Shown: one piece after another, positions 1 to 64,000 of the stretch
How positions within the stretch are numbered: the first letter of the stretch is position 1
Layout: each line of letters opens with the position of its first letter
Origin: Dechloromonas agitata is5
GTDB taxonomy: Bacteria > Pseudomonadota > Gammaproteobacteria > Burkholderiales > Rhodocyclaceae
Assembly (NCBI RefSeq): GCF_000519045.1
Contig: NZ_KI912532.1
Span: 1,984,001-2,048,000 of the forward strand
DNA: 64,000 bases
Direction: 5' to 3'
Translations under genes and position numbers: made by a program
The notes under the pieces: generated by a model
Databases searched by the model: none
Told to the model about the DNA's origin: nothing
What the model saw: the letters and a program-made list of their open reading frames with translations, nothing else

Positions 1-1
1 G

Positions 2-292
2 ATCTACGGTAGCCAGTTGATGACCAACCAGGAGCGCATCGAGCATCGCAACCAGTTGCGTAATGCCAAGACGGTCGAAGAACGCGAGCAGATTCGTCTG
101 CAACATCACGAGCAGATGCAGTTGCGTGCCAAGGAGCGCGGGGTGACCCTGCCGGATGCGCCACCGCCCCAGGGCGGTGGCATGGGACGTCGCATGGGTC
201 CGGGAGGCGGAATGGGTCCGGGCATGGGCGGAATGGGGCCGGGGGGTGGCATGGGTCCCGGTGGTGGCATGGGCCCCGGCCGCAATCGCTGA
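2..292 (+). CDS. Gly/Met-rich small protein, 5' truncated by window edge
   Basis: The frame is open from base 2, so the real start lies before the window. The visible part has a charged helical segment (MTNQERIEHRNQLRNAKTVE and onward, rich in Arg, Glu and Gln) followed by a tail of repeated Gly-Met-Gly-Pro-Gly units over about the last 35 residues. The helical part resembles small secreted or periplasmic proteins of Proteobacteria that have an Arg/Glu-rich coil, but I cannot name a family securely. The Gly/Met tail is low complexity and probably disordered; Met-rich tails sometimes bind copper or silver, which is only a possibility here. The stop codon is at 290-292. Confidence 0.7.
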   Translation: MYGSQLMTNQERIEHRNQLRNAKTVEEREQIRLQHHEQMQLRAKERGVTLPDAPPPQGGGMGRRMGPGGGMGPGMGGMGPGGGMGPGGGMGPGRNR

Positions 293-305
293 TCGGGCTG
301 CCTGG

Positions 306-538
306 TTAGAATGCCCAGCCGGCCTTCACGCCGAGGCCGGTTGTGCTGTTGCCGCTCAGCGGGGTGCCCGTTTCCGGGTGGGCGTCACTGGGTTTGGAGT
401 GACCCTCTGAATCGACCGCCACCAGCGTGTTGCCGCCCTGGAAGGGGTGCTGGATCAGGCATTGGCCTGAATGATCCGGCGTTTCGTAGAAAGCCGGGCG
501 GCAATCGAGTGACTGGCTGCTTGTCAGTTGGTGCGAAC
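306..538 (-). other. Possible 3' remnant of an outer-membrane-type protein gene
   Basis: This 246-bp gap has no intact gene. On the minus strand one frame stays open up to a TAA at 308-306 and reads like a coding tail: high GC at third positions, two Cys, and an ending of GLGVKAGWAF, a C-terminal Phe pattern typical of beta-barrel outer-membrane proteins. No start codon gives a complete gene, because upstream the frame runs into the 3' end of the next minus-strand gene. It may be a decayed gene end, or the misframed end of the gene at 539-1204. It could also be chance, since GC-rich DNA has long open frames. Confidence 0.3.
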
Positions 539-1204
539 CTAGAACGGTCGCATGCGTGCTTCCATCTTTACTACCGTGTTGTTGGCCGGAACATTGACGA
601 TTTCATTGAACCCGACTTCGGTTTTCACCCGGAAGTGCTGTTCCTCAGTCTGGACGACCAGTCGCGGAACATCGGTAACGCCATGGCGGCTGACGACATA
701 GCCCGCGGTCTCGTAGCGGGTGCCAACAGGAACAGTTTCCTGGCCGCTCGAGGTGATAAGCATGTTTTCCACATAGATCAGGTAGTTGCCGGGGCGCATC
801 TCGGTGAATTCGAACAGGCCGTTGCCGTCGGTCTTTGTGGCCAGGGCGTATTTGTGAATACGCGGGTCACCGATGAAGCGCTTCAGTTGAACCTTCCGCC
901 AGGCGCGTTGAGAACGGTTTTCGCTTTCCAGGCGAACGATCTCCTTGACGTGTTCGGTCGCCGGGTAGAGATACACCGTCACACCGGATATCGGCGATCC
1001 CTGTGAAAAATTCAGGATGGGTGCATCCCGCCCCGCCTGTTTGCCGCCATTGATGATCTTGTGGAATACCACGCCCTTGATGGTGCTGCTCCCCTTGGCC
1101 AGGGCCGTTTTGGCATAGGCTTCGTCAAAGGGCGGTGAGGTGACGGTCACCGTGACCGGCGTATCCAGTTGTTGGTCCTGGACCTTCATTTCCGCGCGGC
1201 GCAT
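539..1204 (-). CDS. Putative lipoprotein with carboxypeptidase-regulatory-like fold
   Basis: The frame encodes 221 residues from the first in-frame ATG. The middle (TKTDGNGLFEFTEMRPGNYLIYVEN, split here as TKTDGNGLFEF then the TEMRPGNYLIYVEN stretch) is the pattern of a carboxypeptidase-regulatory-like or prealbumin-type beta-sandwich, usually found in exported surface proteins. No enzyme motif is seen. Just upstream in the same frame the codons read LLASCGSEM, with the lipobox L-A-S-C, but this frame has no usable start. A hydrophobic leader (MRTMPMIVACL, ATG at 1254 or 1272) sits in a neighbouring frame, so a one-base offset near 1218-1226 separates the signal peptide from the body. The intact gene was probably a lipoprotein starting near 1254-1272. 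The exact function is unknown. Confidence 0.6.
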   Translation of the reverse strand: MRRAEMKVQDQQLDTPVTVTVTSPPFDEAYAKTALAKGSSTIKGVVFHKIINGGKQAGRDAPILNFSQGSPISGVTVYLYPATEHVKEIVRLESENRSQRAWRKVQLKRFIGDPRIHKYALATKTDGNGLFEFTEMRPGNYLIYVENMLITSSGQETVPVGTRYETAGYVVSRHGVTDVPRLVVQTEEQHFRVKTEVGFNEIVNVPANNTVVKMEARMRPF

Positions 1205-1384
1205 TTCGCTGCCGCAAGAAGCAAGCAGGCCACGATCATCGGCATGGTTCTCATTGCGGGCGGGACACGCATCGCTCAGTCATTCCTTTCGCTGGGTCGT
1301 CGAGGGGGCGTAATGGCCAAAAAATGACATTGTAATTGAATCGCGCCCTGCCTTTGAACACCGGGGACGGCTGACGGAGCGAAA

Positions 1385-1420
1385 GAAAAAACGGCCCGGG
1401 TGCCGAGGCAGCCGGGCCGT
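1385..1420 (-). terminator. Rho-independent terminator of the PQQ dehydrogenase gene
   Basis: On the minus strand a 9-bp GC stem (ACGGCCCGG paired with CCGGGCCGT, 1391-1399 with 1412-1420) is followed by a run of five or more T. It lies about 30 bp past the stop of the quinoprotein gene. Confidence 0.85.
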
Positions 1421-1451
1421 GGGGAGTGGCAGTCGCCTGCCTTGGGAGAGA

Positions 1452-3227
1452 TCAGCCCTTGTGCAGCTTGAAGACCCAGACGGAACCACCCTGTTCCAGG
1501 TAGTTCACGCGCTTGGCCACGTCGCCGCCCCAGAGCGGCACGGCGCCGCCCCAGCCGGTGGTGACGGCGATCATCTGCTCGCCGTCCTGTTCCCAGGTGA
1601 CCGGCGGTGCGACGATGCCGGTGCCGGTCTGGAAGGACCACAGTTCCTTGCCGGTCTTGGCGTCGACGCCCTTCAGGTAGCCTTCCGGGGTGCCGTAGAA
1701 GATCAGGCCGCCGGCGGTGGTCAGGACGCCACCCCAGAGCGGGGCGTAGTTCTTGTTTTCCCAGACGATCTTGCCGCTGACCGGATCAACGGCGCGCAGC
1801 ACGCCGATGTAATCGTCGTTCAGCGCCTTGATGGTGAAGCCGGCGCCGAGGTAGGCAGCGCCCTTCTTGTAGGCGATCGGTTCGTTCCAGATATCCATCG
1901 CCCACTCGTTGGCCGGTACGTAGAAGAGGCCGGTCTGCGGGCTGTAGGCGATCTGTTGCTGGTTCTTGCCGCCGAGGAAGGACGGGGCGGAGAAGACGAC
2001 CTTGCCCTTCTTGCCGTCGGCGGTTTCCGACGGATCACCCGGCCGGCCATCCGGCGTGTAGAGCGGGCGGCCGGTGTTCATGTCGTAGCCGGTGGCCCAG
2101 GTGATCTTGTTCACGAAGGGGAAGGCGTTGAGCAGCTTGCCGTTGGTCCGGTCGTTCACGAAGAAGAAACCGTTGCGGTCGGCCTTGCCGCCGGCCTTGA
2201 TCAGCTTGCCCGTCTTCGGGTCCTTGTAGTCGAAGGAAACGAATTCGTTCACACCGTCGAAGTCCCAGCCGTCGTGCGGGGTGTTCTGGTAGTGCCAGAC
2301 GATCTTGCCGGTGTCGGCGTCGATGGCCACGGTGGAGGACGAGAACAGGTTGTCGCCCGGACGCAGGTGGCTGTTCCACGGGGCCGGGTTGCCGGTGCCG
2401 GCGAAGATCAGGTTGGTTTCCGGATCGTAGGTGGCGCCGTTCCAGGTGGCGGCGCCGCCGGTCTTCCACAGGTCGCCGGTCCAGGTCGCGTTGAGGGTGC
2501 CGGAGATGCCGTTCTCGACCTTCTCCCCATCCTTCATGATGTAGCCCATGTGGCCTTCGACCGTCGGCCGGGTCCAGATCAGCTTGCCGGTCTTCGGGTC
2601 GCGCGCATCGATGCGCCCGACGACACCGAATTCACCGCCGGAAACGCCGGTGATCAGCTTGCCGCGGGCGATGATCGGGGCGGCGGTGGCCGAGTAGCCG
2701 GCGGCGTAGTCATCCAGCTTTTCCTTCCAGACGACCTTGCCGGTGTCCTGGTTGAGGGCGACCAGCTGGGCGTCCAGCGTGGCGAAGATGACCAGGTTGT
2801 CGTACAGCGCCGCGCCGCGGTTGATCACGTCGCAGCAGGGCATGATGCCGTCCGGCAGGCGGTGCTCATACTTCCACAGCTTCTTGCCGGTCTTTGCGTC
2901 CATCGCGAACAGGCGGCTGTAGGAGGCGGTGACGAACATCTTGCCGTTGTGGATGACCGGCTGCGATTCCTGGCCGCGCTGCTTCTCGCCGCCGAAGGAC
3001 ATCGACCAGGCAGGCACCAGGTTCTTCACCGTCTTGGTGTTGATCTGGGTGCTCGGGCTGAAGCGCTGGCCCTGGGTGCCGAGGCCGAAACTGACGACGT
3101 CGCCCTTGGTCTTGGCATCGTTCAGGATGTCCTCGTCGGTGACGACGGCGGATGCCTGGCCGGCGGTCAGCAGGGCTGCCGCAAGCAGGGCGATCGTGCT
3201 CCGCTTGAAGGGGGTGTGACTGTGCAT
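1452..3227 (-). CDS. PQQ-dependent alcohol dehydrogenase, lanthanide type (XoxF/ExaF/PedH-like)
   Basis: This 591-residue periplasmic quinoprotein should oxidise alcohols (methanol, ethanol or others) using PQQ and pass electrons to a cytochrome c. It has a Sec signal peptide ending near ASA (residue 27), the vicinal Cys pair CC at 131-132, repeated tryptophan-docking blades (for example [15 protein letters not shown]), Glu199 in GGEFGVVG, Asn280 in GTGNPAPWN and catalytic Asp322 in GWDFDG. The extra Asp324, two residues on, is the hallmark of lanthanide-dependent enzymes; calcium enzymes usually have Ala or Ser there. The ATG at 3227 is chosen because it starts the signal peptide and follows AAGGAGACA; an upstream in-frame ATG gives an implausible leader. 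The gene stands alone, diverges from the relay/TonB operon and has its own sigma-54-like promoter. No cytochrome c gene lies nearby. Confidence 0.93.
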
Positions 3228-3357
3228 GGATTGTCTCCTTGGTTTATCCAATTGGTTCCGGCCGGCCGGGGTGTTGGTCGTTGCCCGGCTGTCCGGTGAA
3301 ACCTGCTGGCGCGCCGCCTTCCTTTCCCTGAATCGGCGCACTGGCGGAGGGAGTGTT

Positions 3358-3373
3358 CGCAAGGCTTGTGCCA
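3358..3373 (-). promoter_or_regulatory. Sigma-54 (-24/-12) promoter for the quinoprotein dehydrogenase
   Basis: The minus strand reads TGGCACAAGCCTTGCG, matching the consensus TGGCAC-N5-TTGC with the GG and GC doublets exactly 12 positions apart. It would start transcription near 3346, leaving a leader of about 120 nt before the ATG at 3227. Confidence 0.75.
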
Positions 3374-3585
3374 AGCCGCCGTGGAATGCGCCGTTGCCCG
3401 ATTGGCGCGGCGAAGCGCCCGATCACCGGGTTTTTCGGGGTGCGCCGCTGTCACACAAGGCGCTGTATCAAATGTCACCAGCTGCTCCAAAGTTGCACAG
3501 CAGCGTTAAGGCGACGCCATGACGATGCCGTGTGCCAAAGGCGAAATGGCCGTCTGGCGGGCGATTGGCGGATTTGGCCAGGGAT

Positions 3586-3601
3586 TGGCACGGGGTTTGC
3601 G
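3586..3601 (+). promoter_or_regulatory. Sigma-54 (-24/-12) promoter for the SoxYZ-MBL-TonB operon
   Basis: The plus strand reads TGGCACGGGGTTTGCG, a full match to TGGCAC-N5-TTGC with correct GG-to-GC spacing. The expected start is near 3613, about 36 nt before the ATG of the SoxYZ-like gene. The mirrored site on the other strand supports both. Confidence 0.8.
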
Positions 3602-3648
3602 ACCGTCTCGCCAAACAGCCCACAGGGCGAAACGGAGCGAGACAACAC

Positions 3649-4419
3649 ATGAAGTATCCCTTGACCATTGCCGCCATCGCGCTGGCGGCCCTGATGCCGC
3701 CGGCCGAGGCCGCCGCGCTGAAAGAGAACGGCGATCCGCTGGATTCCGCACGCTGGGGCGAGATGGCCAAGACCTTCCTCGCTGGCGCGCCGGTGCTGTT
3801 CGATCCGCGCGTCAAGGTGATCGCCCCGTCGACGGCCGAGAACCCGATGCAGGTGCCGGTGACGGTCGATGCCACGGCCCTGCCGGGTATTGTCGAGGTC
3901 GTCGTCTTTGCCGACTTCAACCCCATCGTGCAGGTGCTGCGATTCTTCCCGGAGGGGGCCCCGGCCTACCTCGGCTTTCGCGTCAAGCTGCAGCAGTCGA
4001 CGCCGGTGCGCGCCGCGGTGCGGACCGGCGATGGCGTCTGGCATGTCGGCGGCACCTGGGTGAATACCGTGGGCGGCGGCTGTACCGCGCCGTCGGCCGC
4101 CGCCGCCTCGCCGGAATGGCAGAAGCGCCTCAATGAAGTGAGCGGTCGCCAGTGGTCGGAAGGCCCCAACGCTGGCCGCGTCCGCCTGCGCATCGTGCAC
4201 CCGATGGACACCGGCCTGATCGCCGGCACGCCGGCCTTCCATATCGAGGAAATCAACTTCACCGACGCCGCCGGCAAGCGCCTGATGCGCGTGCAGACCT
4301 ACGAGCCGGTCAGCGAGAACCCGGTGTTCACGCTCAATCGTGGCGTCGTCGATGGCCCGTTGGAGGCCAGTGGGCGCGACAACAACGGCAACCTGTTCAA
4401 GGCGAGGATCGCGCCGTGA
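3649..4419 (+). CDS. Quinoprotein dehydrogenase-associated SoxYZ-like carrier protein
   Basis: This 256-residue exported protein has a Sec signal peptide (cleaved near AEA, residue 21), an N-terminal SoxY-like sandwich and a C-terminal SoxZ-like domain in one chain. In Sox sulfur oxidation, SoxY carries substrates on a Cys in a C-terminal GGCGG arm. Here the corresponding motif is internal: VNTVGGGC, with Cys145 exposed between the two halves. Fused SoxYZ proteins of this kind are known from genome surveys to accompany PQQ dehydrogenases and a zinc hydrolase as a putative quinoprotein relay; their chemistry is not established. The start at 3649 opens the signal peptide; longer starts do not. 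Its stop overlaps the next gene's GTG (GTGA). No other sox gene is nearby, so a role outside thiosulfate oxidation is likely. Confidence 0.85.
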   Translation: MKYPLTIAAIALAALMPPAEAAALKENGDPLDSARWGEMAKTFLAGAPVLFDPRVKVIAPSTAENPMQVPVTVDATALPGIVEVVVFADFNPIVQVLRFFPEGAPAYLGFRVKLQQSTPVRAAVRTGDGVWHVGGTWVNTVGGGCTAPSAAAASPEWQKRLNEVSGRQWSEGPNAGRVRLRIVHPMDTGLIAGTPAFHIEEINFTDAAGKRLMRVQTYEPVSENPVFTLNRGVVDGPLEASGRDNNGNLFKARIAP

Positions 4420-5351
4420 AACGCCTGTTCGCCAGTTTGCTGCTGCTCGCCTGCGGTCAACTCGCCGCGCAGGACTTCGACTATCGCCTGAGCGCCACCC
4501 CGGTCGCCCGCGACGTCTATGCCTTCATCGGCAAGACCGAGGATTTCGACACTGTCAATGGCGGCAACATCGTCAACACCGCCTTCATCGTCGCGCCGCA
4601 GGGCGTCATCGTCATCGACAGCGGCCCGTCGCTGCGCTACGGCCAGCAGATGCGCCAGGCCATCGGCCGGGTCACCGACAAGCCCGTGGCGCTGGTCATC
4701 AACACCCATCACCATCCCGATCACTTCCTGGGCAACCAGGCCTATGCCGACGTGCCCATCGGTGCGCTGGCCGACACCCGCCTGGGCATTACCAGCGACG
4801 GCAACGCCTTCGCCGAAAACCTGTTCCGGATGAGCGGCGACTGGATGAAAGGCACCGAGGTGCAGGCGCCAACACGCACGCTGCAAGCCGGCGAGCTGGA
4901 GGTGGCCGGCCGCAAGCTGCGCCTGATCGCCCTCGACGGCCACACCGGTGCCGACCTGGTGGTGCTCGACGTGGTCAGCGGCGTGCTGTTCGCCGGCGAC
5001 CTGGCCTTCAACGGCCGCGCCCCGACCACGCCGCATGCCGACGTGGCGCACTGGCTGGCCGCCCTCGACCGCCTCGAAGCGCTGACCCGCGATAGCGGCT
5101 TCACCGCCCTGGTTCCCGGCCACGGCGCGGTGACCCGCGATGCCGCGCCGCTACGCCAGACCCGCGCCTGGCTGAACTGGCTGACGCAGACCCTGCGCGA
5201 TGCCGCCCGCGACGGCCTGGACATGAACGACCTGCTGGCCCGCCCGCTGCCGCCGCAATTCGCCGAGCTGCCGGTGGCCGCCAGCGAATATCGCCGTTCG
5301 GTCGGCCACCTCTTCCCGGCCGCCGAGCAGGCCGCGCTGGAGGGCAAGTAA
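4416..5351 (+). CDS. Quinoprotein relay system zinc metallohydrolase (MBL fold)
   Basis: This 311-residue periplasmic metallo-beta-lactamase-fold protein has a signal peptide (KRLFASLLLLACGQLAAQ), the metal motif THHHPDH at residues 97-103, a later GHTGAD histidine, GDLAFNGR and the distal VPGHG histidine. These are the usual two-zinc ligands. It belongs to the SoxH-like branch found with PQQ enzymes and SoxYZ-like carriers; the likely role is hydrolysis of a thioester or another adduct on the carrier Cys, which is inference. The GTG start at 4416 overlaps the preceding stop by four bases, so translation is probably coupled. The gene's TAA shares its last base with the ATG of the TonB gene. 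Confidence 0.88.
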   Translation: MKRLFASLLLLACGQLAAQDFDYRLSATPVARDVYAFIGKTEDFDTVNGGNIVNTAFIVAPQGVIVIDSGPSLRYGQQMRQAIGRVTDKPVALVINTHHHPDHFLGNQAYADVPIGALADTRLGITSDGNAFAENLFRMSGDWMKGTEVQAPTRTLQAGELEVAGRKLRLIALDGHTGADLVVLDVVSGVLFAGDLAFNGRAPTTPHADVAHWLAALDRLEALTRDSGFTALVPGHGAVTRDAAPLRQTRAWLNWLTQTLRDAARDGLDMNDLLARPLPPQFAELPVAASEYRRSVGHLFPAAEQAALEGK

Positions 5352-6097
5352 TGAGCGCCGCCGTGCTCCACGACACCCTGCCGGTCCGGGTGGTGGATCG
5401 GCGTTTCTGGGCGCTGATCGGCCTGTCCCTCCTGTTCCACGGTGCCCTGTTCGCCGGCATGGCCTGGCAGCGCAAGGCACTGCCGGTACCGCTGCCGACG
5501 CTGATGGCGACCCTCCGCCTGATCGCTCCGAGCGAAGCCAATCCCGAACCGCGACCCGTTGCCGCCAGCGCCCCGGCGCCTGCCGCAGCGGTTCCCCCGA
5601 AGGCCCGGCAGCAAGTCGCCGCAGCGGAGCAACGGACTGCTCCGCGCGTCACGCAGCCTGCCGGGCCGGCCAATGTGCCGGCCCAGACCCGCGCCCCGGC
5701 TGTCGTTGCCGAGGCCGCGCCCCAGACTGTGCCGGCGGTTGCTGCCACAGCGTCGGTCGCACCGGCCGAGGCCGCCCCCCCGGTCCGGCCGCAGGGTGAC
5801 GTCCTCGCCGCCTATCGCCAGCACCTCACCGAATTGTTCGCCCGCGGCTACGAATATCCGCGCATCGCCGCCCTGCGTGGCTGGGAGGGTGAAGTCCGCC
5901 TGCGCCTCAAGGTCGCCCGGCGCGGCAACCTGCTCGGCATCGCGCTCGATCGCTCCAGCGGCTTCGATGTGCTCGACCAGCACGCCCAGTCGCTGCTCGC
6001 CAGCTACGGCGATCTGCCGCCGCTGCCCGAGGCGCTGGAAGCCAGTGAAATCCAGGTCATCGTCCCGATCAACTACAAACTCAGAAAAACGACATGA
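5351..6097 (+). CDS. TonB family energy transducer dedicated to the quinoprotein operon
   Basis: This 248-residue protein has the TonB layout: a short cytoplasmic N-terminus, one membrane anchor (WALIGLSLLFHGALFAGM, with the TonB His near residue 30), a long Pro/Ala-rich periplasmic spacer (about residues 60-155) and a C-terminal TonB domain containing YPRIAALRGWEGEVRLRLKV, where the usual YP and GxV(x)3 motifs are visible. It would carry proton-motive energy from ExbB/ExbD to an outer-membrane receptor. The receptor gene follows directly with a 4-bp overlap, so this copy probably serves that receptor. No exbBD lies beside it; the only exbBD in the window is at the far right end. Confidence 0.9.
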   Translation: MSAAVLHDTLPVRVVDRRFWALIGLSLLFHGALFAGMAWQRKALPVPLPTLMATLRLIAPSEANPEPRPVAASAPAPAAAVPPKARQQVAAAEQRTAPRVTQPAGPANVPAQTRAPAVVAEAAPQTVPAVAATASVAPAEAAPPVRPQGDVLAAYRQHLTELFARGYEYPRIAALRGWEGEVRLRLKVARRGNLLGIALDRSSGFDVLDQHAQSLLASYGDLPPLPEALEASEIQVIVPINYKLRKTT

Positions 6098-8400
6098 AGA
6101 GACAAAGCCCCCAACGCACCCTGCTGGCCCTTGCCATCGCCGCCGCTTTCGCGCCGGCCCACGCCGAGCCCATCGTCACCACCGCCACCGTCGAAGTGGT
6201 CGGCACCACGCCGCTGGCCGGGGTTGGCGTGCCGCGCCTGCACCTGCCGGCCAACGTCGTGTCGCTCGACGACCAGCGCCTAGAGGAAATCGAGAGCCTC
6301 AACATCGCCGAACAGTTGCTGCGCCAGGCACCGGCCGTCACGGTCAATGAAACCCAGGGCAATCCTTACCAGGCCGACCTCAACTACCGCGGCTTCACCG
6401 CCTCGCCGCTGCTTGGCACGGCCCAGGGGCTGTCGATCTACGTCGATGGCGTGCGGGTGAACGAGCCCTTCGGCGATACGGTGAATTGGGATCTGATTCC
6501 GCATTCGGCCATTGCCGGCATCGACCTTGTCCCCGGCTCCAACCCGGCCTTCGGCCTCAACACCCTGGGCGGTGCACTGGCCATCCGCACCAAGAGCGGT
6601 TTTTCGCATCCGGGCGGCAAGCTCGAACTGTCCGGCGGCAGCTTCGGGCGCAGCAACACCGAACTGGAATACGGCGGCAACAACGGCACGCTCGGCTGGT
6701 ACGTGGCCGGCGACTGGTTCCGCGAGGATGGCTGGCGTGATTATTCGCCGTCCGACGTCAAGCAGTTCTTCGGCAAGCTGTCCTTTCGCAATAGTGCCGG
6801 CGAGGCCGACCTGACGCTGACCCAGGCCCGCACCCGCCTGATCGGCAACGGGCTGTTGCCCCAATCGATGGCCAGCGAGCGCCGCGAAGCGATCTTCACC
6901 CGCCCCGACCAGACGCGTAACGACCTGACCCAGCTCGCCCTCAACGGCAAGCTGTGGCTGGGCGACAGCCAGAGCCTGAGCGGCACCGTCTATGTCCGCA
7001 AGACGCGCACCCGGACGCTGAACGGCGACATGAACGACGATTACGAGAACGACTGGGCGAGCGATCCGACCACCCCGAGCGGTGCCCACAACCGGACGCA
7101 GACCCGCCAGGTCGGCACCGGCGCCGCCGTGCAGTGGAACCTGACCAGCCAGGCCCACCAGCTGGCGGTCGGCGCTTCCTGGGACCAGGCCCGCATGCGC
7201 TTCGTGCAGACCCAGCAGCTCGGTTCGCTGAACGACTCGCGCGGCATCGACAACCTGCGCGATGTCGAGGAAGAAAACCGCCTGTGGGGCACCACCCGCA
7301 CGGCCAGCCTGTTCGCCACCGATACCTGGTCGATCACCCCGGCCCTGCACCTGACCGCCTCGGCCCGCTACAACATGAGTCGGGTGACGACGCACGACGA
7401 ACTGACCCTCACCGCGCCGAACCTCGATGGCGACCACAGCTACCGCAAGCTCAACCCGGCCCTCGGCCTGAGCTGGCAAGTGCTGCCGACGCTCAACGCC
7501 TACGCCGGTTTCAGCCAGGGCAACCGTATCCCGACGCCGATCGAACTCGGCTGCGCCGACCCGGCCAACCCGTGTACCCTGCCCAACTCGATGGCCGCCG
7601 ACCCCTACCTGAAGCAAGTGGTATCGCGCACCCTGGAGGCCGGCCTGCGCGGCACCCTGGCCGGCAACACCCAGTGGAACGCCGGCGTCTATCGCACCTT
7701 GAACACCGACGACATCCTGTTCGTCGGCACCTCGACCAGCGCCGGTTATTTCACCAACTTCGGCAAGACACAGCGCCAGGGCTTCGAACTCGGCCTCAAC
7801 GGCAAGCTGAGCGGCATCGACTGGTTCGCCAGCTACAACTGGCTGCACGCCACCTTCCGTTCCGACGCCTGCCTGCTCGCCGAAAACAACAGCACGCGCG
7901 GCACGGCGGCCGAATGCACCGGGGCCGGCCAGGACGACGAGATACTCGTCAAAAAGGGCAACCGCCTGCCCGGCCTGCCGGAGCACAGCGTCAAGCTCGG
8001 CCTGGCCTGGCGGGCGACCAGCTGGCTGCGCCTGGGCGGCGACGTGCAGGCCTTTTCCAGCCAGTACGTGCGCGGCAACGAGAACAACCAGCACCAGAGC
8101 GGCACTACCACCGATGCGCTGGGCAATGTGCGCACCTTCGAGGGACCGGGCAAGATCGGCGGCTACGCCATCCTCAACCTGAACGCCGAGGCGAAGCTGG
8201 GCGGCGGCTGGCAGATGTTCGCCAAGGTCAATAACGTCTTCGACCGCCGGTACGCCACGGCCGGCGCGCTGGCCGAAAGCCCCTTCGTCGGCGGCAGCTT
8301 CCAGGCCGATCCGGACGACTGGCGGCGGCAGACTTTCGTCGCGCCCGGCGCGCCCCGTGCGGCCTGGGTCGGCGTCCGCTACGTCTTCGGCGGCAAGTGA
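6094..8400 (+). CDS. TonB-dependent outer-membrane receptor of the quinoprotein operon
   Basis: This 768-residue receptor has a signal peptide (cleaved after AHA, residue 24), a TonB-box-like segment (VEVVGTT), a plug domain (QAPAVTVNETQGNP, VDGVRVNEPFGDT, LGGALAIRT) and a beta-barrel ending in YVFGGK. It resembles the broad CirA/FecA-like receptor family; the substrate cannot be read from sequence. Lying between a dedicated TonB and a sensor kinase, in an operon divergent from a lanthanide-type dehydrogenase, it could import a lanthanide chelate, as lanthanide receptors do in methylotrophs. That is inference. The ATG overlaps the tonB stop (ATGA). Confidence 0.9.
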   Translation: MKRQSPQRTLLALAIAAAFAPAHAEPIVTTATVEVVGTTPLAGVGVPRLHLPANVVSLDDQRLEEIESLNIAEQLLRQAPAVTVNETQGNPYQADLNYRGFTASPLLGTAQGLSIYVDGVRVNEPFGDTVNWDLIPHSAIAGIDLVPGSNPAFGLNTLGGALAIRTKSGFSHPGGKLELSGGSFGRSNTELEYGGNNGTLGWYVAGDWFREDGWRDYSPSDVKQFFGKLSFRNSAGEADLTLTQARTRLIGNGLLPQSMASERREAIFTRPDQTRNDLTQLALNGKLWLGDSQSLSGTVYVRKTRTRTLNGDMNDDYENDWASDPTTPSGAHNRTQTRQVGTGAAVQWNLTSQAHQLAVGASWDQARMRFVQTQQLGSLNDSRGIDNLRDVEEENRLWGTTRTASLFATDTWSITPALHLTASARYNMSRVTTHDELTLTAPNLDGDHSYRKLNPALGLSWQVLPTLNAYAGFSQGNRIPTPIELGCADPANPCTLPNSMAADPYLKQVVSRTLEAGLRGTLAGNTQWNAGVYRTLNTDDILFVGTSTSAGYFTNFGKTQRQGFELGLNGKLSGIDWFASYNWLHATFRSDACLLAENNSTRGTAAECTGAGQDDEILVKKGNRLPGLPEHSVKLGLAWRATSWLRLGGDVQAFSSQYVRGNENNQHQSGTTTDALGNVRTFEGPGKIGGYAILNLNAEAKLGGGWQMFAKVNNVFDRRYATAGALAESPFVGGSFQADPDDWRRQTFVAPGAPRAAWVGVRYVFGGK

Positions 8401-9779
8401 GCATGCAGCAGCCATTCGCCCTGCCTGACGCCAGCCTGCACACGCGGGTCGGCCTGGTCCTCACCGGACTGGCCGCCTGCCTGCTGCTGGTCCTTGGCGG
8501 CTTGTGGCTGCATGCGACGCGCAATGCCGTGCATGAGGAAGTCGAGGCTGCGACGCGGGTTTCCGGGCAATGGCTCAAGGTCATGCTCGGCCAGTTGCAG
8601 GCCCTGCCCGAAGCCGAGCGCGGTGAGCGCTTGCTCGCCATGACGGCCAGCATCGGCCGGGTGCGCGCCAATGTGCTGGAGGTGCGCGATGCCGCCGGCC
8701 AGCTGCGCTATGTGTCGCCGCCGTCGCCGTACAAGGCCGGGCGGACGGCGCCGGCCTGGTTCGCCGCGCTGCTGGCCAGCGACCTGCCGGGCAGCCGCCT
8801 GCCGTTCGCCGGCTACGAACTGAGCCTGCATCCCGACCCCTCGCGCGCCGTGCTCGACGCCTGGGATGAACTGCTCGGCCTGGCCGGCTGGGCCTTGCTG
8901 CTGCTCATTGGCCTGTTCGCCGCCACCCGGCGCGCCCTGGCGCGTGCTTTGCGCCCGCTCAACCAGGTCATGCAGGCGCTCGACCGCACCGGCATGGGCC
9001 GTTTCGACACCCGCCTGCCGCGTTTCGCCTCGCCGGAACTGGGTCGCCTGTCGCGTGCCTTCAATGGCATGGCCGACCGCTTGAAAGCAGCGGTGGACGA
9101 CAACGTCCGGCTGGAAACCGCCAAGGAGGTGGCCGAACAGATGCAGGCCCGGGTCGAAGCCGAGCGCCGGGCCGAACGCGAGGGCATCGCCCGCGAACTG
9201 CACGACGAACTGGCGCAGGGCGTCACGGCGGTGCGCGCACTGGCCGGCGCCATCGTCCAGCGCACCACCGAACAGCCGGCCCTGCACAGCCACGCGCAGA
9301 GCATCGTCGCGGTGACTGGCGAGATGCAGGACGGCGTGCGCCGCATCCTGCATCGCCTGCGTACCGGGCAAAGCCTGGTCGCGCGGCTGGAGAGCACGCT
9401 CGACGCCTGGCGCCGGCAGCATCCGATTCAGCTGACCAGCCGTATCGCCCTGACGGGCGAGGCTTTTGACGATGAGGTGGCACAGTGTGTGCTCCGTACC
9501 GTGCAGGAAGGGCTGACCAACATCGTTCGCCACGCCGATGCCAGCCGGGTCGATCTGACACTGCTCCAGAATGGAGCAACTGTGCAAATCCGGCTCGCCG
9601 ACAACGGCCGCGGCCTCGATGGCAGGCCTTCGGGACAGGCCGGGTGCGGCCTCGGCCTGCAGGGCATGCGCGAACGGATCGCGCTGCTCGGCGGCCAACT
9701 CGAATTCGCCACGCCGGCGGGCGGGGGCTTCGTGCTCCAGGCCTGCCTGCCGGTGGCACAGGGGAGGGTAGAAGCATGA
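8397..9779 (+). CDS. NarL/UhpB-type membrane sensor histidine kinase
   Basis: This 460-residue kinase has two membrane segments (about residues 18-40 and 165-183) around a periplasmic sensor of roughly 120 residues, a HAMP segment (LRPLNQVMQALDRTGMGRFD), a coiled coil, a HisKA_3 box with the phospho-accepting His in REGIARELHDELAQG, and an HATPase domain with N, G1 and G2 motifs (EGLTNIVRHA, DNGRGLDG, GCGLGLQGMRERI). The GTG at 8397 overlaps the receptor stop (GTGA); an ATG at 8403 is the alternative. The next gene is its cognate regulator. A role in sensing a metal or substrate and controlling the locus is likely; P. putida PedS2/PedR2, which governs a lanthanide switch, is a functional parallel, not a claimed orthologue. 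Confidence 0.9.
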   Translation: MSMQQPFALPDASLHTRVGLVLTGLAACLLLVLGGLWLHATRNAVHEEVEAATRVSGQWLKVMLGQLQALPEAERGERLLAMTASIGRVRANVLEVRDAAGQLRYVSPPSPYKAGRTAPAWFAALLASDLPGSRLPFAGYELSLHPDPSRAVLDAWDELLGLAGWALLLLIGLFAATRRALARALRPLNQVMQALDRTGMGRFDTRLPRFASPELGRLSRAFNGMADRLKAAVDDNVRLETAKEVAEQMQARVEAERRAEREGIARELHDELAQGVTAVRALAGAIVQRTTEQPALHSHAQSIVAVTGEMQDGVRRILHRLRTGQSLVARLESTLDAWRRQHPIQLTSRIALTGEAFDDEVAQCVLRTVQEGLTNIVRHADASRVDLTLLQNGATVQIRLADNGRGLDGRPSGQAGCGLGLQGMRERIALLGGQLEFATPAGGGFVLQACLPVAQGRVEA

Positions 9780-10417
9780 AACTGAACGGAGTCCGCGTCC
9801 TGCTCGCCGACGACCACGCCATGGTCCGCCTCGGCTTTCGCCTGCTGCTCGAAGGGGCCGGCGCCAGCGTGATCGGCGAGGCCGATTGCGGCGAGAGCGC
9901 CGTCCGCCTGTACGCCGAATCGAATCCGGATGTCGTCGTGATGGATGTCTCGATGCCCGGCGTCGGCGGCCTGGCGGCGCTTGAACGGCTGCTCGTCTGG
10001 GAGGCCCGGGCGCGTGTGCTGATGCTTTCGGCCCACCACGACGACATCGTGCCGGTGCGCGCCCTCAAGCTCGGCGCCCGCGGTTATTTGTGCAAGCGGG
10101 CGGCGCCGGAGGAATTTCTGCGTGCCGTCGGCGAAGTGGCGCGCGACCGCCGCTACCTCGACCCGGAACTCGCCCAGGCCGTCGCCCTGGCCCAGCTCTC
10201 GGGCTCGGCCAACCCGGTCGAATCGTTGACCGAGAAGGAACTGGCCGTCTTCCTCAAGCTCGCCGAGGGCCGTTCGGTGAACGAGGTGGCGAGCGATTTC
10301 TGCCTCAGCCCGAGCACCGTCGGCACCCACCTCTATCACATCAAGCAAAAGCTCAATGTGCAGAACGCAGCCGAACTGACGCTGGTCGCCGTGCGCAACG
10401 GCCTGATCGAATCGTGA
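9776..10417 (+). CDS. LuxR/NarL-family response regulator
   Basis: The 213-residue protein has an N-terminal receiver (acidic pair in LLADDH, phospho-acceptor Asp in VVVMDVSMPG, Lys in YLCKRAAP) and a C-terminal LuxR helix-turn-helix (LTEKELAVFLKLAEG, then SPSTVGTHLYHIKQKL). Its start overlaps the kinase stop by four bases, making a two-component pair. NarL-type regulators act with sigma-70, so this protein would not by itself activate the sigma-54 promoters upstream; a separate enhancer-binding protein is required, or the pair controls other promoters. Confidence 0.92.
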   Translation: MKLNGVRVLLADDHAMVRLGFRLLLEGAGASVIGEADCGESAVRLYAESNPDVVVMDVSMPGVGGLAALERLLVWEARARVLMLSAHHDDIVPVRALKLGARGYLCKRAAPEEFLRAVGEVARDRRYLDPELAQAVALAQLSGSANPVESLTEKELAVFLKLAEGRSVNEVASDFCLSPSTVGTHLYHIKQKLNVQNAAELTLVAVRNGLIES

Positions 10418-10427
10418 CCGCCAGCCG

Positions 10428-11375
10428 ATGACCGGCGACCCGCTATTCCCCGACGTGCAGCCCCGCTGCGCACGCCGTATCGCGGTCGGTGACGGGCATT
10501 ATCTCTACGTCGAGGAAATCGGCCCGGCCGATGGGCTGCCCGTTCTCTTCCTGCACGGCGGGCCGGGCAGCGGCTGCACGCCGGGGCAGCGCCGGCTGTT
10601 CGATCCGCAGCGCTTCCGCACCATCCTCGTCGACCAGCGCGGCGCCGGGCGCAGCCTGCCGCTCGGCGACCTGCACGACAACACCACGGCCGACCTGATC
10701 GCCGACCTCGACTTGCTGCGCGAGGCGCTCGGCATCCCGGCCTGGATCGTCTTCGGCGGCTCCTGGGGCAGCCTGCTCGCCCTGGCCTATGCGCAGATCT
10801 ACCCGGAAAACATCCTCGGCCTCGTGCTGCGTGGCATCTTCCTCGGCTCCCGGCGCGAGATCGCCGCCTACGTGCAGGGCAATGGCGAGGCGCCGAGCCC
10901 GGCCTGGCTGGCCTTCGCCGCCACCCTGCCGGCCGGGGAACAGAGCGACCTGCTTGCCGCGACCGCCCGCCGCGTCCTGCGCGGCACGCCGAGCGTTGCC
11001 CGGTGTGCCGCCCGCGCCTGGCTTGATTACGAACGCGCCCTGCTCGGCGAGGCGCCGCTCGGGCACGACCCCGATGCCTGCCAACTGGCCAAGGTGCGCA
11101 TCCAGATGCACTACCTGACGCGCGACTGCTTCCTGATGCCCGGCCAATTGCTGGCCGGTGTCGAGCGCCTGCGCCACCTGCCGGCGGCCATCGTGCAAGG
11201 CCTGGCCGATCCGGTCTGTCCGCCGCAGGCCGCCGAAGCCCTGCATCGCGCCTGGCCGGAAGCCACCTGGTTCCCGGTCGCCCAGGCCGGCCATGCCGGT
11301 TTGTCGCCGCCCATCGCCCGCGCCTGCATCAAGGCGCTCGGCTGGGTGGCGGAATGCGTCGAGACGGTAGGCTAG
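10428..11375 (+). CDS. pip: Prolyl aminopeptidase (proline iminopeptidase)
   Basis: This 315-residue alpha/beta hydrolase has the oxyanion motif HGGPGSG, DQRGAGRS, the nucleophile elbow GGSWGS, an Asp in QGLADPVCPP and His in AGHAGL. It would remove N-terminal proline from peptides in the cytoplasm. It starts 10 bp after the response regulator, so it probably belongs to the same transcript; whether that is functional or incidental is unclear. Its TAG stop shares the palindrome CTAG with the stop of the convergent MocR gene. Confidence 0.9.
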   Translation: MTGDPLFPDVQPRCARRIAVGDGHYLYVEEIGPADGLPVLFLHGGPGSGCTPGQRRLFDPQRFRTILVDQRGAGRSLPLGDLHDNTTADLIADLDLLREALGIPAWIVFGGSWGSLLALAYAQIYPENILGLVLRGIFLGSRREIAAYVQGNGEAPSPAWLAFAATLPAGEQSDLLAATARRVLRGTPSVARCAARAWLDYERALLGEAPLGHDPDACQLAKVRIQMHYLTRDCFLMPGQLLAGVERLRHLPAAIVQGLADPVCPPQAAEALHRAWPEATWFPVAQAGHAGLSPPIARACIKALGWVAECVETVG

Positions 11376-12871
11376 TTCGCCGCCAGCGGAGGCGGTTGGC
11401 GGCAATCGGCCAAGGCACCGGCCCCGTCGAATCCTTCGATCGCCACCCCCAGTCGGCGTACCGCTTCCGCCAGCATCCCCTCGGCCAGATTCCCGTAGCC
11501 CAGCACCAGCCCGTTGCAGGTCATCGGTGGCCGGGTGTAGCTGCTGAGGGCACGCACGCCGAGCCCCAGCGTTGCAGCCCGCGCCACCACCGCGCCATCG
11601 CGTATCCCGGCGGGTAGCCACATGACCAGGTGCAGGCCGGCTTCGCCGCCCGACAGCGTGACGGAAGAGCCGAAAGCCTCCTTCAGGGCCGTTCTCAGTG
11701 CGCTCTGCCGTGCCGCGTAGCGCCCCCGCATGCGGCGCAGATGGGCGGTGTAGTAGCCGCGGTGGATGAAATCGGCCAGCGCCCGTTGCTCGATCCCCTG
11801 CCCGGGGCGCATCGCCTGCGTGGTGGCGCGGGCAAAGTCGGCGGCGATGGCGTGCGGCAGCACGAGATAACCGAGGCGCAGGCCGGGGTAGAGCGTCTTG
11901 CTGAAGGTGCCGGCATAGACGACCGGCGCGTCGGGTTGCAGGCCGAACAGCGCGGGGGGCGCAGGGCCGGCGCGGCGGAATTCGCTGTCGTAGTCGTCCT
12001 CGATAATCCAGGCAGCGGCCTGGTGGGCACGCGCGATGAGGGCTAGGCGGCGCGGCAGGGGCATGACGCGGCCGGTCGGGTACTGGTGCGAGGGGGTAAT
12101 CATGATCAGGCGCGGCGGATGACCGGACCAGTCGCCTTCGCGCGGCGCCAACCCTTCGTCGTCGACCGGCACGTCATGGATGTGCAGCCCGGCAAGGCCG
12201 AAGACGGCACGGGCGGCGAGATAGCCGGGATTCTCCGCCCAGACGGTATCGCCGTGATCGGCGAGCAGCCGGGCGCAGAGATCCAGCGCGGCCTGTGTCC
12301 CGCTGGTGATGACGATTTGTGCCGCATCGACCGGCAGGCCGCGGACGGTAGTGAGATGACCGGCCAAGGCTTCACGCAGGACCGGGTCGCCGCCGTGCGC
12401 GGCATAGCCGAGCTGGCGCCAGCCGGCATCGCGCCAGGCGCGCTCCTGGCAGGCCCGCCAGGTGCGGAACGGAAAGGCACTGTAGTCCGGCGTGCCGGGG
12501 GCAAATGGCAGTGCCGCCGCCTCGCGCGCCGGTTCGGGTTGCAAGACGGCCGCAGCGCGGGCGGCAAGGCGCAGCCGGGTGACGGGCGAATGCCCGCTGC
12601 TGGCGGGCGGTGTCGCCCGCTCCGGCAACGATGCGACGCGCGTGCCCTGGCGATCGGCCCACAGGCAGCCTTCGGCCGTCAATTGTTCGTAGGCAAACAG
12701 CACGGTGTTGCGGGCGATCTTCAACGAAGCCGCCAGGCTGCGGCTGGCCGGCAGGCGTGTACCGGGCGCCAGGCGGCCGGACAGGATCGCCTCGCGCAGG
12801 CGGTGGTAGAGCACGCGCTGCCGTGGCAGGGTGTCCGGCAACGGTGGGGTGAGCAGCCAGTCCAGCTCCAT
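11372..12871 (-). CDS. MocR/PdxR-family PLP-dependent transcriptional regulator
   Basis: This 499-residue protein has a GntR-type winged helix at the N-terminus (LYHRLREAILSGRLAPGTRL, then SRSLAASLKIARNTVLFAYE) and a fold-type I aminotransferase domain with the PLP lysine in YAGTFSKTLYPGLRLGY, plus IIEDDYDSEFR and ITSGTQAALD. MocR proteins sense PLP or an amino compound and often regulate a neighbouring vitamin B6-related gene. Here the divergent neighbour is a pyridoxamine-phosphate-oxidase-like gene, and a 7-bp dyad lies between them, so control of that gene and of itself is likely. Confidence 0.92.
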   Translation of the reverse strand: MELDWLLTPPLPDTLPRQRVLYHRLREAILSGRLAPGTRLPASRSLAASLKIARNTVLFAYEQLTAEGCLWADRQGTRVASLPERATPPASSGHSPVTRLRLAARAAAVLQPEPAREAAALPFAPGTPDYSAFPFRTWRACQERAWRDAGWRQLGYAAHGGDPVLREALAGHLTTVRGLPVDAAQIVITSGTQAALDLCARLLADHGDTVWAENPGYLAARAVFGLAGLHIHDVPVDDEGLAPREGDWSGHPPRLIMITPSHQYPTGRVMPLPRRLALIARAHQAAAWIIEDDYDSEFRRAGPAPPALFGLQPDAPVVYAGTFSKTLYPGLRLGYLVLPHAIAADFARATTQAMRPGQGIEQRALADFIHRGYYTAHLRRMRGRYAARQSALRTALKEAFGSSVTLSGGEAGLHLVMWLPAGIRDGAVVARAATLGLGVRALSSYTRPPMTCNGLVLGYGNLAEGMLAEAVRRLGVAIEGFDGAGALADCRQPPPLAAN

Positions 12872-12896
12872 CGTGGCTCCTTTGGTGAATCGTTTG

Positions 12897-12918
12897 GTGG
12901 TACTACGAAAGGTACCAC
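12897..12918. promoter_or_regulatory. MocR operator candidate (inverted repeat)
   Basis: A perfect 7-bp inverted repeat, GTGGTAC-N8-GTACCAC, sits in the 94-bp gap between the divergent MocR and pyridoxamine-phosphate-oxidase-like genes. Position and symmetry fit an operator for the MocR protein. Confidence 0.6.
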
Positions 12919-12965
12919 GGGCGCCCTAGAGTGGGGTCCTCGTGACCCTCTGGAGCCTTGCCCCC

Positions 12966-13634
12966 ATGCCAACCGTTACCGCCCCGTCCGCCCGCACGCG
13001 CGTGCGCCGCAAACCGGAACGCGCCGACTACGATGCAACCGCCATCAACGCCATCGTCGACGCCGCGCTCATCTGCAGCGTGGCTTTCCAGATCGACGGC
13101 GCCGTGCACGCCATTCCCACCCTTCATTGGCGCGACGGCGAGCACCTCTACCTCCACGGCGCCAAGGCTTCGCGCATGCTCAAGGCGCTGACCGAGGGCG
13201 AGGCCTGCCTCACCATCGCGCTTGCCGACGGGCTGGTGCTGGCCCGCTCAGCCATGCACCACTCGCTGAATTACCGCTCGGTGGTGATCTACGGTCGCTT
13301 CGCGTTGGTGACTGACCCGCTGGAAAAACAGCGTAGCCTGCAGGCTTTCATCGAAGGCCTCTACCCTGGACGCTGGGAGACGCTGCGCCCGATCACCGAC
13401 AAGGAACTCAACGCCACCAGCGTGCTGCGCATGCCGCTGGCCGAGGCATCGGCCAAAGTACGCGACATGGGCACGGTGGACGACGCGGAGGATCTGGCGT
13501 GGCCGGTCTGGGCCGGCGTGATCCCGTTGAATACGGCTACCGGAACGCCGCGTCGGGAGGACGACAGCGTGGGGGGCACGGTGCCCGCCACCCGCTTCTT
13601 GGTGGGGAAGGACAGCGTCGGCCGGGCGGTATAA
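12966..13634 (+). CDS. Pyridoxamine 5'-phosphate oxidase family flavin-binding protein
   Basis: The 222-residue protein is a split-barrel FMN-binding protein of the NimA/PNPOx-like group. Visible features are the N-terminal KPERADYD segment, DAALICSVAFQIDGAVHAIPTLHW, YLHGAKASRM and HHSLNYRSVVIYGRF, a pattern common to these proteins. Classic PNPOx substrate residues are not evident, so it is likely a flavin- or heme-linked oxidoreductase instead of true PdxH. I chose the ATG at 12966 because GGAG lies at a good distance; a GTG at 12942 would add eight residues. Divergent transcription from a MocR regulator supports a link to B6 or amino-compound metabolism. Confidence 0.82.
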   Translation: MPTVTAPSARTRVRRKPERADYDATAINAIVDAALICSVAFQIDGAVHAIPTLHWRDGEHLYLHGAKASRMLKALTEGEACLTIALADGLVLARSAMHHSLNYRSVVIYGRFALVTDPLEKQRSLQAFIEGLYPGRWETLRPITDKELNATSVLRMPLAEASAKVRDMGTVDDAEDLAWPVWAGVIPLNTATGTPRREDDSVGGTVPATRFLVGKDSVGRAV

Positions 13635-13705
13635 GCTATCCGGCATGACGGAAAAGCAGATCCCGGGCGGCACGTCCGGGCTGCCCGGACTGGCGGAGGT
13701 GTCCC

Positions 13706-14248
13706 ATGCGCGAACTCGAACTGAGCAAGGCCTTCACCCTGATCGAGCCGGGGCCGGTGGTGCTGGTCACCACCTGTGCGGCGGGCCGGGCCAATGTGAT
13801 GACCATTTCGTGGACCATGGTGCTCGATTTCTCGCCGCGTTTCGCCCTCACCACCGGGCCCTGGAATCATTCCTTCGCCGCGCTGGAGCAGCAACGCGAA
13901 TGCGTCATCGCGATCCCGACGGTGGACCTGCTCGATACCGTGGTCGGCATCGGCACCTGTTCGGGCGCCGATACCGACAAGTTTGCCCGCTTCGCCCTGA
14001 CGGCGCTGCCGGCCCACCAGGTCGCGGCGCCGCTGCTCGGCGAGTGCCTGGCTAACATCGAATGCCGGGTGATCGACATCGTCCGGCCGCACGGCATCGT
14101 CGTGCTCGAAGCGCTGGCCGCCTGGATCGATCCGGAACGCAAGGAGCGGCGCCTGCTGCATGCAGTCGGCGATGGCACCTTCATCGTCGATGGCCGCCGG
14201 CTGGACCGCAGGGCGATGATGGCGGCCAAGCTGCCGCCGGGGGTCTGA
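13706..14248 (+). CDS. Flavin reductase family protein (FMN-binding split barrel)
   Basis: This 180-residue protein resembles the flavin reductase-like domain family: FTLIEPGPVVLVTTCAAGRANVMT at the N-terminus, FALTTGPWNHSF, and a central segment with GTCSGADTDKFARF typical of these proteins. It would bind FMN and act as a small flavoprotein reductase, with unknown partner. It starts about 70 bp after the PNPOx-like gene, preceded by GGAGG, and may share its transcript. Confidence 0.82.
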   Translation: MRELELSKAFTLIEPGPVVLVTTCAAGRANVMTISWTMVLDFSPRFALTTGPWNHSFAALEQQRECVIAIPTVDLLDTVVGIGTCSGADTDKFARFALTALPAHQVAAPLLGECLANIECRVIDIVRPHGIVVLEALAAWIDPERKERRLLHAVGDGTFIVDGRRLDRRAMMAAKLPPGV

Positions 14249-14310
14249 ACGTCCGGCCGGCGCGAATGCGCTAACATGCCCTGGCTGCCATCATTTCCAG
14301 GGAGGATCGA

Positions 14311-14637
14311 ATGGACCTGCAACAACGTTTCAGCGACGAACAACTCCACCAAATCGTCGAAGAAGCCTCGATCTACATGTGTGCCTGCCCCGGGCAAGTG
14401 GCCAATGAATTACGCCAGTTGCGCTATCTGATTCGCTATCAGCGCGACTGCATCACCGAGGGAAAATCGCCCAGCCTGGTGCACCAGACCATCGCCGCCG
14501 CCTCGCAGGAAGCGCACGCGGTGATGGAAGGCTGCCTTGACCGGGTGCTGGAAATCGAGGGCTGGGACCGGACCACGCTGAAAATGCCGGCCGGCCTGCG
14601 CAAACTGCGGGATGAAATCCTGGCCAGCGATCTGTAA
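14311..14637 (+). CDS. Conserved hypothetical protein, 108 aa
   Basis: I do not recognise this family. The protein is predicted helical and soluble, with Cys residues in YMCACPGQVANELRQLRYLI and MEGCLDRVLEIEGW. It has a strong ribosome binding site (GGAGGATCGA before the ATG) and ordinary high-GC codon use, so it is very likely real. The CxC arrangement with a downstream Cys could bind a metal or form a disulfide, but no known site is matched. It lies between flavin and thiol oxidoreductase genes. Confidence 0.75.
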   Translation: MDLQQRFSDEQLHQIVEEASIYMCACPGQVANELRQLRYLIRYQRDCITEGKSPSLVHQTIAAASQEAHAVMEGCLDRVLEIEGWDRTTLKMPAGLRKLRDEILASDL

Positions 14638-14713
14638 GCAGCCCTCGCGCCCGTGATGCGGCCGCCGCCGGTATCCGCATCGGTCCTGAAACCCCTTTCC
14701 GCCGAGCCCATCC

Positions 14714-15358
14714 ATGCCAACCATCGAAATCGTTTCCGACCTTGTTTGCCCGTGGTGCTTCATTGGCCTGCGCCGCCTGGCGGTGGCCATCGAACAGGTG
14801 CGCCGCGACGTGCCCGATCTCGAATGCCACAAGCGCTGGCGCCCATTCTTCCTGAATCCGCAGACGCCGCCGGAAGGTGAGCCGTACCTGCCCTTCCTGG
14901 TCGACAAATTCGGCAGCCGCGAGGCGGTCGAGGCCTTGTTCGAGCGGGTGCGGGAAGCCGGCCGGCCTTATGGCATCGAATACGCCTTCGAGAAGATCAC
15001 GCTGCGCGCCAACACCCTGCAGGCGCACCGCCTGATCCATTGGGCCCAGCAGCAGAGCGACGCCGAGGCGCTGGTCGAGCGCTTGTTCGTCGCGCAGTTC
15101 CAGCGCGGCGAATATGTCGGGGATGTCGGCCTGCTCGCCGCCATCGCCGGCGAGTGCGGCTATTCGGCCGCCGACGCGGCCGCTTATCTCGCCTCGACGC
15201 AGGACACCGACAGCGTCCGGGCGATGGAAGCCGACGTGCGCCAAGCCGGCATCCGGCAGGTGCCCACCTTTATCGTCGACCGCCAGCAGATCGTGGTCGG
15301 GGCCGAAGACCCGCGGGTGCTGGCGGAGGCCATCCGCCGGGCGCTCGCCGCCAACTGA
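14714..15358 (+). CDS. DsbA-family (FrnE-like) thiol oxidoreductase
   Basis: The 214-residue protein has a thioredoxin fold with the CPWC motif at the N-terminus (SDLVCPWCFIGLRRL), a long helical insertion and the cis-Pro region RQVPTFIVDRQQIVVGAED near the C-terminus. This is the FrnE / 2-hydroxychromene-2-carboxylate isomerase-like branch of DsbA, which is cytoplasmic; no signal peptide is present. It probably catalyses thiol-disulfide exchange or polyketide-type isomerisation; the CPWC pair favours the redox role. Confidence 0.88.
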   Translation: MPTIEIVSDLVCPWCFIGLRRLAVAIEQVRRDVPDLECHKRWRPFFLNPQTPPEGEPYLPFLVDKFGSREAVEALFERVREAGRPYGIEYAFEKITLRANTLQAHRLIHWAQQQSDAEALVERLFVAQFQRGEYVGDVGLLAAIAGECGYSAADAAAYLASTQDTDSVRAMEADVRQAGIRQVPTFIVDRQQIVVGAEDPRVLAEAIRRALAAN

Positions 15359-15361
15359 CGT

Positions 15362-15787
15362 CTATTGGCCTTGCCGGCCGGCCCACAGGCCATGCAGCCC
15401 GGCCCCGGCGAAGATGGCCGCCAGTGCGATCAGCATGTCGCCATTGCCCGCCCCCAGGCCGGCCAGCGCCGGACCGGGGCAGATGCCGCAGATCCCCCAG
15501 CCCAGGCCGAACAGCACACCGCCGGCCAGCGCCGGGCGGTCGAGCGTGAACGGCCGTTGCTGGTAGGCGGACGCGAAAGCCGGGTGCCGGGTGAGGCGCG
15601 GCAGCAACTGGAAGACCAGCAAATTGAGGCCGACGGCGCTGCCCAGGACAAGAAGCAGGCCAAGATCCTGAAAGCGCAGGAAGGCAAGGATCGACTCGGG
15701 GCGGATCATGGTGGACCAGGCCAGGCCGAAACCGAAGATCAGGCCGCTGACCAGCGTCGCGATGTGGCCCAGGAAGGCGCGGCTCAT
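15362..15787 (-). CDS. YeeE/YedE-family membrane protein, second half
   Basis: The 141-residue membrane protein has four or so hydrophobic segments and the conserved WGICGICPGPALAGLGAG Cys motif of YeeE/YedE sulfur-compound transporters. In this split form two small proteins make up one transporter for thiosulfate or related sulfur compounds. Its ATG overlaps the stop of the first half by four bases (ATGA), so the two are made together. Confidence 0.88.
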   Translation of the reverse strand: MSRAFLGHIATLVSGLIFGFGLAWSTMIRPESILAFLRFQDLGLLLVLGSAVGLNLLVFQLLPRLTRHPAFASAYQQRPFTLDRPALAGGVLFGLGWGICGICPGPALAGLGAGNGDMLIALAAIFAGAGLHGLWAGRQGQ

Positions 15788-16251
15788 GGTGCAACCCCCA
15801 GTCCGTACAAGGCCCAGGCCGTGACGATGGCCGTACTCAGAAAAGTGATGACCATCAGCAGGGAGCCGCCCGACAGCGAAGCCATGCCGCAGATGCCGTG
15901 GCCGGACGTGCAACCGCCGCCCAGGCGGGCGCCAAAGCCAATGAGCAGGCCGCCCAGCACCAGTTTCCACAGCGGCAGATGGCTGGGCTCGACCGGCTGA
16001 CCGGCGAGCACGTAGAGACTGCCGCCGAGTAGCAGGCCCAGCGCATAAACCAGGCGCCACTGGCGGCTATCGCGTAACGATGCCTGCTGGAAAAATGGCG
16101 TCCTGAGCAGCCAGGACCAACTGGAACTGAAAAAGGTACTGACGCCCCCTTGCCGCCCGGTGGTGGCAAACAGCAGCGCCACGCCAGCACCGATCAGAAG
16201 GCCGCCGATCACGTAGCGTTCGAGGCCATTGGGGAAAAACGAGAGGATCAT
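15784..16251 (-). CDS. YeeE/YedE-family membrane protein, first half
   Basis: This 155-residue membrane protein contains the diagnostic ARLGGGCTSGHGICGMASLS segment, the Cys-bearing pore motif of YeeE/YedE thiosulfate-type transporters. I chose the ATG at 16251 (MILSFFPNG) because it opens directly into the first membrane segment; an upstream start at 16296 adds a Cys-rich leader with no support. It forms a two-gene operon with the second half. Confidence 0.87.
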   Translation of the reverse strand: MILSFFPNGLERYVIGGLLIGAGVALLFATTGRQGGVSTFFSSSWSWLLRTPFFQQASLRDSRQWRLVYALGLLLGGSLYVLAGQPVEPSHLPLWKLVLGGLLIGFGARLGGGCTSGHGICGMASLSGGSLLMVITFLSTAIVTAWALYGLGVAP

Positions 16252-16436
16252 GGTGCGGCAACATGTAAAAGCTGGGGGGGCGAATTTTCCCATCAAGGGC
16301 GCCCGGCTGTCAGGTGCGAGGGTTGGCCGAAGGGGGGCCTTGGCGCGGAGTCGGCGCCATCCGGGCGCCGAACTGCATCGCCTTCACTGGCGCGAATCGA
16401 CCTAAAGCGGCAAGTGCCGCATGAGCAAAGCGGAGC

Positions 16437-17066
16437 TCAGTGGGCGGCAATCAGGTAGATCGCGGTCACACCATGCTCAGAAACGTAGCGCCGCACCAAG
16501 TGCAACGGTGAGTCCGCGACAAGGGATTCGAGCCCTCCCGAGGCAATGAAATCACAATAGTTGCCGTAATGCTTCCGGCCGGCACTGATTTCCATGAGTT
16601 TGATGAGCAGATACCAAATCTTGCCCATGACCTTGGAGTACGGCCCGGGGTGGTAATCCATCAGCATGATGCGACCGCCAGGCTTGAGAAGTTGCTGGCA
16701 TTCCTTCAGGACTACCGGCCGCAATTCTGGATCCATCTCATGCAAGACGAACACCACGCTGATCAGATCGAAGCGAGAGGCGGCGAGTGGCATTCGGGTC
16801 GCATCACCGATGCACAATTCGGCGGCCTGACCCAGTTTCTGTTTCGCAACGGCGAGCATTGCGGGGGAATTATCGATGCCGACAAGACGGCAGCCCGCTC
16901 TTCGATAAAGAGCAAGCTGGCTCCCGGTACCACACCCGACGTCCAGAATCGCGATATTTTCCCGCGGGGGAAAAATCGTCAGGCCGACATCCCGGAGAAT
17001 CTTCGCAGCAGGCTCATAGAGGCGGTCATAGAAGCCTGCATGCCAGCCGTAAGCGTCATGCTTCAT
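16437..17066 (-). CDS. Class I SAM-dependent methyltransferase
   Basis: This 209-residue enzyme has SAM motif I (AILDVGCGTGSQLALY), an acidic residue ending strand 2 (LVGIDNS), motif II with GDATRMPL and motif III (LLKPGGRIMLMDYHPGP). It resembles UbiE-like or phospholipid N-methyltransferases but lacks clear UbiE signatures, so the substrate is unknown. The start at 17066 (MKHDAYGW) follows GGAAAGG. The gene has slightly lower GC than its neighbours, which may indicate acquisition. Confidence 0.82.
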   Translation of the reverse strand: MKHDAYGWHAGFYDRLYEPAAKILRDVGLTIFPPRENIAILDVGCGTGSQLALYRRAGCRLVGIDNSPAMLAVAKQKLGQAAELCIGDATRMPLAASRFDLISVVFVLHEMDPELRPVVLKECQQLLKPGGRIMLMDYHPGPYSKVMGKIWYLLIKLMEISAGRKHYGNYCDFIASGGLESLVADSPLHLVRRYVSEHGVTAIYLIAAH

Positions 17067-17194
17067 AGGCGGCCTTTCCATTAAAGGCATCGATGAAGCA
17101 CTATCGCACAAACTGGAATTCCGGGTATGCAACCCTTGATCTGTTTTGTTGGCATGCGTCTGGCCGCATCCCGCCGACGATCGTCAGATCCTCC

Positions 17195-18043
17195 TCAAGC
17201 CGCCCTCACCAAGCGCTGCAGTCGTATGTCCACGGTCATCGTCAGCGCAGTCAGCGCGGCGGCGCGGGCCCGGCCTTCCGGGGTGGCGCGGTAGAGGTGG
17301 GGGGTCATGGCCAGCAGGTCGGCGATTTCAGCCTGGCTGTTGAGGCTGAGCGGGAAGCGGACGGTTTCCGGGGCGAGGTCGGTGAAGCCGGGGGGCGGCG
17401 CCATAGGTGCTGGGCGGGCGGGCTTCAGGCTGGGGTAGATGATCTCGCGCAATTCGCGCAGGTGATCCGGCCCGGCGTCGGCCATCAGGAGCTGGCCGCC
17501 CGGTTTCAGGGCGCGGGCGAATTCGGCGTACACCGGAAAGCCGAACAGGCACAGGATGCGGTCGAGGCTGGCGTCGAGCACCGGCAACCGGGCGTTGGTG
17601 CCGACCACCCAGTTCGGGCGCTTGTCCTGCTTGGCGGCGGCGAGAACAGCCCATTTGGAGATGTCGAGGCCGAGCACGGCCAGCGCGATGCCCCGGCTTT
17701 CCGCTGCGGCGGCCAGTTGGCGCAGGTAGTAGCCTTCACCGCTGCCGGCGTCGAGACAGGCGGCCGGGCTGCCGGCCGGCAGGTCGGCCAGAGCGGGGCG
17801 GGCGACGGCTTCGGCGATCGGGCGGTAGTGCCCGGCATTGAGGAAGCGCCGGCGGGCGGCGACCATCTCCTTGCTGTCGCCGGGGTCGAGCGAGCGCTTG
17901 TGCTGTACCGGCAGCAAGTGCGTGTGGCCCTGGCTGGCGATGTCGAAGCTGTGGCCGGCGGGGCATTTCCAGGCGGCGCCCTGGCGGTTGAGCGGGGCGC
18001 CGTCAAGCGGGCAGGCGAGGGCGGTGAAGGGCTGGATGGACAT
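17195..18043 (-). CDS. rlmA: 23S rRNA (guanine-N1)-methyltransferase, RlmA-like
   Basis: The 282-residue protein starts with the RlmA zinc finger (ACPLDGAPLNRQGAAWKCPAGHSFDIASQGHTHLL pattern: two Cys, then Cys and His) and the conserved LLPVQHKRSLDPGDSKEMVAARRRFL segment. The SAM domain follows (CLDAGSGEGYYLRQLA, LGLDISKWAVLAAAK, ILCLFGFPVYAEFARALKPGG). RlmA methylates G745 of 23S rRNA. The ATG at 18043 places the zinc finger at the N-terminus; the upstream extension is not conserved-looking. It diverges from pqqE. Confidence 0.88.
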   Translation of the reverse strand: MSIQPFTALACPLDGAPLNRQGAAWKCPAGHSFDIASQGHTHLLPVQHKRSLDPGDSKEMVAARRRFLNAGHYRPIAEAVARPALADLPAGSPAACLDAGSGEGYYLRQLAAAAESRGIALAVLGLDISKWAVLAAAKQDKRPNWVVGTNARLPVLDASLDRILCLFGFPVYAEFARALKPGGQLLMADAGPDHLRELREIIYPSLKPARPAPMAPPPGFTDLAPETVRFPLSLNSQAEIADLLAMTPHLYRATPEGRARAAALTALTMTVDIRLQRLVRAA

Positions 18044-18225
18044 GCGGCGGGGGCGAAGGCGAAAGCCGGATTTTCGCCGCTTTCCGGGGCCTTGTGTGCA
18101 GCCGGGCGCCGTTGGCGAGGTAGCCTCCTGAAAATCGCTAGCCCCGGTTCCCGATTCCATGGTCGCCCGCCCGCAGCCGGGGGGCAACAATCGGTCATCA
18201 CATCGCTTACGTCGAAAGGTTGGCC

Positions 18226-19371
18226 ATGCCCAAGGAAGATCGCGGATTGAGCCTGGACGGCCAGGGGATTCCTCTCTGGTTGTCGCTGGAGCTGACTTAC
18301 CGTTGCCCGCTGAAGTGCTCGTGGTGCAATAACCCGCTCGATTTCGAGGATTACGGCAGCCAGGAGCTGAGCACCGCCGAGTGGAAGAAGGTACTCGACG
18401 ATGCCCGCCGGCTTGGCGCGCTGCAGCTTGGGTTCACCGGCGGCGAGCCGATGCTGCGCGACGATCTGGAGGAGCTGGTCGGCCACGCCGACCGCATCGG
18501 CTTCTACACCAACCTGATCACCTCCGGCATCGGCCTGACCGAGGAACGCCTGCTGGCCCTCAAGGCGGCCGGCCTCAAGCATATCCAGCTGTCGGTGCAG
18601 GCTTCGCGGGCCGAGCTGACCGACGCGCTGGTCGGCGCCCGGGCCCATGCCGGCAAGATGGAAGCGGCGCGGCTGATCAAGAAGCACGGTTTCCCGATGG
18701 TGCTCAACGTGCCGGTCTTCAAGCAGAACATCGGCGAGATCGATGCGATGATCGCCTGGGCGGCCGGGATGGGCATCGAGTACATCGAATTCGCCAACAT
18801 CCAGTACTACAACTGGGCGCTGATGAACCGCGACGAGCTGATGCCGACGCTGGCCCAGGTCCGCGAGGCGGAAGCCGTGGTGAACCGCTGGCGCGAGAAG
18901 CTGGGCAACACGATGACCATCTATTTCGTCATCCCCGATTACTACGAAGGCCGCCCCAAGGCCTGCATGAACGGCTGGGGCGCCATCCACCTGACCGTGG
19001 CGCCGGACGGCGTGGCCATGCCCTGCCAGGAGGCACGGGTGATTCCTGGCCTGCAGTTCGATTCGGTACGCGAAAAGCCGCTGGACTGGATCTGGCACGA
19101 GTCGTCGCTCTTCCGCAAATACCGCGGCCTGGACTGGCTGCCCGAGCCCTGCAGTTCGTGTTCGGAAAAGGAAAAGGACTTCGGCGGCTGCCGCTGCCAG
19201 GCCTTCCTGCTCACCGGTGACGCCAGCAACACCGACCCGGCCTGCAGCCGTTCGCCGCACCACGGCGTGGTCCAGCAGGCGGTGGCCGTGCGCGAGCAGA
19301 CAATGCGCTTCCAGAAACCGTTGATCAAGCGCTCGGCGCAGGCGGTGTGCACCGATTTCATGGCGGGCTGA
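18226..19371 (+). CDS. pqqE: PqqE, PqqA peptide cyclase (radical SAM)
   Basis: The 381-residue enzyme cross-links Glu and Tyr of PqqA in the first committed step of PQQ synthesis. It has the radical-SAM cluster motif CPLKCSWC (Cys27, 31, 34), GFTGGEPML, and a C-terminal SPASM region with the Cys series MPCQEA, EPCSSCSEKEKDFGGCRCQ. GAAAGG precedes the ATG at 18226; a TTG six bases earlier is less likely. It is separated by 4 kb from the other pqq genes and heads an operon with four overlapping accessory genes. Confidence 0.96.
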   Translation: MPKEDRGLSLDGQGIPLWLSLELTYRCPLKCSWCNNPLDFEDYGSQELSTAEWKKVLDDARRLGALQLGFTGGEPMLRDDLEELVGHADRIGFYTNLITSGIGLTEERLLALKAAGLKHIQLSVQASRAELTDALVGARAHAGKMEAARLIKKHGFPMVLNVPVFKQNIGEIDAMIAWAAGMGIEYIEFANIQYYNWALMNRDELMPTLAQVREAEAVVNRWREKLGNTMTIYFVIPDYYEGRPKACMNGWGAIHLTVAPDGVAMPCQEARVIPGLQFDSVREKPLDWIWHESSLFRKYRGLDWLPEPCSSCSEKEKDFGGCRCQAFLLTGDASNTDPACSRSPHHGVVQQAVAVREQTMRFQKPLIKRSAQAVCTDFMAG

Positions 19372-19374
19372 GCC

Positions 19375-19470
19375 ATGCGCCATCCCTTCGATTCCGCCCT
19401 CGCCACCATCGCCCTCGGCCTGCTGCTGACGCTGGCCCTCAATGCCGCGCTGCGCGTCTGGATGGGCTGA
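19375..19470 (+). CDS. Small 31-residue single-pass membrane protein
   Basis: An ATG three bases after the pqqE stop opens a 31-codon frame with one hydrophobic helix (LATIALGLLLTLALNAALRV) flanked by polar ends. It ends two bases before the next ATG, so it is perfectly packed between two real genes, which argues that it is translated. I know no family for it; it may be a partner of the adjacent membrane protein. Confidence 0.55.
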   Translation: MRHPFDSALATIALGLLLTLALNAALRVWMG

Positions 19471-19472
19471 AC

Positions 19473-19982
19473 ATGGACGGCGCCACCTTCGACCTGCTGG
19501 CCCGCTGGCTGCACTTCCTGGCCGGCATCATCTGGGTCGGCCACAACTACTCCAGCGTCGTCCAGCGTCCGACCTGGCAGCCGCTGAACGCTGCCGACCT
19601 GCGCGACCCCGACAGCCCGCGCCTGCGTGCCGTCATCAACCGCGAACACGGCACCTTCCGCTGGGCCGCCGTGGTGGCCTGGGCGGCGGGCATCGCCATG
19701 CTCGCCCAGCGCGGCTGGTTGCTGCCCGCCTTCACGCTGCAAGGCACGCTGGCGCCGCTCGGCCTGGGCGCCTGGATCGGCACGCTGATGCTGGCCAACC
19801 TGTGGCTGGTGCTCTGGCCGCACCAGAAGAAGGTGCTCGGCCTGGTGCCGGCCAGCATCGAGGAGCGGCTGCGCTGTTCGCGCATCACCCACCTCTCGTC
19901 GCGCACCAACACCATGCTGTCGGTGCCGCTGCTGTTCTTCATGGCGGCCGGCAGCCACGGCGGGCACCTGTTCGGCGCATGA
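19473..19982 (+). CDS. PuuD-like (urate hydroxylase membrane domain) protein
   Basis: This 169-residue membrane protein has about four hydrophobic segments. The first, WLHFLAGIIWVGHNYSSVVQ, matches the start of the PuuD-type urate oxidase membrane domain, and HGTFRWAAVVAWAAGIAML and LRCSRITHLSSRTNTMLSVPLLFFMAAGSH follow the same family. The cytochrome c domain of full PuuD is absent. In this PQQ-linked operon it might accept or route electrons in the membrane, but this is inference. It overlaps the next gene by four bases. Confidence 0.75.
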   Translation: MDGATFDLLARWLHFLAGIIWVGHNYSSVVQRPTWQPLNAADLRDPDSPRLRAVINREHGTFRWAAVVAWAAGIAMLAQRGWLLPAFTLQGTLAPLGLGAWIGTLMLANLWLVLWPHQKKVLGLVPASIEERLRCSRITHLSSRTNTMLSVPLLFFMAAGSHGGHLFGA

Positions 19983-21037
19983 CCGCCTGGAATTTCGCGG
20001 CCGGCCCGGCCCGCCTGCCCGATGCCGTGCTGGCCCGGGCCGAGCGCAGCCTGTTCGCCCGTGATGCCGGCGGCGCCTGCCTCAACGAGCAACCCTTCTC
20101 CGGCGCCGCCTTTCGTGCCTTGCGCGCCCACGCCACCCGGCAACTGGCCGCGCTGATCAACCTGCCGGACGATTACCGCATCCTCTTCCTGGCCGGCGGC
20201 GCCATGCAGCAATTCTCGCTGCTGCCGCTCAACCTGGCGGCCCCCGGGCAGCGGGTCGGCTATGTCGACACCGGCTACTGGTCGGCGCGGGCGGCGAGCG
20301 AGGCAGCGCTGCATCGGCCGGTGCTGACATTGCCGCCCCCCGGCGAGGCGGGCCTCGCCGTGCCGGACGATCTCGCCTATTGCCACCTGACCACCAACGA
20401 AACGGCCGACGGCCTGGCCTGGCCGGAACTGCCGGCAGCGCCCGCCGGCGTGCCGCTGGTCGCCGATGCGACGGCCGATTTCCTGTGCCGGCCGCTGGAC
20501 ATGGGCCGTTTCGGCCTGCTCTACGCCAGCGCCCAGAAGAACATCGGCGTCGCCGGGCTGGCCGTGGTCATTGCCCGCGAAGACCTGCTGGCGCGCTCCC
20601 CGGCCAGCCTGCCGGGCATCTGGTCTTACGCCCGGCAGGCCGAGGCGGAGAGTGGCGTCAACACGCCGCCCATCCTCGCCCTGCAACTGGCCGCCCTGGT
20701 TTTCGACTGGGTGGCCGGGCAGGGCGGCCTGCCGGCCATGGCTGCCGCCAACCGGCGCAAGGCGGCCTTGCTCTATGGCGCGATCGATGCCAGCGGCGGC
20801 TTCTACCGCTGCCCGGCCGATTCCGCCTGGCGCTCGCCGGTGACGGTGTGCTGGCAATTGCCGGATGCGGCGCTGACCGGGCGCTTCATCAGCGAAGCCG
20901 CCGCCGCCGGCCTGCACCACCTGGCCGGCCACCCGCGCCGCGGCGGCATCCGTGCCAGCCTGTACAACGCCATGCCGGAAGCTGGCGCTGCCGCGCTGGC
21001 CAGCTTCATGGCCGATTTTGCCCGGCGCTGCGTGTGA
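19979..21037 (+). CDS. SerC-like class V aminotransferase, altered active site
   Basis: This 352-residue protein aligns end to end with phosphoserine aminotransferase (N-terminal NFAAGPARLPDAVL, PLP lysine 187 in SAQKNIG, C-terminal GGIRASLYNAMPEAG). However, the canonical SHRG motif, whose His-Arg pair binds the substrate phosphate and carboxylate, is replaced by PFSG (Phe40-Ser41), and GGGRGQF is GGAMQQF. The fold and PLP chemistry are kept, while the phosphoserine pocket appears changed. It lies in the pqqE operon (ATGA overlap before, GTGA overlap after). It may be a specialised paralogue with another substrate, or a true SerC with unusual residues. Confidence 0.8.
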   Translation: MTAWNFAAGPARLPDAVLARAERSLFARDAGGACLNEQPFSGAAFRALRAHATRQLAALINLPDDYRILFLAGGAMQQFSLLPLNLAAPGQRVGYVDTGYWSARAASEAALHRPVLTLPPPGEAGLAVPDDLAYCHLTTNETADGLAWPELPAAPAGVPLVADATADFLCRPLDMGRFGLLYASAQKNIGVAGLAVVIAREDLLARSPASLPGIWSYARQAEAESGVNTPPILALQLAALVFDWVAGQGGLPAMAAANRRKAALLYGAIDASGGFYRCPADSAWRSPVTVCWQLPDAALTGRFISEAAAAGLHHLAGHPRRGGIRASLYNAMPEAGAAALASFMADFARRCV

Positions 21038-21720
21038 AGCCCGCTTTCTGGTGGTTGGCCCGCCCCGGCCTGGCCGGCGGCATCGACAAGAGCGGCGAAC
21101 GGGCAGGCGAACTGCTCGGCCTGGGCTTTGGCAGCGTCGAGTTCGGCTCGGTGCTGGCCGACGACCTGCCGCCCCTGCTCAGCCGACTGGCCGGACAGCG
21201 CCCGGCGATTGCCGCAACCGCCATCGGCATCGGGCTGGGCCTGCCGCCTGATTTGCCGCCAGCCGCGCTGGGCAGCGAATGGCGGCGCGGTTTGGGCTGC
21301 CTGGCCGAATTTGGGGGCGTTGCCGACTATCTCAGTCTCAACCTGAGCGCCGCCGCCAACCGCCGTTTTCTGACCCCGTCGCTGCAAGGCGCGCTGGACG
21401 ATGCGCTGGCCGAACTGGCGGCGTGCCGGCACGCCTTGCCTATGCCGCTGGCGGTCAAGCTGCCGGCGCACGATGCGGCCCGCCTCTGGCCGGCCCTGGC
21501 CGCGGCCGGTGTCGACCAGTTGACCGTGGTCCTGCCCGATAACGTGGGCCTGGCGGCGCTATCGGCAGTCGGCGCTGGCGGCCTGCGCCTCGTCGCCGTT
21601 GGCGGCATCGGCAGCGCGGCCGATGTGCAGGCGGCGCGCGCTGCCGGGGCCGACGGCATCCAGGTGCATCGACTCTTCCTGAGCCACGGGCCGGCGACGC
21701 CGGCCCTGCTGGCTGCCTAA
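21034..21720 (+). CDS. Dihydroorotate-dehydrogenase-like FMN barrel, short form
   Basis: The 228-residue protein has the first strand GLAGGIDKSGERAGELLGLGFGSVEFGSV, closely like the class 2 dihydroorotate dehydrogenase N-motif, then YLSLNLSAAANR in place of the catalytic loop, LAVKLPAHDA, and a C-terminal LVAVGGIGSAADVQAARAAGADGIQVHR that would bind FMN phosphate. It is about 100 residues shorter than PyrD and lacks the membrane-binding N-terminus and the lid. I therefore do not call it PyrD. Its GTG start overlaps the SerC-like stop; its own stop overlaps the convergent gene. Confidence 0.72.
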   Translation: MKPAFWWLARPGLAGGIDKSGERAGELLGLGFGSVEFGSVLADDLPPLLSRLAGQRPAIAATAIGIGLGLPPDLPPAALGSEWRRGLGCLAEFGGVADYLSLNLSAAANRRFLTPSLQGALDDALAELAACRHALPMPLAVKLPAHDAARLWPALAAAGVDQLTVVLPDNVGLAALSAVGAGGLRLVAVGGIGSAADVQAARAAGADGIQVHRLFLSHGPATPALLAA

Positions 21721-22703
21721 CGGACGGTCAGGTAAACCAGCGTCTGGTTCAGCAGCTGGTAGCCGATTTCGCCGAAAGTGAACGGCCCGACCAGATCGCC
21801 CGTCCGCTTGCCCTCCAGCCCGGAGTGCAGGTAGTTGAGGATGCAGTTGCACGAAAAGGCGATCTCCGGTGTTTGTCCCGGCAGGGCCTGGTGAAAGCTC
21901 GCCACGTAGTCGTCCACCGGCGCCGCGATGCGGTAGTCGAGCCCGGGGAAGACTGGCGCGTAGAGCTCGACCCGGCCGCTCGCCCGGTCGACGGCCTTGA
22001 TGCTGACGTTGACCAGCGCGCCGCAGTAGTCGGCGACCAGCGGCAGGCGCGTGTCGATACCGGCGCTGGCCAGGTATTCGGCGAGGTTGCCCGGTTGGCC
22101 GTCGAGGCTGCAGGCGCCGACCGTGAAACCGCTGGCCGGGAAGACGATAGCCGGGCCGTGGCCGGGATGGAACAGGTTGACGATGTCGATCTGGGCAAAG
22201 CGCTCGGGCGGTAGCGGCACATCCATCACCACGGCGCAGTCGTCGGCAAACTCGCCGGTCGGGCCGAGCACGACGCGCGGCTTGGCCTGGGCGAGATCGT
22301 CGAGATGCACGCCGGCGATCCAGCCGACCAGCGGCTTCAGGTACATCTCCTCGTAATCCGGCGCATGCTGGGCAAATTCGACATGGCAGTCGCTGAAGGC
22401 GGGGATGATCACGATGCTGTAGCCGCTTTCCGGCGCATCGCGGCAGATGCCGGGCAGGGCGGCGCGGTCGCGCAAGCGCAGCCGGGGCGGCTCGGCGAAG
22501 CCAGTGACGGGGGTGACGAAAACCTGGTCGCGGCTGACCTGGCCGCCGTCGCCGGTCATGAAGTAGGGGATCGTGCCGCCGATCCACTGGCCGTGCGGCA
22601 ACTGACGCAGCGCCGCCTCGTCGCCGGCAATGCACAGTACCTGGCCGGCAGCGATCATCTCGGCCGCGAGCGGGAGCGGCATCAGGGTTTGCTGCCGGTT
22701 CAT
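21717..22703 (-). CDS. Conserved hypothetical protein with FIST-like C-terminus
   Basis: I cannot name this 328-residue family with certainty. The C-terminal part (GLDYRIAAPVDDYVASFH, EIAFSCNCILNYLHSGLEGKRTG, GPFTFGEIGYQLLNQT) resembles FIST-type sensory or ligand-binding domains, with Cys residues in SCNC. There is no signal peptide or membrane segment. It follows the 234-residue unknown gene with a 4-bp overlap, forming a two-gene operon that points toward the pqqE operon. Confidence 0.7.
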   Translation of the reverse strand: MNRQQTLMPLPLAAEMIAAGQVLCIAGDEAALRQLPHGQWIGGTIPYFMTGDGGQVSRDQVFVTPVTGFAEPPRLRLRDRAALPGICRDAPESGYSIVIIPAFSDCHVEFAQHAPDYEEMYLKPLVGWIAGVHLDDLAQAKPRVVLGPTGEFADDCAVVMDVPLPPERFAQIDIVNLFHPGHGPAIVFPASGFTVGACSLDGQPGNLAEYLASAGIDTRLPLVADYCGALVNVSIKAVDRASGRVELYAPVFPGLDYRIAAPVDDYVASFHQALPGQTPEIAFSCNCILNYLHSGLEGKRTGDLVGPFTFGEIGYQLLNQTLVYLTVR

Positions 22704-23404
22704 GGCCGCTCCCCGCCGGAGGTGGCGCGCAGGCGCAATTGGGCCAGTTCGCGGGCCAGGCTTTTTTCGTGGCGGATGAAATAGCGCCGCAATTCCTGCA
22801 CCTTCAGGGCGCGTACCTCGGGATCGCCGATCACGGCCCATTGCTCGCGCAGCTTGGTGAGCAGCAGCTTCAGGCCAAGGGCGTGCATGTCGATGCCGAG
22901 ACTGCCGTCGAGCAGGTTTTCCCAAACCGGATCGTCGGCCGCCGGCAGGGTGTTCAGCGCTTCCTGGCGGCTCTCCGGAGGCGCAGCCAGGACGGCCTTG
23001 CCGCTATCCAGGCGGTGCTTGAATTTCCACAGGTCGGCCACCGGCAGGTCGAGCAGGTCGCAAATGGTGCCCAAGCCGACGCCGTCATGCATCAGGCCGG
23101 CAACCCGGCGCGACAGCAGCCGGGTGAAGGGCTGTTCCTCGTCGCCAAGCCAGACGGGCGCCTCGCCATCGGGCGACGGCGTGCCGTGGATCACGCAACG
23201 CAGGCGGCCGAGATTGACATGCCGCCAGCGCCCTTCATCCCCGGGGTTGGGGCTGCTGCGCGCGCCGAACAGCCAGCCGCTGCGCGCCGCCTCCTTGCCG
23301 ATCCAGACGTCGATCTGATCCGGCCCGAGATCGTGGCGGATCTGCGTAACCTGCCAGGGCTGCCGGACTTCCAGTGCCGCAGCGACGAGTTCCTTGGTAT
23401 TCAT
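22700..23404 (-). CDS. Conserved hypothetical protein, 234 aa
   Basis: I do not recognise a family. The protein is soluble, with a beta-rich first third (ending RWRHVNLGRLRCVIHG), then a likely helix-turn-helix-like stretch (RRVAGLMHDGVGLGTICDLLDLPVADLWKFKHRL) and a helical end (LLLTKLREQW to LRRYFIRHEKSLARELAQLRLRA). It could be DNA binding, but this rests on pattern only. GGAGCC precedes the ATG at 23404. It diverges from pqqB across 210 bp and is coupled to the FIST-like gene. Confidence 0.65.
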   Translation of the reverse strand: MNTKELVAAALEVRQPWQVTQIRHDLGPDQIDVWIGKEAARSGWLFGARSSPNPGDEGRWRHVNLGRLRCVIHGTPSPDGEAPVWLGDEEQPFTRLLSRRVAGLMHDGVGLGTICDLLDLPVADLWKFKHRLDSGKAVLAAPPESRQEALNTLPAADDPVWENLLDGSLGIDMHALGLKLLLTKLREQWAVIGDPEVRALKVQELRRYFIRHEKSLARELAQLRLRATSGGERP

Positions 23405-23614
23405 CGGCTCCTTCCTCATCCTGAAAAGAGCAGACAAGCGGCAATCTTCATGCCAACGGCCTATCCCCGAAAAACCGTCGGCCTGGCAGCCGGGGTGTGA
23501 AAAAAGGGGACAGTCGCTGCTGCAGAACAGCACGCATGCGGGCCATGAAAATCATGAGGTGTCTTTGGCGCTTTCCCGCATGCCGGCCCCCAAACCGGCG
23601 TGCAGACTGGGGGC

Positions 23615-24550
23615 ATGAAAATACTCGTTCTCGGTTCTGCCGCCGGTGGCGGCTTCCCGCAGTGGAACTGCAACTGCCGCAATTGCGCCGGTGTGCGCGA
23701 TGGCAGCGTGCGGGCCCTGCCGCGTACCCAGTCCTCGATCGCGGTCAGCGCCGATGGCGTCGACTGGGTTCTGTTCAACGCCTCGCCCGATATCCTGAGC
23801 CAGATCCGCGCCCAGCCGGCGCTGCAGCCGGGACGGGCCTTGCGCGATACCGGCATCGTCGGCGTCGTGCTGATGGATGCGCAGATCGACCATACCACCG
23901 GCCTCTTCATGCTGCGCGAGGGGCGGCCGCTCGATGTGTGGTGCACGCCGCAGGTGCAGGAAGACCTCACCACCGGCAATCCGATCTTCAACGTGCTGGA
24001 ACACTTCTGCACCGTGAACTGGCAGCCGGTCGACGTCAGCCCCGGCCAGCCTTGCCCGAGTTTCGTCGTGCCACGGACCCCGGGCCTGCGCTTTACGCCG
24101 GTGCCGCTGAGCAGCAAGGCGCCGCCGTATTCGCCGCACCGCGAAAACCCGCATCCGGGCGACAACCTGGGCATGCTGATCGAGGACGTGGCGACCGGCT
24201 ACCGGGTTTTCTACGCGCCGGGTTTCGGCGCCATGGAGCCGCATCTCGAAACCTTCCTGGCCGATTCCGACTGCGTGATGCTGGATGGCACGTTCTGGAC
24301 CGATACCGAAATGATCGACCTCGGCATCGCCCCCAAGACGGCGCGCTCCATCGGCCACCTGCCGCAATCCGGGCCGGGCGGCATGATCGAATTGCTGGCT
24401 GGCTACCCCAGGCCGCGCAAGATCCTCATCCACATCAACAACACCAATCCGATCCTCGACGAGGACTCGCCGCAACGTGCCGAACTGGGCGCCGCCGGCA
24501 TCGAACTGGCCTGGGACGGCATGGTGATCACCAACGGAGACAAGCAATGA
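23615..24550 (+). CDS. pqqB: PqqB, PQQ biosynthesis metallo-hydroxylase
   Basis: The 311-residue protein is an MBL-fold PqqB: N-terminal [19 protein letters not shown], the NxSPDI segment ([11 protein letters not shown]), QIDHTTG, and [16 protein letters not shown]. PqqB hydroxylates the PqqA-derived Glu-Tyr intermediate. I use the ATG at 23615, right at the conserved N-terminus, instead of the GTG at 23600. It overlaps pqqC by four bases. Confidence 0.96.
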
Positions 24551-25302
24551 ACATGAACGAACTGCCACCGTGGAGCGCCGAAGAGTTCGAATCCCGCCTG
24601 CGGGCGATGGGCACCAGCTACCACATCCACCACCCCTACCAGGTGATGATGAAGGAGGGCAAGGCAACGCGCGCCCAGATCCAGGCCTGGGTCGCCAACC
24701 GCTACTACTACCAGATCAACATCCCGATCAAGGATGCTGCGATCATGGCCAACTGTCCGGAGCGCGAAGTGCGCCGCCACTGGGTGCAGCGCATTCTCGA
24801 TCACGACGGCTTTGCCGGCGAGGCAGGCGGCATCGAGGCCTGGATTCGCCTCGGCGAAGCGGTCGGCCTGAGCCGCGAGGACATCATCGCGCAGCGCCAC
24901 GTGCTGCCCGGCGTGCGCTTTGCCGTCGACGCCTACGTCAATTTCGCCCGCCAGCGCCCCTGGCAGGAGGCTGCCGCCGCCTCGCTGACCGAGCTGTTCG
25001 CACCGACCATCCACCAGTCCCGGCTCGACAACTGGCCGAGCCATTACCCGTGGATCGAAGCGGCCGGCTATGACTACTTCCGCCGCCGCCTGAACGAAGC
25101 GCCGCGCGACGTGGTGCACGGCCTGCGCATCACCCTCGGCCATTTCACGACGCGGGAGCAGCAGGCGCGGGTGATCGACATCCTGCAGATGAAGCTCGAC
25201 ATCCTGTGGAGCATGCTCGACGCCATGCTGCTCGCCCACTGCCCGGTACAGATCGAAGGCTGGGGCGCCTACCGGCCGATGGCGCCGGTCTATCCGCGCT
25301 GA
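24547..25302 (+). CDS. pqqC: PqqC, pyrroloquinoline-quinone synthase
   Basis: The 251-residue enzyme carries out the last ring closure and oxygen-dependent oxidation of PQQ. It shows the heme-oxygenase-like all-helical pattern with [44 protein letters not shown] and DYFRRRL, all typical of PqqC. The start overlaps the pqqB stop (ATGA). Confidence 0.96.
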
Positions 25303-25437
25303 ACCCTGGCCCTGGCGCCGGCCTCCAGAAAATCTTGAGGGGCTTTTGGCGAATGCCCGGGCGCCAGCCGGCCAGCGAATAGCCAAGATGACACACAGGT
25401 GCCGCAGGGTGCGGCGCCCTAATCAAGGAGACATACG
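25303..25437 (+). promoter_or_regulatory. Intergenic leader upstream of pqqA
   Basis: This 135-bp gap between pqqC and pqqA probably carries a separate promoter, because PqqA peptide is needed in excess over the enzymes. I see no strong -35/-10 pair and no -24/-12 match. A good ribosome binding site (AAGGAGA, near 25425) precedes the pqqA ATG. Confidence 0.4.
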
Positions 25438-25512
25438 ATGAACTGGCAAACCCCGGCTTACTGCGAAATCCGCCTCGGCTTCGAAGTAACCGCCTACGTC
25501 TACGTTCGCTGA
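25438..25512 (+). CDS. pqqA: PqqA, PQQ precursor peptide
   Basis: A 24-codon frame encodes the peptide that is converted into PQQ. It has the core EVTAYVYVR with Glu16 and Tyr20, the two residues joined by PqqE, and the usual W and P near the N-terminus. It lies after pqqC and before pqqD, a changed order compared with the common pqqABCDE. Confidence 0.95.
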   Translation: MNWQTPAYCEIRLGFEVTAYVYVR

Positions 25513-25521
25513 ACGAGCCCC

Positions 25522-25551
25522 GGAGCGGTCGCCGGCAACGGCAGCCGCTCC
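25522..25551 (+). terminator. Attenuator-like hairpin between pqqA and pqqD
   Basis: A 7-bp stem (GGAGCGG with CCGCTCC) lies right after the pqqA stop with no T-run. Such a hairpin would stabilise the pqqA message or cut read-through, giving more PqqA than PqqD. Confidence 0.5.
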
Positions 25552-25563
25552 CTCTGACCGAGC

Positions 25564-25845
25564 ATGGCAACCATGAATCCATCCGACCGCCCGCGCCTCA
25601 GCCCGCACTACCTCTTCCGCTACGAAGCCAGCCAGCAGGCACACATCCTGTTGTACCCGGAGGGCCTCATCAAGCTCAACCCGGCCGCGGCCGAAATTCT
25701 GCAGCGCTGCGACGGCGAGCGGACAACCGACGACATCATCGCCGACCTAGACGCCGCCTTCCCCGGCAATCGCACGGCCATCGCCCAGGACACCCGCGCC
25801 TTCCTCGCCGCCGCCTGCGACAAGGGCTGGTTGCGCGTCACCTGA
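25564..25845 (+). CDS. pqqD: PqqD, PqqA peptide chaperone
   Basis: This 93-residue protein binds PqqA and presents it to PqqE. It has RPRLSPHYLFRYEASQQAHILLYPEGLIKLN and ILQRCDGERTTDDIIADL, the conserved PqqD segments. It follows pqqA by 51 bp. It is not fused to PqqC or PqqE. Confidence 0.95.
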   Translation: MATMNPSDRPRLSPHYLFRYEASQQAHILLYPEGLIKLNPAAAEILQRCDGERTTDDIIADLDAAFPGNRTAIAQDTRAFLAAACDKGWLRVT

Positions 25846-26021
25846 CGGCGCTCGCCGCCGACCCCCTCCCGGTTTTACCCGGCCGGATTATTACTTTCGA
25901 CATATTTCATTTGGCTGGCGAAGGGAGCAGAATCGAAAGCGTCTATTACTTTGGTTTGGGTTGGCTCGCTCCGAATGGTCCGGCCCAGGCGCTTTTGATC
26001 GGGTTGTCCACAGGTAACAAA

Positions 26022-26405
26022 ATGAACAAACACCTGTTGCTCGGCGTGCCGAATATCGACCATCAGCACGATGAGTTGTTGCGCTCGCTGCAGCACCTGC
26101 TCGCCGCGGGCAAATGCGACGAGGGGTTCAGCGAAGTCATCTCCCGTCTGACGATCCAGATTCACGACCATTTCCAGAGCGAGGAGCGTTTCATGGCCGG
26201 CCTCGCCCTGCCGCCGGAGATGATGCGCGAACACGAACGGGAGCATTCGCGCATCATCGAGGAACTGACCCAGATGCACCTCGATACCATGGCCGGCCTG
26301 CGGCTGTCGTTCGAGGACATCATCGGTCATTTCGTGTCCTACATCAGCCAGCACGTCATCGAATTCGATCTCCGGCTCAAGCCTTACATTGCGCAGCCTG
26401 CTTGA
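26022..26405 (+). CDS. Bacteriohemerythrin
   Basis: This 127-residue protein carries the full di-iron ligand set of hemerythrin: His in IDHQHDELL, His and Glu in IHDHFQSEERFM, two His in EHEREHSRI, and His/Asp in QHVIEFDLRL. It would bind oxygen reversibly for storage or sensing. I chose the ATG at 26022 (MNKHLLLGV), which places the domain at the N-terminus; the frame is open 37 codons further upstream without a plausible start. The upstream gap (25846-26021) is AT-rich in part and probably holds its promoter. Confidence 0.88.
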   Translation: MNKHLLLGVPNIDHQHDELLRSLQHLLAAGKCDEGFSEVISRLTIQIHDHFQSEERFMAGLALPPEMMREHEREHSRIIEELTQMHLDTMAGLRLSFEDIIGHFVSYISQHVIEFDLRLKPYIAQPA

Positions 26406-26417
26406 CGGCTGAGCCGA

Positions 26418-27356
26418 TCAGCTACCGGCCATCGCCAGTGCCAGGGGCGTGGTGATCGCCGAAAGGGCGGTCGACAGGATCAGCGCGCCGGCCATGCCGC
26501 CTTCCACCGCCTTGAATTGCCGCGCCATCAGGAAGACGTTGGCGCCCTGGCCGATCGAGGCGAGCAGCACGATGACCCGGGTTTCGAGCGGCGGCAGGGC
26601 GAGCAGCCTGGCCAGCCCGAAGACGATCAGCGGCAGGATCAGCAGCTTGGGGATGACGATGGCCAGGCTGACCTTCCATTCCGATTTCAGGTTGTATTCC
26701 GCCAGGCTCATGCCGAGCGCCACGAGGGCGAGCGGCATGCCGGTCTGGCCGAGCATTTTCAGCGGGCTGTCGAGCATGGCCGGCAGGGCAGCCCCGCTCA
26801 ATCCGAAGGCACTGCCGGCCAGGATGGCCAGGATGATCGGGTTGCGCAGCACGCCCTGCACGGTGTCCCGCAAACCCTTGAGCGACAGGCTGCCATGGCG
26901 GTGCCATTCGACCGACAGGCTGACCAGCGTCCACAGGATCAGGGCATTGAACAACAGCACCAGGGCGACCGACGGGATTGCCGGGTCGCCAAGCGAAGCC
27001 TTGGCCAGCGGCAGGCCGAGCATGATGTTGTTGGAGAAGATGCAGCCGACGCCGAACACCGACTGGCCAATACCGTCGAGCCCGAAAGCCTTCCCCGCAA
27101 TGAGCCGGCCGAGCAGGAAAACGAGCAGGCAGCCGCCGAAGAAGGCGACGAGCAGCCGGCCATCGACCGGCGGCAACTGCGAGAGGTCGCTCATCATGCG
27201 AAAGAGCATGGCCGGCAGGCCGACACTGAACACGAAAGTGGTCAGATGCTGCGCCATGGTGCGCGGCCAGCCGGCGAAGCGCATCAGCAGGTAGCCGATG
27301 AGGATCAGCGCAAAGAGCGGTGCGCCAAGCGTCAGATGGTGCAGGAAGGCGGTCAT
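26418..27356 (-). CDS. AEC-family (auxin efflux carrier-like) permease
   Basis: The 312-residue membrane protein has about ten hydrophobic segments and typical AEC features: FSVGLPAMLFRMM, the half-way NNIMLGLPLAKA with its Asn pair, and ALVALGMSLAEYNLKSEW. AEC permeases often carry malate or other dicarboxylates. It lies ten bases beyond the tartrate/malate dehydrogenase gene on the same strand, which suggests uptake or export of that substrate. The start at 27356 opens into the first membrane segment. Confidence 0.86.
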   Translation of the reverse strand: MTAFLHHLTLGAPLFALILIGYLLMRFAGWPRTMAQHLTTFVFSVGLPAMLFRMMSDLSQLPPVDGRLLVAFFGGCLLVFLLGRLIAGKAFGLDGIGQSVFGVGCIFSNNIMLGLPLAKASLGDPAIPSVALVLLFNALILWTLVSLSVEWHRHGSLSLKGLRDTVQGVLRNPIILAILAGSAFGLSGAALPAMLDSPLKMLGQTGMPLALVALGMSLAEYNLKSEWKVSLAIVIPKLLILPLIVFGLARLLALPPLETRVIVLLASIGQGANVFLMARQFKAVEGGMAGALILSTALSAITTPLALAMAGS

Positions 27357-27366
27357 CGGTGGGTGG

Positions 27367-28452
27367 TCAGCTCCCGCTTTCCAGCGCGGCGGCAATCGCC
27401 CGGCCGAGATCGGCGGTCTGCGCCGTGCCGCCCATGTCCGGCGTGCGCGGCCCGCCAACCAGCACCTGCTCGATGGCCGCCATGATCGCATCGTGCGCGG
27501 CCTGGTAGCGGCTGTCGCCATTGCCGAGGAACTCGAGCATCATCGCGCCCGACCAGATCATGGCGATCGGGTTGGCGATGCCCTGGCCGGCGATGTCCGG
27601 CGCGGAACCATGCACCGGTTCGAACAGCGAGGGGAAGGTGCGATCCGGATTGAGGTTGGCCGACGGCGCGATGCCGATGGTGCCGGTGCACGCCGGGCCG
27701 AGGTCGGACAGGATGTCGCCGAACAGGTTGGAGGCGACGACCACGTCGAAGCGCTCCGGGCTGAGCACGAAGCGGGCAGTCAGGATGTCGATGTGGTACT
27801 TGTCCCAGCGCACGTCGGGGTAGGCGTGGGCCATGGTTTCGACCCGCTCGTCCCAGTAGGGCATGCTGATGGCGATGCCGTTCGACTTGGTGGCCGAGGT
27901 GAGGTGCTTCTTCGGGCGGCGCTGCGCGAGCTCGAAAGCGAATTTGAGGATGCGGTCGGTGCCCTGGCGGGTGAAGATCGATTCCTGAATCACCGTCTCG
28001 CGCTCGGTGCCCTCGAACATGCGGCCGCCGACGGCTGAATACTCGCCCTCGGTGTTCTCGCGGATGACGTAGAAGTCGATGTCGCCGACCTGCTTGCCGG
28101 CCAGGGGGCAGGGAATGCCCGGCATCAGGCGTACCGGGCGCACGTTGGCGTACTGGTCGAATTCCCGGCGGAACTTGAGCAGCGAGCCCCACAGCGAAAT
28201 GTGGTCGGGTACCGTGGCCGGCCAGCCGACAGCGCCGAAATAGATGGCGTCGAAGTCCTTCAGTTGAGCGAACCAGTCGTCCGGCATCATCTGGCCGTGC
28301 TGCAGGTAATAGTCGCAATGTGCCCAGTCGAAGGCGGTGAATTCCAGGTCGAGGCCGAATTGGCGGCAGGCTGCTTCGAGGACGCGCAGGCCCTCGGGCA
28401 TCACTTCCTGGCCGATGCCGTCGCCGGCAATGACTGCGATTCTGTGTTTCAT
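27367..28452 (-). CDS. Tartrate/D-malate dehydrogenase (isocitrate dehydrogenase family)
   Basis: This 361-residue enzyme has AVIAGDGIGQEVMPEGL, VIRENTEGEYSAVGGRMF, the Tyr/Lys/Asp catalytic and metal residues (including VVASNLFGDILSDLG) and LFEPVHGSAPDIAGQGIANP. Family branch signals such as DWFAQLKDFDAIYFGAVGWP point to tartrate dehydrogenase/decarboxylase or D-malate dehydrogenase over LeuB or Icd. It would oxidise D-malate or tartrate with NAD and Mn. It is transcribed with the AEC permease and diverges from a DmlR-like regulator, as in dml operons. Confidence 0.9.
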   Translation of the reverse strand: MKHRIAVIAGDGIGQEVMPEGLRVLEAACRQFGLDLEFTAFDWAHCDYYLQHGQMMPDDWFAQLKDFDAIYFGAVGWPATVPDHISLWGSLLKFRREFDQYANVRPVRLMPGIPCPLAGKQVGDIDFYVIRENTEGEYSAVGGRMFEGTERETVIQESIFTRQGTDRILKFAFELAQRRPKKHLTSATKSNGIAISMPYWDERVETMAHAYPDVRWDKYHIDILTARFVLSPERFDVVVASNLFGDILSDLGPACTGTIGIAPSANLNPDRTFPSLFEPVHGSAPDIAGQGIANPIAMIWSGAMMLEFLGNGDSRYQAAHDAIMAAIEQVLVGGPRTPDMGGTAQTADLGRAIAAALESGS

Positions 28453-28521
28453 GGTGCGGGCGCTCGTGGCGGATGAAAGGCACCAGCTTAGTGGTCACCG
28501 GATTAATTACAATCCAGCCTG

Positions 28522-28542
28522 TTGTGAATTTCGTGAACACAA
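28522..28542. promoter_or_regulatory. LysR-type operator (TTGTG-N11-CACAA)
   Basis: The 93-bp divergent gap contains the dyad TTGTG-N11-CACAA, with an internal T-N11-A core expected of LysR regulators, and two direct copies of TCGTGAACA around it. It lies just before the regulator's GTG start, so it may serve both autoregulation and activation of the dehydrogenase operon. Confidence 0.6.
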
Positions 28543-28545
28543 ATC

Positions 28546-29457
28546 GTGAACATAAAGCCCCAGCTTGAAGACCTCCGCCTGTTCTGCATTGTGGCCCGTC
28601 ACCGCAGCTTTGCCGAAACCGCCCGCGAGCAGGGTATTTCCAAGGCAGTGGTCAGCAAGCGCATCGCCTTGCTTGAAGCGTCCGTGCAGGAAAAGCTCTT
28701 CCACCGCACGACGCGCAACGTGTCGCTGACCGCCCAGGGCGAAATCGTCCATCAATGGGCGCAGCGCATCCTCGAAGACGTCGACCTGATGGGCGAGGCC
28801 ATTTCCCGCGAAAAGGCGGCACCGGCCGGCCTGCTGCGCATCTGCAGCAGTACCGGCTTCGGGCGCAGCCGCCTGGCACCGGCCCTGTCGGAGCTGGCGC
28901 GGCAGTTTCCGCAGCTGGAAATCCAGGTCGAATTGTTCGATCGCCCGGTCGATCTGGTGGAGGAGGGGTTCCACCTCGACATCCGCCTCGGCCAGGTGCG
29001 CGAAAGCCATGTCATCAAGCGGCGCATCGCCTGTAACCGGCGGGTGCTGTGCGCCGCGCCCGCCTATCTGGCGCAATACGGCACGCCGCATACCCTGGCC
29101 GATCTGCAAAGCCATCGCTGCATCCCGATCCGCGAACGCGACCAGGATTTCGGCCGCTGGGAACTGCACGGGCCGGCGGGCATCGTCGCCATCAAGGTCA
29201 GCGGCCCGCTCTCCGCCAACAATGGCGAAATCGTCCGGCAGTGGGCCATCGACGGCCACGGTATCATCCTGCGCTCGACCTGGGACGTCAGCCGCGACAT
29301 CGCGGCCGGCCGACTGATCCCAGTGCTGCCGCAGTATTTCCAGCCGGCCGATGTCTGGGCCGTCTATCCGTCGCGGCTGTCGGTATCGGCCAGAGTCCGC
29401 GTCTGCGTCGAATTTCTCGCAGCATGGTTCGCGCAGAACGGCATGCACGACGACTGA
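28546..29457 (+). CDS. LysR-family regulator, DmlR-like
   Basis: The 303-residue protein has an N-terminal winged helix (LRLFCIVARHRSFAETAREQGISKAVVSKRIALLE) and a LysR substrate-binding domain. The segment KLFHRTTRNVSLTAQGE and the divergent position next to a D-malate/tartrate dehydrogenase match DmlR-like regulators. It begins with GTG; no better ATG exists. It probably activates the dehydrogenase-permease operon in response to the substrate. Confidence 0.9.
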   Translation: MNIKPQLEDLRLFCIVARHRSFAETAREQGISKAVVSKRIALLEASVQEKLFHRTTRNVSLTAQGEIVHQWAQRILEDVDLMGEAISREKAAPAGLLRICSSTGFGRSRLAPALSELARQFPQLEIQVELFDRPVDLVEEGFHLDIRLGQVRESHVIKRRIACNRRVLCAAPAYLAQYGTPHTLADLQSHRCIPIRERDQDFGRWELHGPAGIVAIKVSGPLSANNGEIVRQWAIDGHGIILRSTWDVSRDIAAGRLIPVLPQYFQPADVWAVYPSRLSVSARVRVCVEFLAAWFAQNGMHDD

Positions 29458-29483
29458 GCGACCGGCGGTGGTCGGCGCTGCAA

Positions 29484-32400
29484 TCAGGGTAGGTCGTGTG
29501 AGGCCAGGTTCCTGAGCAGGGCGGCGAACAGCACGGCCGGATCGACTGGCTTGGCGATGAAGTCGTTCATGCCGGCAGCCAGGCAGCGCTCCTTGTCTTC
29601 GGCGAAGGCGTTGGCGGTCATCGCGACGATCGGCTTGGTGGCGTAGCCCGGCAGGGCGCGGATCAGGCGGGTGGCCTGCAGCCCGTCCAGGCGGGGCATC
29701 TGCATGTCCATCAGGAGCAGGTCGTAGTCTTCTCTGCCGGCCTGCTCGACGGCTTCGACGCCATCATTCGCCACCGCCACCTGCAGGCCGACGTCTTCCA
29801 GCAGCAGGCAGGCGATTTCCTGGTTGACCGGTTCGTCTTCGACGAGCAGCACCCGGCGGCCGCTGTATTCGCTTCTCAAGCGGCTTTCCGCGTTTTCCTG
29901 CGGGGTTGCCTCGGGGGTCGCGTGGGGTGCCGCGGCCCGTTTCAGCCGGGCGGTGAACCAGAAGGTGCTGCCCTGACCAAGGACGCTTTCGGCGCCGGTA
30001 TCGCCATGCATCAACTGGGCGATTTTGCGGGTGATGGCGAGGCCCAGGCCGGTGCCGCCGTACTTGCGGGTCGTCGAATTGTCTGCTTGTTCGAAGGCGG
30101 AAAAGAGCCGGGGCATCGCCTCCGGGGCGATCCCGATCCCGGTGTCGCGGACCTCGAAGCGCAATTTCACCGTGTCGGCGGTGCGCTCAAGGATGCGGCA
30201 ACCCACCTCGATGCTCCCCGCTTCGGTGAATTTGACGGCATTGGAGAGATAGTTGAGCAGGGCTTGCTGCAGCCGGGTCTTGTCGCCGAGCAGCGGCAGG
30301 GATTCCGGCAGCGGATGGACGATCAGGGCGACTTTCCTGGCCTGTGCCTTTTCCTGCACCATCGCTGCCGCGCTGGTCAGGATGGCATCCGGGTCGATGG
30401 CCGCCTCTTCCAGTTCCAGCTTGCCGGCATCGATCTTCGACAGGTCGAGGACGGCATTGATCGTTTCCAGCAGGTGCTGGCTGGCGGCATCGATCTTGTC
30501 CAGGCGTTCCGCCTGTTCGGCCCCGACGCCGGAGCGCCGCATCAGGTGCACCATGCCGCTGATCGCATTGAGCGGCGTGCGGATTTCGTGCGACATGTTG
30601 GCGATGAAGGAGCTTTTCGCCCGGTTCGCTGCCTCGGCCTGCTCGCGCTGGGTGCGGTTGCGCAGGCCGATGATGCCGAACGCGAGGTTGCCGGCCAGTT
30701 CTTCGAGCAACTGGACCTCGTCGGCACCGAAGGCGTTGGGTTCTGCGGCATAGACGCACAGGGCGCCAAGCATCGTCTCCCCGTGCTGCAGGGGGAGGGC
30801 GATCGACGCCTGGTAGCCCCGCGCAATGGCTGCGGCGCGCCAGGGTTTGAGTTGGCTGTTGTCGAGTACGTTCTGGTTGATTTCCGGCCGGCGCGAGCGG
30901 ATGGCCTTGCCGGTTGGTCCCTGGCCGAATTCGCTATGAGCATCCCAGGAAATCCGGGTCCGGCACAGGTAGCCGTCGTCGTAGCCGGCCTGAGCCATCG
31001 GGCGGACCGTCCGTTCGGGGTCGTCTTCGGCATAGCCGACCCAGGTCATCAGATAGCCCCCGGTGCCAACGATCAGATGGCAGATGTCGTTGAGCAGGCG
31101 GATTTCATCTTCGTTGCGCACCAGCGCCAGGTTGCATTCGCTGAGCAGGCGCAGCGCCCGGTTCAGGCGCTTCTGTTCGTTGAGCGATTGCTTGCGCTCG
31201 GTGATGTCGGTGTGGATGCCGATCATGCGCAGGGGGCGGCCCGCCGCATCCCACTTGACCACCTCGCCGACCGATTCCAGCCAGATCCAGTCACCGGCAG
31301 CCGTTCGGCGCCGGTATTCCATGGTTTTCGGCCCGCCATCCGCCAGGCACCGGGCGATCTGCTGCTTCAAGCCGTCCAGGTCGTCCGGGTGGATCTGCTT
31401 CAGCCAGCTGTCGAGGCTGCTCTCGAAGCCTTCGGATGGGTAGCCGATCATCTGCGGATAGTTCGGGCTGACGGTGACTGCGCCTGTCAGCAGATCGAGG
31501 TCGAACCAGGCCTGGTTGGCAGCATGCAGGGCCAGGCGCAGGCGTTCTTCCTTCTCGCGCAGGCTGTCCTCGGCGCGCACCTTCTCGGTGACGTCCTTGA
31601 ACACCGTGGCGAACTGATTGCGGCCGGGCGAAAAGACCGAAATGGAAAAGACCTTGCCCATCGGGGCAAAAGGCGGCTGGAAACGCAGGGCCTTGCCGGT
31701 CAGGGCGACCTGCGCATAGTCGGCCAGGAAGGGAACCTCGCCAAAGACCTCGCTGGCGAGCCGCCCGACGGCCTGTTGCCGGCTGATGCCGAGGATGGTT
31801 TCGAAAGCCGGGTTGACGTCGAGCAAGCGATAGTCGACCGGTTGGCCGTTGCCATCGACGATCAGTTCGTGCAGGGCGACGCCCTCGTTCATGGCCGAAT
31901 ACAACGAGTGGAACTTGTGCTCGCTGTGCCGCAGCGCCTCAACCGCGGCCTTGCGGTCGGTGACGTCGTCGTAGACCCCGAGCACGCCGATGATCTCGTT
32001 GTGGCGCCCCTTGAGCGGCACCTTGGAGGAGCGCAGCCAGAGAGTTCCGCCGTCCGGCGTGGTTTGCGGTTCCTCGTAGTCGAGCTTGGGTTGGCCGGTT
32101 TCGATGACCGTCAGGTCGTCGGCCCGATAGAGGTCGGCTTGCGCTGCCCAGGCCATCGCGTAATCGTCGTGACCGATCACGTCGCCGGGGTCGCGTTTAC
32201 CCGCATCCCGGGCAAAGGCCGGGTTGCAGCCAAGGTAGTTGAGCTGGCGGTCCTTCCAGAAAATGCGCACGGGGGCCGCATCAACGACCGACTGCAGGAG
32301 GTTCTTCGAATCTTCGAGCGCCGCTTTGGCCTCCTGCAGGGAGGCTTCCAGTTCCCGGTGCTCGGCCAGTTCGCGCATCAGATGCAGGGTGTTGTTCGAC

Positions 32401-32918
32401 AGCGTGCCATAGATCGACAGGATGAGGTCGATCAGCGTCCGCGTATTGCCTCCCATCAGTTCCTTGGCCCGCGCCTGGGCAGCCTCGAGCGGCAACCCTT
32501 CCTGCAGTGCATGCACGGTGTAGGCCATGGCCCGGTCGGATTCGAGAATATGCGAAGCCAGCCAGCGCGCCAGGAAGCCGAGCACTTCCTCGGCCACGGC
32601 AATCAGCGGGCGGGTGCTCAGTTCGCCCCGCAGCCGGGTGACTTCCTGCACGAAGAAGGCGTGTGTCTTGCGGTGCTCGATTTCGTGCCGGTCGTCCGGC
32701 ATGAACTGCCGCCAGATCGCCTCTTCCGACGTGAAGTGATAGACCGTGTAATCCGTCAGCTCATCGAACAGGCGGTCGAGGACCAGGCTCTCGGAGCGGA
32801 ATGCGACATGACCGGCCAGCTGGTTGATCAGGCGAACCAGATTGCGATGCTGCTCATCGACTGTCGGCAAGCCGGTGTTGAAATTGTCGTCCCAGGGGAA
32901 GATGTCTATTGAATTCAT
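29484..32918 (-). CDS. Hemerythrin-PAS-GAF hybrid sensor histidine kinase
   Basis: The 1144-residue protein has, in order, an N-terminal hemerythrin domain (FNTGLPTVDEQHRNL, HFTSEEAIW, EHRKTHAFF, HILESDRAM; about 10-140), three PAS domains (about 200-320, 330-455, 460-585), a GAF domain (about 600-760), HisKA with SFIANMSHEIRTPLN, an HATPase domain (DTGIGI, GGTGLGLAI) and a C-terminal receiver (LLLMDMQMPRLDG). No membrane segment is seen. The hemerythrin domain points to oxygen or redox sensing. The start could be 32918 or an ATG 18 bases upstream; neither has a strong ribosome binding site. No separate output regulator lies next to it. Confidence 0.92.
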   Translation of the reverse strand: MNSIDIFPWDDNFNTGLPTVDEQHRNLVRLINQLAGHVAFRSESLVLDRLFDELTDYTVYHFTSEEAIWRQFMPDDRHEIEHRKTHAFFVQEVTRLRGELSTRPLIAVAEEVLGFLARWLASHILESDRAMAYTVHALQEGLPLEAAQARAKELMGGNTRTLIDLILSIYGTLSNNTLHLMRELAEHRELEASLQEAKAALEDSKNLLQSVVDAAPVRIFWKDRQLNYLGCNPAFARDAGKRDPGDVIGHDDYAMAWAAQADLYRADDLTVIETGQPKLDYEEPQTTPDGGTLWLRSSKVPLKGRHNEIIGVLGVYDDVTDRKAAVEALRHSEHKFHSLYSAMNEGVALHELIVDGNGQPVDYRLLDVNPAFETILGISRQQAVGRLASEVFGEVPFLADYAQVALTGKALRFQPPFAPMGKVFSISVFSPGRNQFATVFKDVTEKVRAEDSLREKEERLRLALHAANQAWFDLDLLTGAVTVSPNYPQMIGYPSEGFESSLDSWLKQIHPDDLDGLKQQIARCLADGGPKTMEYRRRTAAGDWIWLESVGEVVKWDAAGRPLRMIGIHTDITERKQSLNEQKRLNRALRLLSECNLALVRNEDEIRLLNDICHLIVGTGGYLMTWVGYAEDDPERTVRPMAQAGYDDGYLCRTRISWDAHSEFGQGPTGKAIRSRRPEINQNVLDNSQLKPWRAAAIARGYQASIALPLQHGETMLGALCVYAAEPNAFGADEVQLLEELAGNLAFGIIGLRNRTQREQAEAANRAKSSFIANMSHEIRTPLNAISGMVHLMRRSGVGAEQAERLDKIDAASQHLLETINAVLDLSKIDAGKLELEEAAIDPDAILTSAAAMVQEKAQARKVALIVHPLPESLPLLGDKTRLQQALLNYLSNAVKFTEAGSIEVGCRILERTADTVKLRFEVRDTGIGIAPEAMPRLFSAFEQADNSTTRKYGGTGLGLAITRKIAQLMHGDTGAESVLGQGSTFWFTARLKRAAAPHATPEATPQENAESRLRSEYSGRRVLLVEDEPVNQEIACLLLEDVGLQVAVANDGVEAVEQAGREDYDLLLMDMQMPRLDGLQATRLIRALPGYATKPIVAMTANAFAEDKERCLAAGMNDFIAKPVDPAVLFAALLRNLASHDLP

Positions 32919-32936
32919 CGACGCAGCAGGCGGCAT

Positions 32937-33195
32937 AGGGAGGGCGATGGTTATTGTTGGTTGTCGCAGGTCGGCCAGCCCGGGGCTGGGAATGGCGTCG
33001 AACGCTGTCCGGGCGATCGATGCCTTTCATCATACTCCGCAAATTTGTCAAATGTCCGCCTGCCAAGGCGTTTGGCATTCCCTCATGATTTTCTGTAGGC
33101 GAGTTGGGCGATAGTCTGGAAGCAGCCGGGGGCGGGCTTCCGAATAATCCCTCCTGGGGCAAGTCCGCTTGCCGATAAAAAAACAGGAGACAACC
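32937..33195. other. Divergent intergenic region, no gene seen
   Basis: The gap between the hybrid kinase and the TonB receptor contains two hairpins (GGAAGC with GCTTCC near 33117-33140, and GGCAAG-TCCG-CTTGCC near 33160-33175) in the presumed leader of the receptor gene. I see no B12 box, Fur site or good sigma-70 promoter. A leader-RNA element is possible but unproven. Confidence 0.4.
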
Positions 33196-35361
33196 ATGCA
33201 AACCCGCTTTTCCTCCCCACTTCCCGCTCATCTCGCCCGCCCGGGCCGCCTGGCCATCCTGCTTGCCGCCGCCTTCGCCGGCGGGGCGCAGGCTGAAACC
33301 ACCGTCAGCCTCGACAGCATCGTCGTCACCGGCAGCCGCGTCGAGCACAACACCTTCGACCTGCCGGCCGCCATCGACGTCGTCGACGCCAGTCGTATCG
33401 GCGCCGACCAGGCCAGGGTCAACGCCTCGGAGGCCCTGGCCTCTGTGCCTGGCATCACCGTCCAGAACCGTCAGAACTATGCGCAGGACCTGCAGATTTC
33501 CTCGCGCGGTTTCGGCGCCCGCTCGGCCTTCGGCGTGCGCGGCATCCGCCTGATCAGCGACGGCATTCCGGCCTCGATGCCGGACGGTCAGGGGCAGGCA
33601 GCCACCTTCAACCTCGACCGCGCCGAGCGCATCGAAGTCATGCGTGGCCCGCTGTCGGCGATTTACGGCAATCACGCCGGGGGCGTGATCCAGCTGTTTA
33701 CGCCGGACGGCAAGGGCGCGCCGAGTGTCGAGGCCAACTTCGCGGCTGGCAGCTACGGCACCTGGAAAACCGACCTCAGCGCCCAGGGTGAAGTGGGCGG
33801 CGTCGGCTACGTGATCGACGCCTCGCGTTTCGCCACCGACGGCTACCGCGAGCGGAGCGCCGCCGAGCGCGACCAGGCGATGGTCAAGCTGACCTACCGG
33901 CCAAGCCAGGACGGTAAGCTGACTTTCATCGCCAACACCTTCCGCCAGGATGCGCAGGACCCGCAGGGGCTGCAGTGGAGCGAGTTCAAGAGCAATCCGC
34001 GCGGTGTGGCCTGGGATGCGACACGCGGCAACTATCCGGCCATCGCCTACGACACGCGCAAGAGCATTGACCATACCCAGGGCGGCGTCAGCTACGAGCA
34101 TCGCTTTGGCGATCACAGCGTGCTGCTCTCGGCCTACGCTGGCCAGCGTTCGACGACGCAGTACCAGTCGATTCCGGTCGGTGCGCAGACCGGCTCCACA
34201 CGTCATTCCGGCGGCGTGATCGATTTCGACCGTGACTTCGCCGGAGTGTCGGGCCGGTGGACCGGCCGTTTCGGCCTGGCCGGCGGCCGCCTGACGACGA
34301 CGCTCGGTTTCGACTACGAGCAGGCCACGGATGATCGCCAGGGCTACGAAAACTTTGTCGGCAGCGGCACGCCGGCCAATTGCGTGGCCAATACCTGTGG
34401 CGTCATGGGGCGCCTGCGCCGCAACGAGGAAGACCGTGTCGCCAGCTTCGACCAGTACGCCCAGGCCGAATGGCAGGGCGAGCGCTGGGCCTTCACGGGC
34501 GGCCTGCGCCACAGCCGCGTCGCCTTCAAGGTCGATGATCGCTACCTGAGCAACGGTGACGACAGCGGCCGAGTTGCCTACGAAAAGACGACGCCGACCC
34601 TTGCCGCCCTGTACCGGGTGACCGACGCACTCAACCTCTACGCCAGTGTCGCCCGCGGCTTCGAAGCGCCGACCTTCAACGAAATGTTCTACTCGAGCAA
34701 CGGCGGTTCCTTCAACCTGTCGCTCAAGCCGGCGACCAGCACGCATTACGAGGTCGGCGCCAAGGCCATGCTTGGTGCCCGCAGCCGGCTCGATGTCGCG
34801 CTGTTCGAGATCAGGACGCAGGACGAACTGGTCGTCCTGTCCAGTACCGGCGGCCGCACCGCCTACCAGAACGCCGGCAAGACGGAGCGCCAGGGCATGG
34901 AGGTCGCGGTGGACAGCCGCTGGGGCGAGCGACTGAGCAGTCGCCTGGCCTACACTTGGCTGGATGCGACCTATGCCGAGGCGTTTACCACCTCCTCCGG
35001 CACTGTCAATGCCGGCAACCGCCTGCCCGGCGTCGCCGCCCACAACCTGTTCGGCGAGATCGCCTGGCGGCACCAACCGAGCGGCTTCCACGCCGCGGTC
35101 GAGGGCATCGTCCGGGACAAGGTCCATGTCGAAGACAGCAACCAGAAACAGGCAGCCCCCGGTTACGCCATCGCCAACCTGCGCCTCGGCATCGACCGCC
35201 GTTACGGCCCGCTCAATCTGCGCGGCTTTGTCCGTCTCGACAACGTCTTCGACCGCCAGTATGTCGGGTCGGTCATCGTCGGCGACAGCAACAACCGCTT
35301 CTACGAGTCCGCTCCCGGCCGCAACTGGCTGGCCGGCGTCAGTGCCCGCTATACATTCTGA
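33196..35361 (+). CDS. TonB-dependent receptor, substrate unknown
   Basis: The 721-residue receptor has a signal peptide (cleaved after AQA, about residue 33), a TonB-box-like SLDSIVVTGSR, a plug (VPGITVQNRQNYAQD, SRGFGARSAFGVRGIRLISDGIPASMPDGQGQ) and a 22-strand-type barrel ending in ARYTF. The plug segment resembles the FecA/PfeA-like group and receptors for unknown siderophores. It starts after AGGAGA at 33184. No Fur box was found upstream, so iron control is not supported by sequence. Confidence 0.9.
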   Translation: MQTRFSSPLPAHLARPGRLAILLAAAFAGGAQAETTVSLDSIVVTGSRVEHNTFDLPAAIDVVDASRIGADQARVNASEALASVPGITVQNRQNYAQDLQISSRGFGARSAFGVRGIRLISDGIPASMPDGQGQAATFNLDRAERIEVMRGPLSAIYGNHAGGVIQLFTPDGKGAPSVEANFAAGSYGTWKTDLSAQGEVGGVGYVIDASRFATDGYRERSAAERDQAMVKLTYRPSQDGKLTFIANTFRQDAQDPQGLQWSEFKSNPRGVAWDATRGNYPAIAYDTRKSIDHTQGGVSYEHRFGDHSVLLSAYAGQRSTTQYQSIPVGAQTGSTRHSGGVIDFDRDFAGVSGRWTGRFGLAGGRLTTTLGFDYEQATDDRQGYENFVGSGTPANCVANTCGVMGRLRRNEEDRVASFDQYAQAEWQGERWAFTGGLRHSRVAFKVDDRYLSNGDDSGRVAYEKTTPTLAALYRVTDALNLYASVARGFEAPTFNEMFYSSNGGSFNLSLKPATSTHYEVGAKAMLGARSRLDVALFEIRTQDELVVLSSTGGRTAYQNAGKTERQGMEVAVDSRWGERLSSRLAYTWLDATYAEAFTTSSGTVNAGNRLPGVAAHNLFGEIAWRHQPSGFHAAVEGIVRDKVHVEDSNQKQAAPGYAIANLRLGIDRRYGPLNLRGFVRLDNVFDRQYVGSVIVGDSNNRFYESAPGRNWLAGVSARYTF

Positions 35362-35380
35362 GTTGTCTCCTTTCCCGTTC

Positions 35381-35408
35381 AGCCCGGCCGTGCGCCGGGC
35401 TTTTTTTC
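35381..35408 (+). terminator. Rho-independent terminator after the TonB receptor
   Basis: The stem AGCCCGGC pairs with GCCGGGCT (35381-35388 with 35394-35401) and is followed by seven T. It lies 20 bp past the receptor stop. Confidence 0.92.
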
Positions 35409-35569
35409 GTCCACATTGCGTTGCTCCGTTTTTTGGCAGAAGTAGAGCAAATGTCCAGTATTTGAACGGATTCGGAGCACTCGTTCAGGCCGCCCGCAAA
35501 CCCGTCAAGTGTCCGAAGATGGCCGTCAGTTGGTCGATTTGACGATTCGTCAGCTGATTTTTAACGGCC

Positions 35570-35585
35570 TGGCACGGGCTTCGCG
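35570..35585 (+). promoter_or_regulatory. Possible sigma-54 promoter of the porin gene
   Basis: TGGCACGGGCTTCGCG keeps the full -24 block and the -12 GC at the correct 12-position spacing, with TCGC instead of TTGC. It would start transcription near 35597, 91 nt before the porin ATG. It closely resembles the sites at 3358 and 3586. Confidence 0.45.
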
Positions 35586-35687
35586 ATCAGTCGGGTTCCA
35601 TGCCGTCGCCCGGGATGGCAGCGGGGGAAACAGCTCGGGGCCTGTCCCCGGGCGGCACATATCAACGAAAACATCTGGAGACTTTTC

Positions 35688-36923
35688 ATGCACAAAATTC
35701 CGTCCCTTCGTCCTCTGGTTCTTGCCCTGCTGGCTTGCGGCAGCTCCGCCAGTCATGCGGTCAGCTTTACGCAGAACGATGTCACCATCGACATCAACGG
35801 CACCATCAATGGTTTCTATGTTGTACGAGAAGCCAAGAGCATCGACCGGATTACTGGTACGACGACGAAAACCACCAACAGCGAACTGACCAACGGTCTG
35901 CTGCCCGGCTGGATCAACTTTGTTGCCACCACCCAGGCCAAGGGGCAGGACATCAAGGCACACATCAGCTTTGCACCAGGCATCAACAACAATTCCCAGG
36001 TGGTCGGCCTGCCGATCGGCAATAACGCTGACGGTGCGGGTACGACCAACCCGTACAGCCAGATCGATACCCGCAATGTGTATTTCCAGTTCGGTAACAG
36101 CAGTTGGGGTACCCTGAAGTTCGGTCGCGACATTGGCTTGTTCGGCCAGAACATCATCCTGTCCGACATGACCCTGCTCGGCGTCGGCGGCACCAGCAAT
36201 GCCGGCATCCCCTACAACACGACCTTCGGCATGATCGGCCACGGTTACATGTACACCGGCTTCCAGCCGCAAATCACCTACACGACCCCGAACATGGGTG
36301 GCTTGCAGGCTTCGGCCGGCATCTTCCAGCCGAGCAAATTCGCCGGCAATGAGACCAAGACGCCGGGCTTTCAGGCCAAGATTGACTATGACTGGAAGGG
36401 CAGCATGCCGGGCAAGGTGTGGGGTGGTCTGGTGACGCAATCGACCAGTTGCTCGGTCGAGCCGTGCGCGACCAAGTCCTTTACCGGCACCGGTTACGAA
36501 ATTGGCGCCAAGGCCGGCTTCGGCAATTTCGAGGCGGTTGCCTACGCCTTCAAGGGCACAGGTCTCGGCCTGTCCACCGTCGGTGCGCAGTTCTTCGGCG
36601 GTAGCGATGGCAACGGCAACAAGACGGATTCGCAGGGTTATTTCCTGCAGGGTACCTACAAGTTCGGGGACACCAAGGTCGGTATCAATTTTGGCGAGAA
36701 CAAGGACAAGGACGGCTACGCGCTGACCAGCATCCGCGGTACGCGTGCCACACCGGATAACCAGATCAAGAACCGTGCGGTTACGGTGGGGATTTATCAC
36801 TCGTTGAACAAGTACATCACGCTGGTTGGAGAGTACAACGACGAGCGCATCACCAACGTCCTCGACACCAACTACGACAACAAGAACCGCACCATCTCCA
36901 TCGGCGGCCTGATCTTCTTCTGA
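35688..36923 (+). CDS. Gram-negative trimeric porin
   Basis: This 411-residue protein has a signal peptide (cleaved after SHA, residue 23), then VSFTQNDVTIDINGTINGFY, WGTLKFGRDIGLFGQNII (the conserved porin strand and constriction loop), QITYTTPNMGGLQASAGIF and a C-terminal strand ending in Phe (GGLIFF). These are features of betaproteobacterial general porins, which allow diffusion of small solutes. A strong ribosome binding site is not obvious (CTGGAGA precedes the ATG at good distance). Confidence 0.92.
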   Translation: MHKIPSLRPLVLALLACGSSASHAVSFTQNDVTIDINGTINGFYVVREAKSIDRITGTTTKTTNSELTNGLLPGWINFVATTQAKGQDIKAHISFAPGINNNSQVVGLPIGNNADGAGTTNPYSQIDTRNVYFQFGNSSWGTLKFGRDIGLFGQNIILSDMTLLGVGGTSNAGIPYNTTFGMIGHGYMYTGFQPQITYTTPNMGGLQASAGIFQPSKFAGNETKTPGFQAKIDYDWKGSMPGKVWGGLVTQSTSCSVEPCATKSFTGTGYEIGAKAGFGNFEAVAYAFKGTGLGLSTVGAQFFGGSDGNGNKTDSQGYFLQGTYKFGDTKVGINFGENKDKDGYALTSIRGTRATPDNQIKNRAVTVGIYHSLNKYITLVGEYNDERITNVLDTNYDNKNRTISIGGLIFF

Positions 36924-36955
36924 TCGACCGGGTCATTTTGTATTTCTTGCGTCAG

Positions 36956-37447
36956 ATGTTTTCCTCGCATCTGTTCAGGGCACCCTGCGGGGTGCCCGTT
37001 TTTCTTTGCTGGGCCTTCTTGCTCGTCTGCCTTCCGCTGCAAGCGGCAGATGGGATTGTCAGGCACCGGGTTGAAGGGGGAGACTTCCGCTCAGTACGCG
37101 AGGCTGTGGTCGAGGTCGTCGAAGCCGAAGGCATGGTGATCGGCCAGGTGCTCCCCTTCGGGCTGATGCTGGAGCGTACCGGACAAGGGCAGGTCAGCCC
37201 GTATGTCGAGGCAGAGATCGTCCAGTTCTGCAGCGCCGGCCTGGCGCGTCGCATGGTTCTGGAGGACCTGACGCAGATGACGCTCTGCCCACTCTCCATC
37301 GCCATCTATGTTTCCGTTGGGGAACCCAATGTTGTTGTTCTGGCCTACCGTTTGACGGGGGGTGACTCGCCAGCCAGGGCGCGGGCCGATCAGCTATTAG
37401 CCCACCTGGTGGAGCGGGCAGTCAGTCTGGGAAAACTTCGCTGGTAA
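36956..37447 (+). CDS. DUF302-type periplasmic protein
   Basis: This 163-residue protein has a signal peptide (VFLCWAFLLVCLPLQAAD) and a domain matching DUF302-type proteins (YVEAEIVQFCSAGLARRMVLED, LTLCPLSIAIYVSVGEPNVVVLAYRL). Its function is unknown; members are often near thiosulfate or sulfur genes. A hairpin followed by T (36978-37003) overlaps the first codons, which is odd for a start at 36956; a GTG at 36992, inside the hairpin, would give a shorter leader. The start is therefore uncertain. Confidence 0.72.
   Translation: MFSSHLFRAPCGVPVFLCWAFLLVCLPLQAADGIVRHRVEGGDFRSVREAVVEVVEAEGMVIGQVLPFGLMLERTGQGQVSPYVEAEIVQFCSAGLARRMVLEDLTQMTLCPLSIAIYVSVGEPNVVVLAYRLTGGDSPARARADQLLAHLVERAVSLGKLRW
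36978..37003 (+). terminator. Porin terminator overlapping the next gene's start
   Basis: GGGCACC pairs with GGTGCCC around a short loop, followed by GTTTTTC. It is a typical intrinsic terminator for the porin gene but lies within the assigned 5' coding region of the DUF302 gene. Confidence 0.75.
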
Positions 37448-37458
37448 TCCGGCTGCGT

Positions 37459-38202
37459 TCAGCGTTGGTGATTCATCAAGGCCTTCAGGCCATTGACGTT
37501 CAGAATCCGGATGTGTTTCTGCTGAACGGCGATGTAGCCTTCTTCCTGGAATTTGGAGAAGGCGCGCGACACCGTTTCCAGCTTGAGGCCGAGATAACTG
37601 CCGATTTCCTCGCGCGTCATGCGCAGGTAGAACTCGGCGTGCGAGAAGCCGCGGGCGGTGAAGCGCTGTGACAGGTTGAGCAGGAAGGCCGCCAGGCGCT
37701 CCTCGGCGCGCATGGTGCCGAGCAGCATCATCACGCCGTGGTCGCGGACGATCTCGCGGCTCATCACCTTGTGGAAATGGTGCTGCAGTGTGTGGATTTC
37801 ACGCGACAGGACTTCCAGCCGGGAGAAGGGGATGGCGCAGATCTCGCTGTCCTCCAGCGCGATGGCGTTGCAGGTGTGGTGTTCGGTGCTGATGCCGTCC
37901 AGGCCAAGCAGTTCGCCGGCCATCTGGAAGCCGGTCACCTGGTCGCGGCCATCTTCGAGCAGCACGTCGGTCTTGAAGAAGCCGCTGCGAATGGCGTAAA
38001 TTGCGTCGAAGGCTTCGCCGGCCCGGTACAGGTGATCGCCGCGCTTGATGCGGCGCCGGGTCGAAACCAGATCGTCCAGTCGGGTCAATTCCTCGATGCT
38101 GAGGCCGAACGGCAGGCACAGCTCGCGCAGGTTGCAATTGGAACAGGCCGTCTTGATGACGGTCAGCGAAATTTCCTGATTCAACGGTTGTGTCCGTGCC
38201 AT
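37459..38202 (-). CDS. fnr: FNR-type anaerobic transcription regulator
   Basis: The 247-residue protein has the N-terminal cluster Cys20, Cys23 and Cys29 (CSNCNLRELC) plus a distal Cys in HTCNAIAL, a cyclic-nucleotide-like sensor domain and a C-terminal helix-turn-helix with the FNR recognition helix EEIGSYLGLKLETVSRAF. It binds a 4Fe-4S cluster and activates or represses genes when oxygen is low. It diverges from hemN, and a FNR box lies in the shared promoter, so it probably also regulates itself. Confidence 0.96.
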   Translation of the reverse strand: MARTQPLNQEISLTVIKTACSNCNLRELCLPFGLSIEELTRLDDLVSTRRRIKRGDHLYRAGEAFDAIYAIRSGFFKTDVLLEDGRDQVTGFQMAGELLGLDGISTEHHTCNAIALEDSEICAIPFSRLEVLSREIHTLQHHFHKVMSREIVRDHGVMMLLGTMRAEERLAAFLLNLSQRFTARGFSHAEFYLRMTREEIGSYLGLKLETVSRAFSKFQEEGYIAVQQKHIRILNVNGLKALMNHQR

Positions 38203-38219
38203 GGGGAACCTGCGTTCGC

Positions 38220-38233
38220 TTGATCCACGTCAA
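38220..38233. promoter_or_regulatory. FNR box between fnr and hemN
   Basis: TTGATCCACGTCAA matches TTGAT-N4-ATCAA with one change. Its centre (38226.5) lies 41.5 bases before an inferred hemN start at 38268, based on a -10 CATAAT at 38256-38261. That is the classic class II FNR activation position. For fnr the site is 18-31 bases before the ATG, fitting autorepression. Confidence 0.88.
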
Positions 38234-38287
38234 CCACGGTATCATGCCCTCCGAACATAATCCAGAGAACACTTGGTGGCTTGTCAA

Positions 38288-39691
38288 ATGAATTTCGCAA
38301 CTGAAAACCTCGTCTTCGATCCGCAGATCATTCGCCGATTTGACGTCAACGGCCCGCGCTACACGTCCTATCCGACTGCCGACCGTTTCGTCGAGGCATT
38401 CGACTCGGAGGCTGCCAAGCTGTGGCTGGGCAAGCGCAACATCGGCGGCATCAGCAGACCGCTCTCATTATACTTCCACATCCCATTCTGTAACACCATC
38501 TGTTACTACTGTGCCTGCAACAAGATCATCACCAAGGATCACGGGCGCAGCGCCAAATACCTGAAGTATCTGGCCAAGGAATTGGACATGCAGGCCGCCG
38601 CGCTGGAAGGCCGCGACGGCGAACATGAGGTGATCCAGCTACACTGGGGTGGCGGTACGCCGACCTTCCTGTCGCATGCTGAAATGCGCCAGCTGATGGG
38701 CGAAACGCGCAAGCATTTCAAGCTGCTCGACGGCGGCGAATATTCCATCGAAGTCGACCCGCGCAAGGTGGACCGCGAAACCGTCGCCCTGCTTGGTGAA
38801 CTCGGCTTCAACCGGATGAGCGTCGGTGTCCAGGATTTCGACGAAAAGGTGCAGGCAGCGGTCAATCGCATCCAGAGCGAGGAGGAAACCGCGCTGGTCA
38901 TTGATGCAGCACGCGCCAACGGCTTCAAGTCGGTGTCCGTCGACCTGATCTACGGCCTGCCGCACCAGACGGTGATGGGCTTCAACCGCACGCTGGAGCG
39001 CGTCCTGGCCATGGACCCGGACCGCCTGTCGATCTACAACTACGCCCACCTGCCCAGCCTGTTCAAGCCGCAGCGCCGCATCGCCGAAGCCGATCTGCCG
39101 TCCGGCGACACCAAGATGCAGATCCTGGCACTCGCCATCAAGAAGCTGACCGAGGCCGGTTATGTCTATATCGGCATGGATCACTTCGCCAAGCCGGACG
39201 ACGAGCTCGCCGTGGCCCAGCGCCAGGGGCGTCTGCATCGCAACTTCCAGGGTTACTCGACCTATTCCGACTGTGACATGCTGTCCTTCGGCATCTCGTC
39301 GATCAGCAAGGTCGGGCCGACCTACTACCAGAACGTCAAGACCTCGGACGAGTACTATGACCGCATCGATGCCGGCGTGCTGCCGGTCTTCCGCGGCATC
39401 GAGCTGACGGCCGACGACATCCTGCGTCGCTCGATCATCCAGGCCCTGATGTGCCATTTCGAGTTGTCCATTGAGAGCATTGAAAGTGCCCACCTGATCG
39501 ACTTCCGCAAGTATTTTGCCGCCGAGCTGGAGGACATGAAGGAAATGGAGCGCGCCGGTTTGCTCAAAATCGACCGCGAGTGGATCACCGTGTTGCCGCC
39601 GGGACGTATGCTGGTGCGCATCATCTCGATGGTTTTCGACCGCTACCTGCGCGAAGGGCGGCAACGGGCCAGCTATTCGAAGGTGATCTGA
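38288..39691 (+). CDS. hemN: Oxygen-independent coproporphyrinogen III dehydrogenase HemN
   Basis: The 467-residue radical-SAM enzyme has YFHIPFCNTICYYCACNK (cluster Cys in CxxxCxxC followed by one more Cys), LHWGGGTPTFLS, SIEVDPRKV and MSVGVQDFDEKVQ, all diagnostic of HemN. It makes protoporphyrinogen IX without oxygen. The start at 38288 (MNFATEN) is standard for the family. It is followed by a strong terminator and preceded by an FNR box. Confidence 0.96.
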   Translation: MNFATENLVFDPQIIRRFDVNGPRYTSYPTADRFVEAFDSEAAKLWLGKRNIGGISRPLSLYFHIPFCNTICYYCACNKIITKDHGRSAKYLKYLAKELDMQAAALEGRDGEHEVIQLHWGGGTPTFLSHAEMRQLMGETRKHFKLLDGGEYSIEVDPRKVDRETVALLGELGFNRMSVGVQDFDEKVQAAVNRIQSEEETALVIDAARANGFKSVSVDLIYGLPHQTVMGFNRTLERVLAMDPDRLSIYNYAHLPSLFKPQRRIAEADLPSGDTKMQILALAIKKLTEAGYVYIGMDHFAKPDDELAVAQRQGRLHRNFQGYSTYSDCDMLSFGISSISKVGPTYYQNVKTSDEYYDRIDAGVLPVFRGIELTADDILRRSIIQALMCHFELSIESIESAHLIDFRKYFAAELEDMKEMERAGLLKIDREWITVLPPGRMLVRIISMVFDRYLREGRQRASYSKVI

Positions 39692-39708
39692 TCGCCTGAG
39701 AACAACCG

Positions 39709-39738
39709 AAACGGGCAGGTTAAACTGCCCGTTTTGTC
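39709..39738 (+). terminator. Rho-independent terminator after hemN
   Basis: AAACGGGCAG pairs with CTGCCCGTTT around a six-base loop and is followed by a T-rich tract. It ends 20 bp before the next gene. Confidence 0.88.
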
Positions 39739-39755
39739 TTTCAGGCCTGCCCCTG

Positions 39756-40427
39756 ATGCCCGATACCGGTTTTCTCGCCCTGTTTCTCGTTGGCCTGCTT
39801 GGCGGCACGCACTGTGTCGGGATGTGCGGCGGCATCGTCAGCGCCATGTCGATGGGCGGCCAGGCGGGGTGGGGACTGCATCTCGCCTACAACGCCGGAC
39901 GCATCCTCTCCTATGCTGTGGCCGGCGCCGTCGCCGGTGCGCTGGGTGCAGCCAGCCTGGGGCTGGAGGGTCAGGTGCCGGTGCGCATGGTGCTCTATTT
40001 CATCGCCAACCTGATGCTGGTCGCGCTCGGCTTGTACCTGATCGGCTTGAGCGGCGCGCTGGCTTTCACCGAACGCGCCGGGCAGGCGCTGTGGCGACGC
40101 GTGCAGCCGCTGACCCGGCGCTTTCTGCCGGTGCGTGGCGTGGCGCAGGCTTTTCCGCTGGGTGTGCTGTGGGGCTGGTTGCCCTGCGGTCTGGTCTACA
40201 GCGCCCTGGCCAGCGCGCTGACTGCCGGCTCGGCCGGGCGCGGTGCGGCGATGATGCTTGCCTTCGGCCTTGGCACACTGCCCAACCTGCTGCTCGCCGG
40301 GCTGCTGCTGGCCCGTCTGAACGGCATCGTCAAGCGCCCGGTCGTCCGTACCGTCTCCGGCCTGTTGGTGCTAGGCTTCGGTATCTATGGATTCTTCGGC
40401 CTGATGCGTCTGTCGGGCTGGATTTGA
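39756..40427 (+). CDS. TauE/SafE-like (UreH domain) membrane protein
   Basis: This 223-residue protein has about six membrane segments and the GGTHCVGMCGGIVSAMSMG motif (Cys-x-x-x-Cys), later GVLWGWLPCGLVYSALASAL with a third Cys. Such proteins, also called sulfite-exporter-like or DsbD-like, commonly sit beside cbb3 oxidase assembly, copper ATPase, hemN and fnr genes. It may help copper or heme-copper oxidase assembly; no oxidase genes lie in the window. Confidence 0.82.
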   Translation: MPDTGFLALFLVGLLGGTHCVGMCGGIVSAMSMGGQAGWGLHLAYNAGRILSYAVAGAVAGALGAASLGLEGQVPVRMVLYFIANLMLVALGLYLIGLSGALAFTERAGQALWRRVQPLTRRFLPVRGVAQAFPLGVLWGWLPCGLVYSALASALTAGSAGRGAAMMLAFGLGTLPNLLLAGLLLARLNGIVKRPVVRTVSGLLVLGFGIYGFFGLMRLSGWI

Positions 40428-40439
40428 GAGGTTTTCGCC

Positions 40440-40865
40440 ATGAAAATTCTGCTGCCGGTCGACGGCTCTTCCTGCTCGTTGCGCGCGGTTGACCAGCTGA
40501 TCGACCTTATCTATTGCCTGCGCGAGATTCCCGAAATTCACGTGCTGCACGTTCATCCGCCGATCCCCATCGGCCGTGTCCAGGCCCATGTCGGCAAGGA
40601 GACGCTGCATGCCTATTATCTGGAGGAAAGTCAGCAGCATCTGCTCGCCGCGCAGCAAAAGCTTGACGCAGCCGGGCGCTTCCATACGACGCATATCCAT
40701 GTCGGGCAGCCGGCGGAAGTGATTGCCAAAGTCGCCGGCGAGCTGGCCTGTGACCTGATCGTGATCGGTACGCATGGCCGTGGCCCGGTGGCCGGCATGG
40801 TGATGGGGTCGGTGGCTAGCCGTGTGCTGCATCTCGCAGCGTGTCCGGTACTGTTCGTCAAATGA
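40440..40865 (+). CDS. Universal stress protein (UspA family)
   Basis: The 141-residue protein starts with [17 protein letters not shown] and carries the ATP-binding motif [24 protein letters not shown] (G2xG9xG(S)). It is likely an ATP-binding Usp. Its stop overlaps copA by four bases, so expression is coupled to the copper pump. Confidence 0.92.
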
Positions 40866-43024
40866 GTGGGGCGGATCAGGCGCGGGTCGTTGAGTTCGCT
40901 ATCGGCGGAATGACCTGTGCCGCCTGCTCGACGCGTCTGGAGAAGGTACTCAACCGCCAGGCCGGCATGCAGGCCAACGTCAATCTGGCCGCCGAGCGTG
41001 CCCGGGTGCGCCTGTCCGGCGGGGCCGACGAGGCTGCGGTGATCGCTGCGGTGGCCAAGGCCGGTTTCAAGGCAGAGGTGGTTGACAAGCAGACGCGGGA
41101 ACGCGAAAAGGCGGAAAAGGCCAAGGCCTACCGCAGCGAGATCAAGCGCTTCTGGATTGCCGTGCTGCTGACCTTGCCGCTGGTCGGGCAAATGTTCTTC
41201 ATGTTCGGCGAACACGGCCATCACAACGAATTGCCGCGCTGGCTGCAATTGCTGCTGGCGACGCCCGTGCAGTTCTGGATTGGCTGGCGCTTCTACGACG
41301 GCGCCTGGAAGGCGTTGCGCGGCGGCGGGGCGAACATGGATGTGCTGGTCGCGCTGGGCACCAGCATGGCCTGGGGCTTTTCGACGGTGGTCACGTTGTT
41401 CGAACTGCCGCAGCACGTCTATTTCGAAGGTGGCGCGGCGGTCATCACGCTGGTCCTGCTTGGCAAGCTGCTTGAGGCGCGGGCCAAGGCGCGCACCTCG
41501 GAGGCCATCGAATCGCTGGTTCGTCTGCAGCCGAAGACGGCACGCGTCGAGCGTGACGGCCAGTGGGTCGAGATGTCGGTCGATGGGCTGATGCCGGGCG
41601 ACATCTTCCTGGTCCGGCCGGGCGAGAGCGTGCCGGTCGATGGCGAGGTGGTCGATGGCGAATCGAGCGTTAATGAGGCGATGCTGACCGGCGAAAGCAT
41701 GCCGATCGGCAAGCGGGCCGGCGACCAGGTCTTCGCGGCCACCGCCAACGGACAGGGTTCCCTGCGCTGCAAGGCGACCGGCGTCGGCGAGCATACCTTG
41801 CTGGCCGGCATCATCCGCCTGGTGGGGGAGGCGCAAGGCTCCAAGGCGCCGGTGCAGCGCCTGGCCGACCGGATATCCGGGATTTTCGTGCCGACCGTCT
41901 GCCTCATCGCGCTGGCCACCTTCGTGGGCTGGTGGGCGTATTCCGGCGAGTTTGCCGAGGCATTGGTCAATGCGGTGGCCGTCCTGGTCATTGCCTGCCC
42001 CTGTGCCCTCGGTCTGGCAACGCCGACGGCGATCATGGTGGGCACCGGGCAGGGCGCCCGGGCGGGCATCCTGGTCAAGAATGCCGAAGCGCTCGAGCGC
42101 GCCGAGAAAATCACCGTGCTGGCGCTGGACAAGACCGGCACGCTGACCTGCGGTCGGCCGCAGATGACGGACAGTGAGGCGCGCGGCCTGCCGAAGGCGG
42201 AAGCGCTGCGCCTGGCGGCCTCGCTGGAGCACCACTCGGAACACCCGCTGGCGCGGGCCATCGTTGCGGCGAACGGTGAGGGGGAGATCGCGGCGGTCAG
42301 CGGCTTCCGGGCGATGGCCGGCATGGGGGTGGAGGGCGAGGTGGACGGGCGCCGCCTGCGCCTTGGCTCACCGGAATGGCTTGGCCTGCAGGATGACGCC
42401 GTGGTGCGCCAGTGGCAGCAGGCGGGCAAGACCGTGATCGGCCTGCAGGAAGGGGCAACCACGCTGGCCGTTTTCGCCATTGCCGACGCCTTGCGGCCGA
42501 CCTCGCGGGCGGCCGTGGCGCGCCTGCGCGAGCGGGGCATCCACGTCGTCATGCTGACCGGCGACAATGCGCTGACGGCCGCGGCGATTGCCAGCGAGGC
42601 CGGAATCGAGGAGTTCCGCGCCGGCATCCTGCCCGGCGACAAGGCACAGGCGGTTGCCGAGTTGAAGGCCGGTGGTGTGCTGGTCGGCATGGTCGGTGAC
42701 GGGATCAACGACGCGCCGGCGCTGGCGGCGGCCGATGTCAGCTTTGCCATCGGCGCCGGCTCGGATGCGGCGATCGAGGCGGCCGACCTTACCCTGATCC
42801 GTAGCGACCTGCTCGGGGTGAGCGACGCCATCGCCTTGTCCGGCGCGACACTGGGGAAAATCCGGCAGAATCTTTTCTTTGCCTTCATTTACAATGTACT
42901 CGGCATTCCGCTGGCTGCCCTGGGTTGGCTCAATCCGGTGGTGGCGGGAGCGGCCATGGCCATGAGTTCGGTTTCCGTCGTCTCGAATTCGCTCCTGTTG
43001 AAGCGTTGGCGGCCGCGGGCCTGA
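40862..43024 (+). CDS. copA: Copper-translocating P1B-type ATPase
   Basis: The 720-residue pump has one N-terminal heavy-metal domain (GGMTCAAC, Cys19 and Cys22), the membrane CPC motif ([14 protein letters not shown]), phosphorylation site DKTGTLTC, the HP dipeptide (SEHPLARA), and hinge [10 protein letters not shown]. It exports Cu(I) from the cytoplasm. It lacks the long Cys-rich leader of CcoI, so CopA is more likely. A Usp gene precedes it; a GGDEF-EAL gene separates it from a CopZ-like chaperone. Confidence 0.93.
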
Positions 43025-43049
43025 AAGGCCGGATGATCACGGGGTTTTG

Positions 43050-44810
43050 ATGGCCGAAAAGCTGGAAGAACGATTACAAAAAGGGGAGCGGGCTGCCGCG
43101 GGCGGCCCCCAGTCAGCAGATGGCACGGTGACGATGAGCGATCAGGAGACAATGTTCCGGACGACGATGGCGGCCGCCCAGGTCGGCATCTTTGTCCTGC
43201 AGGACCAGCGCTTCAGATTCGTCAATCCCTTCCTGGCCGGGCTGCTCGGCTATGCCGAGGAGGAGTTGATCGGCCGCATGGGGCCGCTCGATGTCGTCGC
43301 TCCCGAATATCACGGCATTGTGGTCGAGAACATGGCCCGGCGGGCGGCAGGCGTGGCTGGCCATGCCTACGAACTGGTCATCGTGCGCAAGGATGGCTCC
43401 CGCTTCCCGGCCACCGTGCTCGGCGCCGCCGCGCTCATTGACGGGCGCCCGGCATCGGTTGGCACCCTGCTCGACATTTCCACACAGAAGGCAGCCGAAC
43501 AGCGCATCCGGGAACTGGCCGACTACGACGTGCTGACCGGCCTTCCCAACCGTCGCCTGCTGCAGGAGCGTTTCGCGCAGCTGCTGGCCGCCGCCGAGCG
43601 CGACCAGGAAGAGCTGGCCGTCATCTTTCTCGATCTCGATCATTTCAAACGGGTGAACGATTCGCTCGGGCACAGTGTCGGCGACGAACTGCTGTGCGAA
43701 GTCGCCCGTCGCCTAGGTAGCGTGGTGCGTCGGGTCGATACGCTGGCCCGCCTGGGGGGCGACGAATTCATCTTCGCCATGCCGGGCTTCCATAGCGCCG
43801 CGGCAGCCGATGTAGCGCGCCGCCTGCTGCAGGTTTTTGCCCGCCCCTTCGAGATCGCTGGCCATGAGCTGACGGTCACGCCGTCGCTCGGCGTCAGCAT
43901 CTACCCGCACGATGGCGAAGACCTGGAAACGCTGCTGCGCAATGCCGATACGGCGATGTACCAGGCCAAGGAAGTCGGCCGCAATGCTTTCCAGTTCTAT
44001 TCGAGCGAAATGAATTCCAAGTCGCTCGATCGCCTGCTGATGGAGAGCAACCTGCGCCGTGCCTTGCAGCAGAATGAATTCGTGCTGCATTACCAGCCCC
44101 TGGTCAATCTGCAGAGCGGCCTGATCGTCGGTGTCGAGGCCCTGATCCGCTGGCAGCATCCGGAACTCGGGTTGATCATGCCGGACCGCTTCATCCACGT
44201 GGCCGAGGAAACCGGCCTGATCAACCCGATCGGCGACTGGGTATTGTGCGAGGCCAGCCGGCAGGCCCAGGCCTGGTGCGACAGCGGTTTGCCGGCGGTG
44301 GTCATGGCGGTGAACGTCGCGCCGGTGCAGTTCCGGCAGTCCGGTTTCATCGAGGTGGTGGCCGGGGCGCTCGCCACTTCCGGGCTCGATGCCGGTCGGC
44401 TGGAACTGGAACTGACCGAACGCACGGTGATGCACGATGCCGACGTCAATATGGGCACGCTGTCCGCCCTGCATCGTATGGGCGTCGAGTTGTCGCTCGA
44501 CGATTTCGGCACCGGCTATTCGTCGCTCGCCTACCTGAAGCGTTTCCCGGTCGGCAAGCTGAAGATCGACCGGTCCTTCGTGAACGACCTGGAAACCGAT
44601 CCCGACGACTGGGCGATTGCCTCGACCATCGTCAGCATGGGACGCAGCCTGCGCATGACGGTGCTGGCCGAAGGCGTGGAAACGACCGAACAACTGGCGT
44701 TATTGCGTAAAATGGGTTGCGACATGGCGCAGGGCTATCTGTTCAGCCGTCCGGTGTTGGCCGAGGCGATGGCCGACCTGCTGCGCCGCCAACCCTTCGT
44801 CAACAGGTGA
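43050..44810 (+). CDS. PAS-GGDEF-EAL cyclic-di-GMP protein
   Basis: This 586-residue protein has an N-terminal PAS domain (about 25-150), a GGDEF domain with an intact GGDEF and an upstream RxxD inhibition site (RRVDTLARLGGDEF), and an EAL domain with EALIRWQHPELGL, DDFGTGYSSLAYL and the distal AEGVET. Both catalytic sites look intact, so it may make and degrade c-di-GMP. No signal peptide or membrane segment is seen. It lies between copA and copZ, 25 bp after copA, an unusual location. The ATG at 43050 is used. Confidence 0.92.
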   Translation: MAEKLEERLQKGERAAAGGPQSADGTVTMSDQETMFRTTMAAAQVGIFVLQDQRFRFVNPFLAGLLGYAEEELIGRMGPLDVVAPEYHGIVVENMARRAAGVAGHAYELVIVRKDGSRFPATVLGAAALIDGRPASVGTLLDISTQKAAEQRIRELADYDVLTGLPNRRLLQERFAQLLAAAERDQEELAVIFLDLDHFKRVNDSLGHSVGDELLCEVARRLGSVVRRVDTLARLGGDEFIFAMPGFHSAAAADVARRLLQVFARPFEIAGHELTVTPSLGVSIYPHDGEDLETLLRNADTAMYQAKEVGRNAFQFYSSEMNSKSLDRLLMESNLRRALQQNEFVLHYQPLVNLQSGLIVGVEALIRWQHPELGLIMPDRFIHVAEETGLINPIGDWVLCEASRQAQAWCDSGLPAVVMAVNVAPVQFRQSGFIEVVAGALATSGLDAGRLELELTERTVMHDADVNMGTLSALHRMGVELSLDDFGTGYSSLAYLKRFPVGKLKIDRSFVNDLETDPDDWAIASTIVSMGRSLRMTVLAEGVETTEQLALLRKMGCDMAQGYLFSRPVLAEAMADLLRRQPFVNR

Positions 44811-44814
44811 CAGC

Positions 44815-45021
44815 ATGGAAAGTACGGTAATCAAGATCGGCGGCATGAGCTGCCAGGGCTGCGTCAAGAACATCAGCGGTGTGCTCGGCGCGCTGCCCGG
44901 CGTTGCATCGGCCGAAGTCTCGCTTGATGCAGCCGAAGCGCAGGTGGCGTTCGACCCGCAAGTGATTGCTCGGGCGGCCTTGCTCGAAGCCATCGAAGAC
45001 GCCGGCTTCGACGCCGAATAA
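44815..45021 (+). CDS. copZ: CopZ-like copper chaperone (HMA domain)
   Basis: A 68-residue single heavy-metal-associated domain with GMSCQGC (Cys13 and Cys16) and the usual ferredoxin-like pattern ending EAIEDAGFDAE. It would carry Cu(I) to CopA or to an oxidase maturation factor. It starts four bases after the GGDEF-EAL stop. Confidence 0.9.
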   Translation: MESTVIKIGGMSCQGCVKNISGVLGALPGVASAEVSLDAAEAQVAFDPQVIARAALLEAIEDAGFDAE

Positions 45022-45053
45022 ATCCCCATCACGTTTCATCCGAGAGAACAGTC

Positions 45054-46100
45054 GTGTCCGAACCCGCCGTTCGCCTGACCCAGCTTTCCCATGGCGGGGG
45101 CTGTGGTTGCAAGATCGCGCCCGCCATCCTGCAAAAAATCCTGGCCGGTTCTGCGCCGGGCATCCTGCCGCCACAACTCCTGGTCGGTACCGAAACCAGC
45201 GACGATGCGGCGGTCTACCAGATCAATCCGCAGCAGGCGATTGTCGCGACGACGGACTTCTTCATGCCCATCGTCGACGATCCGCACGATTTCGGCCGTA
45301 TCGCGGCAACCAACGCCATTTCCGACGTTTATGCCATGGGCGGCACACCGCTGTTCGCGTTGGCCCTGGTCGGCATGCCGGTCAATGTGCTGCCGCTGGA
45401 AACCATCGGCAAGATCCTGCAGGGCGGCGAGGATGTCTGCCGGGCGGCCGGTATCCCGATTGCCGGCGGACATACGATCGACTCGGTGGAGCCGATCTAT
45501 GGCCTGGTTGCCATCGGCATCGTCAATCCAGCCCACCTGAAGCGCAATGCCGACGCCCGGGCCGGCGACAAGCTGATTCTCGGCAAGCCGCTCGGCGTCG
45601 GCGTCTACAGCGCCGCGCTGAAGAAGGATCAACTGCACGGCAGCGATTACGACGCGATGATTGCCGCTACCACGCAGCTGAACACGCCGGGGCCGCTGCT
45701 CGCCTGCCTCGATGGCGTGCATGCAGTGACCGACGTCACCGGGTTCGGCCTGGCCGGGCACCTGCTCGAAGTGTGCAAAGGCAGCCGGCTGCGCGCCCGG
45801 GTGAATTTTGCCGATCTACCGCTCCTGCCGCGTGCCCGGGAATTTGTCGAAGCCGGCTATCTGACCGGTGCCTCCGGCCGCAACTGGGCCAGCTACGGCG
45901 AAGCCGTCAGGCTGGCCGAGGGGCTGGATGCCACGGCGCGAACCCTGCTGACCGACCCGCAAACCTCGGGGGGGCTGCTCGTTTCCTGCTCGCCGGACAC
46001 GGTTACCGAAGTGCTGTCCCTCTTCCTGCAGCACGGTTTCTCGCAGGTCTCGGTGATTGGCGAGATGAGCGAAGGCGAGCCGGGTATCGATATCCGCTGA
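45054..46100 (+). CDS. selD: Selenide, water dikinase SelD
   Basis: This 348-residue enzyme makes selenophosphate for tRNA 2-selenouridine and, where present, selenocysteine. It has GGGCGCK with Cys in place of the Sec found in some homologues, ETSDDAAVY, DFFMPIVDDPHDFGRIAATNAISDVYAMGG and LTDPQTSGGLLVS. It begins with GTG after GAGAGAA. No selA, selB or selU gene lies nearby. Confidence 0.95.
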   Translation: MSEPAVRLTQLSHGGGCGCKIAPAILQKILAGSAPGILPPQLLVGTETSDDAAVYQINPQQAIVATTDFFMPIVDDPHDFGRIAATNAISDVYAMGGTPLFALALVGMPVNVLPLETIGKILQGGEDVCRAAGIPIAGGHTIDSVEPIYGLVAIGIVNPAHLKRNADARAGDKLILGKPLGVGVYSAALKKDQLHGSDYDAMIAATTQLNTPGPLLACLDGVHAVTDVTGFGLAGHLLEVCKGSRLRARVNFADLPLLPRAREFVEAGYLTGASGRNWASYGEAVRLAEGLDATARTLLTDPQTSGGLLVSCSPDTVTEVLSLFLQHGFSQVSVIGEMSEGEPGIDIR

Positions 46101-46316
46101 TCGGCTCATCCGATCGACCGGAAGACAATCGGTCAAGCATTGGTCACTGCCGGGGTGCTGACGAAAACAAGCAGGGCTTGTCACGCGGCGCCGAGCCGGT
46201 GTCATTCGCCTTTCGCCGGGTAACCCTGTCCTTTCTTCTGCGCTTGTGGTGTTGAACGCCGCCGTTTGGGATCGCTGGCGAGCGAGCCCTATCGTGTGTC
46301 CCGGTTCTGTATGCAG

Positions 46317-46345
46317 TTGTTTCCGATTTGTAAATACGATATATT
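46317..46345 (+). promoter_or_regulatory. Sigma-70 promoter of the siderophore receptor gene
   Basis: A -35 TTGTTT (46317-46322) and -10 TATATT (46340-46345) are 17 bp apart. The Fur box begins inside the -10, as expected for iron repression. Confidence 0.7.
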
Positions 46346-46360
46346 CGCATTATCGTTATC
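46342..46360. promoter_or_regulatory. Fur box upstream of siderophore receptor
   Basis: TATTCGCATTATCGTTATC contains three tandem GATAAT-like hexamers on the reverse strand (GATAAC, GATAAT, GCGAAT), the known Fur recognition pattern. It overlaps the -10 region of the receptor promoter. Confidence 0.8.
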
Positions 46361-46486
46361 GTCGGGCCGGGTTCTGGTGCAGTTCCCTCCTGTTGCCACC
46401 CCGGCCGCTGACCTGACGAGTACAAACCGGCAAGCCAGCCTTCATGCCAGCCAGCCATCCCCGACTGACAACAAGAAGGTTTGCCT

Positions 46487-48649
46487 GTGAAAAAACAAGA
46501 TCAAGCGGGCGCGCACGCCCGCGCTCTGGACGGTTTCACCCCTCTATTTGGCGCCGAGCGCCCGGCTGCTCGTCGCCTTCCCGCCCGTGCTGCCGTCCTG
46601 GCGGCCTGCCTCGGTGTGGCCAATGGTGCGCTGGCGGAAGCTGAAAAAACCCTTTCCTCGGTCACCGTGACAGCCAATCAGGAGCAGCAGGACGGCTATC
46701 GCGCCACCAAGACCCGCGTCGGCAAGGTGGTGCAGGACCCGCACGACGTACCGCAGGCGATCACGACCGTGACCCGGGCGTTGATCGAGGAACAGGAAGC
46801 CAACTCGCTGCGTGAAGCGCTGCGCAACGTTTCCGGCCTGACCTTCAATGCAGCCGAAGGCGGACGGGCTGGCGACAACATGAATCTGCGCGGTTTCTAT
46901 ACCTTCGGTGACATGTATCTCGACGGTATCCGCGATACGGCGCAGTACAACCGCGAAGTCTTCAACCTGGAGCAAATCGATGTGCTGCGCGGCGCCGCGG
47001 CGATGCTGTTCGGCCGCGGTCAGGCCGGCGGCGTCATCAACCAGGTCAGCAAGACGCCGATGCTGTATGGCATCAACAAGGTGGGCGTCGGGGTCGGTAC
47101 CGATGGTTTCCGTGAGATCAAGGCTGACCTGAACCAGCGTCTGGCTGATACCACCGCGCTGCGCCTCAACGTCATGAATCGCGATGAGGGGAGTGCGCGC
47201 AGCAATCCCTACACCGGCACCGAGCCGGAAATCCACCGCATGGGCTTCGCGCCGAGCATCGCCTTCGGCCTCGGCACCAACCATGAGGTCACGCTCAGTC
47301 ACCTGTGGGTCAAGACGCAGGATCGCCCGGACTACGGCATCCCGTTCGTCAACAAGCGTCCGAACGAAGCCATGGCCAAGGCCGGCAACTACTACGGCGT
47401 GGACGGCAACTTCGACGACAGCGAAACGAATGTCTCGACCCTGAACTACCTGTTCAAGATTTCGCCGGATACCCAGTGGCGCACCGTATTGCGGGCGGCC
47501 AACTACAAGCGCGCTTACTGGGCGGTGGCTGGCCAGGGAACATTGACGGCCAACAGCACGCAGCAACAGGCCAAGACACGTCAATTCGATACCAACAACT
47601 ATGTGCTGCAGAGCGATCTGAACACCGCCTTCAACCTGCTCGGCATGCGTCATGAGCTGGTTACCGGCGTCGAATATCTGAACGAGGATTCCATCCGCTG
47701 GGCGCTGCGCAATCTGGGTACGGCCAGCAATCCGCTCTACAAGCCTGGCCAGTTCACCACGGGGGCGCCGGCGACCTACAAGGGCGAGACCTACAGCGCC
47801 TATGTGCAGGATACCCTCGAGTTTATTCCGGACTGGAAGCTGACGCTCGGTGTGCGCCGCGACATCATGCGTTCGGAGTATTTCACCAACGCTGCGTTCA
47901 GCGGCAATTTCAGCGAGAACAGCTACCGTGCCGGCCTGTCTTGGCAGCCGACGGCAGCCCAGCATTACTACGCCGGCTGGAGCGATTCCTTCAGCCCGAC
48001 GGCCGACCTCTATCAGCTTTCCGGCAGCCAGTATCCGGCCGAACGGTCCAAGGTGATCGAGCTGGGCAGCAAGTGGCTGCTCGCCGATGGCAACGTTTCC
48101 CTGCGCACCTCGCTGTATCGCGCCGTCAAGGACTGGGAGCGTAATACCGACTTGGAATCCACCGCGACCATCCTGACCCGCAAGCGCCAGTCGGACGGTA
48201 TCGAGCTGGAAGTGGCCGGCCGGATCACCGACAAGTGGGAGGTGTTCAGCGGCGTTTCCTACATTCATGCGGAGATTCGCGAGGTCGCGCCGGGCAACGG
48301 CAACCCCAACTTCATCGGCCAGGCGCCGCGCAACACGCCGAGGAAGACCTTCAACTTGTGGACGACCTACCAGTTGCCGTATGGCTTCAAGGTCGGCGGC
48401 GGGATGGAGTACAAGAGCCGGCGCTATGGCGGTTCGCCGACCGGAACGGCGGCATTCAACCCGAACTGGGTGGACTCCTATACCCGTTGGGATGCCATGG
48501 TGTCGTATGACCAGCCGAAGTACACGGTCAAGTTCAACGTCCAGAACATCTTCGACAAGGTGTACTACGACGCGCTGTATGACAACGGCGGCTTCACCGT
48601 ACCCGGCCAGGCCCGTCGCTTCATCCTGAGTACCGAGTACAAGTTCTGA
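46487..48649 (+). CDS. TonB-dependent siderophore receptor (Fiu/FhuE-like)
   Basis: This 720-residue receptor has a signal segment (residues 1-50, ending LAEAE), a TonB-box-like SVTVTANQ, a plug with VPQAITTVTRALIEEQ, LRNVSGLTFNAAEGG, LRGFYTFGDMYLDGIRDTAQYNREVFNLEQIDVLRG and RGQAGGVINQVSK, and a barrel ending in EYKF. This plug pattern is that of catecholate-type siderophore receptors. The GTG at 46487 follows AGAAGG; the alternative TTG six bases earlier is too close to it. A Fur box and promoter precede it. Confidence 0.93.
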   Translation: MKKQDQAGAHARALDGFTPLFGAERPAARRLPARAAVLAACLGVANGALAEAEKTLSSVTVTANQEQQDGYRATKTRVGKVVQDPHDVPQAITTVTRALIEEQEANSLREALRNVSGLTFNAAEGGRAGDNMNLRGFYTFGDMYLDGIRDTAQYNREVFNLEQIDVLRGAAAMLFGRGQAGGVINQVSKTPMLYGINKVGVGVGTDGFREIKADLNQRLADTTALRLNVMNRDEGSARSNPYTGTEPEIHRMGFAPSIAFGLGTNHEVTLSHLWVKTQDRPDYGIPFVNKRPNEAMAKAGNYYGVDGNFDDSETNVSTLNYLFKISPDTQWRTVLRAANYKRAYWAVAGQGTLTANSTQQQAKTRQFDTNNYVLQSDLNTAFNLLGMRHELVTGVEYLNEDSIRWALRNLGTASNPLYKPGQFTTGAPATYKGETYSAYVQDTLEFIPDWKLTLGVRRDIMRSEYFTNAAFSGNFSENSYRAGLSWQPTAAQHYYAGWSDSFSPTADLYQLSGSQYPAERSKVIELGSKWLLADGNVSLRTSLYRAVKDWERNTDLESTATILTRKRQSDGIELEVAGRITDKWEVFSGVSYIHAEIREVAPGNGNPNFIGQAPRNTPRKTFNLWTTYQLPYGFKVGGGMEYKSRRYGGSPTGTAAFNPNWVDSYTRWDAMVSYDQPKYTVKFNVQNIFDKVYYDALYDNGGFTVPGQARRFILSTEYKF

Positions 48650-48660
48650 TCTCCTGGCAA

Positions 48661-48686
48661 AGCCCCGCCCAGCTGGCGGGGCTTCT
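48661..48686 (+). terminator. Terminator-like hairpin after siderophore receptor
   Basis: AGCCCCGCC pairs with GGCGGGGCT around a five-base loop, followed by only a short TCT tract. It is a weak intrinsic terminator. Confidence 0.6.
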
Positions 48687-48750
48687 GCAATTCCGGTCGG
48701 CTGTCGCGCGAGGCGGCGGCCTTCTTCTCTCAACCAATCGACGAATCGCC

Positions 48751-49764
48751 ATGAAAAAGACACTCACTGTCCTGTCGCTCGCCCTGCTCGCCGTGACGGC
48801 AGCCCAGGCCCAGGAAAAGGTTCTCAACCTTTACTCGGCCCGCCATTACCAGACCGACGAGCGCCTGTACGAGAATTTCACCCAGCAGACCGGCATCAAG
48901 ATCAACCGGATCGAAGGCAAGGAAGACGAACTGATGGAGCGTCTGCGCAACGAAGGCGCCAACAGCCCGGCTGACGTGTTCATCACGGTCGACGCGACGC
49001 GCCTGGCAGTGGCCGACAGCTATGGCCTGTTCGCACCGGTCAAGTCGAAGCTGCTGGAGAGCCGCATCCCGGCACACCTGCACACTGACACCTGGTTCGC
49101 ATTCTCGACGCGGGCCCGGGTCATCATCTACAACCGCAGTGCGGTCAAGGCGGAAGACGTGGCGACCTACGCGTCGCTGGCCGACCCGAAACTGAAGGGC
49201 AAGGTGTGCAGCCGCTCCGGCGCCCACCCCTACAACCTGTCGCTGGTCGCCTCGTTGATTGCGCACGATGGCGAGGCGAAGACCGAGGAATGGGCCAAGG
49301 GCGTCGTTGCCAACTTCGCCCGGGCGCCGAAGGGCGGCGATACCGACCAGATCAAATCGGTAGCCGCCGGCGAGTGCGGCGTCGCGGTGTCGAATACTTA
49401 CTACCTGGCCCGCCTGATCCGCTCCGACAAGGTTGAGGACCGCCGCATGATGGAGCGGGTCGGCATCGTCTGGCCCAACCAGGCCAATCGCGGCACGCAC
49501 ATCAACATTTCCGGTGCCGGCATGGTCAAGACCGCGAAGAATCCGGAAGCCGCCGTCAAGTTCCTCGAATACCTGGCGAGCGACGAGGCGCAGCGCTATT
49601 TCGCCGATGGCAACAACGAGTGGCCGGTGGTGCCGAGTGTCGCCACCAATAACCCGGCGCTGGAAGCGATGGGCAAGTTCAAGGCGGATGAGCTGCCGAT
49701 CGGCAACCTGGCCAGGAATGTCGCGGCCGCGCAGAAACTGCTCGACCGCGCGGGGTATCGCTGA
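48751..49764 (+). CDS. Fe(III) ABC transporter substrate-binding protein (FbpA/FutA-like)
   Basis: This 337-residue periplasmic protein has a signal peptide (cleaved after AQA) and the FbpA/FutA pattern VLNLYSARHYQTDERLYENFTQQTGIKIN, NEGANSPADVFITVDA, CSRSGAHPYNLSLVASLIA and SNTYYLARL with the paired Tyr that bind ferric iron. It would deliver Fe(III) to an ABC permease, but no permease or ATPase gene follows; instead a DUF1513 gene overlaps by one base. It may therefore use a permease elsewhere or have another role. Confidence 0.92.
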   Translation: MKKTLTVLSLALLAVTAAQAQEKVLNLYSARHYQTDERLYENFTQQTGIKINRIEGKEDELMERLRNEGANSPADVFITVDATRLAVADSYGLFAPVKSKLLESRIPAHLHTDTWFAFSTRARVIIYNRSAVKAEDVATYASLADPKLKGKVCSRSGAHPYNLSLVASLIAHDGEAKTEEWAKGVVANFARAPKGGDTDQIKSVAAGECGVAVSNTYYLARLIRSDKVEDRRMMERVGIVWPNQANRGTHINISGAGMVKTAKNPEAAVKFLEYLASDEAQRYFADGNNEWPVVPSVATNNPALEAMGKFKADELPIGNLARNVAAAQKLLDRAGYR

Positions 49765-50906
49765 TGAAACCAGGCCTGCAGCGTCGGGATTTCCTCAAGC
49801 TGGCCGGCGCCTGCGGCCTGCTCGCCCAGGGCGGCCTGGCCCTGGCGGCCGGCGAACGGGAGCCGCACAGCGCCCGTATCGCCGCCGCCTGGCGCGGCCC
49901 GAACCCGACCGATACCTACTACGCTGGCACCCTGCTCGCCGACTGGGGGCGCAAGAAACTTGAGATCCTCTCGGCTGTTCCCCTGCCGACCCGGCCGCAT
50001 GGCCTGCTGCCCGAGCTGGACGGCAGCCTGCTGGTGGCCGGTGTGCGGCCCGGCACCTGGCTGCTGCGTATCGACCCGGAAGGCAAAGTCGCCCGCCAAC
50101 TGGATATCGACGCCTCGGCCGACGTGCTGCTCAATGGCCATGCCATTCACAACGCGACGGGCGACCTCGTGTTCACGACGGAAACCGACTTTGCCTCGGG
50201 GCGCGGCCGAATCGGCGTGCGCGACCGGGCAACGCTGAAGAAGCTCGACGAATGGGAGAGCGGCGGCCTTGAACCGCATCAGTTGCTGCTTGATGCGAAC
50301 GGGCATCTGGTCATCGCCAACGGCGGCATTCCACGCAACCGGGCCGACAAGAAATTCGACCTGCCGCGCATGGATTCCTCGCTCGTTCGCCTGGACGGCC
50401 GCACTGGCAAACTGTTGCGCCAGTGGAAGCTGGACGACAGCCGCCTCAGCCTGCGCCACCTGGCGTGGAGCATGGCGCCGGATGGCGAGCGGCGGCTGGG
50501 CATCGCCATGCAGGCCGAGCACGGCGATGCGGCCCAGCGCAGCCGGGCGCCCGTGCTGGCCGTGCTGGAGGGCGATGCGTTGATCGTGCCGACGCGGGCC
50601 AACGATGGCTTTGGATACGGTGGCGATCTGGCGGCCGCCTACAACGGCGGTTTCGTCGTTTCCAGCAACCAGGCGGGCTTGGCCCAGCTCTGGCATCCGG
50701 GCGCGCCGGAAAAACTGACGCCGGTCGTTGAGTTGCAGGAAGCCTATGCCATGGCCGAATGGTCAGGCCCCCAGCCGGGCGGCGGCGTGCTGGTCGCGAC
50801 GGCGCTCGGCCTGGTGCGCTGGCACCCGGTCGCCAAGCCGGTGTTCCTGGCCTGGCCGAAGCCGATGGCACTGGACAACCACTGGGTGCTGGTCAGCGAA
50901 GCCTGA
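49764..50906 (+). CDS. DUF1513 protein with Tat signal
   Basis: The 380-residue protein has a twin-arginine signal (RRDFLKLAGACGLLAQGGLALA) and a beta-propeller-like body (for example GLLPELDGSLLVAGVRPGTWLL, LDANGHLVIANGGI, ADKKFDLPRMDSSL). DUF1513 proteins usually stand near imelysin and diheme oxidase genes of iron-regulated operons. None of those is here. The start overlaps the iron-binding protein stop (TGATGA). The function is unknown; a periplasmic iron-uptake role fits the neighbours. Confidence 0.85.
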   Translation: MKPGLQRRDFLKLAGACGLLAQGGLALAAGEREPHSARIAAAWRGPNPTDTYYAGTLLADWGRKKLEILSAVPLPTRPHGLLPELDGSLLVAGVRPGTWLLRIDPEGKVARQLDIDASADVLLNGHAIHNATGDLVFTTETDFASGRGRIGVRDRATLKKLDEWESGGLEPHQLLLDANGHLVIANGGIPRNRADKKFDLPRMDSSLVRLDGRTGKLLRQWKLDDSRLSLRHLAWSMAPDGERRLGIAMQAEHGDAAQRSRAPVLAVLEGDALIVPTRANDGFGYGGDLAAAYNGGFVVSSNQAGLAQLWHPGAPEKLTPVVELQEAYAMAEWSGPQPGGGVLVATALGLVRWHPVAKPVFLAWPKPMALDNHWVLVSEA

Positions 50907-50926
50907 TCGGGCCTGGCGGCATGCTG

Positions 50927-50956
50927 AAACGGGAGCCCGGTCGGCTCCCGTTTTTC
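50927..50956 (+). terminator. Terminator between DUF1513 and catalase-like genes
   Basis: AAACGGGAGCC pairs with GGCTCCCGTTT and is followed by TTTTT. It ends the FbpA-DUF1513 transcript. Confidence 0.9.
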
Positions 50957-50957
50957 C

Positions 50958-51932
50958 TTATTGCCCGCTCAGCCGTTGGCCGAAGGAGACGGCATAGACC
51001 GGGGAGCGCATGCGCAGGATGGGATCGTTGCCGGCCGAGAAGCCGGCGCTCATCACGTTGGGGTCGAAGTTGATCGGCGTGCAGGCCTCGCCGCCTGACT
51101 GGCGGATGCTCAGGGTGCCGATCTTGAGGACCGGCCGGGCTGCCGGCCAGGGGCGGGACGGGTCATCATCGCTATCTTCCGCTTCGCCGAAAACCATGAT
51201 CCAGTCGAAGCGCACCGGCCCCTGGCGCAAGCGCTCAGCCAGCCGCTGCGCCAGGAAGTCGGCGGGGGCCTCGGCCATTTCGGCGGTGCTCAGGCCTTTT
51301 TCTCTGTCCTGGGGCTGCAGGTGCCAGCGCACCTTGCGCTTTTCCCCCTGGCGGGTTTCCAGGTAGAACGTGTGCAGGCCATGATAGGTGGCCGTGGCGT
51401 AGCTCCAGGGGGGCGGGTTGCTGGCCAGCCACTCGGCCTGGGGCCGGGTGTCCGGATGTGCTGCCCGGTAGGCAGCCACCCGTTCAGCATCGGGTTTGCC
51501 TTCCGGGCCCGGCCGTTGTGCCCGCAACAGGCCGAGGAAGCTGTCCGGGTCCTTGGCGCCGAAGACCGGCGTCGTCAGCGTGGCGATGTGGTGCAGGCTG
51601 CCGTCCGGCAGTTGGAACTGGGCCGCCAGACCGCGTGGCGAGCGGGTGTTGTCGGGAACGTGCGGATTGCCACCGGCCATCGAGAAGCGCAGTTGGGCCG
51701 GGATCGCCTGGCCGGAGAACAGCGGGCCGGCAAAGCGCTGGTGGGCCAGTTCGCTGGCCACGAACTCACCCTCGGCGCAGACCCCCTTGGCGTGACCCTT
51801 GCGGACCCCCTTGTGCTCGCCGCTCAGGGCGCGGAAGGCGTCGATGAAATCAATCGGGGTGGCGGCCGGCGTCTGGGCGGCCAGGGGCAGGCTCAGGCTG
51901 GCGAGAGCCAGGGCGAGGGTAGGACGAATCAT
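50958..51932 (-). CDS. Catalase-family peroxidase, secreted (SrpA-like)
   Basis: The 324-residue protein is a short catalase-fold heme peroxidase with a signal peptide (cleaved after LAAQ). It has FIDAFRALSGEHKGVRKGHAKG (distal His region), FSMAGGNPHVPDNTRSPRGLAAQF with the Asn, and the proximal RSPVYAVSFGQRL near the C-terminus. It resembles periplasmic SrpA-type catalase-related peroxidases. The ATG at 51932 follows AGGAG; a TTG two codons earlier is less likely. Confidence 0.87.
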   Translation of the reverse strand: MIRPTLALALASLSLPLAAQTPAATPIDFIDAFRALSGEHKGVRKGHAKGVCAEGEFVASELAHQRFAGPLFSGQAIPAQLRFSMAGGNPHVPDNTRSPRGLAAQFQLPDGSLHHIATLTTPVFGAKDPDSFLGLLRAQRPGPEGKPDAERVAAYRAAHPDTRPQAEWLASNPPPWSYATATYHGLHTFYLETRQGEKRKVRWHLQPQDREKGLSTAEMAEAPADFLAQRLAERLRQGPVRFDWIMVFGEAEDSDDDPSRPWPAARPVLKIGTLSIRQSGGEACTPINFDPNVMSAGFSAGNDPILRMRSPVYAVSFGQRLSGQ

Positions 51933-52128
51933 GCTCAACTCCTGAAAGGGGCGGGCCCGACGGGCCTCGTCCAGGTGTCGGAGAGGGACGAGGACCGGCT
52001 GGGGCGGATAGCGCGGTTAGTTAAGACCCGCGAATCGCTCCGGCGTTCAGGGAGCGTTACAGAAAGGCAGGCGGGAAAGGGCCTGGCCCAGGAGAACGGT
52101 CGGGCGATCCCGACCGGATGGCGCGGAG

Positions 52129-52332
52129 TCAGGCGGCGCGGCGCATGGCTGACGAAGTCTTGCCTTGCGTGGCGTGGGCTTCGCGCAGGCATTCGTGGGC
52201 ACAGGTGGCACAGCGGCCGCAGTCGCGGGTGACGCCCAGCTCGCGGCGCAAATCCTTCAGCGTGCGGGCGCCACTTTGCGCGGCTTCGCGAATTTGCCGG
52301 TCGGTAACAGCCTGGCAGACACATACGTACAT
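52129..52332 (-). CDS. bfd: Bacterioferritin-associated ferredoxin
   Basis: The 67-residue protein has the 2Fe-2S Cys set CVC at the N-terminus and CGRCATC later, as in Bfd. It delivers electrons to bacterioferritin to release stored iron. It has its own Fur-controlled promoter. The two bfr genes lie about 1.5 kb away, on the same strand but in a separate unit. Confidence 0.95.
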   Translation of the reverse strand: MYVCVCQAVTDRQIREAAQSGARTLKDLRRELGVTRDCGRCATCAHECLREAHATQGKTSSAMRRAA

Positions 52333-52355
52333 GAACGATCTCCGCTGATTGCGAT

Positions 52356-52399
52356 AATGAGAACTGTTCCTATTTTATGTGAATGAGAATGGCTGTCAA
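52356..52399 (-). promoter_or_regulatory. bfd promoter with Fur box
   Basis: On the minus strand TTGACA (52399-52394) and TAAAAT (52377-52372) are separated by 16 bp. The 19-bp near-palindrome AATGAGAAC-T-GTTCCTATT (52356-52374) overlaps the -10 and start site; a second half-site-like AATGAGAAT lies in the spacer. This should make bfd iron-repressed. Confidence 0.8.
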
Positions 52400-52429
52400 T
52401 AGCATTTGCGTATGAATTTCGCGCCGGGT

Positions 52430-53692
52430 TCAGTGGGGCAGGTTGGGGCGAGCGGCCGCCATGGCCGGGACTATCCACTGTCGGGCGACGGCAACGATTT
52501 CCCCATCCAGCCGACCGTCGGCGACCAGTTTGTCGAGGAAGGCAACGACCTCGGCAGCGCTCAGGCCCTGGCGGTACGGCCGGTCCTGGGCCATGGCCTG
52601 GAAGATGTCTGCGACGCGCAGGATGCGTGCTTCGAGCGGCATGGCCTCGGCGCTGAGCCGGAAGGGGTAACCGGAACCGTCCGGTTCCTCATGGTGGTAG
52701 GCGGCCCAGCGTGAGATCTCTTCGAAGCCGTCAATATTGCGCAGGATCTGGAAGGTTTCGAAGCTGTGGGCATTGATGATCATGCGCTCGTCCGGATCGA
52801 GTTTGGCGGGTTTGTCGAGGATTTCGTCCGGCACGCGCAGTTTGCCCAGATCGTGCAGCAGGCCGGCAATTTCCAGCTTGTCGCAGTTGCTCGCGGAAAC
52901 CCCCATTTTTTCGGCGAGCAGGCGTGACAGGCGGGCGACGCCGAGGGAATGTTCGGCAGTGAACGGGCTTTTGGCATCGACGATGCAGGAGAAGATGGTG
53001 GCCAGGTGCTTTAACTCCTCGAAACTGGCCAGGCAGCGTTCGCCCCGGAGCAGCATGTCCTGCAGGTAACACTGGATCGAACGCGGCTCGAGTAGTAGCC
53101 AGAAAGCCTCGGAGCGGGAGGCGGCGAGGAAGCCGTCGACCAGTTCGGGGTCGAAGTAGGTGCCGGCCCGCTGGCGGATTTGCTCGCGGATGGCGTCCTT
53201 GTGCAGCAGCATCGTGTTACTGGCGTAGTAGGGGGCGGTCAGGGCATCGACCCGGTCGACCAGCAGGATCAGGTTGGCCTGACGGGCAACCCAGGGATCG
53301 ACCCCGGTAGCCAGCAATTTGTCCCAGCGCGTGTGGTGGTAACGGATCGGCTCGGCCATGGTGGCCAGGGGCTTGAATCCGGCAAGCAGCCGGTGACCGA
53401 CGATGGCGTGGTCCTGCGAACCGGCCCAGTCGAATTCGCCGACCAGGTGCTGATGGACGTGGGTCGAGGAAACGCCGATGTCGTGCAGCAGGCCGAGATC
53501 GAACAGGAAGGTGGTTGCCGTGTCGTCCAGGCCCATCTGACGGGCGCATTCGGCCGCCATGATGCCGACCCGTTTGCCATGGGCGACGTCGTCAATGCCG
53601 ACGAGGTCGAGGGCGTCGGACAGGGCGTAGATGACATGCCGCAGGTCGGCCTGGACTTCTGCCGGGGCAGGGGAGGTGATGGGGGCGCGCAT
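52430..53692 (-). CDS. HD-GYP domain phosphodiesterase with a second HD domain
   Basis: The 420-residue protein has a first HD domain (KRVGIMAAECARQMG, LLHDIGVSSTHVHQH, RYHHTRWDKL; about 35-190) and a C-terminal HD-GYP domain (EHSLGVARLSRLLAEKMG, LLHDLGKLRVPDEILDKP, AYHHEEPDGSGYP). The GSGYP variant keeps the HD and GYP residues, so c-di-GMP hydrolysis is likely. The start at 53692 follows AAGGACA; upstream frame in the same reading is AT-rich and has no domain. Confidence 0.9.
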   Translation of the reverse strand: MRAPITSPAPAEVQADLRHVIYALSDALDLVGIDDVAHGKRVGIMAAECARQMGLDDTATTFLFDLGLLHDIGVSSTHVHQHLVGEFDWAGSQDHAIVGHRLLAGFKPLATMAEPIRYHHTRWDKLLATGVDPWVARQANLILLVDRVDALTAPYYASNTMLLHKDAIREQIRQRAGTYFDPELVDGFLAASRSEAFWLLLEPRSIQCYLQDMLLRGERCLASFEELKHLATIFSCIVDAKSPFTAEHSLGVARLSRLLAEKMGVSASNCDKLEIAGLLHDLGKLRVPDEILDKPAKLDPDERMIINAHSFETFQILRNIDGFEEISRWAAYHHEEPDGSGYPFRLSAEAMPLEARILRVADIFQAMAQDRPYRQGLSAAEVVAFLDKLVADGRLDGEIVAVARQWIVPAMAAARPNLPH

Positions 53693-53787
53693 GATTGTTG
53701 TCCTTGTTCTGGCCGGCGGCAGGGGCACGGTTGTTACACAAATATAGTAAAAAACTAAAAAACAACAAGCCTGGTTTCGGGCGCAAA

Positions 53788-53815
53788 AAAAGCCGCAAGG
53801 TCGTTTGCGGCTTTT
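53788..53815 (-). terminator. Bidirectional terminator after bfr
   Basis: AAAAGCCGCAA pairs with TTGCGGCTTTT around a six-base loop; it has A/T runs on both sides. It follows the bacterioferritin stop at 53835 on the minus strand. Confidence 0.88.
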
Positions 53816-53834
53816 CCGGAAGTCGGGACTGGCC

Positions 53835-54317
53835 TCAATCGCCACCCGGCTCCATGTGGGCCTGCAGGTAATTCGGCAGGGTCACGTTCTCGATCAGCGA
53901 TTGCTGCGTTTCCAGCCAGTCGATGGCCTTCTCGCAGCCTTCCAGCAACTCGGTCAGCAGGTCGCGGCTGACGTAATCCTGGGTTTCCTCGCACAGGGCG
54001 ATGGCCTCGATCAATAACGGGCGCTGGATGGTCTGCTCGTATTTCAGGTCGCCCTGCAGGCATTCGACGACGTTCTCTCCGATCAGCAGCTTGCCGAGGT
54101 TCTGCAGGTTGGGCAGGCCTTCGAGGAAGAGTACGCGCTCGATCAGTTCGTCGGCTTCCTTCATGACGCGGATCGACTGCTTGTACTGGTAGTCGTTGAG
54201 CTTTTCCAGGCCCCAGTTGCGGAACATGCGGGCATGCAGGAAATACTGGTTGATTGCCGTCAGCTCGTTCTTCAGCACCTTGTTTAGGGCTTCGATAACC
54301 TTCTTGTCGCCTTTCAT
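53835..54317 (-). CDS. bfr: Bacterioferritin subunit lacking ferroxidase ligands (heme-binding type)
   Basis: The 160-residue subunit has the Bfr fold and retains the heme ligand Met52 and Glu18 and Glu94. However, canonical ferroxidase ligands are changed: Val51 for Glu, Glu54 for His, Cys128 for Glu and Ala131 for His. It should bind heme but not form a normal di-iron site. It is 13 bp downstream of the complementary subunit gene, so the two likely co-assemble into a mixed 24-mer, as known for paired bacterioferritins in Neisseria and other bacteria. Confidence 0.93.
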
Positions 54318-54329
54318 CGTCGCCGCTCC

Positions 54330-54812
54330 TTAAACCGGGGTCGAGCCCATCTGGCTCTGCTGGTAGTTTTCCAGGCCGACCAGTTCGATCAGCTTGAGCT
54401 GCTTTTCCAGGAAGTAGGCGTGGTCCATCTCGGTATCGTCGAGCTGCGCCACCAGCATCTCGCGGGTGACATAGTCCTGGGCCTTCTCGCAGGCGGCGAT
54501 GGCCTTCTTCAGCTCACCATCAACCTTGTATTCGACAGCCAGGTCGGACTTCAGCATGTCCGGCACGGTCTTGCCGATCTTCAGGCCTTCCCGCTGGGAG
54601 AGGTCCGGCTTGCCTTCGAGGAACAGGATGCGTTGGATGATGGCGCGGGCATGCTGGCGCTCGTGATCGGATTCGTGGAGGCTCTTCTCGGCCAGCTGGT
54701 TGAGACCCATGTCAGCGTACATCTCACCGTGGATCAAGTATTGGTCAACGGCGGTCAGCTCACCGGCCAGCAAGGCATTGAGGATGTCGATGATTTTCTT
54801 GTCGCCCTTCAT
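54330..54812 (-). CDS. bfr: Bacterioferritin subunit with intact ferroxidase site, no heme Met
   Basis: The 160-residue subunit keeps all di-iron ligands (Glu18, Glu51, His54, Glu94, Glu128, His131), but the heme ligand Met52 is Arg. It should oxidise iron and not bind the inter-subunit heme. This is the complement of the following gene. A ribosome binding site (GGAG) precedes the ATG at 54812; a promoter with -35 and -10 lies 70-100 bp upstream. Confidence 0.94.
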   Translation of the reverse strand: MKGDKKIIDILNALLAGELTAVDQYLIHGEMYADMGLNQLAEKSLHESDHERQHARAIIQRILFLEGKPDLSQREGLKIGKTVPDMLKSDLAVEYKVDGELKKAIAACEKAQDYVTREMLVAQLDDTEMDHAYFLEKQLKLIELVGLENYQQSQMGSTPV

Positions 54813-54880
54813 GGCTTTTCTCCGGAGGTTCAAATGGGAACGGGCTGGCTGGCGACCTCGGCTGGCTTGCCCGGGGCGCT

Positions 54881-54909
54881 ATTGTAGGTCGGCTCGTTGA
54901 TCGTTTGAA
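54881..54909 (-). promoter_or_regulatory. Promoter of the bacterioferritin operon
   Basis: On the minus strand TTCAAA (54909-54904) and TACAAT (54886-54881) are 17 bp apart. It gives a leader of about 60 nt to the first bfr ATG. Confidence 0.6.
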
Positions 54910-54944
54910 CGACGGGAAATGGAAAAGTTCTTTAATTACAGCTA

Positions 54945-54963
54945 ATTACGAACGGTTCTCATT
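54945..54963. promoter_or_regulatory. Fur-like box upstream of bfr, overlapping MFS gene end
   Basis: Read on the minus strand, AATGAGAAC-C-GTTCGTAAT shares AATGAGAACnGTTC with the bfd site. It overlaps the last codons of the MFS gene and is centred about 80 bp upstream of the inferred bfr start, a place that could suit Fur-dependent activation more than repression. Confidence 0.55.
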
Positions 54964-56181
54964 ACCTGGGCGCGCCACTTGCCCGTGCATCACGATGCGG
55001 GCCGCGAACCCGATTGCCAGCAGGTTGGCGCCGACCGCGACATAGCCGACCAGCGGGTAGCCGACGATCCGGCCACTGCCATCGAGCGAGGTCAGGAAGC
55101 CGGCCAGCGTGGTGGCCAGCCCCATGGCCAGCGATTGCACGGTGCCGTTCAGCGACATGAAGGTGCCGCGCAGCTTGGGTTGGGCCGATGAGGCGATGAC
55201 GGCCATGGCCGGGATCATGCGGCCGGAGGTGAGGACGAAAAAGCTGGTGGTGCAGATCAGCCACAGCGCGAGCGGCAGGGGGCCGGCGTGGGTGACGGCG
55301 AGCAGGGGCAGCGTGGCAAGCAGCGCGACCCGGCGGTACACCTCGATCTTGCCGTATCGGTCGGCCCAGTGCCCGATCAGGCGGGCGCTGATGAAGGTGG
55401 CCGTGCCGCCGACCAGATAGACGAGGGGAATGTCGGCCTGGGCGATGCCGACATTGTTCACCGCATAGACGGTGATGTAGGGAATGACCGTGAAGCCCGA
55501 AAAGATGATCAGTGCCGAGAACAGCAAGGCGCGCAGGTGGTTGGCGTCGGCCAGGACGCTGAACGTTGCCGACAGCAGGTGGGGCCGTTTTTCCTCACCC
55601 AGGTGATGGCGCAGTTCCGGCAGGAAGCGCAGGCCGACGATGATGAACAGCACGCAGAGCAGGGCGATCAGCACGAACGGCGCCCGCCAGCCGAGATGAT
55701 TGGCCAGCCACAGCGACAGGGGCACGCCGGCAATCGTCGATAGCGAAAAGGCGCTGGATACCACACCGCTGGCCCGGGCGCGCCGGGCGAAGGGAATGGC
55801 GTCGCCGATCATGGTGTGGATCAGCGCACCCATGATGCCGCCGAAGACGCCGGCCAGGCCGCGGGCGACAATCAGGGTGGCAAAGCTGGGTGCCAGGCCG
55901 CAGGCCAGCGTCGCCAGCCCGAACAGGGCGAAACAGCTGAGCAGAACGCGCTTGCGTTCGAACAGGTCGACGAAGGTGGCGGCCAATATGCCGGAGACAG
56001 CGGCGCTGAAACTATAGGAGGCTACCAGCAGGCCGAATTCGTGGGTGCCGATGGTAAAGGCCTGCATCAGGATCGGGCCGAGCGGCATCATGATCATGAA
56101 ATCGAGCACGTGGCTGAACTGGATGCCGGCCAGCGTCAGCAGGAAGAAGCGTTCGGCGCGGGGAGGGAGCGGGCTGGTCAT
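54946..56181 (-). CDS. MFS transporter (12-TM, DHA1-like)
   Basis: This 411-residue protein has about 12 membrane segments, the signature loop between TM2 and TM3 (FVDLFERKRVLL) and TM5-like motif C (SLSTIAGVPLSLWL). It resembles AraJ/DHA1 exporters for sugars or drugs. The substrate is unknown; its position next to iron-storage genes might fit siderophore export but this is not supported by motif. Confidence 0.87.
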   Translation of the reverse strand: MTSPLPPRAERFFLLTLAGIQFSHVLDFMIMMPLGPILMQAFTIGTHEFGLLVASYSFSAAVSGILAATFVDLFERKRVLLSCFALFGLATLACGLAPSFATLIVARGLAGVFGGIMGALIHTMIGDAIPFARRARASGVVSSAFSLSTIAGVPLSLWLANHLGWRAPFVLIALLCVLFIIVGLRFLPELRHHLGEEKRPHLLSATFSVLADANHLRALLFSALIIFSGFTVIPYITVYAVNNVGIAQADIPLVYLVGGTATFISARLIGHWADRYGKIEVYRRVALLATLPLLAVTHAGPLPLALWLICTTSFFVLTSGRMIPAMAVIASSAQPKLRGTFMSLNGTVQSLAMGLATTLAGFLTSLDGSGRIVGYPLVGYVAVGANLLAIGFAARIVMHGQVARPGNENRS

Positions 56182-56279
56182 GATTGAGAGGTGAGTGGGG
56201 GCGACAAGGATACGCGCCGGGCTGCCGGCCGGTACACTGCACGTCCTTTCAATCCGGCGACAGGCCAGAGGAAAACCCC

Positions 56280-56927
56280 ATGCAAAACTTGGTCGACCGC
56301 GTTGCCGCCCATATCAAGGCCCGATTTCTGGCCGAAAGTTCCGGCCATGACTGGCACCACATCAACCGGGTCTGGCAGCTGACGCGCCGGATCGCCGCCC
56401 AGGAAGGCGCCGATAGCCAAATTGCCGAACTCGGCGCGCTGGTGCACGACATCGCCGACTGGAAATTCCACGGCGGTGACGACAGCGTCGGGCCGCGCGA
56501 GGCGGAAGCGCTGTTGCGCCGTGAGGGGGCAACGGAAGCAGTCATTGCGGCGGTGGTCGACATCGTTGCCACCATTTCCTACAAGGGCGCCGGCGTGACG
56601 ACCGCGATGCGGACGCTGGAAGGCCGGTGCGTGCAGGATGCGGATCGCCTCGATGCCATCGGCGCCATCGGTGTCGCCCGTTGCTTCGCCTACGGCGGCC
56701 ATGCCGGCCGCCTGATGCATGATCCCGACGAGGTGCCGGTCCTGCACCAGACGGCGGCTGCCTACAAGGCCTCGAAAGGCGCCAGCCTCAACCACTTCTA
56801 CGAAAAGCTGTTCCTGCTCAAGGACCGCATGAACACGCCGACCGGCCGCGCCTTGGCCGAGCCGCGTCATCGCTTCATGGAAGCGTTCGTGGCGCAGTTT
56901 CTTGAGGAATGGAACGTGTCGGCTTGA
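56280..56927 (+). CDS. HD-domain phosphohydrolase (YedJ-like)
   Basis: This 215-residue protein has HDWHHINRVWQL, LGALVHDIADWKFHGGDD and QDADRLDAIGAIGVARCF, the pattern of YedJ-type HD hydrolases with His, HD and Asp metal ligands. It likely hydrolyses a nucleotide or phosphate ester; the substrate is not known. It diverges from the MFS gene. The ATG at 56280 is preceded by AGAGG. Confidence 0.9.
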   Translation: MQNLVDRVAAHIKARFLAESSGHDWHHINRVWQLTRRIAAQEGADSQIAELGALVHDIADWKFHGGDDSVGPREAEALLRREGATEAVIAAVVDIVATISYKGAGVTTAMRTLEGRCVQDADRLDAIGAIGVARCFAYGGHAGRLMHDPDEVPVLHQTAAAYKASKGASLNHFYEKLFLLKDRMNTPTGRALAEPRHRFMEAFVAQFLEEWNVSA

Positions 56928-57097
56928 GGCTGCGGCAAGGCATCCGGGGCAAGCCCGCGACGGGATGCGACGAATCCACGAACCAACGTCGGCATCGGCA
57001 CTCCAACGCCTGTGATCAAGGTGGTTCCGCAAGCCCGTGAATGGTGCGCCGCCTTTCTCCTGCCAACGCGTAGGCCCACATGGAGGTACCCCATTTC

Positions 57098-57580
57098 ATG
57101 AGCCAGACCTTCTACGACTTCAGCGCCCAGCGCCTGAACGGTGATCGGCAGGACTTCGCTGCCTACCGCGGCCAGCTGGTGCTGATCGTGAACACCGCCA
57201 GCCAGTGCGGCTTTACCCCGCAATACACCGGCCTCGAAGAACTCTACCGCTTGTTCAAGGACCGGGGCTTTGTCGTCCTTGGCTTTCCCTGCAACCAGTT
57301 CGGCGGGCAGGAGCCGGGCGATGCGGAAGCGATCGGCCAGTTCTGCCAGTCGCGTTTCGATGTCACTTTCCCGCTATTCGCCAAAATCGACGTCAACGGC
57401 GACAACGCCCATCCGCTCTTCACCTGGCTCAAGCACGAAGCGGCGGGAATCCTGGGCACCGAGGCCATCAAGTGGAATTTCACCAAGTTCCTGGTCAACC
57501 GCGAGGGAAAGGTCGTCCATCGCTTTGCCCCGGCCACCCGGCCGGACGAACTGCTGGAAACGATTGAGGCGCAGCTCTGA
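57098..57580 (+). CDS. Glutathione peroxidase (Cys type)
   Basis: The 160-residue enzyme has the catalytic NTASQCGFTPQY (Cys37), the Gln in GFPCNQFGGQEPG and Trp-Asn in KWNFTKF. It reduces peroxides with glutathione or thioredoxin. The ATG at 57098 follows GGAGG at good spacing; an upstream ATG at 57080 is less likely. Confidence 0.94.
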   Translation: MSQTFYDFSAQRLNGDRQDFAAYRGQLVLIVNTASQCGFTPQYTGLEELYRLFKDRGFVVLGFPCNQFGGQEPGDAEAIGQFCQSRFDVTFPLFAKIDVNGDNAHPLFTWLKHEAAGILGTEAIKWNFTKFLVNREGKVVHRFAPATRPDELLETIEAQL

Positions 57581-57652
57581 GGGATGACGAGGGAACTGTT
57601 GTCCTCCGCAGCCATCGAACCGACAGATCGCCGCGCCCTGAAGGAGTCCGCC

Positions 57653-57883
57653 ATGCAATCCCAAACGCACACCCTGAATAACTTGTTTGCCCAACTCGGA
57701 TTGCCTGCTGACGAGGCCGGGCTGGAAAACTTCATCGCCACTCACCGCCCGCTGGCCAACGATATCCCGCTTTACAGGGCGTCCTTCTGGAGCCCGACGC
57801 AGCGGGCCTTCCTCAAGGAGGAAATCATCGAGGATGCCGACTGGGCACCGGTCATCGACGAACTGAACGGGCGTCTGCGCTAG
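57653..57883 (+). CDS. DUF2789 family protein
   Basis: A 76-residue protein with LNNLFAQLGLPADEAGLENFIATHRPL and FLKEEIIEDADWAPVIDELNGRLR, the DUF2789 pattern. The function is unknown. AAGGAG precedes the ATG at 57653. It may share a transcript with the peroxidase gene 70 bp upstream. Confidence 0.85.
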   Translation: MQSQTHTLNNLFAQLGLPADEAGLENFIATHRPLANDIPLYRASFWSPTQRAFLKEEIIEDADWAPVIDELNGRLR

Positions 57884-57898
57884 GCTTGGTCTGGCCCC

Positions 57899-58279
57899 TC
57901 AGCCTCGGCCGGAATCCGCCACCAGCTTGCCGCCCGAGGCCATCACCCGCTCGCTGAGCGTCTGCAGCATGGCCTGAGCCTCCGCGGCGGCTTCCTGCAT
58001 TTCATCGGCCGTCAATGGCCGGGCCAGCGCCTCCAGTTCGATACGCTGGATGTTCGGGCACTTTTCGACAACCCCCTGCAGGATGCTGTCCACTTTCTTG
58101 GCGCCCAGCCCGAACAGCACTTTTTCCAGTACAAACAGGCGGACGACCATGATGTCCTCCGGGTTCTGGGCGGTCGCCTGCACGGCCTGGATTTCCTTGC
58201 GCAGATAGCCACGGAACTTGAGCGGCGTGACCTCGGCAGGTATCTGCAGGACGGTGGAACGGAATTGGCCTTGGATCAT
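57899..58279 (-). CDS. Conserved hypothetical protein, 126 aa
   Basis: I do not recognise a family. It is a soluble alpha-helical protein (for example LRKEIQAVQATAQNPEDIMVV, LTADEMQEAAAEAQAMLQTLSERVM) starting MIQGQFRSTVLQI. No metal or enzyme motif is visible. It is convergent with the DUF2789 gene and separated from feoA by 100 bp. Confidence 0.6.
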   Translation of the reverse strand: MIQGQFRSTVLQIPAEVTPLKFRGYLRKEIQAVQATAQNPEDIMVVRLFVLEKVLFGLGAKKVDSILQGVVEKCPNIQRIELEALARPLTADEMQEAAAEAQAMLQTLSERVMASGGKLVADSGRG

Positions 58280-58382
58280 GGTGGGGCGAGAAACTGGAAA
58301 GCGGTGATTTTCGCAGAAGGGTGGGGGCGGAGAAAGCGTTGTCCCGGCCAGGACTTTCGTCTTGGCTGCCAAACAGGAATCG

Positions 58383-58646
58383 CTATGCGGCGCCTGCGTC
58401 TGTTGTGCGCTCCACCCAGATATGTCGCGCAACACCATGCTCCAGGGCGAGTTCGACTTCCTCGGCGAGGATCACCGTCATCGGTCGCTGCTGCAGGATC
58501 TTGATCGGGCGGCCTTCGGCCAGGCCATAGGCTGTCAGTTGTTCGCGCTGCAGCGGGTCGATCTCGTCACCGAGGGCGATGAGGCGGACTTCGCTGCCGG
58601 CCGGGATGAAGGCGAGGGGGAGGCGGGCTTCGTGTTTCGGGCTCAT
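58383..58646 (-). CDS. feoA: FeoA ferrous iron transport protein
   Basis: The 87-residue SH3-like protein has AFIPAGSEVRLIALGDEIDPLQREQLTAYGLAEGRPIKIL, matching FeoA. It modulates FeoB in the cytoplasm. It follows feoB by four bases, opposite to the common feoA-feoB order. Confidence 0.88.
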   Translation of the reverse strand: MSPKHEARLPLAFIPAGSEVRLIALGDEIDPLQREQLTAYGLAEGRPIKILQQRPMTVILAEEVELALEHGVARHIWVERTTDAGAA

Positions 58647-58650
58647 GGGG

Positions 58651-60585
58651 TCACCAGACGGCGCGCAGGACGAGGTTGAACAGGCCGCCGATGAAGAAGG
58701 CGAAAGGCACGATCATGCCGACCATGGCCATCGCCGTCTTCGTGCCTTGCTCCTTGACCATCATCATCAGGCTGGCGAAGCAGGGAATGAACAGGGTGAT
58801 GGTGATCATGCCAACCACGGCCTGGATCGGCGACAGGTCGTGGGCCATGGCAAACAGGCCGGTGGCGCCGAAATCGCGCCGCAGGAAGCCCATCACGAAG
58901 GCGGCCGAGGCTTCCTTGGGCAGGCCGAGCCAGCCGGTAACCAGCGGTTCGCCGGCTTCGATGATGGCGGGCAGGGCGCCCAGCTTGTCGAGTGCGAACA
59001 TGATGAAGGTGCCGAGCAGGAAAAGCGGGATGACCTCGATCAGGTACCACTTCAGCCGGCCACCGGTTTTCTTCAGCACGTTGCCGAGGATGGGCAGGCG
59101 CATCGGCGGCATTTCGGTGACCAGCGGAATGCGCCGGCCGGGGATCAGCTTGGCGGCGAGAAAGCCGGCGAGCAGCAGGACGCCGACCATGGCCAGCGCC
59201 CAGATCAGCACGGCGGTGAAGGAGACGCCGCCGAGCATGCCGAGCACGACGCCGAGCTGGGCCGAGCAGGGAATGGCCAGGGCGAGCAGGAAGGTGGTGA
59301 TCAGCCGTTCGCGCGGCGAATGCAGGATGCGCGTGGTCAGCGTCGCCATCGTCACGCAGCCGAGGCCGAGCACCATGGGCAGCACGGCGCGGCCGTTGAG
59401 GCCGATGGCGGCGAACAGGCGGTTGGCGATGACGGTCAGGCGCGGCAGGTAGCCGGAATCCTCGAGCACGCCGAAGGCGATGAAGAAGGTGCTGACGATG
59501 GGCAGGATGAGCGCCAGCGCATAGGTCATGCCCATGGTCCACAGGCCGTACTGGCCGACCAGCAGTTCGCGCAGCCAGCCGAGGCTGACATTTGCTTCCA
59601 TGAACTGGGTGAAGGCCGGGTTGAGGATGCCCTCGAACAGCCCTTCCTCCATCAGCCCGACCAGCGTGGTGGCGCCGAAGACGCCGACGAATTCGTAAAC
59701 CGCGAACAGCACGCCGAGCAGGATGGGGATGCCCCACAGTGGATGCACGACGGCCTGGCCGATACGTTGGGAGAGCAGCGGGCTGCTCTTCACGGCGCGG
59801 GAAATGACGCTGGCGGCGAGCGCATCGGCGGCTTCCGTGCGTTCGCGGGCGAGCAGGGTCGGCAGGTCGCCTTCGCTGGCCGTACGGGCCTGCTGGCGCA
59901 GGGCTTCCAGGGTCGGGTAGGCGGTGCCGCCCTGTTCGCGCAGCCAGTCCTCGACCACGCTGTCGCCGCCGAGGAAGAGGATGGCCAGGCCGCGTGCCGC
60001 GAGGTGCGGGTGCGGGCAGTGCTGGGTGATGGCGGTGGCAACGGCAGCGATGTGGCGCTCGAACTCCTCGTCGTAGTGGAGCAGGCTTTCCGGCTTCTTC
60101 GCCTGGCCGATGGCGGTAATCAGATGCCCGATGCCTTCGCCGCCGGTTGCCACCGTGGCCAGCACCGGGGCGCCCAGTTCCTCGGCCAGTTCGGCGATGT
60201 CGACGGTGACGCCGCGCGCCGCCGCTTCGTCGTGCATGTTGAGGGCGAGCACCATGGGCACGCCGAGTTCGACGAGCAGGGCGCTCAGGGTCAGCGTGCG
60301 GCGCAGGTTCTTGGCATCGCCCACTTGCACCAGACAGCGCACCGGCTCACCGAGCAGGGCGCGCATGGTGGCGCGTTCGTCGTCGCTGCGCGAGGGCAGG
60401 GCGAGGACGCCCGGCGTGTCGAGCAGTTCGGCGCTGGCGTCGAAGCGGGCCGTGGCGCGGGTGACTTCGACCGTCGTCCCGGGGTAGTTGGAAACGTTGA
60501 CGTAGGCGCCTGTCAGGCGGTGGAAGAGAACCGATTTGCCGACGTTGGGGTGGCCGACGAGGAGGATGGCAGGGTGGGTGTTCAC
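58651..60585 (-). CDS. feoB: FeoB ferrous iron transporter
   Basis: The 644-residue permease has the N-terminal G domain (G1 GHPNVGKS, G3 DTPG, NMHD) and a membrane part with gate motifs PCSAQLGV and IPCFASLMMM carrying the conserved Cys residues. It imports Fe2+. It lies six bases after the TlpA-like gene in one minus-strand operon with a TonB receptor upstream. Confidence 0.95.
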   Translation of the reverse strand: MNTHPAILLVGHPNVGKSVLFHRLTGAYVNVSNYPGTTVEVTRATARFDASAELLDTPGVLALPSRSDDERATMRALLGEPVRCLVQVGDAKNLRRTLTLSALLVELGVPMVLALNMHDEAAARGVTVDIAELAEELGAPVLATVATGGEGIGHLITAIGQAKKPESLLHYDEEFERHIAAVATAITQHCPHPHLAARGLAILFLGGDSVVEDWLREQGGTAYPTLEALRQQARTASEGDLPTLLARERTEAADALAASVISRAVKSSPLLSQRIGQAVVHPLWGIPILLGVLFAVYEFVGVFGATTLVGLMEEGLFEGILNPAFTQFMEANVSLGWLRELLVGQYGLWTMGMTYALALILPIVSTFFIAFGVLEDSGYLPRLTVIANRLFAAIGLNGRAVLPMVLGLGCVTMATLTTRILHSPRERLITTFLLALAIPCSAQLGVVLGMLGGVSFTAVLIWALAMVGVLLLAGFLAAKLIPGRRIPLVTEMPPMRLPILGNVLKKTGGRLKWYLIEVIPLFLLGTFIMFALDKLGALPAIIEAGEPLVTGWLGLPKEASAAFVMGFLRRDFGATGLFAMAHDLSPIQAVVGMITITLFIPCFASLMMMVKEQGTKTAMAMVGMIVPFAFFIGGLFNLVLRAVW

Positions 60586-60590
60586 GATGA

Positions 60591-61106
60591 TCAGGTGCGG
60601 GAGCAGCGGTGGATGGCGGTGTTCAGCCAGTCGGCGGTGACTTCGCCGGTTTGTCGGGCGCAGGTACGGCGTTGCGCGTCGAGCACGACGGTGTAGGGCA
60701 GCGCGCCAGCCCGGTTGCCGAAGCGGGCAAGCAAGCCGCGCGGCTCGCTCGGGCCGTGCAGCAGCCGGACCGGCGGTTGCAGGGCGGCGAGCACGCCGCC
60801 CGGTGCGTTGGCAGTTTCGTAGGGGCGTTGCAAGGCAATGGCGACGACCTGCGACGGGCCCTGGCGGGCGGTGTCGGCCAGCAGCGGCATTTCGCGCACA
60901 CAGGGCGGACAGTCGCTGCGCCAGAAATTCACGACGGTCACCCGCTGGGGCAGGTCAGCCAGACGGATGAAGGCGCGTCCGTCGGAGAGTTCGAAATCAA
61001 GCGCCGCGCCGCCCGCCTCGGCAGCATGGGCAGCGGCAGGCAAGCAAAAAGGCCCCGCCAGTGCGGCGAGGCCAATGAGCAGCGAGGCGGAGCGGCTAGA
61101 AATCAC
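60591..61106 (-). CDS. TlpA-like periplasmic thioredoxin
   Basis: This 171-residue protein has a signal peptide (cleaved near AHA, residue 27) and a thioredoxin domain with WRSDCPPC (Cys66, Cys69) and the cis-Pro ALPYTVVLD. Its GTG overlaps the TonB receptor stop (GTGA), so the two are translationally coupled. It may reduce the receptor's plug CxxC, or reduce Fe(III) for FeoB; both are inference. Confidence 0.86.
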   Translation of the reverse strand: MISSRSASLLIGLAALAGPFCLPAAAHAAEAGGAALDFELSDGRAFIRLADLPQRVTVVNFWRSDCPPCVREMPLLADTARQGPSQVVAIALQRPYETANAPGGVLAALQPPVRLLHGPSEPRGLLARFGNRAGALPYTVVLDAQRRTCARQTGEVTADWLNTAIHRCSRT

Positions 61107-63214
61107 AGGGTGAATTTTACGCCGCCGTAGATGAATCGGCCGCGGTTCGGGCCCCAGATGTTGGTCACGTCGAAGCTGCCCGTGCCATCCACCCAGAGCA
61201 TGCTTTCCTTGTCGGACTGCTTGAAGTCGAAGACATTATCGATGCCGAGGAAGGTGCTCCACTGCTTGTTCAGGCGGTATTCGCCGCGCAGGTCCACGAC
61301 CCAGTAGGACGGGCTCTTGCTCAGCTTGCGGGTACCGTCGAAGTTGTAGCGGTCGGTGCCGTAGAACTTGTCGAGATCCATCGGGCCGGTCCAGGTGCCG
61401 CGCAGCATACCGGTCCATGGTCCGGCCTCGTAATCGAGGCGCAGGTAGGCGCGGGTTTCCGGACGGGCAAAGGCGAGGGTGCCCATTTCGCTGAAACGGT
61501 ACTTGAAGTGCTCGACGGCAGCAGTCGTTTCCAGTTGTGGTGTCAGCTTGTAGGTGACGGTGAGGTCGCCGCCGACCACGGTGACCGGCTTATGGGCCGA
61601 GGTGAACAGCGTGATCGGCTGGCCGCTGACCGGATCGGTGGCGCCCGAATCGAGCAGGGCCATGTTCTTGATCCGGTTGTAGTTCAGCGAGCCGACGAAG
61701 GCCATCCGGTCGCCGGCGTAGGACAGCGCGTAGGACAGGTTGTCCGATGTCTCGGCTTCCTTGATGTTGCGTACGATGCGCGTTGTCGCCAGGATGCCGT
61801 GATCCTGCTCGAAGAAGGAAGTCGGCGCGCGGAAACCGCGACCGATGGCGAAGCGACTGTTCAGTTCGTGACTGTGGTTCCACAGCACGTTCAAGCGCGG
61901 GCTGGTGATGCCGCCGAAAATGTTGTGCTGGTCGTAGCGCACCGAGCCGTTGAGTTCGACGACGCCATCGAGGAGGGCACGGTAAGCCTGCAGGAAGACG
62001 CCTGGCGTCCGGTACTTGTAGTTGTCGATGCCGTCGTTGACGGTCGATACGCCGGTCGTGTTGTCGTAGGCACTGCCGACGCTGCTCAGGTCTTCGTAGC
62101 GGTAGGTGGTGCCGGCGGTGACCAGGGTGGCGCCGAGCGGCTGCTGGGTGCTGGCTTCCAGGTAGTATTGGGTTTGGTCGGCCTTGTAGTAGGAACCTTC
62201 ATAGAAGGAATCCTGCTTGTGCTTGGCGTAGCCGACGGCAAAACGCAGGCTGCCTTCGCCGAGCTTGCGGGTGGCGCTGGAAATGAATTGCTGGCGGTCG
62301 GTAAAGATGATTTCCGACATGCCGCCCCGGCCGTCGGTGTAGGGGATCACCGTGCCGGTGGAGGGGTCGATCCAGCCGTTGCGGTCCGGCGAGCCGTTCC
62401 TGCCCTTGCTCCAGTCGAAGGGGTTGCCGCTCATGCTGGCCTTGACGCCGCTGTAGTCGGTGCCCATGGCGCCGCCCATCCGCTTTTCCTCGACCACGTC
62501 GAGGCGGCCCCTGAGTTTGAAGCCGCCGATGTCGTCGACGAAGAAGCCGAGACCGCCCATGTTGCGTTTGAAACCGGTGTATTCGGAAACGCCGTTGCCG
62601 TCGCCATCGACCGTGTCGTGCTGGTTGTGGCTGAAGTTGGCGGTCAGCGCGCCACCGGCGAAGGTCTTGGCGCCGAACAGGTCGGTATTCCATTGGCCGA
62701 AGGAGCCGAACTGCTGATTGGCCATGAATTCATCCTTGAGCGGGCGGCGGGTGACGATATTCACCGAACCGGCCAGCGCCTCGGGGGCGATCAGGCTGCT
62801 GCCGGCGCCGCGCGAGATGTCGATGCGCTCGATGCCGCCCAGGTTCACGCTGTCCAGGCCATAGGCGGTGGACACCGACGAGAAGATCGGAATGCCGTCG
62901 ATGAGCAGTGTGGTGTAGCGGCCGGGCAGGTTGTTGAGCACGACGTTGCGCACGTTGCAGATCGAGCATTCGGTCTGCACCGAGATGCCCGGGCGCTTGT
63001 CGAGCGCCTCGGTGAGCATCGTGGCGCCGGTTTTTTCGAGTTCGCGGGCGCCGATCGATTCCGTGGCGACGATCTCGTCGCGCAGCACGGGCTTGGCGCC
63101 AACGCTGCGGCCGGAGGATACGGTGACATCGCCGAGCTGCTTGTCGGCCAGCGCCGGCAGGGCGAAGGCCAGGGCCAGCGCGGCGGCCAGCGGGCGAAGC
63201 GCATGCGTGTTCAT
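61103..63214 (-). CDS. TonB-dependent receptor with CxxC in the plug, feo-linked
   Basis: The 703-residue receptor has a signal peptide (cleaved after ALA), a TonB-box-like DVTVSSGRS, and a plug with ISVQTECSICNVRNVVLNNLPG (Cys83 and Cys86) and LIDGIPIFSSVSTAYGLDSV. The barrel ends in KFTL. A CxxC in the plug is unusual and suggests a metal-binding or redox site. It starts a minus-strand operon with a TlpA-like thioredoxin, feoB and feoA, so it probably takes up iron or a related metal. GGGAG precedes the ATG. Confidence 0.9.
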   Translation of the reverse strand: MNTHALRPLAAALALAFALPALADKQLGDVTVSSGRSVGAKPVLRDEIVATESIGARELEKTGATMLTEALDKRPGISVQTECSICNVRNVVLNNLPGRYTTLLIDGIPIFSSVSTAYGLDSVNLGGIERIDISRGAGSSLIAPEALAGSVNIVTRRPLKDEFMANQQFGSFGQWNTDLFGAKTFAGGALTANFSHNQHDTVDGDGNGVSEYTGFKRNMGGLGFFVDDIGGFKLRGRLDVVEEKRMGGAMGTDYSGVKASMSGNPFDWSKGRNGSPDRNGWIDPSTGTVIPYTDGRGGMSEIIFTDRQQFISSATRKLGEGSLRFAVGYAKHKQDSFYEGSYYKADQTQYYLEASTQQPLGATLVTAGTTYRYEDLSSVGSAYDNTTGVSTVNDGIDNYKYRTPGVFLQAYRALLDGVVELNGSVRYDQHNIFGGITSPRLNVLWNHSHELNSRFAIGRGFRAPTSFFEQDHGILATTRIVRNIKEAETSDNLSYALSYAGDRMAFVGSLNYNRIKNMALLDSGATDPVSGQPITLFTSAHKPVTVVGGDLTVTYKLTPQLETTAAVEHFKYRFSEMGTLAFARPETRAYLRLDYEAGPWTGMLRGTWTGPMDLDKFYGTDRYNFDGTRKLSKSPSYWVVDLRGEYRLNKQWSTFLGIDNVFDFKQSDKESMLWVDGTGSFDVTNIWGPNRGRFIYGGVKFTL

Positions 63215-63257
63215 GATGATTGCTCCCTGAGTGCTTTTTTTGGTGTGGTGGATCATG

Positions 63258-63281
63258 AAAAAGGCCGCTCGCAAGCGGCCT
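63258..63281 (-). terminator. Terminator after exbD
   Basis: On the minus strand the stem AGGCCGCT pairs with AGCGGCCT and is followed by TTTTT. It lies between exbD and the TonB receptor, so the receptor operon may have its own promoter or depend on read-through. Confidence 0.85.
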
Positions 63282-63297
63282 GTCGAAGGCGAGGCGA

Positions 63298-63723
63298 TTA
63301 CGGCTGGCCTTCTCCCGGCTGGGTGACGAAGCCGATCTTGGTCAGCCCGGCCCGGCGGGCGGCGCTCATCGTCTCGGCCACCGTTTCGTAGCGGGTGTTG
63401 CGGTCGGCCTTGAGATGCATCTCGACGTTGGCGTCCTGGGCCACGGCGTCGCGGAACTTCTGCTCCAGGCCGTTGCGGTCCACCGTGTCGTTGCCGACAT
63501 AAACGAGGTTCTCGCCGGTGATCGAAACCTGCAACGTCATCGGCTTTTCCGGCGTCGGCGTGCTGGCGGCGCGCGGCAGGTCGACCTTGACCGAATGCGT
63601 CATCAGCGGCGCGGTGATGATGAAGATGATCAACAGCACCAGCATCACGTCGACCAGCGGCGTCATGTTGATTTCCGCGGTCGGCATCTGGCTGCCCGGC
63701 GAATTGAAGGAACCCATCGCCAT
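63298..63723 (-). CDS. exbD: ExbD, TonB-system proton channel subunit
   Basis: The 141-residue protein has a membrane segment with the functional Asp (INMTPLVDVMLVLLIIFIITAP) and a periplasmic domain. It works with ExbB and TonB. The start at 63723 lies two bases before the exbB stop at 63725 when read on the minus strand. Confidence 0.93.
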   Translation of the reverse strand: MAMGSFNSPGSQMPTAEINMTPLVDVMLVLLIIFIITAPLMTHSVKVDLPRAASTPTPEKPMTLQVSITGENLVYVGNDTVDRNGLEQKFRDAVAQDANVEMHLKADRNTRYETVAETMSAARRAGLTKIGFVTQPGEGQP

Positions 63724-63724
63724 G

Positions 63725-64000
63725 TTATGCGGCCTCCGTCGCGGCGCGGGCACGCATCGGGTGGATCTGCGCGCTGTTGGCCACGAAAGGCTTGCCGACG
63801 GTGAAGAAGGCGTGCAGGTCGTGGGCGAAGGCGTCGAGGTCGGCCAGCACGACGCGGTTGGCGCGGGTGAAGGCGTTGTAGGCGAAGACGGCCGGTAGCG
63901 CGACGGCGAGGCCGGCGGCGGTCATGATCAGCGCCTCGCCGACCGGGCCGGCGACCTTTTCCAGCGCGGCCTGACCCGAGAGGCCGATGGCGACCAGGGC
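63725..64000 (-). CDS. exbB: ExbB, TonB-system proton channel subunit (5' cut by window)
   Basis: The frame runs off the right edge. The visible end has [39 protein letters not shown], the conserved ExbB/TolQ membrane region with its proton path, and the C-terminal [17 protein letters not shown] part. It forms an operon with exbD. Confidence 0.93.

Follow-up and report, generated by a model that had tools for sequence, protein, structure and literature searches.

The operon that begins at position 3649 of the window (the whole 64-kb stretch of DNA analysed here) raises the question of what a TonB protein, a TonB-dependent receptor and a two-component system do in one chain with a SoxYZ-like carrier and a zinc hydrolase, opposite a quinoprotein. 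The host is a bacterium of the Azonexus/Dechloromonas group whose alcohol-oxidising enzyme probably needs a rare-earth metal. In our view, the stretch is likely to be a locus of the ped type for oxidising alcohols by means of lanthanide and PQQ, its relay operon having acquired genes of its own for outer-membrane supply and for sensing. The enzyme and the operon comprise the following genes.

1452..3227, minus strand: PedH-like alcohol dehydrogenase, PQQ-dependent and of the lanthanide (DxD) type (TIGR03075, PDB match, motif)
3649..4419, plus strand: SoxYZ-like carrier, fused (TIGR04557)
4416..5351, plus strand: quinoprotein relay zinc metallohydrolase 1 (TIGR04558)
5351..6097, plus strand: TonB (TIGR01352 and PF03544, both over cut-off)
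6094..8400, plus strand: TonB-dependent receptor, putatively LutH-like (Pfam plug and barrel, tree, model with pLDDT 84.6)
8397..9779, plus strand: histidine kinase with periplasmic sensor, HAMP and HisKA_3 (Pfam, alignment and model; membrane helices assigned by eye)
9776..10417, plus strand: NarL/GacA-type response regulator (PF00072, PF00196)
10428..11375, plus strand: prolyl-aminopeptidase-like hydrolase (TIGR01249)

The preliminary description had announced a chain of seven genes diverging from a lanthanide-type dehydrogenase, and this holds; the relay that it took to support the quinoprotein does sit beside a DxD enzyme. Five overlaps of 1-4 bp join six genes, and the peptidase follows the regulator after 10 bp. 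Direct inspection of the ORFs gave 4-bp overlaps between SoxYZ and hydrolase (GTGA), TonB and receptor (ATGA), receptor and kinase (with a GTG start of the latter) and kinase and regulator, and a 1-bp overlap (TAATG) between hydrolase and TonB. An alternative kinase start is possible at ATG 8403. Against NCBIfam models, the SoxYZ-like carrier scored 213.6 bits (cut-off 140), the zinc hydrolase 422.5 (cut-off 300) and the TonB C-terminus 45.9 (cut-off 27.1), while the peptidase barely passed (260.3 for 259.75); Pfam domains are present in the receptor, the kinase and the regulator. The GGGC motif of SoxYZ and the zinc motif of the hydrolase were each found in the window and in 16/16 orthologs tested. 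The relay pair, both proteins above the curated cut-offs, adjoins the DxD enzyme and belongs to the TIGR04557 and TIGR04558 families, the descriptions of which name no receptor, TonB or kinase.

The dehydrogenase, the start of which (ATG 3227) was inferred from its signal peptide, reached 779.1 bits for TIGR03075 (cut-off 480.05), and its top PDB match was the quinoprotein ethanol dehydrogenase 6zcv (881 bits), which we take to be PedH, against 713.5 bits for 1flg. A second Asp two residues past the catalytic Asp (DxD) marks the lanthanide-type PQQ dehydrogenases of the PedH/XoxF group, and it is present here in the motif HDGWDFDG. Upstream of the window lie the genome's own DxS dehydrogenase (L173) and an ExaC-type gene (946.8 bits, cut-off 900). 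Of the genes typical of a ped cluster, DxD and DxS dehydrogenases, SoxYZ, hydrolase, a two-component pair and the ExaC-type gene occur within about 30 kb, but a PedF-like protein (105.2 vs 122) and a beta-propeller protein (216.1 vs 287.3) both stayed below their cut-offs.

According to PMC12997753, the ped cluster of P. putida KT2440 carries SoxYZ (PP_2677) and a zinc hydrolase (PP_2678) beside pedH, together with the lanthanide-responsive PedS2/PedR2, a Ca-type dehydrogenase and an aldehyde dehydrogenase; what SoxYZ and hydrolase do as a relay is unsettled in that source. Both clusters share the PedH-type dehydrogenase, SoxYZ, hydrolase, a Ca-type dehydrogenase, a two-component system and a nearby ExaC-type or aldehyde dehydrogenase, but unlike P. 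putida the present locus holds a receptor, a TonB and a second two-component system within the relay operon, as well as sigma-54-like promoters. The novelty claimed for the combination stands in part: no description of a relay with TonB, receptor and two-component system appeared among the literature matches listed, seen in part only, so the package seems undescribed though its parts are known separately. Since the relay beside pedH was already known in P. putida, only the receptor, the TonB and the second two-component system are new.

The operon and the dehydrogenase gene share one intergenic region.

3228..3648, no strand: divergent promoter region, 421 bp between both start codons
3359..3373, minus strand: sigma-54 -24/-12 match TGGCACAAGCCTTGC toward the dehydrogenase, strict TGGCACN5TTGC
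3479..3499, plus strand: central element CAGCTGCTCCAAAGTTGCACA, possible activator site, conserved in relatives
3586..3600, plus strand: sigma-54 -24/-12 match TGGCACGGGGTTTGC toward the operon, strict TGGCACN5TTGC

The sigma-54 promoter consensus is TGGCAC-N5-TTGC at -24/-12, and its strict form matched just twice in the window, both times here and once per direction. Among the 14 intergenic regions extracted (window counted), the dehydrogenase-side match is kept in 12 and the operon-side match in 11, and both sites are predicted to be sigma-54 promoters. Allowing up to 2 mismatches, the genome contains one copy of the central element; a third mismatch adds one more, and a reversed control pattern matched twice. 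With this single copy, its use as a regulon marker was dropped.

That the gene order extends beyond this genome was confirmed by the full order in 12/13 same-genus neighbourhoods examined. In the thirteenth (L032), the genes from TonB to peptidase are present, and the 2.1 kb that remain before the contig ends on the TonB side gave no SoxYZ or hydrolase match. Five 4-bp overlaps are possible in L093, L095-L100 and L121, as judged by a script choosing the in-frame start nearest to a 4-bp overlap and hence biased toward overlaps; since overlaps recur in relatives, the chain appears to go beyond chance. The peptidase adjoins the regulator in 9/13 same-genus loci, and in these loci the operon abuts the DxD enzyme, with the DxS enzyme farther away where the stretch extends there. 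Within the genus, L037 has an operon without the receptor and a 48% paralog near its DxS enzyme, and L039, the stretch of which ends at TonB, has a closest receptor of only 46-49%. A set of named loci comprises the best 80 of 586 confirmed stretches, skewed to close relatives, and at least five of them duplicate stretches of an unnamed set (L093=L022, L096=L024, L097=L026, L103=L029, L139=L038), so that the two sets, being identical DNA at these loci, are not additive.

A wider sample bears on whether relay and receptor-kinase genes are independent modules, sharing one operon for dosage alone and having no joint function. It comprised 40 stretches from 46 stop-free SoxYZ sequences above cut-off across the class (own one excluded, six left out). 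The full order was found in 0/40 and the hydrolase in 16/40; TonB was found in 0/40 with models built from the genus genes, which a distant TonB may escape. Receptor-type matches occurred in two, of which one is weak and the other is truncated where its stretch stops, so that 38/40 have SoxYZ without the receptor, and 16 of the 17 dehydrogenases in these stretches are DxD (four weaker matches below 200 bits excluded). Modularity is further suggested by L106, L108, L110 and L032, where TonB, receptor, kinase and regulator stand without SoxYZ or hydrolase. However, sphingomonads also set the receptor beside hydrolase and SoxYZ, in a different arrangement, and PqqU substitutes for the receptor in L129, which has both relay genes; we thus give the notion of independent modules only a slim chance.

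The receptor's cargo then has to be considered. LutH is the lanthanide receptor of Methylorubrum extorquens (PMC7391723), and LutH-like and LanA receptors have been described (PMC12482762). When FhuA, FepA, BtuB, FecA and PqqU of E. coli and further PqqU orthologs were included in the tree, a split with support 1.000 united the operon receptor with a lanmodulin-linked receptor of Methylobacterium nodulans (33% identity) and with sphingomonad receptors encoded near a DxD PQQ dehydrogenase and beside hydrolase and SoxYZ, the branch order within this clade being settled only in part. The M. nodulans reference locus reads receptor - regulator - lanmodulin, its lanmodulin having been located with a query sequence. 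By its clade, with this M. nodulans receptor as reference, the operon receptor would be LutH-like and apart from PqqU and siderophore receptors. Unlike LutH, it is co-operonic with TonB, kinase and relay, and no match to M. nodulans lanmodulin at E <= 1 was obtained in the window or the preceding 36 kb.

Alternatively, the receptor may carry PQQ or metal-loaded PQQ rather than a lanthanide or lanthanophore. PqqU is a TonB receptor importing PQQ, with a signature of an aromatic residue at 99 and Arg at 304 and 365 (PMC12124388). Like PqqU, the operon receptor is a TonB receptor tied to quinoproteins, and the nearest solved fold to its model was the PqqU-PQQ complex (E 9.8e-49), ahead of siderophore receptors (1.7e-41), while a sequence search against solved structures gave no match. 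Two of its arginines, R302 and R383, are invariant and align 2 and 1 residues off the R304 and R365 columns of PqqU. On the contrary, in two alignments it holds L at 99, T at 304 and S or F at 365 (0/3 signature residues), is only 22.8% identical to PqqU, and obtained 111.4 bits for the PqqU model NF041535 (cut-off 1200). Moreover, the window encodes a signature-bearing PqqU among its PQQ genes.

18220..19371, plus strand: pqqE, outside the operon (TIGR02109, 490 bits, over cut-off)
23600..25845, plus strand: pqqB, pqqC and pqqD, outside the operon (TIGR02108, TIGR02111 and TIGR03859, over cut-off)
33169..35361, plus strand: PqqU ortholog, PQQ receptor, outside the operon, 25 kb on (PQQ-contact columns)

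This ortholog is identical to E. coli PqqU at 10 of the 11 PQQ-contact columns examined, Phe replacing Tyr99, and stays below the NF041535 cut-off (661.2 bits) despite its signature. An identification of the operon receptor as PqqU was rejected as first choice, given the missing signature residues and this separate PqqU, and was retained as a rival because of the nearest fold of the model.

The survey of 300 genomes of the order, in which counts are matches at set E-values and low-completeness genomes were kept, speaks for the preferred reading. A PQQ dehydrogenase match was found in 48/51 receptor carriers vs 22/249 others (p 1e-34, kinship ignored), and two of the three remaining carriers have XoxF by targeted search. 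Among the 48, 34 have XoxF-like (E <= 1e-180) or PedH-like matches (hand-picked rows of at least 70% identity), and a DxD enzyme was found in each of the other 14; of the 22 genomes with a dehydrogenase but no receptor, 11 have XoxF/PedH-like matches, 7 a DxD enzyme and 4 a DxT enzyme only. Lanthanide-type enzymes thus occur in 48/48 vs 18/22 (p 0.008), whereas XoxF/PedH calls alone give a weak link (34/14 vs 11/11, p 0.11). As 18 genomes have lanthanide-type enzymes without the receptor at E <= 1e-100, it is not essential; some of these, among them G036 and G053, have split receptor matches below the limit, with 46% and 40% identity in these two. The link of the receptor to lanthanides that had been proposed therefore gains from both its clade and its company, since it tracks PQQ dehydrogenases that are mostly of the lanthanide type, and lanthanide as cargo is inferred from sequence.

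The gene pqqC was found in 43/51 receptor carriers vs 35/91 PqqU carriers, so that the former are mostly PQQ producers and the latter are not, which argues against PQQ as cargo. In 13 hand-picked genomes of the 43 having both, receptor and pqqC are 3.7-20.4 kb apart, which counts for import of PQQ; altogether, we regard this cargo as unlikely. It is very improbable that the receptor is a generic one for iron siderophores that came, along with its TonB, to stand beside the dehydrogenase by chance: the TonB-receptor fold is generic and the best NCBIfam match was the siderophore-receptor model TIGR01783 (132.6 bits, below 223.5), but the 48/51 association, the conserved order, the common divergent promoter region and the tree placement all speak against chance.

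The kinase-regulator pair forms in trees a clade separate from the pairs beside DxS enzymes, which made up the comparison set, and its identification as the PedS2/PedR2 ortholog was rejected on this placement. A LapD/MoxY-type sensor was likewise discarded, no Pfam match being obtained at E 0.05, and among the 50 fold matches listed for the kinase all were to kinase parts and none to the sensor domain. The kinase sensor, which in the preliminary description would detect the metal, is common to operons bearing PqqU in place of the operon receptor: in L118 and L129, a related kinase-regulator operon with a signature-bearing PqqU adjoins the dehydrogenase, which also favours PQQ as cargo. It counts for the preferred reading as well, because such a swap is expected of a slot that serves cofactor supply. 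In a bolder reading, the operon would be a cofactor-supply circuit with a swappable receptor slot, LutH-like here and PqqU in Sulfuritalea-like relatives; one kind of kinase would use its periplasmic domain to sense the state of the quinoprotein as to PQQ or lanthanide-PQQ, and the TonB-receptor-kinase set would import and monitor a ready-made metal-cofactor pair; we hold this to be quite unlikely.

In the preferred reading of a ped-type locus with added supply and sensing genes, a sigma-54 activator would turn on dehydrogenase and operon jointly. The receptor, powered by TonB with ExbB/ExbD encoded elsewhere, would import a lanthanide or a chelate of it, and the dehydrogenase would acquire the metal in the periplasm along with PQQ. 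The SoxYZ carrier, through its cysteine arm, and the zinc hydrolase may serve enzyme maturation or PQQ protection. The kinase would detect a periplasmic ligand, and the regulator might adjust the supply or the choice between Ca-type and lanthanide-type enzymes. The term self-contained used in the preliminary description was too strong: no exbB or exbD is found among the operon genes, the genome has six TonB C-termini above cut-off and six ExbB/MotA-type matches, and the activator that the apparently sigma-54-dependent promoters would require was not found. That interpretation as a whole is partly supported.

The operon genes would thus probably be the outer-membrane door, the motor and the sensor supplying the dehydrogenase. 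For P. putida, PMC12997753 reports no LutH homolog and calls the outer-membrane lanthanide route unresolved, and lanthanide entry across this membrane is an open question in non-methylotrophic bacteria. An operon joining a LutH-like receptor, a TonB, a kinase and the relay, and diverging from the lanthanide-type enzyme, makes both lanthanide entry and the role of the relay testable in isolates of the group, such as Dechloromonas strains.

The features concerned lie on the one contig (3.63 Mb) of the D. agitata is5 genome and are listed with window positions, except for the last, whose positions are those of the contig.

1452-3227, minus strand: PQQ alcohol dehydrogenase, divergent from the operon
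3649-11375, plus strand: operon (SoxYZ, hydrolase, TonB, receptor, kinase, regulator), then a prolyl-aminopeptidase-like peptidase
33169-35361: PqqU ortholog, with 10 of the 11 examined contact columns kept and Phe replacing Tyr99
1980693-1982531 (contig): DxS dehydrogenase, 1.5 kb before the window

When open reading frames and junctions were read, five overlaps (4, 1, 4, 4, and 4 bp) were found to link the six operon genes, and a gap of 10 bp separates regulator and peptidase; the genes and overlaps of the preliminary description stand, the one correction being that the six genes have five overlaps among them. Domain matches were TIGR04557 on SoxYZ, TIGR04558 on the hydrolase, a TonB domain, plug and barrel on the receptor, HAMP/HisKA_3 on the kinase, a NarL-type regulator and, with a score barely above the cut-off, the prolyl aminopeptidase model on the peptidase. 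The idea of a "self-contained" system is too strong, as exbB and exbD are absent from the seven-gene set, and genome-wide there are six TonB C-termini over the cut-off and six ExbB/MotA-type matches.

Complete in same-genus and named relatives but in none of 40 class-wide SoxYZ stretches, the gene order characterises a lineage and is neither peculiar to one genome nor universal. A search of 35 further genomes of the genus showed the receptor at about 65% identity or more in 16 (partial or in pieces in two of them), and a 17th holds only an end piece of 37 residues. Complete series from SoxYZ to regulator were present in 12 of the 13 same-genus neighbourhoods read, so the order, for which a search of other genomes had been advised, is not confined to this genome; the 13th (L032) has TonB through peptidase in order, but the 2.1 kb from TonB to the end of the contig gave no match for SoxYZ or the hydrolase. 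The peptidase directly follows the regulator in 9/13. In the stretch L037, the operon is devoid of the receptor and a receptor paralog (48%) adjoins a DxS dehydrogenase; the L039 stretch, as retrieved, covers the locus from TonB onwards, and the most similar receptor in that genome (46-49%) lies beside a DxS enzyme. Among 80 named loci with receptor relatives, the best of 586 confirmed stretches, 12 present all six genes in order (four complete ones being the same DNA as loci among the 13), two Denitromonas loci lack a TonB match, and three from Rhodocyclaceae show TonB, receptor, kinase, and regulator without the relay (SoxYZ and hydrolase). The peptidase is possibly part of the module, because locus L175 (genome G399) has it between TonB and kinase. 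This locus carries two tandem receptors of the operon-receptor clade, then, on the opposite strand, regulator, kinase, peptidase, and TonB, a set that reads TonB, peptidase, kinase, regulator.

SoxYZ and the hydrolase adjoin pedH, with PedS2/PedR2 in the same cluster, in Pseudomonas putida, whose outer-membrane lanthanide route is called unresolved (PMC12997753), and both LutH and LanA receptors are already known (PMC7391723; PMC12482762). PMC10199937, among the papers listed, proved unrelated. The combination had been presented as lacking a known description, and indeed none was found among the listed matches in the open-licence PMC literature.

The DxD motif, a mark of lanthanide use in PQQ dehydrogenases, is present in the enzyme divergent from the operon. 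In relatives, a second enzyme, of the DxS class, lies a few kb away wherever the stretch extends to it, often accompanied by another kinase-regulator pair. The own-genome stretch with the DxS enzyme (L173) resembles a ped cluster, also containing an ExaC-type aldehyde dehydrogenase and a pentapeptide-repeat protein, together with matches to a PedF-like cytochrome and a beta-propeller protein, both under the cut-off. On the class-wide SoxYZ stretches, the 17 dehydrogenases over 200 bits comprise 16 DxD and one DxS, a count that excludes four weaker matches. The dehydrogenase is adjoined by a 221-aa protein (539-1204) whose domain matches are weak, all under the cut-off, and which, among the loci scanned, occurs in a single relative (L022 and L093, the same DNA).

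The strict sigma-54 consensus, TGGCACN5TTGC, has two candidate sites in the 64 kb, both inside the 421-bp divergent region, one per direction. Among 14 extracted intergenic regions (window included; that of L121 is short), sigma-54-type sites face the dehydrogenase in 12, the operon in 11 and both in nine; strict matches lie near the start of 2/10 DxS enzymes. Between the two sites stands a conserved element, genome-unique at up to 2 mismatches. No activator for these sites was found. The kinase exposes a periplasmic stretch of ~120 residues between two membrane helices (judged by eye), which is conserved in the alignment, L118 and L129 included, with invariant acidic and basic residues. Judging from the sequence, an anionic ligand could be accommodated by the invariant Arg/Lys just as a metal could by the acidic residues; a fold search did not resolve a match for the periplasmic domain.

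The operon receptor aligns with E. coli PqqU at 22.8% identity and has none of its three signature residues (99, 304, 365) given in PMC12124388. A split of support 1.000 groups it with a Methylobacterium nodulans plasmid receptor and sphingomonad receptors, PqqU, FhuA, FepA, BtuB, and FecA falling outside. A reading apart from PqqU is countered by the AlphaFold model (pLDDT 84.6), whose best structural match is the PqqU-PQQ structure, and by two invariant arginines that lie near PqqU arginine columns. The M. nodulans gene is followed by a response regulator, then lanmodulin, and the sphingomonad receptors adjoin hydrolase-SoxYZ with a DxD dehydrogenase near; these neighbours are not shared by every relative, those in Caballeronia and Methylocalor having no annotated PQQ dehydrogenase in their surroundings. 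Plasmid-borne relatives of Ideonella (L242) and Variovorax (L243) lie near FAD:protein FMN transferase genes, the former also near methanobactin-related genes and the latter near pqqCDE and ABC genes.

Across 300 genomes of the order (receptor called at E <= 1e-100, PQQ dehydrogenase at E <= 1e-70, PedH-like from hand-picked rows of 70% identity or more), we counted 51 with the receptor, 70 with a PQQ dehydrogenase match, 34 XoxF-like, 21 PedH-like, and 91 with PqqU; some genomes, such as G036 and G053, were counted receptor-negative though split matches exist under the E limit. A dehydrogenase match is found in 48/51 receptor carriers vs 22/249 others, counts uncorrected for kinship; of the remaining three carriers, two have XoxF, and in the third a distance of 3.7 kb separates receptor and pqqC. 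By XoxF/PedH calls alone, the difference in lanthanide type is not significant (34/48 vs 11/22, p 0.11, kinship uncorrected). Motifs were read individually only in genomes without such calls: DxD was present in all 14 receptor carriers concerned, and in 7 of 11 dehydrogenase carriers devoid of receptor, the other four having DxT only. Both criteria together give 48/48 dehydrogenase-bearing receptor carriers vs 18/22 others (p 0.008, kinship uncorrected). pqqC occurs in 43/51 receptor carriers vs 35/91 PqqU carriers, and 43/91 PqqU carriers have neither pqqC nor a dehydrogenase found.

Downstream of the operon, 9/13 same-genus regions carry PqqU. This gene is also within about 4.5 kb of an operon-type receptor, mostly convergent, in genomes G575, G337, G590, G560, G372, G377, G530, G480, and G600. 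In the window (18220-25845), about 4 kb separate pqqE from the pqqB-pqqC-pqqD genes downstream of it, with a DUF6976 gene between on the opposite strand, and a hemerythrin-PAS-GAF hybrid histidine kinase of 1150 aa (29484-32936) adjoins PqqU. The minus strand of L118, from a Sulfuritalea MAG, encodes TonB, kinase, regulator, PqqU, and dehydrogenase, and that of L129 kinase, regulator, PqqU, SoxYZ, hydrolase, and dehydrogenase. The receptor slot can hold a PQQ importer, because both loci carry PqqU with the signature kept and because, in the trees, their kinases and regulators branch together with a pair of L175 as sister to the operon pair. A PQQ importer in this slot fits a role in cofactor supply.
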